49,083 bases of DNA. Origin: Opitutus sp. (lineage in GTDB: Bacteria > Verrucomicrobiota > Verrucomicrobiia > Opitutales > Opitutaceae). The stretch spans positions 1-49,083 of the forward strand of contig PNJQ01000021.1 in the NCBI GenBank assembly GCA_013821985.1, given 5' to 3'. Position 1 is the first letter of the stretch; each line of letters begins with the position of its first letter. The translations under genes and the position numbers were made by a program. This document shows, in pieces, positions 1 to 49,083 of this stretch. The notes under the pieces were generated by a model. The model had not been told where the DNA came from and ran no database searches. It saw only the letters and a program-made list of their open reading frames with translations.

Positions 1-29
1 TCCGAAAAATTGCATTCGGCTCTCCGCCC

Positions 30-118
30 TACGCTTTCAGCGCTCCGCGTCCCACCTCCGCCTTCAGCCTTCCGCCCTTCAGCTTTCAGCCCTTCAGCCT
101 TTCACTCTTCCGCCTCCC
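30..118. repeat. Degenerate CTTTCAGCC-type tract
   Basis: The left edge holds a run of imperfect repeats built from CTTCAGCC, CTTTCAGC and CCTTCCGCC. It lies just downstream of the stop codon of the first minus-strand gene. It looks like a slippage-prone intergenic microsatellite. No coding signal or fold is seen in it. Confidence 0.5.
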
Positions 119-583
119 TCACCCACGCCCGCCGCGCAGGACGACGACGTTGGCGAGATCGTTCTTCTCGAACTCCGCCCAGTAACGTTCCTCGATTTTC
201 TTGAGTTGGTCTTCCTCGCTCGGCGCTGGTTCGACGCCGGGCGTCTCGAGTGCGCGTTTGGCGGCGGCCCCGACGTGATCGCGATCGGCGAGACGCTGCA
301 CGAACTCGTGCCAGAACGCGTCGTTTTGAAAATCGAGTTGGATCTCCTTCATGCGCTCGTCCTCGGCCAGTTTCGGCGACGGCTGCAACGTGCCGTCGGG
401 ACGCAGCTCGACGGCGTCGGCGCAACCCATGTCCGTCGCGAGTTCCATCAGCCGCTGGTCGAGCTGGAAATAGCGCTTGGCCGCGGGGGTGTCCTCTCCT
501 TGGTAACCGGTCACGACCCACATGCCGAGGTGGACGAGTTCGAGGAGCTGGCGGTATTCCTTCGCGGAGAACGAGGCTTTCAT
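119..583 (-). CDS. Hypothetical protein, 154 aa
   Basis: I do not recognise a named family. The chosen ATG (583) gives a 154-residue soluble, acidic protein that begins MKASFSAKEYRQLLELVHLG. The reading frame continues further upstream, but that part is arginine-rich, reads antisense through the next promoter region and does not look like protein. There is no signal peptide or transmembrane segment. The C-terminal third is charged and helical (EEDQLKKIEERYWAEFEKN). It is divergent from the SOUL gene, with about 230 bases between the two starts. That gap shows no convincing promoter or structure. Function unknown; probably a lineage-restricted conserved protein. Confidence 0.6.
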   Translation of the reverse strand: MKASFSAKEYRQLLELVHLGMWVVTGYQGEDTPAAKRYFQLDQRLMELATDMGCADAVELRPDGTLQPSPKLAEDERMKEIQLDFQNDAFWHEFVQRLADRDHVGAAAKRALETPGVEPAPSEEDQLKKIEERYWAEFEKNDLANVVVLRGGRG

Positions 584-815
584 GGCAGAGGTCACCGGAG
601 GGGCCACGCGCCCGCCGGGCAAGACGGAAGTGCGGGGCGCGACATTTCTCAGCGATTTCGGAGAAACAAATTTTTCCCGGATCCTGTGCTTCCGACAGCG
701 AAGATGGAGTCCATCGCGGCCTCTGCTCGGAATGTCCGCTGCGCCACGAGTCGACCGGTCGAATTCGGCGCAAAGCTGGTGCATCCCGAACAGCCTCTCG
801 GGCGCATGATAGTTG

Positions 816-1355
816 ATGCGCTTGCCGTCCGTCCTCCTCGCTTTTCTCCTCGTCAGCTCCCCCGCCATGGCCGCCCGACAAGCCTTTCCCCCGACTGCAC
901 CGGGGCGCATCGAGCTGAAGACGCTGCCCGCCGGCGTGCTGCTCAAGGCGAGCGGCCGCGGAAATTATTTTTCCTCGGCCAATGACCTTTTCCGCCCGCT
1001 CTTTCGCTACATTTCCCGTCACGAGATCGCGATGACTACGCCGGTGGAGGCGCAAATCGATGATGCCGCGATGTATTTCTGGGTGGCCGAAAGCGAGCGG
1101 ACCAAAGTCGCCGGCAACGAAAGCGGCGTTGAAGTGATCGAGATTCCCCAGCGCCACGTCGCGAGCGCGGGCGGACGCGGCGCTTACTCGCGGAAGAATT
1201 TTGAGGACCTCCGCACGCGTTTGCTCGCCTGGCTGGCCGAACGCCCGGAGGTCGAGTCCGCGGGCGAACCTTACGCCGTTTACTGGCACGGGCCGTTCAC
1301 CCCGTGGTTCGCCAAGACGTTCGAGGTGCATGTGGCAGTGCGGCCGCGCACCTGA
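816..1355 (+). CDS. Secreted SOUL-family haem-binding protein
   Basis: This 179-aa protein has an N-terminal Sec signal (MRLPSVLLAFLLVSSPAMA) with cleavage expected after about residue 20, so it should act outside the cytoplasm. The remainder resembles SOUL/HBP haem-binding proteins: a strand leading to GNYFSSANDLFRPLFRYIS, then the family-typical EIAMTTPVEAQ segment, and an aromatic C-terminal part (YAVYWHGPFTPWFAKTFEV). SOUL proteins bind haem or tetrapyrroles in a small beta-barrel; the bacterial role is poorly defined. A TTG three bases upstream (813) is an alternative start, but the ATG at 816 gives a normal signal peptide. It stands alone on the plus strand, about 185 bases before glyQS. 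Confidence 0.78.
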   Translation: MRLPSVLLAFLLVSSPAMAARQAFPPTAPGRIELKTLPAGVLLKASGRGNYFSSANDLFRPLFRYISRHEIAMTTPVEAQIDDAAMYFWVAESERTKVAGNESGVEVIEIPQRHVASAGGRGAYSRKNFEDLRTRLLAWLAERPEVESAGEPYAVYWHGPFTPWFAKTFEVHVAVRPRT

Positions 1356-1540
1356 GCGCCGAGCCCCAGGAGGGAGCGCTTCCAGACGGCGACGGCTGCG
1401 TCTCGCGGCGGTCTGGTCGCCGCCGCCGCGGTGCAATTCTCCCGAACATCCGTGACCCATCGCGGCATTGACCGCCTTTGGGGAGGCTCCTTCACTGCCC
1501 GACCGCTCCCCGCATCCAGTCGGGGGCCAACTTCCTCACC

Positions 1541-3142
1541 ATGTCCAACGCCGCCGAAACTCCGAATCTCATGGAAGCCCTTGTGTCGCTCGCGAAGCGC
1601 CGCGGCTTCATCTATCAGTCGTCCGAAATCTACGGCGGCCTCAACGGCTTCTTCGACTACGGCCCGCTCGGCGTGGAGTTGAAGCGCAACATCCGCGACT
1701 GCTGGTGGCGCGACATGGTCCAGCGCCGCGACGACGTCGTCGGCATCGAGACCTCGATCATCATGCACCCGAAAGTCTGGGAAGCCTCCGGCCACGTCGC
1801 CGGCTTCACCGACCCGCTCGTGGACTGCAAGGTGAGCAAGCAACGGTATCGGGCGGATCAGTTGTTTTTCGCGGCGGTCGTCGTGGACGGAAAAACCGTC
1901 GGATATGTGTCAGCCCTTGAGTCGGAAAAAACGGAAGAAGAACTCCGATCTGCTGCAGAATCGCTAAAGCGTAAGAAAGGAATTCAGGGCTCACTCTGGC
2001 GGATCGCGCACACGCACCAAGTTCTCGCTGGAAGTAACGTAGAATTTTGGCGCGGGGGCGAACCCCGCGATGGATTCAGTCCGATCAAAGATTTCACTGA
2101 AGCTACAGAGGATCAGCATTCGCTCATCCCCTCGCCCGCGACCGGCGAGCCCGGCAGTCTCACGCCGCCGCGTTCGTTCAACATGATGTTCCAGACGAAC
2201 GTCGGCGCGATGTCCGACGCTTCGTCCGTCGCCTATCTTCGCCCCGAGACGGCGCAGGGCATGTTCGTCGATTTCAAGAACGTCGTGGACACCACGCGCG
2301 TGAAGCTACCCTTCGGCCTCGCGCAGATCGGCAAGTCGTTCCGCAACGAGATCACGCCGCGCAATTTCATCTTCCGCTCGCGCGAATTCGAGCAGATGGA
2401 AATGGAATACTTCATTCACCCCGACGCCGACTGGCTCGCGTGCCACGAGGAATGGCTAAAGTGGTGTCAGGACTGGCTCAAATCCATCGGCCTGCCCGAG
2501 TCGCACCTCTCGCTCCACGAGCACCCGAAGGAGAAACTCGCGTTCTACTCGCGCCGCACGGTGGACATCATGTTCAAGTATCCGTTCGGCGTGCAGGAAC
2601 TCTGGGGCATCGCCGCGCGCAGCGATTACGACCTGCAGCAGCACCAGAAACATTCCGGCGTGCCGCACGTGTATTTCGACGAGACGACGAAGACCAAAGT
2701 GGTCCCGCACGTCATCGAGCCCGCCGTCGGAGTGGACCGCATCTTCCTCGCCGTGCTCGCATCGGCCTACGCCGTCGAGGACGTGAAGGACGAGAAGGGC
2801 AACGTCGAGCAACGCACCGTGCTCCGCCTCTCGCCGCGCATCGCGCCGGTGAAGGTCGCCGTGCTCCCGCTGCTCAAGAACAAGGAAGCTCTCACCAACC
2901 GCGCGAAGGCGCTCCACGAAAAACTCAAGCGTCGCTACGCCGTGCAATACGACGACGGCGGCGCGATCGGCAAACGCTACCGCCGCCAGGACGAAGCCGG
3001 CACGCCATGGTGCGTGACGATCGATTTCGAAACCATCGAAAAACCCGGAGACACCTTCACCCTCCGCGAACGCGACAGCATGAGCCAACGCAGAATCACC
3101 GAGGCTGAGCTGTTCGCGCTACTCGAAGAGCAGGTTTACTGA
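1541..3142 (+). CDS. glyQS: Glycine--tRNA ligase, dimeric class II type
   Basis: This 533-aa enzyme charges tRNA-Gly with glycine in the cytoplasm. It is the single-chain (alpha2) type and not the glyQ/glyS tetramer. Motif 2 is clear ([19 protein letters not shown], about residues 268-286) and motif 3 is [22 protein letters not shown] anticodon-binding domain follows at about residues 430-530. The ATG at 1541 starts the family-typical N-terminus. Oddity: the region that in many relatives carries a four-cysteine zinc module is changed. DCKVSK keeps one cysteine, the usual CPxCG half is absent, and about 90 residues (roughly 108-200) of unfamiliar sequence stand there, with visibly lower GC in places (28 G+C of 60 at 1921-1980). 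The synthetase core looks intact. Confidence 0.93.
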
Positions 3143-3235
3143 GCACATCCGTCGTTGCGGGGGCTCGTGATAGCACACCGGCGCAACGGCATGCACCCCC
3201 TCATGGGTTGGGTTAATGTAAAAATGGGCCTGTTT

Positions 3236-3262
3236 CTTTAATTAGACTATTGTTAATTAAAG
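3236..3262. promoter_or_regulatory. AT-rich inverted repeat upstream of fic
   Basis: Perfect 9-base arms CTTTAATTA (3236-3244) and TAATTAAAG (3254-3262) flank a 9-base spacer. They end 29 bases before the GTG start of the Fic gene. The segment sits in an AT-rich island that is unusual in this window. It is a plausible operator or promoter region, possibly for the winged-helix domain of the Fic protein itself; that link is inference. Confidence 0.45.
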
Positions 3263-3291
3263 ATTATGGACTTATTTTTCGTTAACCTGAC

Positions 3292-4440
3292 GTGGACCCA
3301 AAAATCTTTTACTCCCCAGAGTCTGGTCGCGTGGTTCGCCAACCGACAGGGTATCACGCGTTCATCCCAGCCCTGCCGCCGCTCGACCTGTCCTTCGATC
3401 TTGAACTGATCATGGTTCTCTCGCGGGCCGACGCGGCCTTGGGCGAGCTGTCGGGGCTCGGTCGCCAACTCCCCAATCCGCATCTGCTAATCGACCCTCT
3501 CGTGCGGCGCGAGGCGGTGCTCTCTTCCCGCATCGAGGGCACGCAAGCCAGCCTGACGGATGTCTTCCTGAGCGAGGCCGGCCAGTCCGACCAATCCCAA
3601 GTTCCAGCGGCCGACGTGCAGGAGGTGCTCAACTACGTCGCCGCGCTCGAACATGGTTTGACCCGCCTCGACAGTCTTCCGCTCTCGCTGCGCCTGCTGA
3701 ATGAGATGCATGCCAAGCTCATGACCGGGGTGCGCGGCCGATTCGCCACGCCCGGGGAATTCCGGCGGTCGCAGAATTGGATCGGTCCGGCAGGTAGCAC
3801 GCCTGCTACCGCCACCTATGTGCCGCCACCCCACGAGGAGTTGCCCGATGTCCTCGGCGCCTGGGAAAAATACCTGCACCTCCGCGGCGTCCTGCCCGAC
3901 CTCGTGCACTGCGCGCTCATCCACGAGCACTTCGAGGCCATTCATCCGTATCTCGACGGCAATGGCCGGATCGGACGCCTCCTCATCACGCTTTTTCTGG
4001 TGGAGCGCGGCCGGCTTTCACAGCCGCTGCTTTATCTCTCCGACTACATCGAGCGGAACCGCGAAGACTATTACCGCCTGCTCCTCCGCGTGCGGACGCA
4101 CGGTGATTACGCGGCGTGGGTGCGCTATTTTCTGGTCGGCATTGAAGAGACGGCACGCGATGCCGTGCGCCGCGTGCGCAAGCTCATCGAGCTGCGCGAG
4201 CGCCTCCTCCTCGAGGATCATGGCAAGGGCTCCGCCGCGCTCATCTCGCAACTCTTCGTCCGCCCACACATCTCGGTTTCCGAAGCGGCCAAGCTCATGG
4301 CCGTCTCCCAGCCGACCGCCGCGAAGGTGCTGCAGTCGCTCGTGGCCGCCGGCCACCTCCGCGAAATTACGGGGCGCAGCCGCTACCGCGCCTACGTCGC
4401 CCGAGCCATCCTTGATGCTCTTGAACGTTCGCCGGCGTAA
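3292..4440 (+). CDS. Fic family protein with C-terminal winged helix
   Basis: This 382-aa Fic/DOC protein probably transfers AMP (or another phosphate-containing group) to a target side chain. The Fic active-site motif HPYLDGNGRIGR starts at His218, with the catalytic His and the anion-binding GNGR loop intact. An N-terminal inhibitory motif S-x3-E-G (Ser78 to Gly83, SSRIEG) marks it as a class II Fic protein, whose Glu82 would block ATP binding until relieved. Residues about 300-375 form a winged-helix DNA-binding domain (HISVSEAAKLMAVSQPTAAKVLQSL), typical of the Fic/DUF4172-like group. The start is GTG at 3292; upstream in-frame sequence soon reaches a stop and no clear ribosome-binding site is seen. 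No antitoxin gene is adjacent. The natural target is unknown. Confidence 0.9.
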   Translation: MDPKIFYSPESGRVVRQPTGYHAFIPALPPLDLSFDLELIMVLSRADAALGELSGLGRQLPNPHLLIDPLVRREAVLSSRIEGTQASLTDVFLSEAGQSDQSQVPAADVQEVLNYVAALEHGLTRLDSLPLSLRLLNEMHAKLMTGVRGRFATPGEFRRSQNWIGPAGSTPATATYVPPPHEELPDVLGAWEKYLHLRGVLPDLVHCALIHEHFEAIHPYLDGNGRIGRLLITLFLVERGRLSQPLLYLSDYIERNREDYYRLLLRVRTHGDYAAWVRYFLVGIEETARDAVRRVRKLIELRERLLLEDHGKGSAALISQLFVRPHISVSEAAKLMAVSQPTAAKVLQSLVAAGHLREITGRSRYRAYVARAILDALERSPA

Positions 4441-4562
4441 GCTCGGAGAATTCATCGCTCAGTGGTCGGGTCGATCCTGTCTTCCTCCGCGTTGAAACCA
4501 GAACGACGGGCTAAAACGCGGAGCGCGCGAAGACGCGGAGACTTCCCTATTCGATAACTACC

Positions 4563-4835
4563 TCACTCACCGTCCGGCTGGCCGAACAGCTGCGTGAACA
4601 ATTCCTCCGCGCGACGTTCGCCCTCCCCAGTGAAGAGGACCGACTTGTTCTTGCTGCGCGGATCGTCGATGAAGCCTGCTTCGTGGAGCCGGTTCATCGC
4701 GTCCCAATCGTGTCCCTTCCACGCGCGCAGCGGCCAGTCCTTCTTTTCGCGAAAGCTCGTCAGCCACAGCAGCGCGAGCACGGCATCGTCCACTTTCCTG
4801 GGGTCGTAGTTCATGGCAGAAAAATCGTTGGTCAT
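4563..4835 (-). CDS. DUF6429 family protein
   Basis: A 90-aa soluble protein with the compact pattern of DUF6429: YDPRKVDDAVLALLWLTSF, then a DWDAMNRLHEAGFI segment and KNKSVLFTGEGERRAEELF. The shape (helix, helix, strand with basic loop, helix) resembles a small winged-helix-like fold, but no activity is established. The ATG at 4835 lies two bases after the stop of the upstream 415-aa gene, so the two are probably translated from one message. A second in-frame ATG (4814, MNYDPRK) fits the family N-terminus equally well. About 120 bases separate its stop from the convergent fic gene; nothing notable is seen there. Confidence 0.72.
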   Translation of the reverse strand: MTNDFSAMNYDPRKVDDAVLALLWLTSFREKKDWPLRAWKGHDWDAMNRLHEAGFIDDPRSKNKSVLFTGEGERRAEELFTQLFGQPDGE

Positions 4836-4837
4836 TC

Positions 4838-6085
4838 CTAATCCGTCCCGCGCTCCAACCGCTCGCGCAGCTCGGCGATGAGTTCGTCCGCGTCGTGCGC
4901 GAGGTCGATCAGCTCTATCAGCAGCGGGCCGAGACGCGTCGGTGGAACGAGTTTCTCCTCCTGAAACGACTCGAGTGCGCGCAGTGCGTCGTCGAGATAC
5001 TCGCGCGTTTTTTTCAACTGGACGATTTTGATCGCGCAAAAGTTCAGATCTGGCGGCCACTCTTCGCCGTTTAGCGCGACGGTGAGTTTCACGCTGGCCC
5101 GCCGCAGGGCGTGGAGCAACTCCTGCACCGGGTGCTCCGCCACCGCGTCCTCCGGCAGCCAGTGCTCCGCTTCCGCCAACTCACGCCAAGTCGCATAGAT
5201 TTCCGCCGCGCGTCCAGCGAGCGGATGCTCGTAACACGGCTCGTCGTCGATTTCCGCGTCCGGATTTTCGGCCGCCTCGTCGCTGCCGCGATTGAACTCC
5301 TCGAGCCACGCGGCGTTCCGGGCCAGTTGCTCCGGCGTCGGCTCCGCCGGGGGAAACTCGCGGTTCAGCCGTTCGATTTCCTCCTCCAAAATTTTCCCGT
5401 AATCGGCCTCCTCGCGTTCGCGCGCCATCCTCACCTCGATGCGATCGGCCAACAAATTGCTGCGGGCCTGCATCTGGTCCGCTTCCTCCTCGGTCATCGG
5501 CTCGCCCGCGTTGCCCGGCGCGGCCTCGTCGTCCTGCACGGGCGACTTTTGCTCCTTGCGCTCGCGCCGCTGCGCGAGCGCCTCATCCATCCGCGCCATG
5601 AAACTGTCCAGCGCAGCGGCGTTCGCGCGGCGTTGATCCTGCTCCTCGGCCTCCGACATTTCCCACGCGGGTTCGCCGACGATCTTCAGTTCGAAACTCG
5701 CGGTCTCGATCACCACACGGCCGTTGCGCGCTGAAACCCATTCGAGGTAAAGCGAGTTGCCCCAATGCCACGGCATTTCGCGGCCGGTCTTGTAGTAAAG
5801 ATGCAGGTCGTCGAGCGGGATGTCCGGCACCTTCACTTTGCGCGAGGCGGTGATGTCACCAACGGCACCTTGCTGCCGCGCAGCGAAAGATTCCGGCAGC
5901 CCCGGCTTCGGCTCCGGATTAACGAACTCCAAGCGGCGACCCGCCAGATCGCGCCAGCAGTTGCCGTCCAGCGCGAGCTCCACCGGATCCGTGCGCCCCG
6001 CGAACCAGATGCGCCCCGTTGTGCGACCGCGCGTGCGATTGTCGATCTCCCCGCGAATCACGTGCTCATCGAGGCGCCAAGCCAT
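4838..6085 (-). CDS. Hypothetical protein, 415 aa, acidic
   Basis: Family not recognised. The first ~170 residues look like a folded beta-rich domain with many aromatic residues (MAWRLDEHVIRGEIDNRTRG; DGNCWRDLAGRRLEFVNPEP; PLDDLHLYYKTGREMPWHWG). The middle (about 170-290) is a highly charged, coiled-coil-like linker rich in Glu and Arg. A C-terminal helical domain follows (LAGRAAEIYATWRELAEAEHW onwards). No signal peptide or transmembrane helix is seen. The ATG at 6085 was chosen because the upstream in-frame part reads through a repeat-like palindrome and is arginine-rich. The gene is coupled to the DUF6429 gene downstream. Function unknown. Confidence 0.68.
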   Translation of the reverse strand: MAWRLDEHVIRGEIDNRTRGRTTGRIWFAGRTDPVELALDGNCWRDLAGRRLEFVNPEPKPGLPESFAARQQGAVGDITASRKVKVPDIPLDDLHLYYKTGREMPWHWGNSLYLEWVSARNGRVVIETASFELKIVGEPAWEMSEAEEQDQRRANAAALDSFMARMDEALAQRRERKEQKSPVQDDEAAPGNAGEPMTEEEADQMQARSNLLADRIEVRMAREREEADYGKILEEEIERLNREFPPAEPTPEQLARNAAWLEEFNRGSDEAAENPDAEIDDEPCYEHPLAGRAAEIYATWRELAEAEHWLPEDAVAEHPVQELLHALRRASVKLTVALNGEEWPPDLNFCAIKIVQLKKTREYLDDALRALESFQEEKLVPPTRLGPLLIELIDLAHDADELIAELRERLERGTD

Positions 6086-6142
6086 GCCGTCGCAGTGTGC
6101 GAACCGTGCCGTGCGGCGCGAGCCGGTTCTTGGCGCGTCAGA

Positions 6143-6198
6143 GTGGCGCAAGCATCCCGCCTGCATCCGACCAACGGCAGGCGACATGCCGGCGCTAC
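6143..6198. repeat. Imperfect palindromic repeat (REP-like)
   Basis: Two imperfectly inverted arms, GTGGCGCAAGCATCCCGCC... (6143-6164) and its counterpart (6176-6198), share the pattern GTRGCGCnnGCATnnCGCCTGC in opposite orientation. The element lies between two minus-strand genes and resembles the other palindromic elements in this window. Confidence 0.5.
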
Positions 6199-6254
6199 GC
6201 TACAACTCGCCATGCCGCGGCGCATCGCCGCGGTCAGTCGGTCGCCGGCGGTCG

Positions 6255-6659
6255 TCAGCCCTGCGCGGGCTTCGCAATACCGCGTCGCACTTCGCTTTCC
6301 CGGATCATTTCGCCGAGATCGGCGGCCGGGCGGATTTCCCACGGACCGAATCCAACGCCGGGATGCTTCGAGATGAGTTCAACCGCATGGTTCAGATCGC
6401 GCGCTTCGAGGATCAGGATGCCACCGAGGTATTCCTTGGTTTCGGTGAACGGTCCATCCGTCACCACCACGCGTCCGTTCACGGACCGCAATGTCATCGC
6501 ACTGCTGGGCGGCTGCAGCGCATGCCCGCCCGTGAAATGGCCCTTCGCCCGCAGCTCGTCGTCGTAGATGAAGCAGCGGTCCGTCGCCGCCTGCAGTTCC
6601 GTTTCGGAAAGCGCAGCGAATATCTTGGGATCAGCAAAGCCGAGGCAGATGTATTTCAT
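6255..6659 (-). CDS. YCII-related (DGPF) protein
   Basis: This 134-aa protein has the YCII-related ferredoxin-like fold, with the diagnostic VVTDGPFTETKEYLGG segment and an N-terminus MKYICLGFADP typical of DGPF proteins. DGPF proteins are the standard genetic partners of ECF42 sigma factors, and here the gene follows such a sigma factor on the same strand after 92 bases. The biochemical role is unknown; some YCII relatives are small dehydrochlorinase-like or sensor-like enzymes. Start ATG 6659 matches the family N-terminus. The C-terminus carries a short basic tail beyond the usual domain. Confidence 0.85.
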   Translation of the reverse strand: MKYICLGFADPKIFAALSETELQAATDRCFIYDDELRAKGHFTGGHALQPPSSAMTLRSVNGRVVVTDGPFTETKEYLGGILILEARDLNHAVELISKHPGVGFGPWEIRPAADLGEMIRESEVRRGIAKPAQG

Positions 6660-6751
6660 AGGGAGGGAGGAGGGGTGAACGCGCCCGGAATTGAGCGGCG
6701 TTCGTCTTCTAGTCGATTGGGCTGGGTGGTTTTCGACCGGGCCCGAATAAA

Positions 6752-7204
6752 TTATCCAAGTTCACGTCGTTGTTTTTCCAAAAACCTCCGTTCCGTCTCG
6801 GATTTCGCCAAGGCCTCCGCGCGCTCATAGGCGGCTCGCGCCTCGTCGCTGCGCCCGAGCCGCCGCCACAAATCGGCGCGCGCCGAGTGCGCCAGCGAAT
6901 ACTCCTGCAACTCGCCGCGCGCGAGGAGCGCATCGATCAGGGCCAATCCGGCGGCGGGACCGCGGTGCATCGCGACGGCCACCGCGCGATTGAGTTCGAT
7001 CACCGGCGAGGGCTGGAGTTCCAGCAACGCCGCGTAGAGGGCGCAGATCTGCGGCCAATCCGTGGCGGCGGACCGCGACGCCTCCGCGTGGAGGGCCGCG
7101 ATTGCGGCCTGCAGCGTGTAAGGTCCAAAGCGCCGCGTCGCGAGCGCGCGTTCCACCAAGGTCACCCCCTCGCGAATAAAATCCTGATTCCACCGCGCGC
7201 GATC
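6752..7204 (-). pseudogene. C-terminal part of ECF42-type sigma factor, after an in-frame amber codon
   Basis: This segment is in the same reading frame as the sigma-factor gene upstream and continues it directly after a TAG codon at 7205-7207. It encodes the C-terminal TPR-like extension characteristic of ECF42 proteins (RARWNQDFIREGVTLVERAL; FGPYTLQAAIAALHAEA; the SPVIELNRAVAVAM helix pair). On its own it has no plausible start near 7204; ATG or GTG codons further in would lose part of the domain. In relatives the position of the stop is normally Gln inside a LLxDQDRSRW-like stretch, so one C-to-T change (CAG to TAG) explains it. It could be a real nonsense mutation, a base-calling error or read-through; only resequencing can tell. 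Confidence 0.75.
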
Positions 7205-7999
7205 CTAGTCCGCGAGCAACACCATCTCGCCATCTGCACCGACGCGCGCCGCCTGCCGCGATTCCTGGAGCAGCATGAGCGCCAGCAGTCCCGTGACCTC
7301 CGGCTCGGGCAACAGCTCGACCAACACGCGACCGAGTCGGATCGCCTCGGCGGTAAGCTCCGCTCGCATCAACGTTGGCCCCGCCGATGCCGCGTAGCCT
7401 TCGTTGAACAACAGATAAACGACCGCAAGCACGGCGCCGAGTCGCTCCGGTAATTCCGCCGCGGCGGGCACCTGATACGGAATGCGCTCGTCACGGATGC
7501 GCGCCTTCGCGCGGACGATCCGCTGCGCGATCGTCGTGGGAGAAGTGAGGAACGCGCGGGCGATTTCCTCCGTGGTCAGGCCGCACACTTCGCGCAACGT
7601 CAGCGCGGTGCGCGCCTCGAGCGCGAGTGCCGGATGACAGCAGGTGAAAATGAGCCGGAGCCGGTCGTCCGGTAGTTCATCAGCATCGGCCGCCGCCGTA
7701 GCTTCCGCGCCGTGCAACATCTCCGCCACCTGCAGTTGCGACGCGTCAAGCCGGGCTCGTCGGCGGAAAGCATCGATTGCCTTGAAGCGCGCGGTCGAAA
7801 TGAGCCACGCACGCGGGTTGGCCGGGATTCCCTCCGCCGACCAGCGCTGCGCGGCCGCGTTGAAGGCGTCGTGCATCGCATCCTCCGCCACATCGAAGCT
7901 GCCCAGCAGCCGGATCAGCACGCTCAGAACACGTCCCGACTCCTCGCGGTAAACGGCCTCGAGCCGGGCGTGAAAATCGGCCGCAGAAGGATCAGACAT
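7205..7999 (-). CDS. ECF42-type RNA polymerase sigma factor, N-terminal part
   Basis: 264 residues up to the amber codon. Sigma region 2 is at about residues 10-75 (YREESGRVLSVLIRLLGSF; NPRAWLISTARFKAIDAFRR) and region 4 at about 108-168 (RLIFTCCHPALALEARTALT; GLTTEEIARAFLTSPTTIAQ). ECF42 proteins carry an extra C-terminal TPR-like domain and are encoded beside YCII/DGPF proteins, both of which are seen here. There is no anti-sigma gene, in keeping with that group. The ATG at 7999 (MSDPSAADFHARLEAVYREE) fits the family start; upstream in-frame sequence is non-protein-like. The truncated product keeps both DNA- and polymerase-binding regions, so it might still act, but in this group the extension is thought to matter for activity. 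Confidence 0.8.
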   Translation of the reverse strand: MSDPSAADFHARLEAVYREESGRVLSVLIRLLGSFDVAEDAMHDAFNAAAQRWSAEGIPANPRAWLISTARFKAIDAFRRRARLDASQLQVAEMLHGAEATAAADADELPDDRLRLIFTCCHPALALEARTALTLREVCGLTTEEIARAFLTSPTTIAQRIVRAKARIRDERIPYQVPAAAELPERLGAVLAVVYLLFNEGYAASAGPTLMRAELTAEAIRLGRVLVELLPEPEVTGLLALMLLQESRQAARVGADGEMVLLAD

Positions 8000-8099
8000 G
8001 CGCGATGCAGGGGAATCGCGGAACACGTCCGGCCGCAAGGCCTGAGTCAACGTCGCGCCCGCGCTTGCCGGAACGCGTCGGCCCGCCTCTACTCGCGCG

Positions 8100-10160
8100 G
8101 TGAGCACGACTTCGCTCGGCGGGTCTTCGTGGCGGTGGCGCTGGATTCCGGCGCTCGCACTGCTCGTCGTCGCGTTTCATTTCTCACCGCTCGGGCGCAC
8201 GCTCGACCGCGGGTTCTTCGACGCCGCGAGCCGCCGTCCGCTGGCTGCGCCGGTCGCGCCGCCACCGTCGGCACTCGTGCTGATCGACGAGAACACGATG
8301 GATCGGCTCGGACGCGAACCTTTCGCCATGCGCTGGCCGTTTCCGCGCGCGGCGTTCGCGGCCCTGATTGTCGGACTCGAACGCGCGGGTGCGGAGAGGA
8401 TCGTCCTAGATCTCACCTTCTTCGATCAGTCCGAGTCGGCCGAACAGGACCTGCTGCTCGCTGGCACCGCCGCCGCCTCGCCCAAGGTCGTGCTCGGTCG
8501 CACGGCACAGCGCGGGCCCGTTTTTTGGACGAACGAATTCCGCCGCGCGCACGCCGCGCACTTCGCCACCGCGCGTGAGGGCGACGTGGAATTTCTCCCC
8601 GACGACGACGGCGTGGCGCGCCGCTACCGGGTGACCGGTTCGCTCGCGGCCGCCGCGTTGCCGCGACCGCCGACAAAATCCGGCGACGCACTCGTGCGCT
8701 GGCACGGCCCGCTGGAGTCGCTCGACCCCGCGAACGTCGCGCGACTCGCGGCCGCTCCGTTCATCGAGGCGGGCTGGCCAATGCTTGATCGGATGAGCCA
8801 GGCGGCGCCTGATTTTTCGCCGGACGCGCTGGCCGCGGCCCTTGCGCGCGAGCCGGAGTTGAGCGGCGGGTCGTTCGACCTCGTGCGCGGGCGCACCGTT
8901 TTCGTCGGCGCGAACGCCTCCGGCACCTTCGACGTGAAGCCGCTGCCCATCGGCCGGCTCGAGCCCGGCGTGCTGCTGCACTGGACCGCGTGGGCGAATT
9001 TGCGCACCGGCGCTTTCATTCGCGAGTCCGGCCACGCATTTGTCCTCGGCTTGGCGGCGCTGTTCGCCGCGCTGATTTTTCTCGCGGCGGCGCGGTGGCC
9101 GGGGGTCGGCGCACCGGTGACGGCGGCGCTCGGACTCGTCGTGCTCGCGGGCGTCGGCGCTTACGCGGCGTTGGCGGCGGGTTGGTTCCTGCCTCCGGCG
9201 ACGCCGGTGGCCGCGGTGCTGCTCACCTTGCTCGGTGTCGTGGCGGAAGGGTTTTGGCAGGAGCAGCGGCGCAAGCGAGAGATCCAGTCGATGTTCGGCG
9301 CCTATGTGGACCCGGGCGTCGTGGCGCAGCTCGTGCGCGATCCCGACTCCATCCGCCTCGGGGGCGAGCGCCGCGAGGCGACGGTGTTTTTCTCCGACCT
9401 CGCGGGTTTCACCGATCTGTCGGAAAAACTGCGCGACCAACCCGAGCGCATGGTCGAGATCGTCAACGCCTACCTCGAGGAAACGACCGAGCGGCTGCTC
9501 GACCACGGCGCCTACGTCGATAAATACATCGGCGACGCCGTCATGGCGGTCTTCGGCGCCCCGCAACCCTCGCCGCACCACGCGCGGGAGGCATGTTTCG
9601 CCGCGCTCGAGACGCAGCGCGCCCTCGTTGGGATCAACGCCCGCTACGCCGGCCCGACCGGCGTGACGCTCGCGGTCCGCATCGGTCTTAACACCGGCGA
9701 AATGATCGTCGGCAACCTCGGTTCCTCGCGGAAGAAAAATTACACGGTAATGGGCGACGCCGTGAACCTCGCCTCACGACTCGAGGGTGCGAACAAACAT
9801 TTCGGCACCGGCATCCTTCTCGGCGAGGAAACCGCGCGGCGCGTCCAAGGCGAATTCGCCACGCGTCCGCTCGCGCGTCTGCGCGTGAAGGGCAAGTTGC
9901 AGGCGATCGAGGTGCACACGCTGCACGGTGTGCCGGCAGAGTTGCCAGAGCACGAGCGCGCGTTCCTCACGCATTACCGCGCTGGCTACGACGCTTACTG
10001 TGCGCGCGCTTTCGACCGCGCCGCGGAAGAACTCGAGGCAGCCGATCGGCTGATGCCCGGCGACTTGACGACCCAGCGCCTGCGGGAAGAATCGCGCCGT
10101 TTTCGCACCACTCCCCCGCCCGACAACTGGGAACCGGTGCTCACCCTCGACTCCAAATGA
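8100..10160 (+). CDS. CHASE2-domain adenylate/guanylate cyclase
   Basis: This 686-aa membrane-bound class III cyclase makes a cyclic nucleotide in response to an extracytoplasmic signal. There is an N-terminal membrane anchor (about 14-29), then a CHASE2 sensor domain outside the membrane (about 40-300; PPSALVLIDENTMDRLG is typical). Three transmembrane helices lie between about 313 and 384. The cyclase domain (about 425-610) keeps both metal-binding Asp residues, Asp433 in FFSDLAGFT and Asp479 in YVDKYIGDAV, with the Lys of VDKY and NYTVMGDAVNLASRLE favouring ATP. A short helical tail follows. The start is GTG at 8100; the gene is divergent from the sigma factor. Its stop overlaps the ATG of the next gene (ATGA), so it leads a coupled trio. 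Confidence 0.9.
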   Translation: MSTTSLGGSSWRWRWIPALALLVVAFHFSPLGRTLDRGFFDAASRRPLAAPVAPPPSALVLIDENTMDRLGREPFAMRWPFPRAAFAALIVGLERAGAERIVLDLTFFDQSESAEQDLLLAGTAAASPKVVLGRTAQRGPVFWTNEFRRAHAAHFATAREGDVEFLPDDDGVARRYRVTGSLAAAALPRPPTKSGDALVRWHGPLESLDPANVARLAAAPFIEAGWPMLDRMSQAAPDFSPDALAAALAREPELSGGSFDLVRGRTVFVGANASGTFDVKPLPIGRLEPGVLLHWTAWANLRTGAFIRESGHAFVLGLAALFAALIFLAAARWPGVGAPVTAALGLVVLAGVGAYAALAAGWFLPPATPVAAVLLTLLGVVAEGFWQEQRRKREIQSMFGAYVDPGVVAQLVRDPDSIRLGGERREATVFFSDLAGFTDLSEKLRDQPERMVEIVNAYLEETTERLLDHGAYVDKYIGDAVMAVFGAPQPSPHHAREACFAALETQRALVGINARYAGPTGVTLAVRIGLNTGEMIVGNLGSSRKKNYTVMGDAVNLASRLEGANKHFGTGILLGEETARRVQGEFATRPLARLRVKGKLQAIEVHTLHGVPAELPEHERAFLTHYRAGYDAYCARAFDRAAEELEAADRLMPGDLTTQRLREESRRFRTTPPPDNWEPVLTLDSK

Positions 10161-10648
10161 GATTACCCCGCGCCTTCACCCTCGGCTGGCTCCTCGCCGG
10201 CCTCGCCTTGACCGCGCTCGCGTTCGAGGTCGGTGGCTCCGCGTGGACCAAGCGCGCCGAGACCGTGCTCCGCGCCGAACCCCGCGCGCTCGCCCCCGCC
10301 GCCGGCAAACTCGGCTACGGCCGCAAAGTGAAAATCCTCGAGGCGAAGGACGGCTGGCTGCGCGTCAGCGAAGGCGGCACCGAGGGTTGGGTCTTCGGCG
10401 GCAACCTCGCCCCCGTGAAGCCTGTTGAAAGCAAAGGCATGGACGGCGCGCCGATGTTCGCCAGCCAGACCAACGCCACCGCCGCGGCCCGCCCGCTCGC
10501 TCCGGCCGCGAACGACTACGCCGCCAGCCGGAACCTCGGCCAGGCGCGCGCCGATCTCGACTGGCTCCGCGCGCAAAACGCCGCCGTGACGTCCGCCGCA
10601 GTCGAGGAGTTCATGACGGAACAAAAGAAAGGGGAGTATCAACGATGA
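10157..10648 (+). CDS. Secreted SH3-domain protein
   Basis: 163 aa with a signal peptide (MRLPRAFTLGWLLAGLALTA), so probably periplasmic. Residues about 28-85 form a bacterial SH3 domain (SAWTKRAETVLRAEPRALA; KILEAKDGWLRVSEGG; EGWVFGGNLAP), a fold that often binds peptidoglycan or partner proteins. The C-terminal half is Ala-rich and then helical (DLDWLRAQNAAVTSAAVEEF). It overlaps the cyclase gene upstream and the M48 peptidase gene downstream by four bases each (ATGA), which points to one translationally coupled unit. An SH3 protein next to a metallopeptidase suggests a cell-envelope role; this is inference. Confidence 0.82.
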   Translation: MRLPRAFTLGWLLAGLALTALAFEVGGSAWTKRAETVLRAEPRALAPAAGKLGYGRKVKILEAKDGWLRVSEGGTEGWVFGGNLAPVKPVESKGMDGAPMFASQTNATAAARPLAPAANDYAASRNLGQARADLDWLRAQNAAVTSAAVEEFMTEQKKGEYQR

Positions 10649-11658
10649 GATCTCCGCTCACCGCCCGCTCTTTTACTCTCGTTGCGGTCGCACTCGGTTT
10701 TGCAACCGCGGCTACCGCCTTTGATCTGAACAAGCTGAACAAGGCGTTGGAACTCGCTGACCCGCTCAAGAAAGTCGTGAAGGGCATGGCCGGCATCGGC
10801 CCCGAGGAGGAAGCCGCGATCGGCGACTCGGTGGCGCTCGAGATCGTCGGCAAGTTCGGCCTCGTCCGCGACGAGGCCGTCACGCGCCGCGTCACACTCG
10901 TTGGCCGCACGCTCGCGCGCTACTCGGACCGTCCCGACCTCGCCTGGACATTTGGGGTGCTCGACTCGCCGACGGTGAACGCCTTTTCCGCACCGAGCGG
11001 CTACGTGTTTATCACGCGCGGTCTCTACGAGCTCGCGGACAACGACGACATCCTCGGCGCGATCCTCGGTCACGAGATCGCGCACATCACCGGCAAACAC
11101 GCACTGAAGATCGTCTCGCGCGGCGAATTTCTCTCGGGTCTCGCGGGCGGTGTCATCGCCCGCAGCAGCGACGCGAAGAAGACGGAAGCGCAACTCAAGC
11201 AGTTCAACCTCGGCATCGCCGAAGTGACGAAGACGCTTTTCGAAAAAGGCTACGACCCCGCGACAGAATTCGAAGCTGACAAAACCGGCCGCGCCCTCGC
11301 GGTCACGACCGGCTATGCCCCGGGCGGACTGCGCATCGCACTCCAGCGCCTCGCGCAACGCACCGGTGATCCGAAGAACCTCTTCCCCACGCACCCGCCC
11401 CTCGCCGACCGGCTCAAGCGCCTGCCCGCGGACAGTGTCGTTCTCGGCGGCGATACGAAAGCCGACGTTGGAGCGGCCAAGGATTCCGTGACCACCGTTC
11501 CCTCAGCTCCTCCTGCGGCCACCGCCGCCGCAGAGCGCCCCCTGGAAGGCAAAGCGCTGAAGGAAAAACTCGAGCGCGAGGAGGAAGCGGAATTTCTCAA
11601 GCAAGGCACGAAGCCGAAGAAAAAATCCAAGCAGATGTTCGACGACGACCAGAAGTAG
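10645..11658 (+). CDS. Secreted M48-family metallopeptidase
   Basis: This 337-aa zinc peptidase starts with a signal peptide (SFTLVAVALGFATAATAF). The HExxH motif is at His143-Glu144...His147 (LGHEIAHITGKHAL), and the third ligand is Glu208 in EFEADKTG, as in BepA/YfgC- and HtpX-like enzymes. No TPR repeats are present, so it is a short single-domain form like LoiP/YcaL. The C-terminal ~60 residues are low-complexity and charged, ending in a Lys-rich tail. A GGGGAG ribosome-binding site precedes the ATG, one of few clear ones here. It probably degrades misfolded envelope proteins; the exact substrate is unknown. It is the third gene of the cyclase-SH3-peptidase unit. Confidence 0.9.
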   Translation: MRSPLTARSFTLVAVALGFATAATAFDLNKLNKALELADPLKKVVKGMAGIGPEEEAAIGDSVALEIVGKFGLVRDEAVTRRVTLVGRTLARYSDRPDLAWTFGVLDSPTVNAFSAPSGYVFITRGLYELADNDDILGAILGHEIAHITGKHALKIVSRGEFLSGLAGGVIARSSDAKKTEAQLKQFNLGIAEVTKTLFEKGYDPATEFEADKTGRALAVTTGYAPGGLRIALQRLAQRTGDPKNLFPTHPPLADRLKRLPADSVVLGGDTKADVGAAKDSVTTVPSAPPAATAAAERPLEGKALKEKLEREEEAEFLKQGTKPKKKSKQMFDDDQK

Positions 11659-11660
11659 CC

Positions 11661-12161
11661 TTGGAAAACGAGTGCCACTTCTCGCCCGACCGCGTGCACC
11701 GCTACTCGCTCGTGCATCGGTGGAATCCGCTCTTCAGCGACCGGCTGATTATGTGGATCGGGTTGAATCCCTCGACCGCGGACGAGGCGCAGCTCGATCC
11801 GACGCTCACGCGCATCCGCAGCTTTTCGCAGCGCGAGGGCTTTGACGGATTCTGGATGGCCAACTTGTTCGGCCTGCGCACGCCGTATCCGGCGGAGATG
11901 ATGAAGGCGGACGATCCCGTCGGCCCGGAGAATGATGCTGCACTGCTCGCCGCGGCCGAGCGCTGTGAAAAAATCGTCGCGGCGTGGGGCGCGAGCGGCA
12001 TCTACCAAGCGCGGGCCGACGCCGTCGTGAAACTTTTCGCGGGACGCGAGCTGTGGTGTCTCGGCACGACGCAGGACGGCCACCCGCGTCACCCGCTCTA
12101 CGTCGCCGCCAAACAGCCGCTCGTGCGCTGGCAATCGGTGGTGCCGGCCGCAGCAAGCTAG
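11661..12161 (+). CDS. DUF1643 domain protein
   Basis: A 166-aa soluble protein with the DUF1643 signature: an aromatic N-terminal part (HRYSLVHRWNP), then IMWIGLNPSTADEAQLDPTL, and FDGFWMANLFGLRTPYPAEM. Near the end is WCLGTTQDGHPRHPLYV. DUF1643 proteins occur in many bacteria and phages and are of unknown function; the conserved NPSTA and Asp/His positions suggest an enzyme. The start is TTG at 11661, two bases after the peptidase stop; the next in-frame ATG would remove the NPSTA strand. It is probably co-transcribed with the peptidase, though a functional link is not obvious. Confidence 0.85.
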   Translation: MENECHFSPDRVHRYSLVHRWNPLFSDRLIMWIGLNPSTADEAQLDPTLTRIRSFSQREGFDGFWMANLFGLRTPYPAEMMKADDPVGPENDAALLAAAERCEKIVAAWGASGIYQARADAVVKLFAGRELWCLGTTQDGHPRHPLYVAAKQPLVRWQSVVPAAAS

Positions 12162-12199
12162 AGCCTCCAAAGCTGCTCGTGATATCCGCCCGCGTGGGC

Positions 12200-12259
12200 A
12201 GGTAGCCCGGCCTCTCCGAGGACGGGTTCAAGGCCGCGCCCGGAGGTCGCGGGCTACCT
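12200..12259. repeat. Palindromic repeat with AGGTAGCCCG arms
   Basis: Perfect 10-base arms AGGTAGCCCG (12200-12209) and CGGGCTACCT (12250-12259) enclose a GC-rich spacer. A degenerate relative of its right half is at about 38980-39003. The element occupies the gap between the DUF1643 gene and the tamB-like gene. The rest of that gap (to 12380) shows nothing clear. Confidence 0.7.
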
Positions 12260-12380
12260 CGTTGCAGACCCGCGAAGCGGCGGAGTTCGCTGCGGCGTCA
12301 CACGCCCGCGCTGGTAGGTCTTTGCCCCAGCAGCGAATTCTTGGCAACCGTCCGCCCGCGCGCTGGTCTTTTGAACACAG

Positions 12381-15300
12381 ATGCGAGCCGCGTTGAAGGT
12401 CATCCTTCTGCTCGCGGTGTTGCTGGCCCTAGGCCTCGCCACGCTGCCGGGCTGGCTGGGGCGTGCGCTCAAACCGGCCGGCGCGCGCTACGGCCTCACC
12501 TTTGAGCGTTACGAGCGCGTCGGCTACGCGCGGTTTGCACTCCTCAACGCCCGCTTCGAACGTCGCGGTCTCATTGTCACCGCGCAACGCGTCGTGCTCG
12601 ACTCGCCCTTGCCGTGGCTGCTGCGCCGTTCCGCGGCCGAGGCCGAAATCACCGGCTGGACTCTCACGCTGCTCCCCGCACGCAAAGACGCGAGCGCCCC
12701 CACAAACGCGCGCCCCGCCGCCCCTCGCGCCGTGCACGATCAACTCCAGCGTGCGCTCGCGCAGCTCCGCACTTGGCTGCCCCGCCTCACGGCGAAAGAC
12801 GGCACCATCAACCGGGGCGACTACGGCGTGGACGTCGCTTCTGCGCGCTGGGAAAACGGCACATTGCGCGCGAACGGCGCGCTGCCATCGGGTGACACCT
12901 TCACCGTCGAGTTCGAGGACACGGCGGACGAATTCGCCGCCACGCTGAAACTCCCGACCTTCGCCGCCGGCGCGCAGCTCGCGTGGAGCGGCGACGCCGT
13001 GCGCGCCACCGGCACGTGGTGGCAGCAACCGTTCGCCCTCGACGCGACATTCGGCGAGCGTGGTTGGATTCCCGCGAAAGCGCAGCTGCGCGCGGAGAAT
13101 TGGGACCTGCCCGCCGCGCAACTCAAACTCGGCGCGCAATTCTCCCGCGTGCACAGCAACGTGCGCGCGGACTGGGCCGCGGACCAATTCACCGTCGAGG
13201 CGCGCGCGGAAGCGACTCCCCTGCCCGACGCAAAAGTCCCGCCGCTGCAACTGACGGCCCGCGCGGAAGGCGATCGTGAACGCGTGCTCGTCCAGGCGCT
13301 GCACATCGCCGCGCCGTTCGCCCAGGCTGACCTCAGTGCGCCGTTGACGATCATCTACGACGGACGCGCGCCCGCCACGCCGGCCAAGCTCACGCTGCGC
13401 GCCGACCTCGCCCAGCAGCCGTGGCTGGCTGATGCGACCGGTCGGCTGGACGGCACGATCGAAATCGTCCCCGCGGTCGGCGAATCGCGCGGCAGTTTCG
13501 CGGTGCAACTCGCGGAGCTGCGCGCGGGAAAGTTCGCCGCGCGCTCGGCCGCCCTACGCGGCGACTGGCGCTGGCCCATCGTCAATCTCGCGCAACTCGA
13601 CCTCATGCTCGACGACACCAGCCGCGTCACCGGACGCGGTTCGCTCGACTGGCCGCAGCGGGAGTTGAGCGGCGTGCGCCTCGAGGCCGACGTCGCGTCG
13701 TCCGCGCTCGGGGCATTCTTGCCGCCCGGAATTTCATTCGCGCGCGCAACTGCGACCGTCGAGGCGGAGGGACCGCTGGAAGCGCCGCGGCATCACGGCG
13801 AGTTGCGCGCGACGCAAGTGCGCGCGAGCCGGTTGCGGCCGACCGATGTCACGGCGCAGTGGCAGGGCCAGGAGCGCGCGTTGCAGGATTTTCGCGTCAC
13901 CGCGCGCACCGGTGCCGCGGCGCTGCAAGCCGGCGGCTTGCTCGACGAACGCCGCGTGGAACTCCGCACGCTCACGCTCTCGCGCGCGGGGCGTGACACG
14001 CTGCGGCTCGTCGCTCCGGCCGAAGTGAGCTGGCGGCCGACGTGGAAAATCACCGGCGTGCGCCTCGAGGGCGACGCCAGCAGCCTCGCCCTTGATGCGC
14101 GTCTTGGAGCGACCCCGGCGTTCTTCGTCTCCGCGAATCAGTTGCTCTCCGACTGGATCGTCGACTGGTGGGAGGGCGCGGTGCCGCCCAGTCGCATCAA
14201 CCGGCTCGAGGCGCGCGGCGAGGTGCGCGACGGTGCGCTGGCATTCACTGCGTCACTCGATGCGACCGCCGAGTGGGAAGGCGCGTGGCTCAAGGCGCGG
14301 CTCGAGGCGCAGGGCGACCGTGCGGGCGCGCTCATTCGCCAGCTCGAACTCGGAGACGAACGGGGGCTCATGGCGTATGCCAATGGCCGCGTGCCGGCGC
14401 GGCTCGAGTGGGCGACTCAGCCGCGAGTGCAATTCGACGAGAATGCGCCGCTGGAGTTCGAGGCGTCGATCGCGCCCGACTCGCCGTTGTGGAAAATCGT
14501 CGGTGAAAAAACCGGCTTCACCCTCACGGGCGCGTCGATCGCGGCATCCGCCAGCGGCACGTTGCGCCAGCCGCGCGGGGTGCTACGGGCGGAGGCGGAA
14601 AAAATCTCGCGCGCCGTCGCAGACGACTCAGGCGCGGACAATTTTTCCGCGGAAATCACGGGACTGAACGCCGTGCTACATGCGGAACGCTCCGGCTTGC
14701 AGCTTGAGTCGCTCGCCGCGCATATCGCGGGTCAGCCGCTGCGCGCCACGGGGGCGCTGCCGATGGACGACGCCGCGTGGACCGCTCTCGTGCGCGAGCC
14801 GCAGACGTTCGACTGGGCGCGGGCGACCGCTCGCGTCACGGCGGAGCGCGTGGAACTCGCCGCACTCGCCCGCACGTTTCCGGCCCTGCCGTTCACCGCG
14901 GGCGTGATCGACGCCGATCTCGCGCTGGCACGCGGCGAGTTGACTGGCCACGCGCGGCTGCGCGACGGCGAGAGCCGGCCACTGCCCGGGCTCGGACGCA
15001 TGCTCGGGCTGAAAGCCGATCTCGGATTGCAGGGTCGCAAGATCGAGGTGCGCGACTTCGCCGCGGAACTCGGCGGCGAACCGGTGCGGCTGACTGGGAC
15101 CACCGAACTCACCGCGCGCAATCGACCGGTCTTCGACCTGCGCCTCGAAGGCCAGAATGTGCCGCTCGTGCGCCGGCCCGGATTGCTCGTGCGCACGAAC
15201 CTCGATCTTCGCGCGCAGACTCCTCTGCGCGGACCGACGCGCATCAGCGGCACGGTCGAGCTGCGCGATGCGCTCGTCATGGCGGACCTCGCCGCGATCA

Positions 15301-16031
15301 TTCCGGGCGGCCCGCGCGGCGCGGCGCGTCAGCCGCCGTATTTTTCAGTGCCGACGGAGCCGTTCGCGCGGTGGCCGCTTGATGTGCGCCTCGGTGGCGC
15401 GCGCGCGGTCCGCGTGCGCACGGCAGTGTTCAACGGCGTCGCGACGCCGCAGTTTCATCTTACCGGCACGCTCGGCGATCCGCGCGCGGTCGGACAGCTC
15501 GCAGTTGACGAGGGCCGCGTCATTTTCCCCTTCGCGAACTTCGCCGTGCAGCAAGGAACGGTGCGTCTGACGGAGGCAGATCCGACGCAACTGCGCCTCG
15601 CGGTGAACGCGGCGGCCAAGCGCATGGGCTACGAGTTGCGCATGGAGGCAGGAGGCACGGTCGCGTCGCCGACGCTAACGTTCTCCTCGAATCCGCCGCT
15701 GGAGTCGGCCGAAATCCTGTTGCTTGTCACAACGGGCCAGCCTCCCACGGACGAGTTGAACTCGCCCACGGGATCGCAGCGGCTCACGCGGCTCGGCACG
15801 TTTTTGGGCCGCGGCATTTTTCAGAATCTCACCGGCAGCGATGAGGAGCGGCTCGAGATCACGTCGGGCGAACAGGTGTCGCGCGAAGGCCGCGAGACTT
15901 ACCGCGTCGAATACAAGTTGCGCGAGAAGCTGTCGCTGACCGGGGAATACGACGAATACGACAATTACAACGCGGGCATCAAATACCGCCTCTACACGCA
16001 GGAGGGCGCGAAACGTGAAGAGCGGAAGTAA
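12381..16031 (+). CDS. TamB/YdbH-type AsmA-like envelope protein
   Basis: A 1216-aa protein with one N-terminal membrane anchor (about residues 5-25, LKVILLLAVLLALGLATLPG) and a very long beta-strand-repeat body. It ends in a DUF490/TamB C-terminal domain (about 880-1215; VRLTEADPTQLRLAVNAAAK; SAEILLLVTTGQPPTDELNS; TGEYDEYDNYNAGIKYRLYT). TamB-like proteins span the periplasm as a grooved rod, either helping outer-membrane protein insertion with TamA or moving phospholipids. The next gene encodes a BamA/TamA-family barrel and overlaps it by up to 17 bases, which is the classical TamB-TamA pairing, here in the order tamB then tamA. The ATG at 12381 places the anchor directly at the N-terminus. 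Confidence 0.88.
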   Translation: MRAALKVILLLAVLLALGLATLPGWLGRALKPAGARYGLTFERYERVGYARFALLNARFERRGLIVTAQRVVLDSPLPWLLRRSAAEAEITGWTLTLLPARKDASAPTNARPAAPRAVHDQLQRALAQLRTWLPRLTAKDGTINRGDYGVDVASARWENGTLRANGALPSGDTFTVEFEDTADEFAATLKLPTFAAGAQLAWSGDAVRATGTWWQQPFALDATFGERGWIPAKAQLRAENWDLPAAQLKLGAQFSRVHSNVRADWAADQFTVEARAEATPLPDAKVPPLQLTARAEGDRERVLVQALHIAAPFAQADLSAPLTIIYDGRAPATPAKLTLRADLAQQPWLADATGRLDGTIEIVPAVGESRGSFAVQLAELRAGKFAARSAALRGDWRWPIVNLAQLDLMLDDTSRVTGRGSLDWPQRELSGVRLEADVASSALGAFLPPGISFARATATVEAEGPLEAPRHHGELRATQVRASRLRPTDVTAQWQGQERALQDFRVTARTGAAALQAGGLLDERRVELRTLTLSRAGRDTLRLVAPAEVSWRPTWKITGVRLEGDASSLALDARLGATPAFFVSANQLLSDWIVDWWEGAVPPSRINRLEARGEVRDGALAFTASLDATAEWEGAWLKARLEAQGDRAGALIRQLELGDERGLMAYANGRVPARLEWATQPRVQFDENAPLEFEASIAPDSPLWKIVGEKTGFTLTGASIAASASGTLRQPRGVLRAEAEKISRAVADDSGADNFSAEITGLNAVLHAERSGLQLESLAAHIAGQPLRATGALPMDDAAWTALVREPQTFDWARATARVTAERVELAALARTFPALPFTAGVIDADLALARGELTGHARLRDGESRPLPGLGRMLGLKADLGLQGRKIEVRDFAAELGGEPVRLTGTTELTARNRPVFDLRLEGQNVPLVRRPGLLVRTNLDLRAQTPLRGPTRISGTVELRDALVMADLAAIIPGGPRGAARQPPYFSVPTEPFARWPLDVRLGGARAVRVRTAVFNGVATPQFHLTGTLGDPRAVGQLAVDEGRVIFPFANFAVQQGTVRLTEADPTQLRLAVNAAAKRMGYELRMEAGGTVASPTLTFSSNPPLESAEILLLVTTGQPPTDELNSPTGSQRLTRLGTFLGRGIFQNLTGSDEERLEITSGEQVSREGRETYRVEYKLREKLSLTGEYDEYDNYNAGIKYRLYTQEGAKREERK

Positions 16032-18279
16032 GCTGAATGCCGCGCTCGCATGTTGTGTGAGGGCCTCCGCAATTCCGAGGTGGTCGCCGCTGTCCCGAGC
16101 GGCGATGAGTAGCGTGAATGACGACCGCACCGTGTCGCCGCTGGGACAGCGGCGACCACCTTCGAGCGCGTGGCGCACGCTGCATTTCGCCAATCGGAGA
16201 CTGGCGCTACTTTTTGCCGCGCTCACCGCCATCGCGGCAGCAACATCGCCCGCGCCCGCCGCCGAGTTGCGCGTCACGGGCATGGGCCCATTCGGCAGCC
16301 GCGAGACGACGCGCAGCTTGCAACTGCTGCTCGGCGACCAGCTCGCGCCGGAGACGATCGATGCGCCGCCGATCGAGGACGCCGCGCTGATTCTTTATCA
16401 TGAGTTGCAGCAGGACGGCTATCTCGACGCGCGCATCACCGCGGCCGTCACTGCCGCCGACGGCAGCGTAACGAAGTTTCCAATCACAGCCGATTTGAGC
16501 GAACCACTGCCCCGTCCACTCGCGGCGCGCGGCGTCGAGCTGCAGGTTGAGCGGGGCACGCGCTTTCTCATTCGCGAAATCGAGTTCTCCGGACTGAGCG
16601 CGATGACGGCGGAGGCGGCGCGCGGTTTTTTTACGGGCGAGACGATGCTCGTGCCGCTGGCCGCCGACCGCGTTTATTCCCCCGCCGGCGTGCGGAACTC
16701 CGCGGGCAATCTCGAGGAGGAACTGCGGTTGCGCGGCCACGCCGACGCCGCCGTCACCATCGCGCACGAGGAAGTTGATCACACCAATGGCGCGGTGCGT
16801 CTCGCGATCGCCGTGCATGAAGGCCCGGTGTGGCGCGTGGATGCGGTGAACTTCCTCGAGCGCGCGGAGCCGATGACGCCGCCGGAATTTTTGCAGGAAC
16901 GACTTGGGCAAGCGTGGTCCCCGCTCTGGCGGCAGGACGCGGCGACGGCGGTGCGGCGGTGGTATTTCGAGCGCGGGTTTCCCGACGTGCGCGTGCGCGT
17001 GGCGCCGCGCTTGGGGGAGCAGACGATGGGACGGCAAAGCGTGACGGCCGAAATTCGCGTGCAGCCCGGTGCGCAATTGCGACTCGGAGACGTGCGTCTC
17101 GCCGGCAACACGCACACGCAGGAGCGGACGATGCGTCGGATGCTGAAGTTGAAACCTGGTGAGCTGCTCAATCCGATCGAGATCGACAATGCCCAGGCGC
17201 GGCTGTCGCGGCTCGGTGTGTTCAACCGCATCGATGTGCGCTACGAAGACGCGGGGGTGGGCGTGCGCGACGCGGTGTTCGACGTCACCGAGGGGCGGCT
17301 ACAGGAGGTGAATTTGCTCGCAGGTTACGGCAGCTACGAACAGCTCCGCGCGGGCGTTGAGTGGCAGCACTCGAATCTCTTCGGCCGCGCGCACACCAAC
17401 AACCTCCGGCTCGTCCAGTCGATGAAGAGCACGAGCCTCGATAACCGCTACACCGTGCCTTCGCTTTTCGGCACCGAGGTCGATGGCAGCGCGCGGCTCT
17501 TCGCCCTACGGCGCGAGGAGTTGTCGTTTGTGCGCGAGGAATACGGCGCGAATCTCTCGCTCTCGCGCGCATTCCCGTCGATTCACTCCACGGCGACAGC
17601 GAGCTACAATCTCCGGCGACTCCGCTCCTCGGCCAACGAACTCGCCACGAGCCCCATCGACCAAAGCGAGGCCAACGTCGCTTCGGTCGATCTGCGCCTC
17701 GTGCGTGACCGCCGCGACAACCCGCTCTCGCCGCGCGCGGGCCACCGGTTGTTTGCGCAGGTGGAGTTCGCCAGCAAGGTGCTCGGCGGCGAAGTGGATT
17801 ATCAACAGCTCCAGTTGGGCGCTTCGTATCACCGGGCGATCGGCCGCAGTCGCTGGCTTCATCTCGGGCTGGAGCACGCGGTCGTAACGACGTTCGGCGC
17901 GGACGATGACCGCGCGCTGCCGGTGAACGTGCGGTTCTTCCCCGGGGGTGACGCATCGATTCGCGGCTACAATCGCGGCGAAGCCGCGCCGCGTGCGGCC
18001 AACGGCCAGTTCGTCGGCGCAAAAACTTACCTGCAGTTCAACGTCGAACTCGAGCAGGCGATCACCCCGAAGTTTTCGGTCGTGCTGTTCGGCGACGCGC
18101 TCGGCACCGCGGCGCAACTCGCCGACTACCCGCTCGACGACCGACTCTACTCGGTCGGGCTCGGTCTGCGCTACCACACGATCATCGGTCCGCTGCGCAT
18201 TGAGTATGGTCGAAACCTCAACCCGCGCCCCCTGGATCCGTCGGGGACGCTGCTGCTGTCGATTGGGTTTCCGTTTTGA
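16015..18279 (+). CDS. BamA/TamA-family outer-membrane barrel protein
   Basis: Up to 754 aa. POTRA domains fill about residues 85-425, the last one being very clear (LRLGDVRLAGNTHTQERTMR; then a helix ending RLSRLGVFNRIDV). An Omp85 beta-barrel follows to the end, with the VRFFPGGDASIRGYNRG motif and a C-terminal aromatic strand (GTLLLSIGFPF). It would insert proteins into the outer membrane together with the TamB-like partner. The start is uncertain. GTG 16015 overlaps the tamB-like gene, but the signal peptide (RRLALLFAALTAIAAATS) begins only at about residue 62. In-frame ATG 16105 or GTG 16132 would shorten the odd N-terminus, part of which is encoded by a perfect palindromic repeat (16078-16161). 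Confidence 0.87.
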   Translation: MKSGSKLNAALACCVRASAIPRWSPLSRAAMSSVNDDRTVSPLGQRRPPSSAWRTLHFANRRLALLFAALTAIAAATSPAPAAELRVTGMGPFGSRETTRSLQLLLGDQLAPETIDAPPIEDAALILYHELQQDGYLDARITAAVTAADGSVTKFPITADLSEPLPRPLAARGVELQVERGTRFLIREIEFSGLSAMTAEAARGFFTGETMLVPLAADRVYSPAGVRNSAGNLEEELRLRGHADAAVTIAHEEVDHTNGAVRLAIAVHEGPVWRVDAVNFLERAEPMTPPEFLQERLGQAWSPLWRQDAATAVRRWYFERGFPDVRVRVAPRLGEQTMGRQSVTAEIRVQPGAQLRLGDVRLAGNTHTQERTMRRMLKLKPGELLNPIEIDNAQARLSRLGVFNRIDVRYEDAGVGVRDAVFDVTEGRLQEVNLLAGYGSYEQLRAGVEWQHSNLFGRAHTNNLRLVQSMKSTSLDNRYTVPSLFGTEVDGSARLFALRREELSFVREEYGANLSLSRAFPSIHSTATASYNLRRLRSSANELATSPIDQSEANVASVDLRLVRDRRDNPLSPRAGHRLFAQVEFASKVLGGEVDYQQLQLGASYHRAIGRSRWLHLGLEHAVVTTFGADDDRALPVNVRFFPGGDASIRGYNRGEAAPRAANGQFVGAKTYLQFNVELEQAITPKFSVVLFGDALGTAAQLADYPLDDRLYSVGLGLRYHTIIGPLRIEYGRNLNPRPLDPSGTLLLSIGFPF
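16078..16161. repeat. Long palindromic repeat at the 5' end of the BamA/TamA-like gene
   Basis: Perfect 19-base inverted arms, AGGTGGTCGCCGCTGTCCC (16078-16096) and its complement (16143-16161), enclose 46 bases that hold shorter inner arms (GAGCGGCGA / TCGCCGCT). It lies inside the longest open frame, just before the signal-peptide codons. A degenerate relative is at about 39073-39115. It looks like a REPIN-type mobile palindrome. Confidence 0.8.
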
Positions 18280-18313
18280 GGCCGCGACAGCGTCGCGCGC
18301 TGGCCGCGGATTT

Positions 18314-18387
18314 GGAGGAGCCTGTTCGCAGGCGATTCGATGCGAGACGCGTTCGGATGTTTCTATCGCCTGCAAGCAGGCTCCTCC
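18314..18387. repeat. Palindromic repeat, 23-base arms
   Basis: Arms at 18314-18336 (GGAGGAGCCTGTTCGCAGGC...) and 18365-18387 are inverted copies with two mismatches in 23 bases. The element sits 34 bases after the stop of the BamA/TamA-like gene and just before the convergent frameshifted gene. The hairpin could act as a transcript end or stabiliser. No T-run follows. Confidence 0.78.
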
Positions 18388-18393
18388 CACCGA

Positions 18394-18815
18394 TCAGCCG
18401 CCGGCGATCGCGGTAGCCGCCACATCGCAATCGATCTCGCGCAAGCCGGAGCGATCGCGTTGGTAACTGGGGCGCCGGGAGAAGCCGCGCACGGTGAGTT
18501 GCAGGGAGCGCGTTTCACTGAGGATAAAAGTGCGCCAGCCACTGGGCGGGTCGGGTTTACTGCCGCCCTCGATCTGCCACGCGAGCAACGCCGGATGACA
18601 GCCCGCGGTGACCCCCAGCGCGTGCGGTTCAACGAGGCGTCGGTAGCCCCGTAACTGAGCCGCAACACGCGCCGGCGCCGAATCGCCTCGCGAATAATCT
18701 CGGTGTTCGGCGCCTCGGTTGCAGCCGGCGCGCGGTGAAAGAAGCAGGCAGCGCTCGCGGTCAAAATCGCTTGGAGGAAGCGGCGCCGATTCACCGCGGC
18801 AGCGCGGTGCGGCAC
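18394..18815 (-). pseudogene. Frameshifted WYL-like domain protein with Tat-type signal
   Basis: The start (GTG 18815) encodes a twin-arginine-like signal (NRRRFLQAILTASAACFF) and then a helix-strand start (EIIREAIRRRRVLRLSYG). After SYG, at a run of four C on the plus strand (18647-18650), the sensible frame changes. Adding one base gives ...SYGGYRRLVEPHALGVTAG, then PALLAWQIEGG and ILSETRSLQLTVRGFSRRPS, ending at 18394. The joined product of about 140 aa resembles a WYL domain (RR.VEPHALG...G...LLAW). Read without the correction, the frame turns into Arg/Ser-rich nonsense. A one-base loss in a homopolymer explains it, by real mutation or sequencing error. A Tat signal on a WYL-like domain is itself unusual. 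Confidence 0.7.
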
Positions 18816-18854
18816 GCTTCGACTAGCAAGTGCGGGCTCTATTCTGCCGTGGTC

Positions 18855-18900
18855 GCGGGGAGCGCGAAGCGAGCCGGCCGGGTCGCTTCGCGCTCCCCGC
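18855..18900. repeat. Perfect palindromic repeat, 18-base arms
   Basis: GCGGGGAGCGCGAAGCGA (18855-18872) and its exact complement (18883-18900) flank a 10-base spacer. It lies between the frameshifted gene and the esterase. A smaller hairpin (GCCGATC/GATCGGC, about 18975-18992) lies just after the esterase stop codon and may mark its transcript end. Confidence 0.82.
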
Positions 18901-18995
18901 TACAGGCTCCACGGATCATGACAGCGATCGTCAATCGCGACTTTCGCGCGCGGCTGGGCTACTGGCAGAGTGCGGCCGCCGATCAGAGATCGGCC

Positions 18996-19862
18996 CTACT
19001 TTTCGGCAGACGGCGGCGGGGACGGACTGCTGGACGCGAGCCAGTCGGCCAGCGGAAGTTGCAGGCGGATGATTTCCTGGACGGCGAGCGCGGCGACGCG
19101 ATCGGCGCCGTAGTGGGAATAGTGCGTGTTATCGCGCCAGCCTTCGGTTTTACGAGCATAGAGGCCCGGATCGATCCACAGGTGCAGGCGCTTCGAACCC
19201 TCGATGCCGTGCGCTTCCTCAAGCGCCGTCGTCAGCGCGTTCAACTCGAGCAACGGAACGCCAGCGCGCGCGGCAACGTCGCGCACGACGGGCACATAAT
19301 CGCCGTGCGTATCGATAAGGTGCGTGCCGTCTTCGGCCCATTTCCGGCGCGCGACGGAAGTTGCGAGGACCGGATGCGCGCCCCGTTCGCGCACATCGGC
19401 GATGAAGCGACGGAGATTGGCGGCGAATGCGCCGAGCGGTTCCGTGTAGCGGGCGGAATCTTCGCGCTTTGCGTCGTTGTGGCCGAACTGAATGATCACC
19501 CAGTCGCCGGGCGCGAGAAGGCTGACGAGTTTTTGCCAGCGGCCCTCGTCGAGGAACGACTTGGTGCTGCGGCCATTCACGGCGTGGTTCACGACGACCG
19601 CAGGATCGCGAAAGTAGCGCGGGAGCAACTCTCCCCAGCCGTATTCGGGGTTGGGCGTGGCGCGCTCCTTGGTCGCGAGCGTCGAGTCGCCGGCGAGATG
19701 CAGCCTGGGGGAGACGGCCGAAGCCGGCGCAATCGCGGAAAAGGCCTTCCCCGGCGCGAAGATGAACGCGGACGTGGCGGCGACGGCGAGGATGAATGCC
19801 CGCGCGACAGCGGGAATGAGCCGGCCACTCCGGGTCACGGCGTGGCTTTGACGTCGGCGCAT
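18996..19862 (-). CDS. Secreted SGNH/GDSL hydrolase, rhamnogalacturonan acetylesterase-like
   Basis: 288 aa with an N-terminal signal region (LIPAVARAFILAVAATSAFI), so exported. SGNH blocks are clear. Block I is HLAGDSTLA with the nucleophile Ser60, the Asn is in NHAVNGRSTKSF, block III is FGHNDAK (Asn129), and the catalytic Asp and His are in DNTHYSHYGA near the C-terminus. This arrangement matches rhamnogalacturonan acetylesterases (CE12-like), which remove acetyl groups from pectin. The chosen ATG (19862) overlaps the end of the MarR gene by 28 bases and gives a normal signal peptide; longer in-frame starts read through the MarR gene. Neighbours do not form a polysaccharide locus, so the natural substrate remains a guess. 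Confidence 0.85.
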   Translation of the reverse strand: MRRRQSHAVTRSGRLIPAVARAFILAVAATSAFIFAPGKAFSAIAPASAVSPRLHLAGDSTLATKERATPNPEYGWGELLPRYFRDPAVVVNHAVNGRSTKSFLDEGRWQKLVSLLAPGDWVIIQFGHNDAKREDSARYTEPLGAFAANLRRFIADVRERGAHPVLATSVARRKWAEDGTHLIDTHGDYVPVVRDVAARAGVPLLELNALTTALEEAHGIEGSKRLHLWIDPGLYARKTEGWRDNTHYSHYGADRVAALAVQEIIRLQLPLADWLASSSPSPPPSAEK

Positions 19863-20314
19863 TTTTTTTCCAGTGCAGCCCCGAGCCGCGTGAACGCGGC
19901 GATGATGGATTTCGCTTCGGCGTCGCTGAGATGGGCGGCGAAGTGTTTCGCGATGCCGGCGCGATAGACGGGCCACATCTTCCGCAGGAGTTCGACGCCC
20001 TTGTCAGTCAACACGGCGTGCTGCACGCGGCCGTCCTTCGGACAGGATTTTCGTTCGAGGAGTTTTTCCTTTTCCAATTTGTCCACCAGGCGCGTCAAAC
20101 CACTGCGGCTGAGGAGCGCGCTGCGCGCCAGTTCGCTCATGCGCAGGTGCCGGTCCGGCGCGAGGTAGAGTTCGTAAAGGGCGTCATACCAACTGAGCGA
20201 CGGCAAACCCGCCGCCTGCAAGTCCGCCTCGATCGAGGCGAAGATGCGCCAGAAGGAGACATAGTAACGCCGCCAGGCTTCGAGGTGGTTTTCTGGCAGG
20301 TGGGACGGCTTCAT
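19835..20314 (-). CDS. MarR-family transcriptional regulator
   Basis: A 159-aa dimeric winged-helix regulator. After a helical N-terminus (AWRRYYVSFWRIFASIEADL) the DNA-binding part reads RHLRMSELARSALLSRSGLT, then RLVDKLEKEKLLERKSCPKD and GRVQHAVLTDKG, the MarR wing. A C-terminal dimer helix follows. It is divergent from the DoxX gene. The short shared gap and the DoxX start carry two near-identical palindromes (see 20335 and 20364), so it probably represses itself and doxX until a ligand, perhaps a phenolic or reactive compound, is bound. Start ATG 20314. It may be co-transcribed with the esterase downstream. Confidence 0.9.
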   Translation of the reverse strand: MKPSHLPENHLEAWRRYYVSFWRIFASIEADLQAAGLPSLSWYDALYELYLAPDRHLRMSELARSALLSRSGLTRLVDKLEKEKLLERKSCPKDGRVQHAVLTDKGVELLRKMWPVYRAGIAKHFAAHLSDAEAKSIIAAFTRLGAALEKKCADVKATP

Positions 20315-20334
20315 GCCCCCAACGGTGCATTTTT

Positions 20335-20352
20335 TAGTTGCATACGCAACTT
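20335..20352. promoter_or_regulatory. MarR operator candidate 1
   Basis: TAGTTGCATACGCAACTT is an inverted repeat (AGTTG-6-CAACT) 20 bases upstream of the marR start. It matches the second site 29 bases away. Binding here would be expected to block marR transcription; this is inference from position and symmetry. Confidence 0.6.
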
Positions 20353-20363
20353 CTCTTCACTTT

Positions 20364-20381
20364 TAGTTGTGCATGCAACTA
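20364..20381. promoter_or_regulatory. MarR operator candidate 2, over the doxX start codon
   Basis: TAGTTGTGCATGCAACTA has perfect 6-base arms (TAGTTG/CAACTA). The doxX ATG (20373-20375) lies in its centre. Paired with the site at 20335 it gives the shared consensus TAGTTG-N6-CAACTW. Confidence 0.65.
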
Positions 20382-20825
20382 TCCGCACTTCCCTCCTCCC
20401 TCGTCGCCACCAGCGACTCTTCCGCGCCGCTCATCCTGCGGCTTTCCCTCGGTGCCATGATCCTGCCGCACGGCCTGCAAAAGACGCTCGGCTGGTTCGG
20501 CGGCTACGGCTTCGAAGGCACCATGGGCTATCTGACCAACTCGTTTGGCGCGCCGTGGATCCTCGCATTGCTCGCGATCCTCGCCGAATCGGTCGGTGGG
20601 GTGATGCTCCTCGCGGGGCTGGGCACCCGTCTGGCGGCCGTCGGCGTCGGTGGCGTGATGGCCGTGGCCGCGACGCAGCATTGGTCGCATGGGTTCTTCA
20701 TGAACTGGTTCGGCCAGCAGAAGGGCGAAGGTCTCGAGTTCTTTATCCTCGCAATCGGCATGGCGGCCGCACTGGTCGTCACGGGCGGCGGCAAATGGTC
20801 GCTGGACTCGCTTTTCCGGCGCTGA
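20373..20825 (+). CDS. DoxX family membrane protein
   Basis: 150 aa with four hydrophobic helices, typical of DoxX. The first helix region is APLILRLSLGAMILPHGLQK, followed by GFEGTMGYLTNSFGAPWILA, LAESVGGVMLLAGLGTRLAA and a last helix FILAIGMAAALVVTGGGKW. DoxX proteins are small inner-membrane proteins tied to redox and thiol stress or to electron transfer, without a settled reaction. The ATG at 20373 is inside a palindromic operator and has no ribosome-binding site, so the message may be leaderless; the N-terminus agrees with family length. It is divergent from marR, and a strong terminator (20857-20892) follows its stop. Confidence 0.88.
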   Translation: MQLSALPSSLVATSDSSAPLILRLSLGAMILPHGLQKTLGWFGGYGFEGTMGYLTNSFGAPWILALLAILAESVGGVMLLAGLGTRLAAVGVGGVMAVAATQHWSHGFFMNWFGQQKGEGLEFFILAIGMAAALVVTGGGKWSLDSLFRR

Positions 20826-20856
20826 CGAAACATCGGGCCCGTCGCGGTGTCCATCG

Positions 20857-20892
20857 GCGGAGCCCCGCTTGCGTCGGCTCCGCTTTTGTTTT
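20857..20892 (+). terminator. Rho-independent terminator after doxX
   Basis: Perfect 8-base stem GCGGAGCC (20857-20864) and GGCTCCGC (20876-20883), an 11-base loop, then TTTTGTTTT. It ends the doxX transcript. It also shows that the next gene starts after it (ATG 20907) and not at the earlier in-frame codon. Confidence 0.85.
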
Positions 20893-20906
20893 CCCTCTCC
20901 TCCATC

Positions 20907-21551
20907 ATGCAACGCTTCGCCTTGCTCGCGTGTCTCGTCCTCGGACTGTCCGGCTGCAGCGGCGTCTATTACGACGCGATGGAGAAGATCGGCATTCCGA
21001 AGCGCCAGATCCTGGTCGATCGCGTGGAGTCGGCGCGTGGCGCTCAACAGGAAGCCAAGGAACAGTTCGCGAACGCCCTGGAGCAGTTTCTCGCCGTCAC
21101 CAAGGTGCCGACCACTGAGCTGAAATCGACCTACGACCGATTGAACGATGAATTCAAACGCAGCGAGTCGCGCGCGCAGGAAGTGCGCGACCGCGTGGCC
21201 GCGATCGACGACGTTGCGAAGGCCCTCTTCGAGGAGTGGAACGTGGAACTCGCGCAGTATTCCAACGCCACGCTGCGCGCGCAAAGCCAGCGCCAGCTCG
21301 ACGCCACCAAGCGCCGCTACGCCGAACTGATGCGCGTGATGAACGCCGCTGCCGATCGCATGGACCCGGTGCTCGCCACGTTCCGCGACCAGGTGCTGTT
21401 CCTGAAGCATAACTTGAACGCGCAAGCCGTCGCCGCGCTCGGCAACACCACGCGCGATCTGCAGCAGGACATCACGCGCCTGATCGCCGAAATGGAAAAA
21501 TCCATTCGCGAAGCCGACGCTTTCATCTCGTCGATGCAATCGGCGAAGTAG
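20907..21551 (+). CDS. DUF2959 lipoprotein
   Basis: A 214-aa predicted lipoprotein. The signal ends in a lipobox (LLACLVLGLSGCSG), so the mature protein is anchored through Cys at about residue 17. The remainder is almost entirely helical, with the DUF2959 opening (YYDAMEKIGIPKRQILVDRV) and long coiled-coil-like helices (ELKSTYDRLNDEFKRSESRA and later). Function is unknown; the shape suggests a periplasmic structural or spacer protein. The ATG at 20907 places the signal at the N-terminus; the longer frame would run through the doxX terminator. A weak stem followed by seven T (21600-21606) lies 50 bases after the stop. Confidence 0.88.
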   Translation: MQRFALLACLVLGLSGCSGVYYDAMEKIGIPKRQILVDRVESARGAQQEAKEQFANALEQFLAVTKVPTTELKSTYDRLNDEFKRSESRAQEVRDRVAAIDDVAKALFEEWNVELAQYSNATLRAQSQRQLDATKRRYAELMRVMNAAADRMDPVLATFRDQVLFLKHNLNAQAVAALGNTTRDLQQDITRLIAEMEKSIREADAFISSMQSAK

Positions 21552-21675
21552 CCACAGTCGGGGACGGACACGCCCGTCGCGCGACGCGTTCAGGATCGCT
21601 TTTTTTCGCAGCGCTGTGTCGCCACTGCGCACCGGGGGACTAGACAGCTCGGCGCCGTCTCCCCAATCTCTCGGC

Positions 21676-22149
21676 ATGCCGAACACGCTCCGCCGCGCCA
21701 CCAACGCCGATGGCCCTGCCGCGGCTGCGCTCGTGGCGGCTGCGCTTGTGGAATTCGGCCTGCAGCCCGATCCGACCGGCACCGATGCAGACCTCGCGGA
21801 CATCGAGCGGCATTACTTTGCGCGCGGCGGCGATTTCGTGGTGTTGATCGCCCCTGACGCACGACTCGTCGGCACGTGCGGCCTCTACCCCTTGGCGTCG
21901 CCCTCGCCAGGTGCAATCGAACTCCGTAAAATGTATCTCGCGCCTTTGACCCGCGGCCAAGGGCAGGGCCGGCGACTGCTCGAGTGGGCGATTCAGCGGT
22001 CGCGCGAACTCGGCTATCGCCAGCTGCGCCTCGAGACCGCGTGTGTGCTCAAGGACGCGATCGCTCTCTACGAGCGCAACGGCTTCTTGCGCGATAATCG
22101 CGCGCTACACACGTGTCGCTGCGACGCCGCTTTCGTGCGCGAACTCTGA
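21676..22149 (+). CDS. GNAT family N-acetyltransferase
   Basis: A 157-aa acetyl-CoA-dependent transferase of the GNAT fold. The beta4-alpha3 region reads IELRKMYLAPLTRGQGQGRR, with the Q/RxxGxG/A acetyl-CoA pyrophosphate loop RGQGQGRRLLEWA, and motif B near the end (YRQLRLETACVLKDAIALYE, then RNGF). The substrate cannot be told from sequence. The ATG at 21676 gives the usual short N-terminal strand (NTLRRATNADGPAAAALV). It is monocistronic between the DUF2959 gene and the biosynthetic cluster. Confidence 0.87.
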   Translation: MPNTLRRATNADGPAAAALVAAALVEFGLQPDPTGTDADLADIERHYFARGGDFVVLIAPDARLVGTCGLYPLASPSPGAIELRKMYLAPLTRGQGQGRRLLEWAIQRSRELGYRQLRLETACVLKDAIALYERNGFLRDNRALHTCRCDAAFVREL

Positions 22150-22260
22150 CCCCGGTGCGCGGGTGTCTAGTGGGGACAATGCCCCATATTTTGGCGGAGA
22201 GCTTGGAAGTAGGCTCGGAGTATTACCGATGCGCGCGACACGGCCGAGATTCAGCTGGCT

Positions 22261-23016
22261 ATGTCTTCCACGCAGGCCCCCTATCATCGCTTGCGTCCCC
22301 ACCCTGCACTGACCCAGCACTACGCCCGCCCGGAAGATAAGCCGGGGTTTGTCGATAACCTGTTCGACCAAGGCGCGCCGCACTACGATGCGATTGTGGA
22401 CTGGGGTTTCCTGCGCAGCGGCGCTGGCTATCGCCGTTGGGTGCAACAGCGCCACGGCCTCAAGCCCGGGCACCGCGTCCTCGACGTCGCATGCGGCACG
22501 GGACTGGTGGCGATGGAGGCGGCGAAGATCCTCGGCAGCGCGGAGAACATCACGTGCCTCGACCCGAGTGCCGGCATGCTCGCCGTCGCGCGCAAGAAGC
22601 TCGCCGCCACCTTCGTGCAGGGACGCGCGGAAGCGATCCCACTCGCGGACGATTCCTTCGACTTTCTCACGATGGGCTATGCGCTGCGCCATGTGAGCGA
22701 CCTCGACACGACCTTTCGCGAATACGCCCGCGTGCTGAAACCCGGCGGGAAGCTCCTCATCCTGGAGGTCACGAAGCCGAAGAGTCAGCTCGGCAGATTT
22801 TTCTTCCGCGTTTATTTCGGCCAGGTCTATCCGTTCCTCTCCGGCCTCCTTACGCGCAGCGCCAGCGCGAAAACGATGATGCGCTACTATTGGGAAACCA
22901 TGGACGCGTGCGTGCCGCCCGAAAGCGTGCTCGCCGCCCTGCGCGGAGCCGGCTTGCGCGACGTCAAACGCACGACGGCGCTCGGCTTGTTCAGCGAATA
23001 CACCGCGACCAAATAG
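22261..23016 (+). CDS. Class I SAM methyltransferase (UbiE-like), first gene of the polyene-like cluster
   Basis: A 251-aa soluble methyltransferase. Motif I is VLDVACGTGLVAMEAA (Asp75 to Gly81), the acidic loop ITCLDPSAGMLAVARKK follows, then motif II/III (FDFLTMGYALRHVSDLDTTF and VLKPGGKLLILEVTKPKSQL). This pattern is closest to UbiE/MenG enzymes that methylate ring carbons of quinone precursors. In aryl polyene clusters a related methyltransferase (ApeB-like) modifies the aryl head group, which would suit the chorismatase-derived ring proposed here. It starts a string of eleven same-strand genes; the gap to the ACP gene is 21 bases. Confidence 0.86.
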   Translation: MSSTQAPYHRLRPHPALTQHYARPEDKPGFVDNLFDQGAPHYDAIVDWGFLRSGAGYRRWVQQRHGLKPGHRVLDVACGTGLVAMEAAKILGSAENITCLDPSAGMLAVARKKLAATFVQGRAEAIPLADDSFDFLTMGYALRHVSDLDTTFREYARVLKPGGKLLILEVTKPKSQLGRFFFRVYFGQVYPFLSGLLTRSASAKTMMRYYWETMDACVPPESVLAALRGAGLRDVKRTTALGLFSEYTATK

Positions 23017-23037
23017 CTGCGCGCTCCTCCGTCGTCC

Positions 23038-23412
23038 ATGCATCCTCCACCCCCCAGCCCCGGACCGGCCTTCGACCCCGAGGCGTCGATTCGTCATCTG
23101 CCGGAAGCCGCGCGCGCCTGCTACCGCGAGTTTCGCGCGACCGGAGACCTCGACTCGCTGGACCCGCTCATTCTCGCGATCCTCGAGTCGTTCCTCCCGC
23201 GCAAGTCCGCGCGCAGCCTGCGCGAACTCCCCGGCGACACCCGCCTGATGGAGGACCTCGGTTTCGATTCGCTCGCGATGACGGAAATCGTCTTTTTCAC
23301 CGAAGATCTCTTCGGCATCCGGATCGAGACGCGCGAACTCCTGACCGTGCGCACGATCGATGACCTGCGCTCATTCATCCGGCGGAAGATTTCCACCCGG
23401 GCGACCCCTTGA
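23038..23412 (+). CDS. Acyl carrier protein with N-terminal extension
   Basis: 124 aa. The carrier domain is at about residues 42-118, with the phosphopantetheine attachment site Ser78 in MEDLGFDSLAMTEIV and the usual following helix (FFTEDLFGIRIETREL). The first ~40 residues are Pro-rich and then helical, longer than a standard ACP. It should carry the growing chain or the aryl starter as a thioester. It is one of two carrier proteins in the cluster, as in aryl polyene systems (ApeE/ApeF). It lies 13 bases before the ketosynthase gene. Confidence 0.88.
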   Translation: MHPPPPSPGPAFDPEASIRHLPEAARACYREFRATGDLDSLDPLILAILESFLPRKSARSLRELPGDTRLMEDLGFDSLAMTEIVFFTEDLFGIRIETRELLTVRTIDDLRSFIRRKISTRATP

Positions 23413-23425
23413 CCGCCCAGCGCGC

Positions 23426-24730
23426 ATGACGCACCTCCCCGTGGTCACCGGTCTGGGTTTCGTAACGAGCATCGGCAACGACCATGCCACCGTCCGCCGC
23501 AGCCTGCGCGAGCTCCGGCACGGGTTCGCGCCGCACGTTTTCCTTGGCAATCCCGATCTGCCCGTCCGCGTCGCGGGCACCATCAAGGGCTTCTCGTTTC
23601 CCTCGCCGCATTGCCGCGAGTGGACCTGGCCGGCCGAACTCGAAATTGACCGCGAACTGCTCCGCGGCCTCGCCCCACACGGCGTCTATGCGCTGCACGC
23701 GGTCGAGCAGGCGTTACGCGACGCCGGTCTCACCGCAGCCGACCTTGCGGGCGGAGCAACCGGCCTGTTTTGCGCGTCCGCCGGCTCGCCTTTTCTCCTC
23801 GGCCATTTTCTCCAGCAGATGCAACTCTCGCGCGGCGAGCGCGGCAATCCGATGGGCATCGTTTCCTCGATCGCGGGCACGTTGAACTTCAATCTCGCCG
23901 CGCATTACCGCATCTCGGGTGCAGTGTGCGGCTTCGTGTCCGCGTGCGCGTCATCCAGCCACGCGCTCGGCTACGCCATGGACGAAATCCGTCTCGGCCG
24001 CCAGCAACGCATGCTCGTCGTCGGCGCGGAAGACATGACCGATGAAAGCATCCTGCCCTTCGCCAGTCTCCGCGCGCTTTCGACCAACGACGATCCCGGC
24101 ACCGCGTCGCGCCCGTTCGACCGCCGACGCGACGGGTTTGTCGGCACGGGCGGCGCCGTCGCTTTGATCGTCGAGCAGGCCGAGCTCGCTCGCTCGCGCG
24201 GCGCGCGCATCTACGCCGAACTGGTCGGCTGGGGTCAGGCCGGGGATGGCCACAGCATCGCGGCCTCGCATCCCGAGGGCGCGGGCTTGCGCGAAGCGAT
24301 GCGCCGCGCGCTCGCCGATTCCGGCGTGGCGCCCGCCGAGATCAGTTACGTCAATGCCCACGCCACGTCCACATCCGCCGGTGACCGCTCCGAAGCGCTC
24401 GCGCTCCACGCCGTCTTTACCGCAGCGGGCGCGCACCCGCGCATCAGCAGCACGAAAGCGTTAACCGGCCACGGTCTCTCGCTGGCCGGTGCGATGGAAG
24501 CCGCGTTTTGCGCGCTGGCGGTGCACGACGGCTTCATCCCGGGCGCGGCGCATCTCGAGGAACCGGATCCAATTTGCGACGGTCTTGATTTGCCCCGCAC
24601 CTCGCTCCAGGAAGCCCCCGGCCTCGTGCTGAACAACAGCAGCGGCTTCGGCGGCAGCAACGTCTGCCACGTCCTCCGCCGCGCCACCGACCGCGCACCG
24701 GCTAACGCCACTGGCGCGCCCATCGAATAG
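23426..24730 (+). CDS. Beta-ketoacyl-ACP synthase (FabF-like), cluster ketosynthase 1
   Basis: A 434-aa condensing enzyme that extends acyl thioesters by decarboxylative addition of malonyl-ACP. The complete Cys-His-His set is present: Cys174 in FVSACASSSHA, His312 in VNAHATSTSAGD, and Lys344 with His349 in STKALTGHGLS. The C-terminal GGSN motif (NSSGFGGSNVCHVL) is also intact. The ATG at 23426 matches the normal thiolase-fold start (PVVTGLGFVTSIGNDHATV); the longer frame reads through the ACP gene end. It is likely the main elongating ketosynthase (ApeO/ApeR-like) and sits between the two ACP genes. Confidence 0.92.
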   Translation: MTHLPVVTGLGFVTSIGNDHATVRRSLRELRHGFAPHVFLGNPDLPVRVAGTIKGFSFPSPHCREWTWPAELEIDRELLRGLAPHGVYALHAVEQALRDAGLTAADLAGGATGLFCASAGSPFLLGHFLQQMQLSRGERGNPMGIVSSIAGTLNFNLAAHYRISGAVCGFVSACASSSHALGYAMDEIRLGRQQRMLVVGAEDMTDESILPFASLRALSTNDDPGTASRPFDRRRDGFVGTGGAVALIVEQAELARSRGARIYAELVGWGQAGDGHSIAASHPEGAGLREAMRRALADSGVAPAEISYVNAHATSTSAGDRSEALALHAVFTAAGAHPRISSTKALTGHGLSLAGAMEAAFCALAVHDGFIPGAAHLEEPDPICDGLDLPRTSLQEAPGLVLNNSSGFGGSNVCHVLRRATDRAPANATGAPIE

Positions 24731-24737
24731 ATTTCCG

Positions 24738-25004
24738 ATGTCCGACCCACTCGTCACTCGTCTCAAGGCGCTCATCGTCGCCACGCTCAAGCTCGATTCC
24801 ATCCAGCCGGCGGACATTCCCGACGATGAGCCGCTCATCGGCTCCACGCAGCTCGGGCTGGATTCGATCGACGCACTCGAGCTCGTGCTCGCGCTCGAGA
24901 AGGAGTTCGGCGTGAAGATCGGCAGCAGCGAGGAATCGCGCCGGGCGCTGGCGAGCGTCAATGCGCTGGCCGCCTACATCCGCAAACATTCACCGGGCGC
25001 CTGA
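24738..25004 (+). CDS. Acyl carrier protein, second
   Basis: An 88-aa standard-length ACP with the attachment site Ser43 in STQLGLDSIDALELVLALE and the usual third helix (EFGVKIGSS). It is distinct in sequence from the first carrier (23038). Two carriers suggest separate jobs, for example starter loading and chain extension, as proposed for ApeE and ApeF. It lies 7 bases after the ketosynthase stop and is immediately followed by the next ketosynthase. Confidence 0.92.
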   Translation: MSDPLVTRLKALIVATLKLDSIQPADIPDDEPLIGSTQLGLDSIDALELVLALEKEFGVKIGSSEESRRALASVNALAAYIRKHSPGA

Positions 25005-25005
25005 C

Positions 25006-26124
25006 GTGCCCCTGCGCATGGCCCCGCTCGAGCAACTTCCGGCCGGCATCGAGGCGTCCGACTGCGTGACGCCCCTCGGCGACGCTGCGGCGACGTGCGA
25101 CGCGTTGCTGGCCGGGCGGAGCGCGCTGCAGTTCACGCCGGTCCTCGGCGCCGACGGCGGAGACGCGGCGCCGCTCGCGCTGCTGGGCCCGATGGACGAG
25201 ACGCTCCCGCCGCGCTGGCTGCCGCCGCTGCGGCAACTCGCCGCCCACATTCCCGCGGGCCGCTGGGGCTCGGCGCGCGAACCGGTCTTCGTCACAAGCA
25301 GCAACTTCGGCGTCGGCAGCCTTTACGCATACGTCCGTTCGAAAAATCGCGCGCACGTCGCCCACGGCACGCCATTTGCCTCCGTGGAACTGCTGCGTCG
25401 TGAACTCGGATGGGGCACGCAAGTGCACGTGTTCTCGCACGCGTGCGTCACGGCGCACCTCGGTCTCGCGCACGCCGCGCGCCTGCTGCACGCGGGACTC
25501 GCGGATCGGGTGCTCGTGTTCTCGTTCGATTTCGTCAGCCCGTTCGTCGCGGGCGGTTTTCACAGCCTGAAAATCCTCAACGCCGGCTTGCCCGCGCCCT
25601 TTGCCGAGCGCGAGACGGGGTCGATTGGCTTGGGTGATGGTGCGGCGTTCGCCGTGCTGACACGCGAGCCGACGCAACACCGCATCGAGGCGCACACGCT
25701 GCACAACGAAATGCATCACTTCACCGCCAACCAAGCCGACGGCGCCGGTTTCGCCGCCGTGCTCGCGCCGCTCGCCGAACTCGCGCGCGGCCGGCGCGTC
25801 TGGGTGAAGGGACACGGCACGGGCACGCTCGAAGCCGGCAAACTCGAAGCCGAAGCGGTGGCGCAAGCGTTCGGGGACGCGCCACTGGTTTCCTGGAAAG
25901 GCAGCCTCGGTCACACGCTCGGGAGTTGCGGTCTCGTCGAGCTGGCCATCACGCGCGCGGCGCTCGCGGGCGGCACGATTCCCGGCACCGTCGGCAGCGC
26001 GCCGCCGTGTTTTTCGCCGTCGGTGGCGCTCGCGCCATTCTCCGCGACGCCGTTCGACGCGGCGATTCTCACCAGCAACGCCTTCGGCGGCGCGCACGCC
26101 GCGCTCCTGCTCCGCCATGATTGA
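25006..26124 (+). CDS. Beta-ketoacyl synthase-like enzyme, cluster ketosynthase 2
   Basis: 372 aa from GTG 25006 (ATG 25018 is equally possible). Shorter than FabF, but it keeps the catalytic positions: Cys147 in VFSHACVTAHLGL, His270 in VKGHGTGTLEAGK, and Lys298 with His303 in WKGSLGHTLGS. The sequence around the cysteine (HACVTA) differs from the standard ACSSG, so substrate choice may be special, for example an aryl starter. In aryl polyene loci two or three ketosynthase homologues work as pairs. Its stop overlaps the next start (ATGATTGA). Activity is inferred from retained residues only. Confidence 0.85.
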   Translation: MPLRMAPLEQLPAGIEASDCVTPLGDAAATCDALLAGRSALQFTPVLGADGGDAAPLALLGPMDETLPPRWLPPLRQLAAHIPAGRWGSAREPVFVTSSNFGVGSLYAYVRSKNRAHVAHGTPFASVELLRRELGWGTQVHVFSHACVTAHLGLAHAARLLHAGLADRVLVFSFDFVSPFVAGGFHSLKILNAGLPAPFAERETGSIGLGDGAAFAVLTREPTQHRIEAHTLHNEMHHFTANQADGAGFAAVLAPLAELARGRRVWVKGHGTGTLEAGKLEAEAVAQAFGDAPLVSWKGSLGHTLGSCGLVELAITRAALAGGTIPGTVGSAPPCFSPSVALAPFSATPFDAAILTSNAFGGAHAALLLRHD

Positions 26125-26773
26125 GCGCTTCATCCACCGCGTCGCCACGGACATTCCGGATCCGGCGGAAACCGCCGCGACGGCGCGCATGCGCCTCGGC
26201 GAAAAATTCCCGCGCACCGCCCTGCGGCGCATGACGCACCTCGGCCTGCTGACCGGCTCCGCGCTCGACGGCATCGCGCTCACGCCCGAAGACACGCTCG
26301 TCTATGCGACAACTTTTGCGGAGACGCGCGCGCTGGAGGATTTCCTCGTGAGTTTTCCGGTCGCAAGCCCGCTGCTGTTTCAGACCTCGATCCATCCCGG
26401 CGGCGTGCAGCAAGTGATGATCGGTCGCCAACAACCCGTGGGGCGACTCTGGCCACTCGCGGGCGGACCGCGGCTCGTGGAACACGCGCTGCAAACCGTG
26501 CTGCTCGATCCCGCCGCGCGCGTCGTCCTCGCGGGCGGCGAGGAGCGCGGCACATGGATGCTTGAGCTCGGCATGGCGGCGGCGCAGCCGTTCGCGTTTG
26601 CAGTGGAATTCACGCGCGAAGCGGCGGCCGCGCTGGGAAAAATCTCCTTCACGCCGGGAGACGAGAACGACGCGCCTTGTCCGACGCTGGAAAATTTCGC
26701 CCGCGCGCTGCCATCGCGGATGCCGCTGGGCTGGCGCGGCGCCGGTGGCGCCTGGGCGGTCACGTGGTCGTGA
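26117..26773 (+). CDS. Ketoacyl-synthase-like chain-length-factor-type protein (ApeC-like)
   Basis: 218 aa. Weak but recognisable similarity to the ketoacyl-synt_2 type found in aryl polyene loci: the RTALRRMTHLGLLTGSAL start, a strand with VYATTFAETRALEDFLVSF, the SPLLFQTSIHPGGVQQVMIG stretch that corresponds to the dimer-interface part of a ketosynthase, and VVLAGGEERGTW. There is no catalytic Cys or His pair, so it cannot condense on its own. It more likely partners ketosynthase 1 or 2 and limits chain length. It overlaps both neighbours (8 bases before; GTGA after). Confidence 0.65.
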   Translation: MIERFIHRVATDIPDPAETAATARMRLGEKFPRTALRRMTHLGLLTGSALDGIALTPEDTLVYATTFAETRALEDFLVSFPVASPLLFQTSIHPGGVQQVMIGRQQPVGRLWPLAGGPRLVEHALQTVLLDPAARVVLAGGEERGTWMLELGMAAAQPFAFAVEFTREAAAALGKISFTPGDENDAPCPTLENFARALPSRMPLGWRGAGGAWAVTWS

Positions 26774-27699
26774 ACACCGCGCTCCAGTCGCAGCGTAATC
26801 CCGGTCCGAGCTGGGGCTACGCGTTTCTCCTCTGGGCCGACCGCTGGTGGCCGCGCGGACTGTTTCGCCTGGGGCTCATGATCGGCACCTGGGTCGGCTT
26901 GGCGAACATGCCGGCGCAGCGCGCGCACTCGCGCGCCTACCTCGCGCATATGCTCGGCCGGCCGCCGCGGCTCGTGGAAGTGTGGCGGCATTTTTTCGCG
27001 TTCGCCGAATTCCTCATGCTCAAGCTCCGCGCGGGTCGCGGCGTCGCCGTGCGCGGACGGCTCGAGCCGGAAAACGCCGCGGAGTTCGACGCGCTCGTCG
27101 CGTCCGATCGCCCGGCCTTGTTTGGCACCTTTCATTTCGGCTGCTCGGATTTGCTCGGCTTCCTGCTCGGCGATCGGGGCCGGCGCGTGACGCTGATCCG
27201 GTTGCGCGTGGAAAACTCGGCCGACACCGAATTGCTCGGATCGCGCTTCGCGGAGCACGTGTCGTTCCTGTGGGTGAACGATCCCGCAAACTTGCTCTTC
27301 GAGCTGAAGGACGCGCTCGAGGCCGGCCTGTCGCTGGCGATGAAATGCGATCGGCTGGAATTTAGCGCGAAGGCGGAGGCATTCGAGTTCCTCGGCGCGC
27401 GCCGCCTGTTCCCTTTCACGATCTACCACCTCGCGGTGATGTTCGATCGCCCGGTGGTGTTTTGCGTCGCGATTCCGGATGCGGGGCCGGATGCGATTCG
27501 CGTTTTCGCGTCGCCGGTGTTCACGCCGGACGCGACCCTCGGTCGGGCCGAGAATCTCGCGCGCGGGCGTTCGCATTTCCAAGCGGTGCTCGCGCAACTC
27601 GAAGAACTCGTGCGGCAACACCCGTCGCTCTGGTTTAATTTTCTCCCGTTGAATCCGGTCGCGGCTCCTGCGCCGCCCACGAATGCCGTTGTGCGATGA
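26770..27699 (+). CDS. LpxL/HtrB-like lipid acyltransferase
   Basis: 309 aa from GTG 26770, overlapping the previous stop (GTGA). It is a bacterial lipid A acyltransferase homologue with an N-terminal membrane anchor region (WPRGLFRLGLMIGTWVGLAN) and the HX4D/E motif as His122 to Asp127 (GTFHFGCSDLLGF). Further family blocks are VTLIRLRVENSADTELLG and SLAMKCDRLEFSAKAEAF. In aryl polyene loci the corresponding enzyme (ApeD) attaches the finished chain or a fatty acid to a glycolipid head. The active-site acidic residue is Asp where LpxL has Glu. It probably sits at the cytoplasmic face of the inner membrane. Confidence 0.82.
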   Translation: MNTALQSQRNPGPSWGYAFLLWADRWWPRGLFRLGLMIGTWVGLANMPAQRAHSRAYLAHMLGRPPRLVEVWRHFFAFAEFLMLKLRAGRGVAVRGRLEPENAAEFDALVASDRPALFGTFHFGCSDLLGFLLGDRGRRVTLIRLRVENSADTELLGSRFAEHVSFLWVNDPANLLFELKDALEAGLSLAMKCDRLEFSAKAEAFEFLGARRLFPFTIYHLAVMFDRPVVFCVAIPDAGPDAIRVFASPVFTPDATLGRAENLARGRSHFQAVLAQLEELVRQHPSLWFNFLPLNPVAAPAPPTNAVVR

Positions 27700-28481
27700 T
27701 TTATCGGCTCTACTCCATCCCAGCGTATTACCTCACCGTCACCTGCTTCGGCATGGTCGGTTTTGCGTTGAGCGTCGGAGGCTTCCTGCTGGGTTGGTTG
27801 CCCGTGCGGCCGGGGATCGAACGGTTTTTTCAGCGCGCGATTCATCGCTGCTTTCGCCTGTTCGTTTGGTGGGGACGCGTGGCGAACGTCATGCCGGTGG
27901 AGTTCGTGAATTTCCCCTGCGCGTCGCGCGGCGCCGTCGTGCTGGCGGCGAATCATCCGGCGCTGGTGGACATCACGCTGTTGCTCGCGCGGCTGCCGGA
28001 AGCGGTGTGCATCTTCAAGCCCGCCATCCGCCGCAATCCCGTGCTCGGCGCGGCCGCCCGCCGCGCGGGCTACCTCGCGGGCGACGGCGGGCCCGACCTC
28101 GTGCGCCGCGCCGCCGAAATCGTCGCGGCGGGCAACACGCTGGTGGTCTTCCCGGAAGGCACACGCACGCCGCGCGGCGAGGCGCTGCTGCCATTCAAGC
28201 CGGGCTTCGTGTTGATCGCCCGCCGCGCGCGTGCGCCGATCCAACTGGTGCGGATCGAAACCGACTCCAACGTCCTCGCGAAGGGTTTGCCGTGGTGGGA
28301 CGCGCCGATTCTCCCCGCGCGCTTCGTGCTCACGCTCGGACCGCTGGTTTCGACGGACAACGATCTCTCACCCACCGAGCTGTCCGCGCGAATCGCGCAG
28401 TGGTTCGCGACGCCGGCACCGGCTTGCCACGACGTGCTCGCGGGACTCACGCTGCCAGCCCCCACGCCGAGCGTTCGATGA
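27696..28481 (+). CDS. PlsC-like 1-acylglycerol-3-phosphate acyltransferase
   Basis: 261 aa with an N-terminal membrane segment (about 12-35) and the LPLAT blocks: block I NHPALVD (His87-X4-Asp92) and block III FPEGTRTPRGEAL (Glu154 to Arg157). It transfers an acyl group from a thioester to a lipid or glycerol-like acceptor. In Escherichia coli-type aryl polyene loci one protein combines acyltransferase and glycosyltransferase parts (ApeJ); here this acyltransferase and the glycosyltransferase are separate neighbours, while the glycosyltransferase is fused to LolA instead. It overlaps both neighbours by ATGA, so it is translationally coupled. Confidence 0.87.
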   Translation: MIYRLYSIPAYYLTVTCFGMVGFALSVGGFLLGWLPVRPGIERFFQRAIHRCFRLFVWWGRVANVMPVEFVNFPCASRGAVVLAANHPALVDITLLLARLPEAVCIFKPAIRRNPVLGAAARRAGYLAGDGGPDLVRRAAEIVAAGNTLVVFPEGTRTPRGEALLPFKPGFVLIARRARAPIQLVRIETDSNVLAKGLPWWDAPILPARFVLTLGPLVSTDNDLSPTELSARIAQWFATPAPACHDVLAGLTLPAPTPSVR

Positions 28482-29890
28482 CTGTTTCCTCCACGCACTT
28501 GGTTCTCGTTCCGTCCTACCACACGGGCCCGCGGCTGCGCGGCGTCGTCGAGGAAGCGCTCGCCCACTGGCAGCCCGTATTGGTGGTGCTCGACGGTTGC
28601 ACCGACAGCTCCGCGGCCGTCCTCGCGGACCTCGCGCGTTCGCACGCTGGACTGACCGTGCTCGAACTGCCGGAGAACCGCGGTAAAGGTGCCGCCGTCC
28701 TCGCCGGCGCCGCCCACGCGCTGAAGCGCGGATTCACGCACGCGCTCGTGATGGACGCCGATGGCCAACACCCGGCGGCGAGCATCGCGGAGTTCATGGC
28801 GACGTCGCAGGCGCGGCCCGACGCGCTCGTGCTCGGTCGCCCGCAATTTCCGGCGAACATTCCCGCGGAACGCCTGCACGGCCGGAAGCTCAGCGTGGGC
28901 CTCGTGCGCTTCGAACTCTTTGGCGCCGGCATCGACGATCCGCTTTTCGGTTTTCGCGTCTATCCGCTCGCGCCGCTCGTCCGCGAACTCGGCCCACGTC
29001 GCAGCGGCCGGCGCTACGATTTCGACACCGAGGCGGCGGTGCGCCTCGCGTGGGCCGGCGTGCCGCCGGTGAATCTCGCCGCGCCGGTGCGCTACTTTTC
29101 GCGCGCCGAGGGCGGCGTCTCGCATTTTCATTACGTGCGCGACAACGCCACTCTCGTCTGGATGCACACGCGACTGATCGCCGAACTATTGCTGCTCCGC
29201 TGGCCGCGCCTGCTCCGTCATCGTCGCGCCTGGCGTGCCGTGGCTGCGGCCGCGCTCGCCGCTCTGATGCTGCTCCCGGCTTCGCTCGCCACCGAGTCCG
29301 CCTCGTCAGCGGCGACGGTCGCCGCGTCGGAGACCATCGATCCGACCTCGCCGGCGTGGGCGGAGCTGTTCGGCACGTTTGCGGAGAAGCGCAACACTGT
29401 CGCGAAGTTTGTCGAGCGGCGGCATTTTCCCTTCCGCAAGGAACCAGTCGAACTCACGGGCGTCGTGCGCGTCTCCGCGGAACAGGGGCTCAGCCTCGCC
29501 TACGCCACGCCTGAAGCGCGCATCGTCGTGCTCGACGATCGCGGCGTGCTGCTGCGCGACGCGCGCGGCGACCGCACGCCTCCGGCCGACGCGCGCGGCG
29601 CGGCGGTGAATGCGGCGCTCGTCCACGTGTTGCGCTTTGATTTCCGGGCGCTTGAAAACGACTTCGTCGTCCGCGGCCGGCGCACGGTCACGGGCTGGAC
29701 CGTGGTCTTCGCGCCGCGCACCGACGCGATCCAGCGCACCACGGGGCAGATCACGGTGCGCGGAGAAGGCGCGGTCTTGCACGCGATCGAGCTGCGGCGC
29801 TCCGCGAAGCAGTTCATCGAAATCCGGATGAGCGACGTGGAGACGCGCGCGGCGTTCACCGCGGACGAACTCAAACGTTTCTTCCGATGA
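28478..29890 (+). CDS. GT2 glycosyltransferase fused to a LolA-like carrier domain
   Basis: 470 aa in one uninterrupted frame. Residues about 5-235 are a family 2 glycosyltransferase (LVLVPSYHTGPRL; VVLDGCTDSSAAVL; LPENRGKGAAVLAG; the metal-binding MDADGQH with Asp93 and Asp95). Residues 253-271 are a hydrophobic stretch after a basic patch (RLLRHRRAWR), able to act as membrane anchor. Residues about 290-470 look like an outer-membrane lipoprotein carrier LolA (VAKFVERRHFPFRKEPVELT; VVRVSAEQGLSLAYATPEAR). The topology would put the transferase inside and LolA in the periplasm. In known aryl polyene loci the two are separate genes (ApeJ, ApeL). An internal start before residue 255 could also give a separate LolA. 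ATGA overlaps occur at both ends. Confidence 0.83.
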   Translation: MTVSSTHLVLVPSYHTGPRLRGVVEEALAHWQPVLVVLDGCTDSSAAVLADLARSHAGLTVLELPENRGKGAAVLAGAAHALKRGFTHALVMDADGQHPAASIAEFMATSQARPDALVLGRPQFPANIPAERLHGRKLSVGLVRFELFGAGIDDPLFGFRVYPLAPLVRELGPRRSGRRYDFDTEAAVRLAWAGVPPVNLAAPVRYFSRAEGGVSHFHYVRDNATLVWMHTRLIAELLLLRWPRLLRHRRAWRAVAAAALAALMLLPASLATESASSAATVAASETIDPTSPAWAELFGTFAEKRNTVAKFVERRHFPFRKEPVELTGVVRVSAEQGLSLAYATPEARIVVLDDRGVLLRDARGDRTPPADARGAAVNAALVHVLRFDFRALENDFVVRGRRTVTGWTVVFAPRTDAIQRTTGQITVRGEGAVLHAIELRRSAKQFIEIRMSDVETRAAFTADELKRFFR

Positions 29891-32226
29891 CCACGCTGCG
29901 TCGGCGCCAGCTTTTCGGCGGCGGGCTGCTCGTCCTCGCAGCGCTCCTGTGCGGCGCGTGGTTGCTGCGCATGGATCGCGCCGCGAAAATCTCGACCGAT
30001 GTGCTCGACCTAATCCCGGCGGGCGAGCGCTCGCCGGAACTGACGCTGGTGCGCCAACTCGCGAGTCACGCCGAGGCGCGCACGATGTTGCTCGAACTCA
30101 CGGACGGAGGGAAACCTGCCTCACCCGCCGCCGTCGCCCGGTTTGTTGCGACGCTGCAACGTGAACCGAGTCTCGCGAGCGTTGTGGCGATGGACGACCC
30201 TCGTTTACGCGACGGCGTCGCGCGCATCGTGCACGCCGAGCGATTCAGTCTGTTGTTTCCGGCGTGGTTGGAGCAGCAGCAAAAAAATTTCTCCACGACC
30301 GGACGTCCCCCCGCCGAGTTCGTGAGCTGGCTCGCCGAAGAAGCGGCGCAGGCGCTGACACGTTTTCTCGGCCAGGCCGAGGCGCTCGCGTTCCAGGATG
30401 TGTTGCCGTCAGACCCGCTGCTGCTGTTGCCCTCTCTCGCGATGGAAATGAAAGGCGGGCTCGATGTCGTGGCGCCGCCTACTGACAGCGCCGCACCTGC
30501 ACTCGTGTGGGCGCAACTCGCGGCTTCGCCGTTGAGTGAGGAAGGACAGGGGCCGGTCTTCGCCGCGTTGGATCGCGCGCTCGCGGAAAGCCGACGCGAG
30601 TTCCCGCGCCTGCAACTCGCTTATACGGGGATCAATCGCTTCGCCGCCGCCAGCCGCGCGCGCATTGAACGGGAGGTTAAGCTGCTGAACGCGCTGTCGC
30701 TTGTCGCCGTGCTTGGCATCGCGCTCGTGTTCCTCCGTTCGGCGTGGCGCGGGCTGCATCTCGTGCCGGCGATCGCGCTGTCGATGCTCGGCGCGTGGAC
30801 TTGCACGACGCTGATGTTCGACCGCGTGCACGTGCTGGTGTTCGTCGTCGGCTCGTTGCTGACCGGCGTGGCGATCGACTACGGATTTTATTTGTTCATG
30901 CAGCCGCCGCAGCATGCGGGTGAAGATTACTGGGCGAAAGTTCGGCGACTGTTGAAGCCGCTGCTCGCAAGTTGCGCCACGACCGTCGCGGGCTTCGCGC
31001 TCCTGCTGTTTTCGGAGCTGCCGCTCATCCGCCAGCTCGGCGTGTTTGTCGGCAGCGGCCTCGTGTCGGCGCTGCTGGCGGCGATCCTGTATTTTTCGAC
31101 GGTGAGAAACGATTTTCTGGAAACGCGCACGTTTCGCGCGGGCGGGCTTTTGTCCGCAGGCGCGCGACGGTGGGCACGGCGCGGGTTGGTGGCGCTGTGG
31201 CTGACTGGCTTGCCAGGATTGGCTTGGCTGACGTGGCGCGACGACATCCGCGAATTGGAGATTCCCTCGCCGGAACTGCATCGCGAGGACGCGCGGCTTC
31301 GCGCGTTGTTCGGCGAACGCGGCGACGGCGTGGCGTATCTTTCCTACGGCGCCACGCTCGGCGAGGCGCGCGAGGCGCTGCGCCGCCTCGAAGCGTGGCT
31401 GGTGTCGAGCGGCGGGAACGCCGTGAACCTCGCGCGCGTGGTCCCAACCGATGATGCGCACCGCGCCGCACTCGCGTTTCTGCGGGACGCGCCGGATTTC
31501 GTGATGAAGCTGCGCGGCGCGCTCGAGCGTCAAGGGTTCGACGCCGCGGAGTTCGAGCTGTTTTTCACCGCATTTGCGGAGCATGCGCGCGACGCACGCG
31601 CCGCCGATTTGCCCGCTGCGGTGGAGCGGTTGCAGGCGGGACTCGTTGGCCCGCTGAGCTTGCTCGTCCATCGCGGCGAGACGCTGAGTTGGTTCGTGAC
31701 CCTCGCGTCGCGTCCGCCCGGGGTAACGCCCCCGGTTGAGGCGAGCAGCGTTGCGGCGAGCCAGTTGCAGTCGTTGAACCACGTCTTCGCGCGCTACCGG
31801 CGAGCGGCAGTGTGGTTCAGCCTCGCGGGTCTCGGGCTGGTCGGCGGGGGCGTGTTGCTGACCTATGGTTGGCGCGACGGCTGGCGGATCTTTGCGATCC
31901 CGTGCGGGACGTGTCTCGGCGTGTTCGGCTGGTTCGGCTGGGCGGGCGTGCCACTCAATCTGTTTCACCTCCTCGGCGCGTTCCTCGGCTTGTGCCTGAT
32001 GCACAACTACTCGATCTTCTCCGCCACTTCAGCGTTTCGCGGCGAAGCGCCGCCGGCGTCGGTGCGCTTGTCGGCGCTGACCACCGCGGCGTCTTTCGGC
32101 GTGCTGGCGCTGAGCAGCATTCCGGTCGTGCAAGCGCTCGGCTCGACCGTTGCGCTGATGATCGTCGGCGCGCTGGTCATCATCGAACTCGAACACTTGT
32201 CTGCGCTCGGCGCGCCGCATGCCTGA
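29887..32226 (+). CDS. MMPL/RND-family exporter (ApeM/XanF-like)
   Basis: 779 aa with the two-half MMPL layout. A first transmembrane helix (about 10-28) is followed by a large periplasmic domain and a helix bundle at about 258-410, with the conserved FVVGSLLTGVAIDYGFYLFM stretch. A short helix and second periplasmic domain (about 430-630) and a second bundle to the C-terminus follow (LFHLLGAFLGLCLMHNYSIF). RND/MMPL proteins use the proton gradient to move lipids. In xanthomonadin and aryl polyene loci the homologue is thought to pass the glycolipid product to the LolA-like protein for delivery to the outer membrane, matching the fusion gene just upstream. Overlaps: ATGA before, ATGCCTGA after. 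Confidence 0.87.
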   Translation: MTTLRRRQLFGGGLLVLAALLCGAWLLRMDRAAKISTDVLDLIPAGERSPELTLVRQLASHAEARTMLLELTDGGKPASPAAVARFVATLQREPSLASVVAMDDPRLRDGVARIVHAERFSLLFPAWLEQQQKNFSTTGRPPAEFVSWLAEEAAQALTRFLGQAEALAFQDVLPSDPLLLLPSLAMEMKGGLDVVAPPTDSAAPALVWAQLAASPLSEEGQGPVFAALDRALAESRREFPRLQLAYTGINRFAAASRARIEREVKLLNALSLVAVLGIALVFLRSAWRGLHLVPAIALSMLGAWTCTTLMFDRVHVLVFVVGSLLTGVAIDYGFYLFMQPPQHAGEDYWAKVRRLLKPLLASCATTVAGFALLLFSELPLIRQLGVFVGSGLVSALLAAILYFSTVRNDFLETRTFRAGGLLSAGARRWARRGLVALWLTGLPGLAWLTWRDDIRELEIPSPELHREDARLRALFGERGDGVAYLSYGATLGEAREALRRLEAWLVSSGGNAVNLARVVPTDDAHRAALAFLRDAPDFVMKLRGALERQGFDAAEFELFFTAFAEHARDARAADLPAAVERLQAGLVGPLSLLVHRGETLSWFVTLASRPPGVTPPVEASSVAASQLQSLNHVFARYRRAAVWFSLAGLGLVGGGVLLTYGWRDGWRIFAIPCGTCLGVFGWFGWAGVPLNLFHLLGAFLGLCLMHNYSIFSATSAFRGEAPPASVRLSALTTAASFGVLALSSIPVVQALGSTVALMIVGALVIIELEHLSALGAPHA

Positions 32227-33571
32227 GTCATTGCTCAACGTCTGGCAAAAAACCGTTGCGCGTCACGGCGCTCGCATCGCGCTAACGCAGGCGACGGACA
32301 ATGCGCGCTGCACTTTTCGCGAATTGGACGCGCGCGCCCGCGCGTGGGCGGAGCAACACACCGGAGCCAGACTGCGCGGCCGCGCCGTCGCCTTCAGCAC
32401 GTCGAACGGCATCGCGTGGTTCGAAATTCTTCTCGGCCTGTGGCACGCGGACGCGGTGGCCGTGCCGCTCGACCCCGGCGAACCGCCGGAGGAATTGCGC
32501 TCGCTGACCGCGGCGCTGCGCGGGGCGGCGTGGTGGGACGGCGCGGCGCTGCAGACGACCGCGGGCAAACCACGACGCTTCGATGCGGAGGATTGCTTGA
32601 TCAAGCTCACGTCGGGTTCGACCGGCGCGCCGCAACCGCTTGTGTTCACGGCGGCGCAACTGCTCGCCGACGGACGGCAGGTCATGCGCGGCATGGGCAT
32701 CACCGCGCGCGACGTGAACTACGCGCTCATCCCCTGTGGACATTCCTACGGGCTCGGCAATCTGGTGCTGCCGCTCGTCGCGGCGGGCGTGCCACTCGTG
32801 TGCGGATCGGCGCCGTTTCCGCATGCGATCGCGGAGGATTTTGCGCGCTGGAAACCGAGCGTGTTTCCCGGTGTGCCCGCACTCTGGCGCGCGCTCGCGG
32901 CGAGCGAGGTGCAGTTGCGCGGGCTGCGCCTCGCAATTTCGGCCGGAGCCCCGCTGTCCGCGGAGGTGGCGGGGGAGTTTTTCGCGCGCCACGGCATGCA
33001 CGTGCACAGTTTCTACGGCTCAAGCGAAACCGGCGGCGTGAGCTACGACCGCAACGGGCGCGACACGCTCGCCGGCCGCGTCGGCCACGCGTTGCCCGGC
33101 GTGAAACTGCAGGTACTCGCCGGGCAGCGGCTGCTCGTGACAAGCGCGGCGGTGCTGACCCGCGGCAATCGCCGACGACGCGGCGCGCGGGGGCAATGGG
33201 TCATGGCCGATCTCGTGGAGCGCGACGCGCGCGGATCGTTGCAGCTCCTCGGACGGCGCGGGACGTTTGTGAAGATTGCAGGACGGCGCGTGAATCTCGC
33301 GGACATCAGTGTGCGGTTGCGCGCGTTGCCCGGGGTGAGCGACGCATGGGTCGCAGTAAGCGAAGGCGCGGAGTCCGTGTTGCTCGGTGCCGCGCTGGCG
33401 ACGACGCTTTCGCCCGCGGAAATTCGCGCGGCCGCCCGCGCGCACCTGCCGGCGTGGAAAATGCCGAAGGTGCTGCTGACTTTTCCCGCACTGCCGCTCA
33501 CGCCGCGCGGGAAGCTGGAGACAGCAGCGTTGCGCCAGGGCTTGTTCCGCGGCGCAAGCGCGCGGCGGTGA
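32219..33571 (+). CDS. AMP-binding acyl/aryl ligase (ApeH/XanA2-like)
   Basis: A 450-aa member of the ANL superfamily, which adenylates a carboxylic acid and passes it to a thiol. Core motifs: LIKLTSGSTGAPQPL (A3, about residues 127-141), YGSSETGG (A5), MADLVERD (A7), RRGTFVKIAGRRVNLADI (A8) and the C-terminal catalytic Lys in TPRGKLETA. The chain is shorter than CoA ligases and the ATP loop is slightly unusual. It would activate the hydroxybenzoate starter and load it on one of the ACPs. Last gene of the co-directional string; ten bases separate its stop from that of the convergent chorismatase gene. Confidence 0.86.
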   Translation: MPESLLNVWQKTVARHGARIALTQATDNARCTFRELDARARAWAEQHTGARLRGRAVAFSTSNGIAWFEILLGLWHADAVAVPLDPGEPPEELRSLTAALRGAAWWDGAALQTTAGKPRRFDAEDCLIKLTSGSTGAPQPLVFTAAQLLADGRQVMRGMGITARDVNYALIPCGHSYGLGNLVLPLVAAGVPLVCGSAPFPHAIAEDFARWKPSVFPGVPALWRALAASEVQLRGLRLAISAGAPLSAEVAGEFFARHGMHVHSFYGSSETGGVSYDRNGRDTLAGRVGHALPGVKLQVLAGQRLLVTSAAVLTRGNRRRRGARGQWVMADLVERDARGSLQLLGRRGTFVKIAGRRVNLADISVRLRALPGVSDAWVAVSEGAESVLLGAALATTLSPAEIRAAARAHLPAWKMPKVLLTFPALPLTPRGKLETAALRQGLFRGASARR

Positions 33572-33581
33572 TCCGGCAGCG

Positions 33582-34487
33582 TCAAAGGAGCGTCGCCTCG
33601 ATCTCGACCTTGAGTGACGCGCGGCAGATCTCTGCCCGGACGTAAGAAACGTGGTCGTGCGCCGTGAAAAGCTCTTCCGCCAACGCCGCAGCCATTGCGG
33701 CGTAATCTTCAGCGTGACGCAGGTAGACCTTGAAGTGCCGCGTGCGCACACCGGCTGCCAGATTTTCGCCCAAGCCGCACACGCGGGAAATCGCGCGGAG
33801 GTTTTCCAACGTGCACGCGAGTTGGTCGGCCGTGCTTTCGGGTGCCATCGTGGCGTGGCCGCGGATGGCCGCCGTGCCGGAGATGAAGACCGCGGGCTCG
33901 CGCCCCGCACGCGGGACGCCCGTCGCGCGCGCGAAGCTCGGCGGACGCGGGCCATATTGCTCGGGATAATGGTAGGCCGGGACCTGCAGCGGATTTTCGT
34001 AGTGCTGCGGCGGCACCGCGCTCGCCGCGAACGCGATCGTCAACCGCCCGTCCTGGCAGCCGACGGCGGACGCGGAGGGCAGTAATTGGCTGAACCCCGC
34101 GCCATGGGCGCGCTCGAATGCCAGCGAACGCCCGCGGCAAAACGCGCGGTAGTTTTCGAGCCCGCCCACGCCCGTGCCATTGATGTCGGGCACGTAATTC
34201 CAAATGCGCGCGAGGTGCCGGCCGCTCGTGACCGCGCACAGTTGCGCATAAAGGCTGTGTGCGGACGCTTCGAGCGTGGTGGGCGTCACTTCCACCGCAG
34301 CCGCGCCGAGCAGCCAATCGTCCCCTCGAAAAAGGCGGATGCTCCCGTGCGCCTCGATCTCGTGCACGGCGCCGAAGAGATTCTCCACCGCGCAGCCGCC
34401 GAGCACCGGAAGACCAGGATTGAAAACGGCCGGGCCGATCTCGATCGCGAGTCCCGTCTGGGCAAAAGAAGCTGGGGCCGCGCGCAC
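33582..34487 (-). CDS. FkbO/Hyg5/XanB2-family chorismatase
   Basis: 301 aa from GTG 34487. Two RidA/YjgF-like halves with the chorismatase-specific blocks: ARIWNYVPDINGTGVGGLEN followed by YRAFCRGRSLAFE, the strongly conserved YENPLQVPAYHYPEQYG then PRPPSFARATG, and VFISGTAAIRGHATM followed by LACTLENLRAI. Members hydrolyse chorismate to pyruvate plus 3- or 4-hydroxybenzoate (Hyg5/XanB2) or a dihydroxycyclohexadiene acid (FkbO). XanB2 supplies the starter of xanthomonadin, an aryl polyene, so placement here beside the ligase and ketosynthases strongly suggests starter supply. It is convergent with the cluster and follows the VTT gene on the minus strand. Which product type is made cannot be told by eye. 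Confidence 0.85.
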   Translation of the reverse strand: MRAAPASFAQTGLAIEIGPAVFNPGLPVLGGCAVENLFGAVHEIEAHGSIRLFRGDDWLLGAAAVEVTPTTLEASAHSLYAQLCAVTSGRHLARIWNYVPDINGTGVGGLENYRAFCRGRSLAFERAHGAGFSQLLPSASAVGCQDGRLTIAFAASAVPPQHYENPLQVPAYHYPEQYGPRPPSFARATGVPRAGREPAVFISGTAAIRGHATMAPESTADQLACTLENLRAISRVCGLGENLAAGVRTRHFKVYLRHAEDYAAMAAALAEELFTAHDHVSYVRAEICRASLKVEIEATLL

Positions 34488-34549
34488 GGTTCAGCCTTGG
34501 GTCAGGGCGTGAATGCCGCACCTCGTCGGGTCGCTCGGTCGGCGTGGAA

Positions 34550-35290
34550 TCATGGCGCGGGCGGGAAGAGCGGCGCAGTTTTCGCCGCGGTCGGACCGGC
34601 GCAAGGTATTTCCAGAGCGTCGATCGCGCGCCGGCGCCGCCGCAGCAATTCGAAGAGCAACCCGACGCCCGCCAGCAGCCCCAGACTCCAAAAAATCTCC
34701 GGCCCGCGTTGGTGCCAAAGCGAGTCGCCGAGGAGGATGGTCGCCGCGAGATAAATTCCGGGCACGACCGTCGAAATGACCAGATACCGCACAAAGGGCG
34801 CACGCATGACGCCGAGCAGGTAACTTTGGACGAAGAATGGCAGCCCCGGCGCGATGCGCACGAACAACACCCAGCGCCACCCAAAATCCCGCCGCATCCA
34901 TGCGTCGCTGTAACCCCAGCGAGCGAGCAGCGCCTTCGCCCAGGGCCGCAACGCATGCGCTGCGAGCAGGTAGGACAAGGTGACGTTGCACGCGACCGCG
35001 ACCACGGCCGCGCCGATCACTCCGCCTGCGCCGTAGCGCTCGCCGAACACCGGGCCTGCAGTCAATGCGAAGGGCAACAACGGAAAGCCGAACGACGGCA
35101 GCACCGCCATCGCCCCGAAAAACACCAGCGGACCCGCCTCGCGCAATTGCGCAATGACCTCGAGCATCCACCGCCGGCTGTCCGCGCCGTTGCGCCAGAT
35201 CACCAACGCCGCCGCGCCCGCGACAACCAGTGCAGCGCCGCGCCAAAACCAGCGCACACGCGGAGAGGTGGGAGGAGAGGCTTGCGACAC
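34550..35290 (-). CDS. VTT/DedA (TVP38) family membrane protein
   Basis: About 246 aa from GTG 35290. A polytopic inner-membrane protein with an N-terminal helix (WFWRGAALVVAGAAALVIW) and the VTT-domain re-entrant pattern (PLVFFGAMAVLPSFGFPLLP; GPVFGERYGAGGVIGAAVVA; RIAPGLPFFVQSYLLGVMRA). VTT/DedA proteins act as phospholipid or polyprenyl-phosphate scramblases or flippases. The frame is open further upstream, but that part overlaps the divergent cupin gene antisense and is not protein-like. It stands directly upstream of the chorismatase gene (62 bases), so both are likely co-expressed; a lipid-flipping role for the cluster product is possible but unproven. Confidence 0.8.
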   Translation of the reverse strand: MSQASPPTSPRVRWFWRGAALVVAGAAALVIWRNGADSRRWMLEVIAQLREAGPLVFFGAMAVLPSFGFPLLPFALTAGPVFGERYGAGGVIGAAVVAVACNVTLSYLLAAHALRPWAKALLARWGYSDAWMRRDFGWRWVLFVRIAPGLPFFVQSYLLGVMRAPFVRYLVISTVVPGIYLAATILLGDSLWHQRGPEIFWSLGLLAGVGLLFELLRRRRRAIDALEIPCAGPTAAKTAPLFPPAP

Positions 35291-35362
35291 GGGCCGCGAA
35301 TGTCCTCCCTGCCCTCGCGCGCGTAAAGCCCGAAGCCGTCGCGCCGCACCCTTTCTCCCGCC

Positions 35363-35722
35363 ATGCACCGCATCAATCTCGCCGAAAAACTCGCGCTCGT
35401 CGCCACACACTGGGATCCGAAGATCATCGCCGAACTCAACGGCCAGCACGTGAAGCTCGTGAAAATCCTCGGCGAGTTCGTCTGGCACCACCACGAGCAC
35501 GAGGACGAGTTGTTCCTCGTCGTGCGCGGCGGGTTCCGGATGGAGTATCGCGACCGCACCGTCGAGCTGCGCGAGGGCGACATGGTCGTCGTGCCGCGCG
35601 GCGTCGAACACCGGCCGGTCGCGGAGCGAGAGTGCAGTATTTTGTTGTTCGAGCCCGCGAGCACGGTGAACACGGGCAGCGCGGGCGGAGACCTGACGAA
35701 GGCAAAGCTGGGCTGGATTTGA
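35363..35722 (+). CDS. Cupin domain protein
   Basis: 119 aa, a single small beta-barrel cupin. The metal-site motif is VWHHHEHEDELFLVVRGGF (three His plus Glu) with the second motif EGDMVVVPRGVEHRPVA providing the last His. The protein is probably a metal-binding enzyme or sensor of small molecules; the substrate is unknown. It is divergent from the VTT gene (72 bases between starts) and convergent with the ADOP permease gene (22 bases between stops). Confidence 0.88.
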   Translation: MHRINLAEKLALVATHWDPKIIAELNGQHVKLVKILGEFVWHHHEHEDELFLVVRGGFRMEYRDRTVELREGDMVVVPRGVEHRPVAERECSILLFEPASTVNTGSAGGDLTKAKLGWI

Positions 35723-35744
35723 GCTCGGCGCGATTTCCGCGCGT

Positions 35745-38444
35745 TCACTCCGCGCGCAGCAGCGTGAGCGGATCGACTTTCGCCGCGCGCCGGGCCGGCA
35801 ACAATCCGCCGAGCGTGGCCGCGAGCAGACCCGCGGTCCCGGCAATCGCGATGGCCGCCCAGTCCGTGCGCAGCCCGGTCATCATCCACGAACCGAGCAC
35901 GCGCGGCAAAATCACCGCGAGCAGCACGCCGCACGCTGCACCCGCGAGCCCCAGCCACGCCGCATCACGCAACACACCGCGCCACACGCGGCCCGGCTCC
36001 GCGCCGATCGCGAGGCGGATGGCGATTTCGCGCGAACGGCTGGCCACGAGATAACCCAACGCGCCCAACACTCCGATCACCGCCAGCAGCGTCGCCAGCG
36101 CGCCAAACCCGGCGGTCAGGCGCACGGTCGCAGCTTCGTTGCTCACCCAGCGCGCCGCACGTTCCTCGAGCGTCATCCAACGGACGAACATCAGCGACGG
36201 TTCCACGGCGGAAATCTTCGCCCGCAATGCCCGGCGGGCCGCGACGGCGTCTCCACTCACGCGAATCACCATGCAGGCCGCCGGCGCCCGCCATTGCGTC
36301 AACGGTCCGTAGAACATCGCGGGCGGTTCCTCGCGCACGCTGTTGACCCGCGCATCGGCCACAATGCCCACGATCTCGCGGTCGTCGTCGGCCGCGTTCT
36401 GGTCAAAGCCCAGTCGCCGGCCAAGCGGATCGGCGTCCCCGAAAACTTCGCGCGCAAGTCGCTCGCTGATCACGACGACATTCGGGCGGACACCCGTGTC
36501 GTGCGCCGTAAAGCCCCGACCCCGCACGAGCGTCATCCCCATCGCGTCGAAATACCCTTCGTCCACGCTCTCGTGCTGAATCGTGTCGCGCGGCTGCCGC
36601 ACGCCTTCGCCCCGGAAATAGAGTCCGCTCTTCGAGCGGCTCCCGCTGAGCGGGCCGCTGGCGGCGAAACCCACCGCGCGCACCTGCGGCAATTCCAGCG
36701 CCGCCGCCTGCAGTCGCGCGAGCACCGCCGTCTGACGCTCGGGGGCGATGCCCGCCGCGCGCAGGTCGAAGAACGTCTGCACCACCGCCGCACGTTCGTA
36801 GCCGGGATTGGCCGAGAGCACCCGCTGCAAGTCGAACGCGAGTGCGCCCGCGATCGAGATCAACATCACCGACAGCGCGATTTGCGCAACGATCAGGGCG
36901 CGCCCGATCCGCAACGTGCCACCCGCGCCGAAGAGGCGTTGTTGCAACACGACTTGCGGCGAGAGCTTAGCACTCAACCACGCCGGCGCCGCGCCCATCG
37001 CCAGGCCGAGCCCGAGCGCGAGCACGCAAAGCCAGCCGGCGAGCGTCCAGTCGAGTCCCGGCAGATTTTTTTCCACGCCGGGCACCAGCCAGCTCGCGAG
37101 CAACGGCGTCAGCCAAACACCCAGCAACACGCCGCCCACCGCTCCACTGAAGGAAAGCAGACAACCTTCCATCAACGCCGCGCGCACCAGCCGCCAGCGA
37201 CCGGCGCCGAGCGCGAGCCGCACGCCGAGTTCGCGCCCGCGACCCAGCATGCGCAAAAGCAGCAGCGTCGCGGTGTTCGCCGCGGTCACGAGCACGACGG
37301 CCGCGACGAGCAAGGTGAGCGTGAGCCCGACGCGGCGGAAATCGTTACGTGTGTCGGAAAAACCTTGTGGGCTCGCGACGAAGCGAGGCGGACGATTGCG
37401 GAAATCCTGCACCGTGGCCGGATCGGTGATGATGGCCAGCGCCGCGTCGAGTTGCGGGCGCCACGAGCGTTCCAGCGCGCCATTCACCGCCGCGTCCGGA
37501 TGCGGAAGACGCACGAGCGCGGTGAGCCAATTGACGTTGTCGAGCTGCGTCCACTGCTCGAGGGCGATCGGACCGTCGGAAATTGTCCAGGCCGACGGCG
37601 TGCAACCGAGCGGCGCGTGCATGCCGAGCGGCAGCCACAACTCCGTCGAGTCGCCGAGACTCACGCCGGTGAAGGACGGCGGCACGACGCCGACAACGGT
37701 CACGTCCTGGTTATTGATCCGCAGCGAGCGGCCCACGACATCCTCCGCGCCGCCGAGTTTTGTCTGCCAGAATGCGTGCGTCACGACGGCCACCGGCCGC
37801 GGTGCGCCGACGGAATCGTCCGCCGGCAACAATACCCGACCGCGGGATGCCGCCACGCCCAGCGCCGAAAAGAAAGTGCCGTTGACGAACTGCACCTGGC
37901 ACGGTTGCGCTGGGGCATCGGCGAGCCGTAAAGCCGTGCGGTTTCCTGCCGAATAGCCGGCGACCAAGCCGCCAAGCTCAGATGAAACCTCCAGCCGTCG
38001 CACGGTAGGTGCGCTCAACAGAAAGGGTTCTCCGGCCGGATCGCGCACCTGGTGCAGCTCCGCGGGCCGTGCCACCGGCAGCGGTTCGAGCAACACGCCG
38101 CGCACCAGCGTGAACACCGCCGTCGTCACGCCGACGCCGAGCGAAAGCACGGCGATGATCGAGAGCGCAAAGCCCGGCCGGCGCCAGAGGCTGCGCGTCG
38201 CAATGCGCGCGTCCTGCGCCCACGATTCGAGCGACGGCCAGCCGAGTGCGTCCTCCGTCTCCTCGCGCGTCGCGAGCACGTTGCCGAAAGCGAGGTGCGC
38301 TTGACGGCGCGCCTCGGTGCGGTCGAGGCCCCGTGCGACGTTTTCCTCGGTGAGCAGTTCGACGTGGTGGCGCATCTCCTCTTCGAGCCGGCGCAGGCGC
38401 GCGCGGCGCGTGAGGAGATTTTTGAATTTCGTCCAGAGTTTCAT
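35745..38444 (-). CDS. ADOP-family ABC permease (MacB/FtsX-like duplicated)
   Basis: 899 aa. The N-terminal cytoplasmic prefix is helical (RRLEEEMRHHVELLTEENVA then GLDRTEARRQAHLAFGN). Two repeats follow, each with a MacB-like periplasmic domain and FtsX-type helices: first helix FALSIIAVLSLGVGVTTAVF, middle helices near 400-520 (VVLVTAANTATLLLLRMLGR), and a final set (YLVASRSREIAIRLAIGAEP; LAGAACGVLLAVILPRVL). This is the acidobacterial duplicated orphan permease type, without its own ATPase gene nearby. The ATG at 38444 gives the standard MKLWTKFKNLL start. A PadR gene precedes it on the same strand, the usual partner. The gap between them holds a palindromic repeat. Transport substrate unknown. 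Confidence 0.9.
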   Translation of the reverse strand: MKLWTKFKNLLTRRARLRRLEEEMRHHVELLTEENVARGLDRTEARRQAHLAFGNVLATREETEDALGWPSLESWAQDARIATRSLWRRPGFALSIIAVLSLGVGVTTAVFTLVRGVLLEPLPVARPAELHQVRDPAGEPFLLSAPTVRRLEVSSELGGLVAGYSAGNRTALRLADAPAQPCQVQFVNGTFFSALGVAASRGRVLLPADDSVGAPRPVAVVTHAFWQTKLGGAEDVVGRSLRINNQDVTVVGVVPPSFTGVSLGDSTELWLPLGMHAPLGCTPSAWTISDGPIALEQWTQLDNVNWLTALVRLPHPDAAVNGALERSWRPQLDAALAIITDPATVQDFRNRPPRFVASPQGFSDTRNDFRRVGLTLTLLVAAVVLVTAANTATLLLLRMLGRGRELGVRLALGAGRWRLVRAALMEGCLLSFSGAVGGVLLGVWLTPLLASWLVPGVEKNLPGLDWTLAGWLCVLALGLGLAMGAAPAWLSAKLSPQVVLQQRLFGAGGTLRIGRALIVAQIALSVMLISIAGALAFDLQRVLSANPGYERAAVVQTFFDLRAAGIAPERQTAVLARLQAAALELPQVRAVGFAASGPLSGSRSKSGLYFRGEGVRQPRDTIQHESVDEGYFDAMGMTLVRGRGFTAHDTGVRPNVVVISERLAREVFGDADPLGRRLGFDQNAADDDREIVGIVADARVNSVREEPPAMFYGPLTQWRAPAACMVIRVSGDAVAARRALRAKISAVEPSLMFVRWMTLEERAARWVSNEAATVRLTAGFGALATLLAVIGVLGALGYLVASRSREIAIRLAIGAEPGRVWRGVLRDAAWLGLAGAACGVLLAVILPRVLGSWMMTGLRTDWAAIAIAGTAGLLAATLGGLLPARRAAKVDPLTLLRAE

Positions 38445-38478
38445 GGGCGGGGAATCAGTGCCGGCGCTTTGCCGAACG

Positions 38479-38531
38479 GTAGGGGCGTGGCTTGACCACG
38501 CCCGGCAGGCGCGCACAAGGCGCGCCCCTAC
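38479..38531. repeat. Double-hairpin palindromic repeat
   Basis: Outer arms GTAGGGGCG (38479-38487) and CGCCCCTAC (38523-38531) enclose two inner hairpins, GGGCGTGG/CCACGCCC and GGCGCGC/GCGCGCC, separated by GGCA. A degenerate relative of its right half is at about 39118-39139. It lies between padR and the permease gene. Confidence 0.75.
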
Positions 38532-38558
38532 GGCGACGGCGAATCATGGTCTCTAGTT

Positions 38559-38900
38559 TCATGCTTCGGCGGCGAGGACGGCATCGACGAGGGCGGTGAC
38601 GCGCTGCCAATTGGCGACCTCTTCCTTGAGCTGTTTGCGGCCGGCGGCGGTGATGCCGTAAAAGCGGGCGCGCCGGTTGTTCTCACTCGTGCCCCACTCC
38701 GAGGAAATCCAGCCCTGCTCCTCGAGGCGCACGAGCGCCGGATAGATCGTGCCCTGATTGAGCATCACCGAACCGTCCGCCACCTGCTCGATGCGACGCG
38801 CGATGCCGAACCCATGTTGCGCGCCAAGGGTCGCCAGCGTTTTCAGGACGAGCAGGTCGAGGGTGCCTTGAAGAAGATCGGTGCGGGCGGGCTCACTCAT
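38559..38900 (-). CDS. PadR-family transcriptional regulator
   Basis: A 113-aa winged-helix repressor. DLLQGTLDLLVLKTLATLG opens the domain, GFGIARRIEQVADGSVMLNQ then GTIYPALVRLEEQGWISSEW is the recognition helix and wing, and NRRARFYGITAAGRKQLKEE completes the PadR signature. It controls the downstream ADOP permease in the usual padR-permease pair and probably itself, since two 15-base palindromes lie at its own start (38900-38937). The ATG at 38900 is chosen because longer starts read through those palindromes and are not conserved in the family. Confidence 0.92.
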   Translation of the reverse strand: MSEPARTDLLQGTLDLLVLKTLATLGAQHGFGIARRIEQVADGSVMLNQGTIYPALVRLEEQGWISSEWGTSENNRRARFYGITAAGRKQLKEEVANWQRVTALVDAVLAAEA

Positions 38901-38937
38901 GTTGGAAACCAACAGGTGCTCCTGTTGAAAGTCAACA
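38900..38937. promoter_or_regulatory. Tandem PadR operator candidates
   Basis: TGTTGGAAACCAACA (38900-38914) and TGTTGAAAGTCAACA (38923-38937) are each perfect in their 6-base arms and 23 bases apart centre to centre, so on nearly the same helix face. The first touches the A of the padR start codon. The shared pattern is TGTTGR-N3-YCAACA. Self-repression is inferred. Confidence 0.7.
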
Positions 38938-39072
38938 CGAGAGGCGCGGGCTGGCGTCCCCCATTGGGCGAGAGCCACCCGCGCCCGGAGGTTACGGGCA
39001 CCGGTGCGGACTGCCGCGCAGGCGGCGACGGTTTAAACGTGCCCGGGCGGCTGAGGGCTCGGGGAGTTTAAC

Positions 39073-39139
39073 GGTCGCCGCTGGGGACGGCGGCAACCAC
39101 CTCGATCCGGCGCCCGCGGCGCGCACGAGGCGCGCCCCT
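39073..39139. repeat. Degenerate composite of two palindromic repeat types
   Basis: The left half (GGTCGCCGCTGGGGACGGCG...) resembles the element inside the BamA/TamA-like gene, and the right half (GCGCGCACGAGGCGCGCCCC) resembles the double-hairpin element at 38479. It lies just beyond the stop of the Fe-S repair gene. The stretch before it (38980-39003) echoes the repeat at 12200. Confidence 0.55.
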
Positions 39140-39161
39140 CCGCGTGGTCGGACGTCGCCCG

Positions 39162-39902
39162 TTAATTCCGGCTGGTGGCGAACGCCAGGGCGCGGGGGAA
39201 GAGGATGTTGTTTTCCTTGTGCACGTGGCGGTGGAGGTCGCCCTCGAATTCCTCGAGACCACCCAGGAGCGCGCGGTGGGTGTTGCAGGCGTCGGCGTCG
39301 GGGCGGAAGCCGCCGGTGAGTTCGCGCAGGCGGGCCACGGCGCGGCCGGCGAACTCGTGCTCATCCTCCATCTGGCGGATGGGATTGGCGATCGAGCCGC
39401 AGTGGAAAGCGTCGGGCGCACCGGCTTCGAGCTGACGGACAAACGGAAACAGGATGGTCTCCTCCTTCGCCATATGGCTGAACATCTCGTTGGCGAGGAG
39501 CGTGACGGTTTCGGCAATTTCCTTCAGGCGCTCGTCGCGCCAGGCGTGCTTGCGCGCAACGCGATCGGCCATCTCGACGAGGCGCGGCAGCTCGGCCTTC
39601 ACGTAATCGTGGTGCGATTGCTCAATGTGATCGGCGAGCTGCGTGAGCGTCATCGCCGCCGCGTCAACTTCGGCGGTTCCGGCCGCAAGTGCACTGGTTG
39701 CGGCTTCGAGCATTGCGAGCACGGTGGCCGGATCGAGGCCGCGCGCGCGGACGAGTTCAGCGAGCGGGCGTTTGCCGCCGCAGCAGTAGTCGATGCCGAG
39801 TTTTTCGAAGATGCGCGCGAGCGCCGGACGGGCGGCGACAATGGCGCCAACGGTGGTTTCGAGGGTGAAGGAGGGAACTTCCGTCGTGGTCGGTTGATTC
39901 AT
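39162..39902 (-). CDS. ric: Iron-sulfur cluster repair di-iron protein (RIC/ScdA/YtfE)
   Basis: 246 aa. The N-terminal ScdA_N/DUF542 domain carries the diagnostic IDYCCGGKRPLAEL (Cys40-Cys41) at about residues 12-68. A hemerythrin-like four-helix domain follows (about 82-245), with iron-ligand candidates His97/98 (IEQSHHDYV), His143 and Glu147 (FSHMAKEETILFPF), His182 (MEDEHEFAG) and His228 (HRHVHKENNILFPR). RIC proteins restore Fe-S clusters damaged by nitric oxide or peroxide. The ATG at 39902 is preceded by an FNR/DNR-type palindrome 37 bases upstream, consistent with control by low oxygen or nitric oxide. It is monocistronic. Confidence 0.92.
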   Translation of the reverse strand: MNQPTTTEVPSFTLETTVGAIVAARPALARIFEKLGIDYCCGGKRPLAELVRARGLDPATVLAMLEAATSALAAGTAEVDAAAMTLTQLADHIEQSHHDYVKAELPRLVEMADRVARKHAWRDERLKEIAETVTLLANEMFSHMAKEETILFPFVRQLEAGAPDAFHCGSIANPIRQMEDEHEFAGRAVARLRELTGGFRPDADACNTHRALLGGLEEFEGDLHRHVHKENNILFPRALAFATSRN

Positions 39903-39939
39903 GGTGCGCGGAAGATAACGCGCGGAAACGCGGCGTGCC

Positions 39940-39953
39940 TTGAGGTGGGTCAA
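39940..39953 (-). promoter_or_regulatory. FNR/DNR-type box upstream of ric
   Basis: TTGAGGTGGGTCAA fits the TTG-N8-CAA pattern of CRP/FNR-family binding sites, and its arms extend to CTTGA/TCAAG. It lies 37 bases upstream of the ric ATG. The rest of the gap to 40181 shows no other clear signal. No FNR-type gene is in the window. Confidence 0.45.
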
Positions 39954-40181
39954 GGGTGCGGGAGATTCGGAGGGAATCGCTCATCTGCGCCAGGGCCGGC
40001 CCCGGCGCTTCGCGCCCTCCTCTTATCCAGGGACTTTTGCGGAGGTTGCAGGGAACCTGTGTTCGGATCGGGCGGAGCCGCCGGCCATCTTTCTTCGTCG
40101 AAAGGCGTAGGTGCGGCGGGGTTTCTAAGGTTGCGAGGCGTGGTGCGTTGAGGTTGAGTTCCACCGGTCCGAAACAATGTC

Positions 40182-40526
40182 ATGAACACCCGCATTCTCG
40201 TCTCCACCGCCCTCCTTTCCGTCACTCTGCTCTCCGGTTGCGCGTCGCGCCCGACCGAAGCCCGCGGCACCAATCCGCAACAGCCCGGCCCGGCCGTCGG
40301 CTATGCAGTGGGCAGCGTCGTGGGTGCTGTCACCGGTCAGGTGACGGGTGCCGTCGCCGCCGGCGCCGAAGCCACGGCCGATGCAATGAAGGCGCCGTTC
40401 AATAACGAGCGTCGCGTCGTGCGCCGCTGGCGCGCGGAGACAACCGCCGACGGTCGCACGATTCAGGTGCCGTATGAGGTCGAGGTCGATGCGCAGGGGC
40501 GCGTCATCGAGCCACCAAAGAACTGA
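40182..40526 (+). CDS. Small lipoprotein, 114 aa
   Basis: The N-terminus is a lipoprotein signal with lipobox LLSGC (LVSTALLSVTLLSGCASRPT), so the mature chain starts at about Cys20. The next part is a Gly/Ala-rich helix with small-residue repeats (AVGYAVGSVVGAVTGQVTGA, then VAAGAEATADAM), similar to glycine-zipper proteins. A basic beta-hairpin-like C-terminus follows (ERRVVRRWRAETTADGRTI). No family is recognised. Glycine-zipper lipoproteins often sit in or at the outer membrane. It stands alone on the plus strand; 292 bases separate it from the convergent lpoB stop. Confidence 0.78.
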   Translation: MNTRILVSTALLSVTLLSGCASRPTEARGTNPQQPGPAVGYAVGSVVGAVTGQVTGAVAAGAEATADAMKAPFNNERRVVRRWRAETTADGRTIQVPYEVEVDAQGRVIEPPKN

Positions 40527-40740
40527 GCGGGCGGCGGCGCGGCTCGGGGGTGGACGCACCGGTCTCTCTCCGCGTCTCAAGGCATGGCCCTGATACACCG
40601 AGTTTGCTGCGCGGGGGCATAAAAGATTTCTCGGCTTAGGCCGCGTGGTGGCGGGCAGCGGGATCCGCCTTCGCCAAGCTTCGGGCTGACCGCCTGCACC
40701 TCCACTTTCGCTCCGGGTGCGGAAACCCCGCCGTGCCACG

Positions 40741-40781
40741 AAATAAAAACGGCGCACCTTGCGGGTGCGCCGGAAATTTTT
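40741..40781 (-). terminator. Strong terminator of the lpoB operon
   Basis: A perfect 9-base stem CGGCGCACC (40750-40758) and GGTGCGCCG (40764-40772) is flanked by A-rich sequence on the left and a T5 on the right. Read on the minus strand it is a stem followed by TTTTTATTT, 38 bases after the lpoB stop. It could also stop plus-strand transcripts from the lipoprotein gene. Confidence 0.9.
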
Positions 40782-40818
40782 GGGGTGACGTCTTTCGACG
40801 CGCCGTTCGGCCGGTCGC

Positions 40819-41421
40819 TTACCAGCCGACGCCGGGACGGCGGGTCTGTTTGGCGATCTGGCGCTCTTCTTCCCAGACGGTCAGGCCGGTCTTCACCTGG
40901 ACGAGCGACATCTGGAACGCGTAGGTGTTCTGCGTCGTGCCGCCCTGACGGTCGGTCTGTTGGATGAGTTTCGCGTAGAGCGTGTAGTCCGGCACGATCG
41001 TCTTCTGCTTCTTGCCGGATTGCATTTCCTCGAGTTCGGCGGCTTCGGAGGCGACGACCGCGCGCTCGCCGAGGCCAAGCGTGTTGGTGATCGCGACCTT
41101 ACCGGTCTGCGTGAGGGCAACGCGGATTTTTTTGATCAACAGGTCCGTGTCGATCATCAGCTGCGTGTTGTTGATCACGCGATCGACGGCGAGCACGGCG
41201 GGGTGCTTGGGCGCGCGCTCAAGGGCGCCGGAAGTGATGAGCGAGCCGGTGAGCTGGTCGGCGGCATTGGCCCAGTCCTGCGGGTTAATCGCGGAGGTGT
41301 TGAGCGACTCCGGGCCCTTGGCATCGACGGTGCGCGTCTCCTGGGTGGTGACGCAGCCGGTGAGGAGCAGCGCGGCGGAGGCCGCGGCGGCCCCGAAGAA
41401 TTTGGTGGTGGTGGCTTTCAT
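40819..41421 (-). CDS. lpoB: Penicillin-binding protein activator LpoB
   Basis: A 200-aa outer-membrane lipoprotein with lipobox LLLTGC (AAAASAALLLTGCVTTQE). The remainder matches LpoB: a flexible linker, NPQDWANAADQLTGSLITSG, a strand-helix core (VLAVDRVINNTQLMIDTDLL; KIRVALTQTGKVAITNTLGL), and the conserved VPDYTLYAKLIQQ and TYAFQMSLVQVKTGLTVWEE near the end. LpoB reaches through peptidoglycan to activate the synthase PBP1B in proteobacteria; here the partner is not in the window. It is the last gene of a five-gene minus-strand operon, 12 bases after ycfL and followed by a strong terminator. Confidence 0.9.
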   Translation of the reverse strand: MKATTTKFFGAAAASAALLLTGCVTTQETRTVDAKGPESLNTSAINPQDWANAADQLTGSLITSGALERAPKHPAVLAVDRVINNTQLMIDTDLLIKKIRVALTQTGKVAITNTLGLGERAVVASEAAELEEMQSGKKQKTIVPDYTLYAKLIQQTDRQGGTTQNTYAFQMSLVQVKTGLTVWEEERQIAKQTRRPGVGW

Positions 41422-41433
41422 GAGTAAGGCGGG

Positions 41434-41862
41434 TTATTCGCGGAACTTGAGGCGGAAATCAACCGCGCGCGGGTTGATCGAGACGGTGGAGATGGCGGAC
41501 GTCTCGCGACCCTGGAGCGTGATCGTCTTCCAGGTTTCGTTGGGGGAATCGATCGCCATGCCATCGACGTCGATCCACTCGAACTTGTAGTTCAGCGTGC
41601 GGGTGCTGTTCTTCAGGTTCTCGACCGTGGCCTGAACCTTCATCAGGTTGTTCGAAACCATCGCCTGGTTGATGGACACGACGCGGAAGGTGCCGGCGAG
41701 GGTGTTGTCGGTGATGACGCGCTTGTCGGGAATGTAGCTCGGCGAACCGAGCGATTCCGCGCGTTCGTAGGCGTTGACGTTGGTGGCGCAGCCGGAGAGC
41801 AGCGCGGTGAGGCCGAGCGCTGCAGCGGCGAGCGCGAGACGGAGGGAGCGGGTGGAGTTCAT
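41434..41862 (-). CDS. ycfL: YcfL family (DUF1425) lipoprotein
   Basis: A 142-aa lipoprotein with lipobox LLSGC (AAAALGLTALLSGCATNV). The mature part is the DUF1425 beta-sandwich (LAGTFRVVSINQAMVSNNLM; VQATVENLKNSTRTLNYKFE; WIDVDGMAIDSPNETWKTIT). In enterobacteria ycfL lies next to lpoB (ycfM), and the same neighbours are kept here. Function unknown; probably an envelope partner of LpoB or the COG3014 protein. Its ATG overlaps the upstream TGA (ATGA). Confidence 0.9.
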   Translation of the reverse strand: MNSTRSLRLALAAAALGLTALLSGCATNVNAYERAESLGSPSYIPDKRVITDNTLAGTFRVVSINQAMVSNNLMKVQATVENLKNSTRTLNYKFEWIDVDGMAIDSPNETWKTITLQGRETSAISTVSINPRAVDFRLKFRE

Positions 41863-43439
41863 TTGAGCGTGAATTGCGAGACGAGCAGCGGAGCGTTCAC
41901 CGAGGTGGACTTCACATAGACGACGTTCACGGAGCCTTCGGCGAGCGTGATGGTTTGTTGGGTGGGACCGGCCGCGATCGTCAGCTCGCGCGAGGCGGGC
42001 GTGGCGAGACGGGCATATTGGAATTCCTTCGGCAGCGACGTCCACGTGCGTGTGTCGGCCACGGTGGTGGCGGCGTTGATGCCGCCCATGATGAGGCCGG
42101 CCGCCAGGCCCGCGAACATGCCGCCGCGATCCTCGACCTGCTTCTGCACGGTGGCGGAGATGATGGCCTTGGTCGCGGCGCTGATCATCGTTTTGGTGAC
42201 GATCGACGGCCACTCGTTCTTGAAGTCGTTGGCGACCACGCTGTCCATGCTCGCAACGGTCGCCGTGGTGAGCTGTTGCTCGCCAGCGGCAATCGAGAGC
42301 CCGCCGAAATAATCTCCGCTGAACGCGAGTTTCGGAAACGCGGCGCCGATGTAGGCGAGACGGCTGGTGACGAGGAACGTCGGGATATCGACGCGAACCT
42401 CTTCGCGACGCGGCGCGCTACCGGTCTCGAAGATGACGTAGGTCACGCCTTCGACGGCCTTGCCCTCGGCGGCGGACGCGGCGGCATTCAGGTCTTCGCG
42501 CAGGTAATTATTCTCCGGCACGATGGCGGCGACGCGCTCGAAGGATTTGCGGCCGCGCTCGAAGTCGTCGCCCGTTTCGCCCATGATGGTGAAGAACATG
42601 CCATCGAGGAACACGGCGAAGGGGTTCACGTAGTCGCCGTAGGCTTTCATCGGCGCAAGCGAGGCGTCGAGGGCGGCCTGCAGCGCGGGACCGGTCTTCG
42701 GGTCGTTGATCGCGGCGTTGCTGTCGTAAGCGGCGGATTTGCCGGACTCGTCCGTCAGCTCACCGCGGGCGGCTTTCTCGGCGGTCTCTTGCGCGGCGGC
42801 GATGCGCTTTTCGTTATCGGCGACGGCGTCGCGCTGGCGCTGGAGCGCGCGGTTGAGTTCGACCCGGGCTTTGTCCTTTTCGCCCAGCATCATGTAATTG
42901 AGCGCCTTGTAGGCGTTCATCATGACCTTGTCGTAGGAACGGCCGCGATAAGGGAGACTCGCTTGGTTCGTCAGCGCAGCGCCGACTTCGGAACCGACCT
43001 TCGTCTTCGCCTCTTCCTCGTATTTGTTCACGCGGGCTTCGGCGAAATCGAACGCTTCGATGGAACGCTTCGCGTAGTGAGCGCGGACTTCCTCGGCGGT
43101 CGGTTGCGGCGGGGGCGGCAGCGCTTCCTCGCCCTTCTTCGCCGGAGCAGCCGGCGGAAGGATGCTCGGCACGCCGCTCGGGTCTGCGAGCGCGGCGGTG
43201 CGCAGCGTGGCGCCTTGTTCAAGGCGGAAAACGATTTCGTCCTTCGTGCCGGCGGACTTGGCGGCCTGCTGGTCGATCTGCGGGATCGCCGTCATCAGGC
43301 TGCCCGATTGGGAGGATTGGTTGAACGCCTGGGTTTGCGCCTCATAGGTGGCGCAGCCGGCGAACAGGGCGAGGACGAGAACGGCGCCAGCGGCTTGGGC
43401 CAGACGGAACCGGGGGTGGGACGCGGTGGGGTGCTTCAT
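41859..43439 (-). CDS. COG3014 family lipoprotein
   Basis: 526 aa with lipobox LFAGC (AAGAVLVLALFAGCATYE), so lipid-anchored. A helical, TPR-like N-terminal half (RSYDKVMMNAYKALNYMMLG; DKARVELNRALQRQRDAVAD) is followed by NPFAVFLDGMFFTIMGETGD, FERVAAIVPENNYLREDLN and a beta-rich C-terminal part (VTYVIFETGSAPRREEVRVD). A glycine-rich hydrophobic stretch (MFAGLAAGLIMGGINAATTV) is typical of COG3014. The family is usually encoded with LpoB and YcfL, as here, and its role is unknown. The ATG at 43439 gives a normal signal. Third gene of the operon, 44 bases after the CsgG-like gene. Confidence 0.88.
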   Translation of the reverse strand: MKHPTASHPRFRLAQAAGAVLVLALFAGCATYEAQTQAFNQSSQSGSLMTAIPQIDQQAAKSAGTKDEIVFRLEQGATLRTAALADPSGVPSILPPAAPAKKGEEALPPPPQPTAEEVRAHYAKRSIEAFDFAEARVNKYEEEAKTKVGSEVGAALTNQASLPYRGRSYDKVMMNAYKALNYMMLGEKDKARVELNRALQRQRDAVADNEKRIAAAQETAEKAARGELTDESGKSAAYDSNAAINDPKTGPALQAALDASLAPMKAYGDYVNPFAVFLDGMFFTIMGETGDDFERGRKSFERVAAIVPENNYLREDLNAAASAAEGKAVEGVTYVIFETGSAPRREEVRVDIPTFLVTSRLAYIGAAFPKLAFSGDYFGGLSIAAGEQQLTTATVASMDSVVANDFKNEWPSIVTKTMISAATKAIISATVQKQVEDRGGMFAGLAAGLIMGGINAATTVADTRTWTSLPKEFQYARLATPASRELTIAAGPTQQTITLAEGSVNVVYVKSTSVNAPLLVSQFTLK

Positions 43440-43483
43440 GCGGGGTATCGGAGATGTGTGGGTGACCAAACGGGAACGGAGAT

Positions 43484-44371
43484 TCAGCCTTCGCTTTCCT
43501 CGCTATCGAGGAGACGGACAATGGCGCCGCGATCGATGCCGGTGTCCTCGACGATCTCGGCCTGCGAGTTCTGCGGCGTGACGCGGGTGACGCGGACCTT
43601 GCCGACGAAAACTTCCTCGCGCGTCTTCTCGCCGGTGTCGGGATCGACGAGTTCGTCGCCGAGCGCATAAACTTCCCAAAGCTGGCCGACGGAGATGCCG
43701 GACTGGTCGTTGCGGTTGATCGTGACGAGGCGGTCGCGCTTGCCGATGACGCGCGCGGGATAGACGGCATCGGTCGTGCGACCGGCGATTTTCTGCGCGA
43801 GTTCGCGGACGGCGTCCATCATCAGCGCGTCGGTCTGTTCGCCCACGGCGTGGACCGTGTTCTCGGAGCGGTTTTCCGAGTCGTATTTCGTGACGGAGAA
43901 ATTCGCGCTCGAGATGGCGCGTTGCGATGAGACCTCGGTGATCTTCGCGACGGCGGAGATTTCGATGGCGCGGCCCATGATCGTCTTGCCCAGCGAAGCG
44001 AGGCGGCGTGTTTCGGAGCGGTCGTTGAAGCCGTCCACGCGGATGGTGAGGATATAGTCGGCGCCATTAAACGCGAAGGTCTGACCGCCGGCCGCGGCTT
44101 CAGTCGCGAGGGCGTCCGCATCGGCGCGCTCGATCATCTCGAAGCGGCGCGTGTTGAGCAGGCGGTCGTGCACCTGGGCATCGAGGCCCTGGAGGATGCT
44201 CTCGAGCGAGAGCTTCACGCCCTGCGCGGACATGCGCTGTGCGACGGCGGGGTTGGCGGTGATCTTGGTGACAGCGAGCTTCTTCTTGCCCGGGGCTTCC
44301 TGGGCGAACGCCGCGGTGGCGGCGACGAGCGTGGCGGCGAGGCCGGCGAGGAAAATACGTCCGAGTTTCAT
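43484..44371 (-). CDS. CsgG-like periplasmic protein
   Basis: 295 aa with a Sec signal (LAGLAATLVAATAAFAQ) and no lipobox cysteine. The main domain has the CsgG/FlgT-type nucleotide-fold-like pattern (LAVTKITANPAVAQRMSAQG; LDAQVHDRLLNTRRFEMIER; GADYILTIRVDGFNDRSE), then a SHS2/FlgT-like C-terminal strand set (GKRDRLVTINRNDQSGISVG; QLWEVYALGDELVDPDTG). CsgG, LpoB and FlgT share this fold and often bind the outer membrane or peptidoglycan machinery. Lacking the lipid-attachment Cys, it would be soluble in the periplasm. Second gene of the operon. Confidence 0.82.
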   Translation of the reverse strand: MKLGRIFLAGLAATLVAATAAFAQEAPGKKKLAVTKITANPAVAQRMSAQGVKLSLESILQGLDAQVHDRLLNTRRFEMIERADADALATEAAAGGQTFAFNGADYILTIRVDGFNDRSETRRLASLGKTIMGRAIEISAVAKITEVSSQRAISSANFSVTKYDSENRSENTVHAVGEQTDALMMDAVRELAQKIAGRTTDAVYPARVIGKRDRLVTINRNDQSGISVGQLWEVYALGDELVDPDTGEKTREEVFVGKVRVTRVTPQNSQAEIVEDTGIDRGAIVRLLDSEESEG

Positions 44372-44410
44372 GGAGAAAATGGGTTGAGGTGGCGGCGGAG
44401 TGGGACGCGC

Positions 44411-45529
44411 TCAGAGACCGAAGATCGAGCGGTGTTGCTGGATGACGGGCGCGTCGGTGGTGTTCACCTTGAAGCCGGATTGCTCGAGCATCTTGGCCTC
44501 GCCTTCGAGTTTCTTAACCTCGGCGTCGGTGAGCTTCGCGCCGTTCTTGAGGTTGTTCATGAACGAGGAGGCGTCCTTCCACTTGGCGTAGGCGGCGTCG
44601 CTCATCTCGAGGGCGGCGGCCAGGTTGAGGCCGTTGGTGAGGTTGACGGTGCGTTCCCAGGGCTTGAAGCCTTCGCGGACGACGCGGAGCTTGTGCAGAC
44701 CGGGCTTGGCGGTAATTGCACCCGGCGCGGTGCCTACGGCGAGGCCGTCGATTTCGACGGTGGCGGAGAGGGCGGAGACCTTGAATTTGCTCTCCGAGAT
44801 GCTGATCGTGTTTTCCGCGTTGATGCGGACGTCGGGCACGTAGAGATCGGCGACCTCGGTGGTGAGATTAACGGTGACCATCGCCGCGGCACCGGCGGCC
44901 GGCGCGGCGATCCGGCCGCGTGCGATGGCGCGCTGGAGGCTGACGGCGACCTTGCCGGCCGCTTCCTCGAGGAGATCGTTGACCACGCTCGAGCGATTAT
45001 CGGTCGATTCCTTCGTCTGCTGAAATGATTTGGTGACCCGCACCGTGTCGGAGGCGAGACTGGCGCCGGTCGTGCCATCGAGAATCTTGTAGGTGACGCG
45101 GACGACGCGTTCCTCGCTGGTGTTCTTCACGCCGTAGGCATCGACGTTGCGCGCGTTGGAATCGAAGCCCGTCAGCGTCACCTGCATGAGGTAGTCGGCG
45201 CCGAGCGTCTGCGCGAGGCGGATGGCGGAGGTGGCCTGGTCCATCTCCTGGTCGAGCTTTGCCCGCTGCGCGTGCGGCGCCAGGTTACCGACGGCGTTCA
45301 TCATCGTCTCGGCGCTGATGACCTGGACGCCGAGGTTTGTCACCTTGCCGGTGACGTAATCCTCGAGAGCGCCGAGTTCGGTGTCGCCGACGGTGCCGGC
45401 GCGATTGGTCGTGACGATGGCGACCTTATAGCTCTGGGGTGCGACGGGGGTCTGCGCCGAAAGCGAAGCGGTCAGGCTGAGCGCGCTGACGACGAACAAG
45501 GACAGGGTGCGATGGAGGAATGTGTGCAT
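44411..45529 (-). CDS. CsgG-like protein with C-terminal PEGA domain
   Basis: 372 aa with a signal peptide (LSLFVVSALSLTASLSAQ). Residues about 30-220 are a CsgG/LpoB-like domain (YKVAIVTTNRAGTVGDTELG; LGADYLMQVTLTGFDSNARN; VVRVTYKILDGTTGASLASD). Residues about 275-330 form a PEGA-type repeat (VEIDGLAVGTAPGAITAKPG, HKLRVVREGFKPWER). The tail is helical. PEGA domains are surface-type beta modules often combined with such envelope proteins. It is the first gene of the operon: a candidate promoter lies about 92 bases upstream of its start. The ATG at 45529 gives the signal; the longer frame includes the promoter region. Confidence 0.82.
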   Translation of the reverse strand: MHTFLHRTLSLFVVSALSLTASLSAQTPVAPQSYKVAIVTTNRAGTVGDTELGALEDYVTGKVTNLGVQVISAETMMNAVGNLAPHAQRAKLDQEMDQATSAIRLAQTLGADYLMQVTLTGFDSNARNVDAYGVKNTSEERVVRVTYKILDGTTGASLASDTVRVTKSFQQTKESTDNRSSVVNDLLEEAAGKVAVSLQRAIARGRIAAPAAGAAAMVTVNLTTEVADLYVPDVRINAENTISISESKFKVSALSATVEIDGLAVGTAPGAITAKPGLHKLRVVREGFKPWERTVNLTNGLNLAAALEMSDAAYAKWKDASSFMNNLKNGAKLTDAEVKKLEGEAKMLEQSGFKVNTTDAPVIQQHRSIFGL

Positions 45530-45620
45530 GGCCGGGTGGGTGACGTGGTGACCAGCCCACGCGCCGCCGATGGGAGCGAGCGGAGCGGGGCGTGCTGTTC
45601 CATACGTTGACGGAGCTGGC

Positions 45621-45650
45621 TTATTAGAAATTCCGAAAAACTTAATGCAA
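45621..45650 (-). promoter_or_regulatory. Candidate promoter of the PEGA-CsgG-COG3014-ycfL-lpoB operon
   Basis: On the minus strand, TTGCAT (45650-45645) is followed after 18 bases by TAATAA (45626-45621), within the only AT-rich patch between ilvA and the operon. This sigma70-like arrangement is upstream of the first gene. The rest of the gap to 45781 shows nothing clear. Confidence 0.5.
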
Positions 45651-45781
45651 GCGAACATCAGCTGAGTGCGCATTTCCACGTAGGAGGAAATCTCGCGAAC
45701 GTCTTTCGGACCAACGGCGCGCTGCGCTAGGGACGTTTGTCCCCGGCGCCGTCCCGCCTGATCAGTGAAAAACTCCTGACC

Positions 45782-46996
45782 CTACGACGCGACCACGAGC
45801 GGGAAACCCGCCCGGCGCAGGGCCCGGTGCAGGTCGCGGATGTGCGCGCGGTCGCGCGTCTCGATCGTGCAGATGGCGTTCACGCCGTGGACGTCGGGGC
45901 CGCTGAAGGCGCGGTCGTGCTCGATGTCCTTGAAACTGGCGCCGGACTCCGCGACCACGCGGGCGAGGGCGGCGAGGCCGCCGGGGCGGTCACTGATCGC
46001 GACGGTAAAGCGGGTGAGACGGCCGTCGCTCACGAGTCCCTTCTCGATCACGCGGCTGAGGATGGCGGGGTCGATGTTGCCGCCACAGACGACAAGCACG
46101 ACTTTCTTGCCTGCCAGTTCCGGCAGCGCGCCGGATAGCATCGCGGCAAGCGGGGTTGCCGCGGCGCCTTCGACGACAATCTTTTCCACCTCGAGCATGC
46201 GCAGGATCGCGAGGGAAATCTGATCTTCGCCCACCTGCACGACGCGATCGACGCGATCCCGGATGAGCGAAAAGGAATTCGCGCCCACGGTCAGCGTCGC
46301 AAGGCCGTCCGCCAGCGTGGGCTGGCGGCCGACGACGACGGGCTTTTTCGCTTTCATCGCGGCGGTGAGATTGCCGGTCGCCTTGCTTTCGACGGCGATG
46401 ACCTGCACGCGCGGCTTGAGCGATTTTATCGCGAGCGCGACGCCCGCGAGCAACCCGCCGCCTCCCACCGGACACACGATCGCGTCGAGGTCGGGGACCT
46501 GCTCGAGCACTTCGAGCGCAAGCGTGCCCTGCCCCGCAATGATGTCGGGTGCGTCGAAGCCATGGATGTAAGTGAAGCCCTCGCTCGCCACGAGTGTGTC
46601 GGCGTGCGCCCGCGCCTCGGCGAAATCGCGCCCCTGCACCACGACGTCAGCGCCGAGTTTGCGGCAGGTGTTGATTTTGATCAGCGGCGCGTAGTCGGGC
46701 ATCACGACCGTGACCGGCGTCTTGAGCAGCTGGCCGTGATAGGCGAGCGCGGCGGCGTGGTTGCCGGCCGAGGCGGCGATGACGCCGCGTTTGCGTTGGG
46801 CGGGGCTGAGCTGAAGCAGTGCGTTGCGCGCGCCGCGTTCCTTGAACGAGCCGGTGCGTTGGCGGTTGTCGAGTTTGCAGAAGATCTGCGCGCCGGTCAT
46901 CGCCGAGAGGGCGAGCGAGGCCGGGCAATTCGTGTGAACGATGCCGTCGGCGATGCGGCGGCGCGCCGCGCGGAGATCGGAAAGCGTGACAGGCAT
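45782..46996 (-). CDS. ilvA: Threonine ammonia-lyase with ACT domain
   Basis: A 404-aa PLP enzyme that turns threonine into 2-oxobutanoate and ammonia, the first step to isoleucine. The PLP lysine is Lys52 in RTGSFKERGARNAL, the substrate-binding ASAGNHAAALAYH block follows, and the phosphate loop is CPVGGGGLLAGVALA. Residues about 325-404 are one ACT domain (RFTVAISDRPGGLAALARVV; VNAICTIETRDRAHIRDLH), usual in the short TdcB/IlvA2-like form. The start is MPVTLSDLRAARRRI (ATG 46996); six further upstream codons are unlikely. It is a single gene with no amino-acid operon neighbours. Confidence 0.92.
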   Translation of the reverse strand: MPVTLSDLRAARRRIADGIVHTNCPASLALSAMTGAQIFCKLDNRQRTGSFKERGARNALLQLSPAQRKRGVIAASAGNHAAALAYHGQLLKTPVTVVMPDYAPLIKINTCRKLGADVVVQGRDFAEARAHADTLVASEGFTYIHGFDAPDIIAGQGTLALEVLEQVPDLDAIVCPVGGGGLLAGVALAIKSLKPRVQVIAVESKATGNLTAAMKAKKPVVVGRQPTLADGLATLTVGANSFSLIRDRVDRVVQVGEDQISLAILRMLEVEKIVVEGAAATPLAAMLSGALPELAGKKVVLVVCGGNIDPAILSRVIEKGLVSDGRLTRFTVAISDRPGGLAALARVVAESGASFKDIEHDRAFSGPDVHGVNAICTIETRDRAHIRDLHRALRRAGFPLVVAS

Positions 46997-47213
46997 GGGG
47001 GAGACGCACGTCATAGCGCGCGGGTCACTCCGTGCAACAAAGATGCAGGTGGCGCCGCATCGGGGAACCGCCCAGGGTCCCGCGCCGTCCGTGCGCCCGG
47101 CCGGAACGCGCCGCGGGTCTGGTTTAACGTTGCTGCGCTGCGCGGTGAGGCTAGAGACCTTTTTCCGCCCGTGCGGTGGCTCCGCCGCCGGCGCGTGCGG
47201 TCAATCCACGCTT

Positions 47214-47567
47214 ATGTTTCAAGTCACCTTCTCCGAGCAAAGCATGCGCGAGCTCAACCGGCTCGACAAATTGGCGCAGATGGACGCCATCGAGCCGATC
47301 AGCAAGGTCTCGCCGTCCGACCTCGCGAATCCGCGCGAGCCACTGGGCAAATTCAACCGGGGCGGCACGGATTTCTACCGGCTGCGTTCGGGCGATTTCC
47401 GGTTCTATTTCACCGTCGATGGCGACAAGCTCCACACGCACTACATCCTGCACAAGGCGTCGTTGGAGGATGCGTTGTTCCGGATGAAACTGCCGGTTTC
47501 GGAGCAGCAGCTGTTCGAACAGCATTCCAAGTTCTGGAAATACCTCGAAAGCCTGACGAAGAAGTAA
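47214..47567 (+). CDS. RelE/ParE-like protein, cotranscribed with pssA
   Basis: A 117-aa protein with a RelE-type toxin fold pattern: a helix with basic residues (FSEQSMRELNRLDKLAQMDA), strand pairs (FNRGGTDFYRLRSGDFRFYF) and a C-terminal strand (DKLHTHYILHKASLEDALFR). The usual RelE signature R...R.GdyRv.y is visible as YRLRSGDFRFYF. It also has an unusual acidic and aromatic tail. No antitoxin gene lies next to it; the downstream neighbour is pssA, 18 bases away. A house-keeping ribonuclease or regulator role cannot be excluded. The ATG at 47214 lies in-frame with a long Arg-rich upstream part that is not protein-like. Confidence 0.75.
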   Translation: MFQVTFSEQSMRELNRLDKLAQMDAIEPISKVSPSDLANPREPLGKFNRGGTDFYRLRSGDFRFYFTVDGDKLHTHYILHKASLEDALFRMKLPVSEQQLFEQHSKFWKYLESLTKK

Positions 47568-47585
47568 GCCGCCACCACCCGCGCC

Positions 47586-48491
47586 ATGCCCGATCTCCAG
47601 GATCGCGAGAACCCCTACAACGTCACGCAGGCGAGCCGGATTTATTTCCTGCCGAACCTGATGACGGCAGGTAATCTGTTTTGCGGTTTCGTCGCGGTCA
47701 TCAAGTGCATCCAGGCGCGGCTCATCACGGACGCCGGCGAATACGCGCAGTTGCACGCCAACCAGTCCTGGATCGAGCTCTACACGCAGGCGGTGTGGTT
47801 CATTCTCGCTGCCGTCGTGTTCGATTCGCTCGACGGGCGGCTGGCCCGCATGGGCGGACGCACGTCGCTGTTCGGCGCCGAGTTCGATTCGATCGCGGAT
47901 GTGGTGTCGTTCGGCATGGCGCCGGCGCTGATGGTGTTCTTTCTGATTCTCGCCCCGCGCGGCGACTACCAATGGTTCCGCGAACTTGGGTGGTTCATCG
48001 CTTTCATCTATCTGTTGTGCGGCGCTGTGCGGCTGGCGCGTTTCAACGTCATCACGAATCCCCTGCTCCATCGTGGCGAGGCGGAGTCGAACAAGGATTT
48101 CGTCGGTCTGCCGATCCCCGCCGCGGCGGGCACCGTGGCGTCGCTCGTTTTGTTGCTGCTCAATCTCGCCGCCAACGCCCGGGAGCTGCGCCAGCTCACG
48201 CTCGCGCTGCCGCTCATCCTCATTCTCGTGTCGATGCTGATGGTCAGCACGGTGCGCTACCCGAGTTTCAAGCAGGTCAATTGGGAGACGAAGATGCGTT
48301 TCCGGAACTTCGTGCTCGTGTTCATCGTGGGTGCGGCGGTCTGGAAGCTCCAACAGATCGCTTTCTTCTTCCTTTTCCTCGGCTACATCGCCTACGGACT
48401 CTTCGAACACTACCGCCGCGGCGCCCGCCACGCGCGCATGCGAGTTCTTCGCAAGCGCGTTGTGAAGATGCGGGAGGAGAACCCCCAATAA
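47586..48491 (+). CDS. pssA: CDP-diacylglycerol--serine O-phosphatidyltransferase
   Basis: A 301-aa inner-membrane enzyme that makes phosphatidylserine from CDP-diacylglycerol and serine, the precursor of phosphatidylethanolamine. The CDP-alcohol phosphotransferase motif is complete: Asp83-Gly84, Ala87-Arg88, Gly97, Asp101 and Asp105 (DGRLARMGGRTSLFGAEFDS). It has about eight hydrophobic helices, with the N-terminal FLPNLMTAGNLFCGFVAVI helix typical of the type II class. A basic tail follows (RARHARMRVLRKRVVKMREE). Start ATG 47586. It follows the RelE-like gene and lies upstream of dnaN. Confidence 0.92.
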   Translation: MPDLQDRENPYNVTQASRIYFLPNLMTAGNLFCGFVAVIKCIQARLITDAGEYAQLHANQSWIELYTQAVWFILAAVVFDSLDGRLARMGGRTSLFGAEFDSIADVVSFGMAPALMVFFLILAPRGDYQWFRELGWFIAFIYLLCGAVRLARFNVITNPLLHRGEAESNKDFVGLPIPAAAGTVASLVLLLLNLAANARELRQLTLALPLILILVSMLMVSTVRYPSFKQVNWETKMRFRNFVLVFIVGAAVWKLQQIAFFFLFLGYIAYGLFEHYRRGARHARMRVLRKRVVKMREENPQ

Positions 48492-48495
48492 CTTT

Positions 48496-48511
48496 CGGTT
48501 GTGAACAACCG
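48496..48511. terminator. Small hairpin after pssA
   Basis: CGGTTGTGAACAACCG is a 6-base stem with a TGAA loop, five bases after the pssA stop; the GC-rich palindrome CCGGCCGG follows closely. No clean T-run follows, so it may be a weak terminator or a processing hairpin. Confidence 0.35.
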
Positions 48512-48600
48512 GCCGGTTATTCGCGGTTGTTGGTCGGTTTCTCCCAGTAGGACGGCATCGGGTTTTTCCCTCTGGCAGCATCCGAGTTACTGCGATATTC

Positions 48601-48629
48601 TTCGACCATAATAATACGGATACTATCTT
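48601..48629 (+). promoter_or_regulatory. Candidate dnaN promoter
   Basis: TTCGAC (48601-48606), a 17-base spacer and TATCTT (48624-48629) lie in a markedly AT-rich patch 55-84 bases upstream of dnaN. The patch contains CATAATAATACGGATAC, which could alternatively hold the -10 box of an upstream start. Confidence 0.4.
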
Positions 48630-48684
48630 ATTGAATCCCTCTCTATCCCATCCTTTTGTGGGGAAACCCTAAACTGCCCGCCCG

Positions 48685-49083
48685 ATGAAATTTAAGATCA
48701 ATCGCGACCACTTCAGCAACGGCCTGGCCCAGGTCCTCAATGTCGTCGGTTCGAAGGCGGCCATGCCCATCCTCAGCAACGTGCTGATTGAAGCGGAAAA
48801 GGACTACATCTCGCTTTCCACGACTAACCTCGACCTCGGCATCCGCTGCAAGATCAAGGCGGAGGTCAAAGACGGCGGCAGCGTCACCCTCCCGGTTAAA
48901 CGACTCGCCACGATCGTTCGTGAGCTCCCCAACGTGGACGTGACCGTCGATGCGGGCGCCAACCATCAGGTCAAAATCGCGTCCGGCGGCTCGAATTTCA
49001 AAATCATGGGCATCGGCGCCGAGGAGTTCCCGAAACTCCCGGACACCGGCGATGACAAGACCTTTTCGCTCGAACAGGGCGAA
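48685..49083 (+). CDS. dnaN: DNA polymerase III sliding clamp (beta), truncated by the window
   Basis: The first 133 residues of the beta clamp, which encircles DNA and tethers polymerase [23 protein letters not shown] is the usual opening, followed by [38 protein letters not shown] and [15 protein letters not shown], the first domain and the start of the second. The frame is open to the right edge at 49083. No Shine-Dalgarno sequence is seen before the ATG. Confidence 0.93.

Follow-up and report, generated by a model that had tools for sequence, protein, structure and literature searches.

The window, a stretch of 49,083 nucleotides from an Opitutus sp. genome, is the entire contig PNJQ01000021.1 of an assembly that is 79% complete and comprises 117 contigs. 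It carries eleven tightly spaced genes on the forward strand (22261-33571), convergent on a gene for an FkbO/Hyg5-family chorismatase on the reverse strand (33582-34487). An initial annotation, made from the sequence alone, had described eleven co-directional genes facing a chorismatase, and all 12 genes were recovered with identical coordinates and strands. The forward-strand genes encode, in order, a UbiE/COQ5-type methyltransferase (22261-23016; PF01209), an acyl carrier protein, ACP1 (23038-23412; PF00550, PP-binding), a FabB-like ketosynthase, KS1 (23426-24730), a second PP-binding acyl carrier protein, ACP2 (24738-25004), a divergent ApeO-like ketosynthase, KS2 (25018-26124), a half-size ApeC-type chain-length factor (CLF, 26117-26773), an LpxL/LpxM-like acyltransferase (26770-27699, with an assumed GTG start), a PlsC-like acyltransferase (27696-28481; PF01553), a GT2 glycosyltransferase-LolA-like fusion in a single frame (28478-29890; PF00535 and PF19574, LolA_3), an MMPL-type exporter (29887-32226; PF03176), and an AMP-forming (ANL) ligase (32219-33571; PF00501). 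Pfam identified ten of the 12 genes, the CLF and the LpxL-like gene having no match. The spacing of adjacent cluster genes ranges from 21 bp apart to an 8 bp overlap, which leaves no room in the cluster for a concealed ketoreductase (KR) or dehydratase (DH) gene. The neighbourhood was found again in 33 loci of relatives, part of them incomplete or rearranged, and this recurrence argues that it did not arise by chance. The locus sets used here, the family sets and a distant set, overlap in genomes, and many of the loci are short contigs in which absence is little informative.

Both ketosynthases had been annotated as possessing a full catalytic triad, and the Cys-His-His triad is intact in 23 of 23 aligned homologues of KS1 and in 34 of 34 of KS2. 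Pfam recognizes both KS domains in KS1 and Ketoacyl-synt_C in KS2. In a phylogenetic tree that included 18 KS1 rows from relatives, KS1 clusters with the ketosynthase of the C1 locus found elsewhere in the same genome, separately from the ApeR clade (100/100 each). Judged by its sequence, KS1 is FabB-like and paralogous to the ketosynthase of another KS/ACP-DH locus rather than an ApeR orthologue, a point missing from the initial annotation. The top PDB profile matches of KS2 are 7f28_B and 6qsp_A, although in the tree KS2 falls outside the ApeO clade, on a very long branch. The third protein, previously called ketoacyl-synthase-like, is indeed so, and is more exactly an ApeC-type CLF whose nucleophile motif lacks the Cys. 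Its only two PDB sequence matches at E ≤1 are 6qsp_B and 7f28_A, its top fold matches are 7f28_C, 7f28_A, and 6qsp_B (TM 0.49-0.63), and its profile gives a modest hhalign match to E. coli ApeC (probability 66, E 5.7e-5). By its title, 6qsp is an ApeO-ApeC structure, and 7f28 appears to be the same pair. The serine motif of ACP1 is conserved in relatives, and the top NCBIfam match of ACP2, PRK09184, is below cut-off (62.8/70 bits).

Several of the remaining genes fit attachment and export. The LpxL-like protein has the LpxM/PatA fold, with LpxM 5kn7 as a fold match; its H125 is invariant in relatives and D130 nearly so, and hhalign found no alignment between its profile and E. coli ApeD. GT2 and LolA are fused in 12 of 34 family loci, split in 19, and otherwise arranged in three. 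The ligase is likely to have an ApeH-like role. The methyltransferase, present in nine of the 34 family loci, is a probable tailoring enzyme of the aryl head; in other clusters a flavin halogenase-like gene often takes its place, and the two are co-present in only four of 80 named loci.

Like the aryl polyene (APE) clusters of E. coli CFT073 and of two family members (G178 and G217), the window encodes an ApeO-like ketosynthase with an ApeC-type CLF, together with two ACPs, a ligase, acyltransferases, GT2, LolA, and MMPL, so the proposal of an APE/xanthomonadin-like core stands. Unlike them, it has no counterpart of ApeQ, ApeI, ApeP, ApeG, ApeK, or ApeN among its cluster genes, as had been noted, and KS1 is not ApeR; conversely, the E. 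coli CFT073 ape cluster as annotated has no chorismatase. Xanthomonadin-type clusters of Xanthomonas, Lysobacter, and Azoarcus (arc) share with the window the chorismatase, ligase, glycosyltransferase, LolA, acyltransferase, and exporter, as well as a ketosynthase paired with a short KS-like protein (accessible text of PMC3949708). The xanthomonadin-type clusters described in the accessible text of PMC3949708 and PMC3691225 encode a KR and a DH, whereas the window cluster has neither. Our literature search found no paper joining "aryl polyene" with "chorismatase", "Opitutaceae" with "aryl polyene", or "Opitutaceae" with "pigment" and "polyene"; two Opitutales aryl polyene calls from ant symbionts appear in the part of PMC8277422 that was available.

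The reported absence of KR and DH genes was rechecked with profile HMMs that recovered their controls, the Ape proteins of E. coli and those of the C1 locus, and no KR or DH was found among the cluster genes of the window. Nor was a DH found in the 33 relatives' loci, the 34 loci together giving zero hotdog matches. SDR matches in relatives' loci fall outside the cluster genes, and lie close to them in G229 (the same locus as L224, just past the chorismatase), G179, L243, and L247; in the distant locus L290, an SDR gene lies ~0.8 kb after MMPL on the opposite strand. Across the 37 of 100 same-family genomes that possess KS2, no ApeP-, ApeI-, or ApeQ-type protein exceeded its cut-off, with 24 candidates per genome scored in some SDR searches of a first look. 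PF22817, for the ApeI/ApeP dehydratase, exceeded its cut-off in three of the 100 genomes and TIGR01831, for the ApeQ ketoreductase, in two, all KS2-negative, and sub-cut-off PF22817 matches in KS2-positive G185 and G259 land on FabA-type hotdog frames. Classical APE loci occur in three of the 100 genomes, all three KS2-negative. The earlier suggestion that the reductive enzymes lie elsewhere in the genome is thereby weakened for dedicated ApeP, ApeI, and ApeQ types, and now concerns general or uncharacterized SDR and hotdog enzymes.

Six more distant Opitutales loci, a new observation, carry ApeI- and/or ApeP-like dehydratases at collinear sites. They share with the window the order ACP2-KS2-CLF-LpxL-PlsC-GT2-LolA-MMPL(-ligase) and differ from it in having kept the dehydratases. 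In L264 (Pelagicoccus), L285, L286, L287 (Cerasicoccus), and L292, PlsC and GT2 flank an ApeI-like gene, and MMPL and the ligase flank an ApeP-like one; L276, which is cut off, has just the ApeI-like gene. Names from another family are attached to L264 and L287, whereas L276, L285, and L292 are labelled Opitutales only. None of the six contains an SDR. Their PlsC-GT2 gaps measure 305-481 bp (six loci) and their MMPL-ligase gaps 447-518 bp (five loci). Among 100 in-family entries, pooled from two sets, these gaps could be measured in 86 and 58, respectively, of which 74 and 48 fall below 100 bp. Seven in-family MMPL-ligase gaps reach 1.5-1.6 kb, all in clusters that contain a radical-SAM gene, and four PlsC-GT2 gaps exceed 250 bp (G211, G035, G204, and L260).

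Both dehydratase subunits, ApeI and ApeP, thus appear to have been lost from the locus within the family of the window. On the KS2 tree, in which ApeO is joined by a very long branch, the label "DH in locus" requires five changes, at least four of them forced by starred branches. A single clade of 67 in-family-like rows was not rejected (p-AU 0.465); this group excluded L281, though its match position equals that of the same-family G203. L281 has no DH match and an MMPL-ligase gap of 231 bp, and adjoins Pelagicoccus in the tree. Seven other distant loci without a DH match (L275, L279, L283, L288, L289, L290, and L291), several of which are cut, were scored as neither DH-keeping nor DH-losing; the PlsC-GT2 gap is 435 bp in L283 and 752 bp in L291, which also has one borderline hotdog match (E 0.00099).

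The chorismatase (PF21168, FkbO_Hyg5-like_N) scores below cut-off against TIGR04444 (180.5/325 bits) and matches 5ag3, 5a3k, and FkbO 4bps in the PDB. It is present in 35 of the 37 KS2-positive genomes versus two of the 63 others (Fisher 3.8e-22, kinship of genomes ignored). This count takes only the 37 genomes with E <1e-70 from the 52 of 100 matching at E ≤0.001, the remainder starting at 4e-13; G091 and G215 have matches of the weak class only. Chorismatase and KS2 are more than 100 kb apart or on separate contigs in G179, G211, and G242, and on separate contigs but near contig ends in G202 and G244. Given this co-occurrence, which extends to G179, G211, and G242, the chorismatase belongs to the APE-like locus, as had been proposed. 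Of four Hyg5 key positions, the equivalents of G240, C327, and E334 are kept in 19 of 19 chorismatases, and that of G173 is Ala in all 19, which does not establish the XanB2 type (type III, yielding 3- plus 4-hydroxybenzoate) named in the initial annotation. According to the available text of PMC3949708, the reaction of a chorismatase is not accurately predictable from alignment.

FabA-like hotdog counts are alike with and without the cluster (means 3.03 versus 2.97), which rejects an extra FabA-like copy accompanying it, and MaoC proteins of at least 40 bits show no association (9/37 KS2-positive versus 14/63 others). FAS-type FabG was read in the window's own genome, in 20 of the 36 other KS2-positive genomes, and in 20 of the 63 KS2-negative ones, and its lid position is Phe in 21 of 21 and 20 of 20, respectively. 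FabG, the obvious trans KR, therefore shows no sign of adaptation. In the accessible part of PMC8041823, Acinetobacter baumannii FabG does not substitute for ApeQ in vitro, and L185F, a change to Phe at this lid position, reduces APE output. The C1 locus of the same genome as the window (L074) encodes an ACP-DH fusion together with an SDR, a thioesterase, and a ketosynthase that shares 57% identity with KS1, and adjoins an SPT-like gene, which suggests another main role. The ACP-DH fusion occurs in 92 of 100 family genomes (37/37 KS2-positive versus 55/63 others; p 0.025, relatedness ignored). We accordingly rejected C1 as the missing reductive half, and keep its ACP-DH fusion only as a possible trans DH, against which the weakness of that association counts.

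We read the locus as a divergent branch, particular to Opitutales, of aryl-polyene/xanthomonadin pathways, and see an even balance of probability for its making a polyene with the help of enzymes acting in trans. The chorismatase would convert chorismate into hydroxybenzoate, which the ANL ligase would load onto an ACP and the KS2-CLF pair, assisted by KS1, would elongate with malonyl units; the methyltransferase would modify the ring. The LpxL- and PlsC-like acyltransferases and GT2 would join the chain to a lipid, and LolA and MMPL would carry the product to the outer membrane; a hydroxybenzoate-primed, exported lipid is the best reading of the product, here a polyene or shortened polyene lipid. 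Since the distant relatives hold dehydratases but no KR gene at the locus, ketoreduction by an enzyme encoded outside it may be the ancestral state, with the KR probably supplied in trans and the DH pair lost later. The lost DH would most likely be replaced by a shared hotdog dehydratase, FabZ or the C1 ACP-DH fusion, which sits next to KS1's closest paralogue. In favour of this reading, Azoarcus requires two unlinked pigment loci (available text of PMC3949708). Counting against it are that deletion of the KR eliminates the pigment in Lysobacter (available text of PMC3691225), that A. baumannii FabG does not replace ApeQ, that no DH family tested tracks the cluster, that KS2 lies outside the ApeO clade, that FabG shows no adaptation, and that SDR genes do occur near, though outside, the cluster genes in a few loci.

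Alternatively, the family's clusters may have ceased making a polyene upon loss of ApeI/ApeP, a plausible but less likely reading. The KS2-CLF product, a short hydroxybenzoate-primed polyol (with the KR in trans), a polyketone, or a pyrone-like compound, would still be acylated, glycosylated, and exported. Both DH genes are gone from their collinear sites while the condensing and export genes are intact, all 37 KS2-positive genomes lack an ApeP or ApeQ homologue over cut-off, with unchanged hotdog counts, and the classical APE loci are confined to KS2-negative genomes. However, Pfam shows no cyclase family among the cluster genes of the window, the genes for export and attachment are those of APE itself, a trans DH is possible, and gene absence is in itself no evidence of product. 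On this less likely reading, a large part of the family would have turned an APE line, via loss of the DH pair, into a maker and exporter of a non-polyene hydroxybenzoate-primed polyketide lipid. Dedicated KR and DH genes elsewhere in the genomes, from families beyond those profiled or too divergent, are unlikely: 20 SDR matches in the window's genome have no assigned role and some genomes have MaoC proteins, but the ApeP-, ApeI-, FabA-, MaoC-, and ApeQ-type profiles yielded nothing that tracks KS2. An assembly gap or decaying remnant, which the fragmented, incomplete assembly might suggest, can be dismissed given the unbroken gene order, the intact triads, and the same KR/DH-less core in six one-contig genomes (G154, G035, G114, G185, G228, and G215); genome incompleteness is not the cause of the absence.

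Judged by its ketosynthases alone, such a locus is easily taken for a pigment cluster. Numerous species within a single family retain it although it lacks the enzymes that normally turn the growing chain into a polyene. The DH-less family loci, the DH-bearing collinear distant loci, and the classical APE loci in the same family form a natural comparison, which asks whether a polyene-type KS-CLF is served in trans by general fatty-acid enzymes or whether the product has changed.

The window spans the whole of contig C21 (49,083 bp); its source genome is 79% complete, with 3.74 Mb assembled into 117 contigs. All twelve cluster genes described in the initial annotation (22261-34487) were borne out when gene positions and family matches were checked, and so was the lack of ketoreductase and dehydratase genes. 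Neighboring cluster genes lie between 21 bp apart and 8 bp overlapping, and the ligase and chorismatase end 10 bp from each other, so no such gene is hidden in the cluster, and hotdog HMM searches of it were empty. A profile of the ApeO-like ketosynthase, KS2, was searched against 84,980 named genomes; the best 80 of 99 loci are mostly labeled Opitutaceae, Opitutia, Opitutales or plain Verrucomicrobia, the exceptions being one Pedosphaera label and a few "bacterium" only. KS2 is present at E < 1e-100 in 37 of 100 family genomes, and G222 has it twice (G222:C58 and G222:C213).

The catalytic triad is intact in all aligned homologs of the FabB-like ketosynthase KS1 (23/23) and of KS2 (34/34). 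The top PDB matches of KS2 are 7f28_B and 6qsp_A, the title of 6qsp naming an ApeO-ApeC complex; the 7f28 title is silent on this point, and we infer a second such pair. With the profile of the ketosynthase-like gene (26117-26773), the sole two PDB matches at E up to 1 were 6qsp_B and 7f28_A, and its predicted model (mean pLDDT 83) gave 7f28_C, 7f28_A, and 6qsp_B as top fold matches, with modest TM-scores of 0.49 to 0.63. By profile and model, the gene is a half-size chain-length factor (CLF) of ApeC type. KS1 matched FabB/FabF enzymes best (294 bits), above 4ewg (233 bits), an ApeR according to PMC8358021, and in the tree it shares a clade with a ketosynthase of another locus of its own genome, separate from ApeR. 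The LpxL-like gene has no Pfam match and an LpxM/PatA fold.

The chorismatase matched structures 5ag3/5a3k and FkbO (4bps); we take 5ag3 to be Hyg5, in agreement with the residue numbering applied. Key Hyg5 residues, taken from PMC7170507, were mapped by shifting the Nat-hyg5 numbering by nine positions: the equivalents of G240, C327, and E334 are retained in 19/19 aligned homologs, and that of G173 is alanine in all 19. Chorismatase is found at E < 1e-70 in 37 of the 100 genomes, 35 of them shared with the KS2 set; G091 and G215 have only KS2, and G198 (84% complete) and G249 (72% complete) only chorismatase. Both genes are retained in G179, G211, and G242 even though they are not linked there.

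Hotdog dehydratase HMMs found none in 34 loci (this one and 33 relatives), while the E. coli Ape cluster and C1-locus controls were recovered; SDR matches fell beyond the cluster genes in G179, G229, G172, and G211. Across the 100 genomes, ApeP-like proteins above the profile cut-off and strong ApeI-like ones occur only in G144, G178, and G217, and ApeQ-like proteins only in the latter two. These three genomes have a classical aryl polyene (APE) locus (L295, L293-L294, L296) and no close KS2; that of G144 has both dehydratases, and no SDR within the 20 kb read. Four KS2-negative genomes (G184, G213, G221, G240) barely passed the ApeI cut-off; the matching frames, of 446-451 aa, were read as FabZ-type. 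FabA-like hotdogs number 3.03 per genome with KS2 versus 2.97 without. Because ketoreductase, dehydratase, and ApeR were each sought and none was found, the cluster is not a classical APE cluster; it would work like one in priming, condensation, and export.

Gene content varies among the 34 family loci: the methyltransferase is present in nine, flavin halogenase-like genes in eight, and both in one. A flavin halogenase/geranylgeranyl-reductase-like pair upstream of ACP1 (L062:12401-15267 and relatives) is mostly mutually exclusive with the methyltransferase. Some clusters contain a B12-binding radical SAM protein (L151:16782-18227 and relatives; 379.5 bits, cut-off 360) matching TIGR04072, lipid biosynthesis B12-binding/radical SAM, "rSAM_ladder_B12"; a possible tie to ladderanes is suggested by that model's name. 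The GT2-LolA fusion (28478-29890) is two separate genes in 19/34 loci. Elsewhere in the window, tandem TamB-like and Omp85-like genes (12381-18279) appear ordinary, and the translations suggest a minus-strand run of predicted lipoprotein-like genes with a PEGA-like protein (40819-45679).

In the proposed pathway, chorismate would be converted to hydroxybenzoate, which the ligase would load; KS2-CLF would extend the chain, and the product would be attached and exported as in APE systems. Whether that product is a polyene we judge evenly balanced; a non-polyene is the less probable but serious alternative. Reduction could be supplied in trans, as suggested by unlinked pigment loci in Azoarcus (PMC3949708), by distant relatives that keep dehydratases without a ketoreductase, and by an ACP-dehydratase fusion in 37/37 KS2 genomes. 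However, FabG is no substitute for ApeQ in A. baumannii (PMC8041823) and color is lost in most E. coli core ape mutants (PMC8253772), and the lid position of family FabGs is still Phe in 41/41 read. According to PMC8041823, ApeI and ApeP pair as a heterodimer, forming one dehydratase that has only one active site.

The C1 locus of the same genome (L074:7996-17654) encodes a thioesterase, an ACP-FabA-like dehydratase fusion, a FabB-like ketosynthase (57% to KS1), an SDR, and GT28-like and SPT-like proteins, and is possibly sphingolipid-related; C1-type fusions occur in 92/100 family genomes.

In six more distant Opitutales loci, the cluster is otherwise collinear but retains an ApeI-like gene, an ApeP-like gene, or both, and no SDR was found there. 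Dehydratase genes without a ketoreductase in the same locus point to a ketoreductase supplied from elsewhere. In these loci ApeI immediately precedes the GT2 gene, as in E. coli, and this common placement favors dehydratase loss over gain; L281 may be a separate case of loss. A ketoreductase encoded elsewhere would be the ancestral state, and the family would afterwards have lost both dehydratase genes from the locus.
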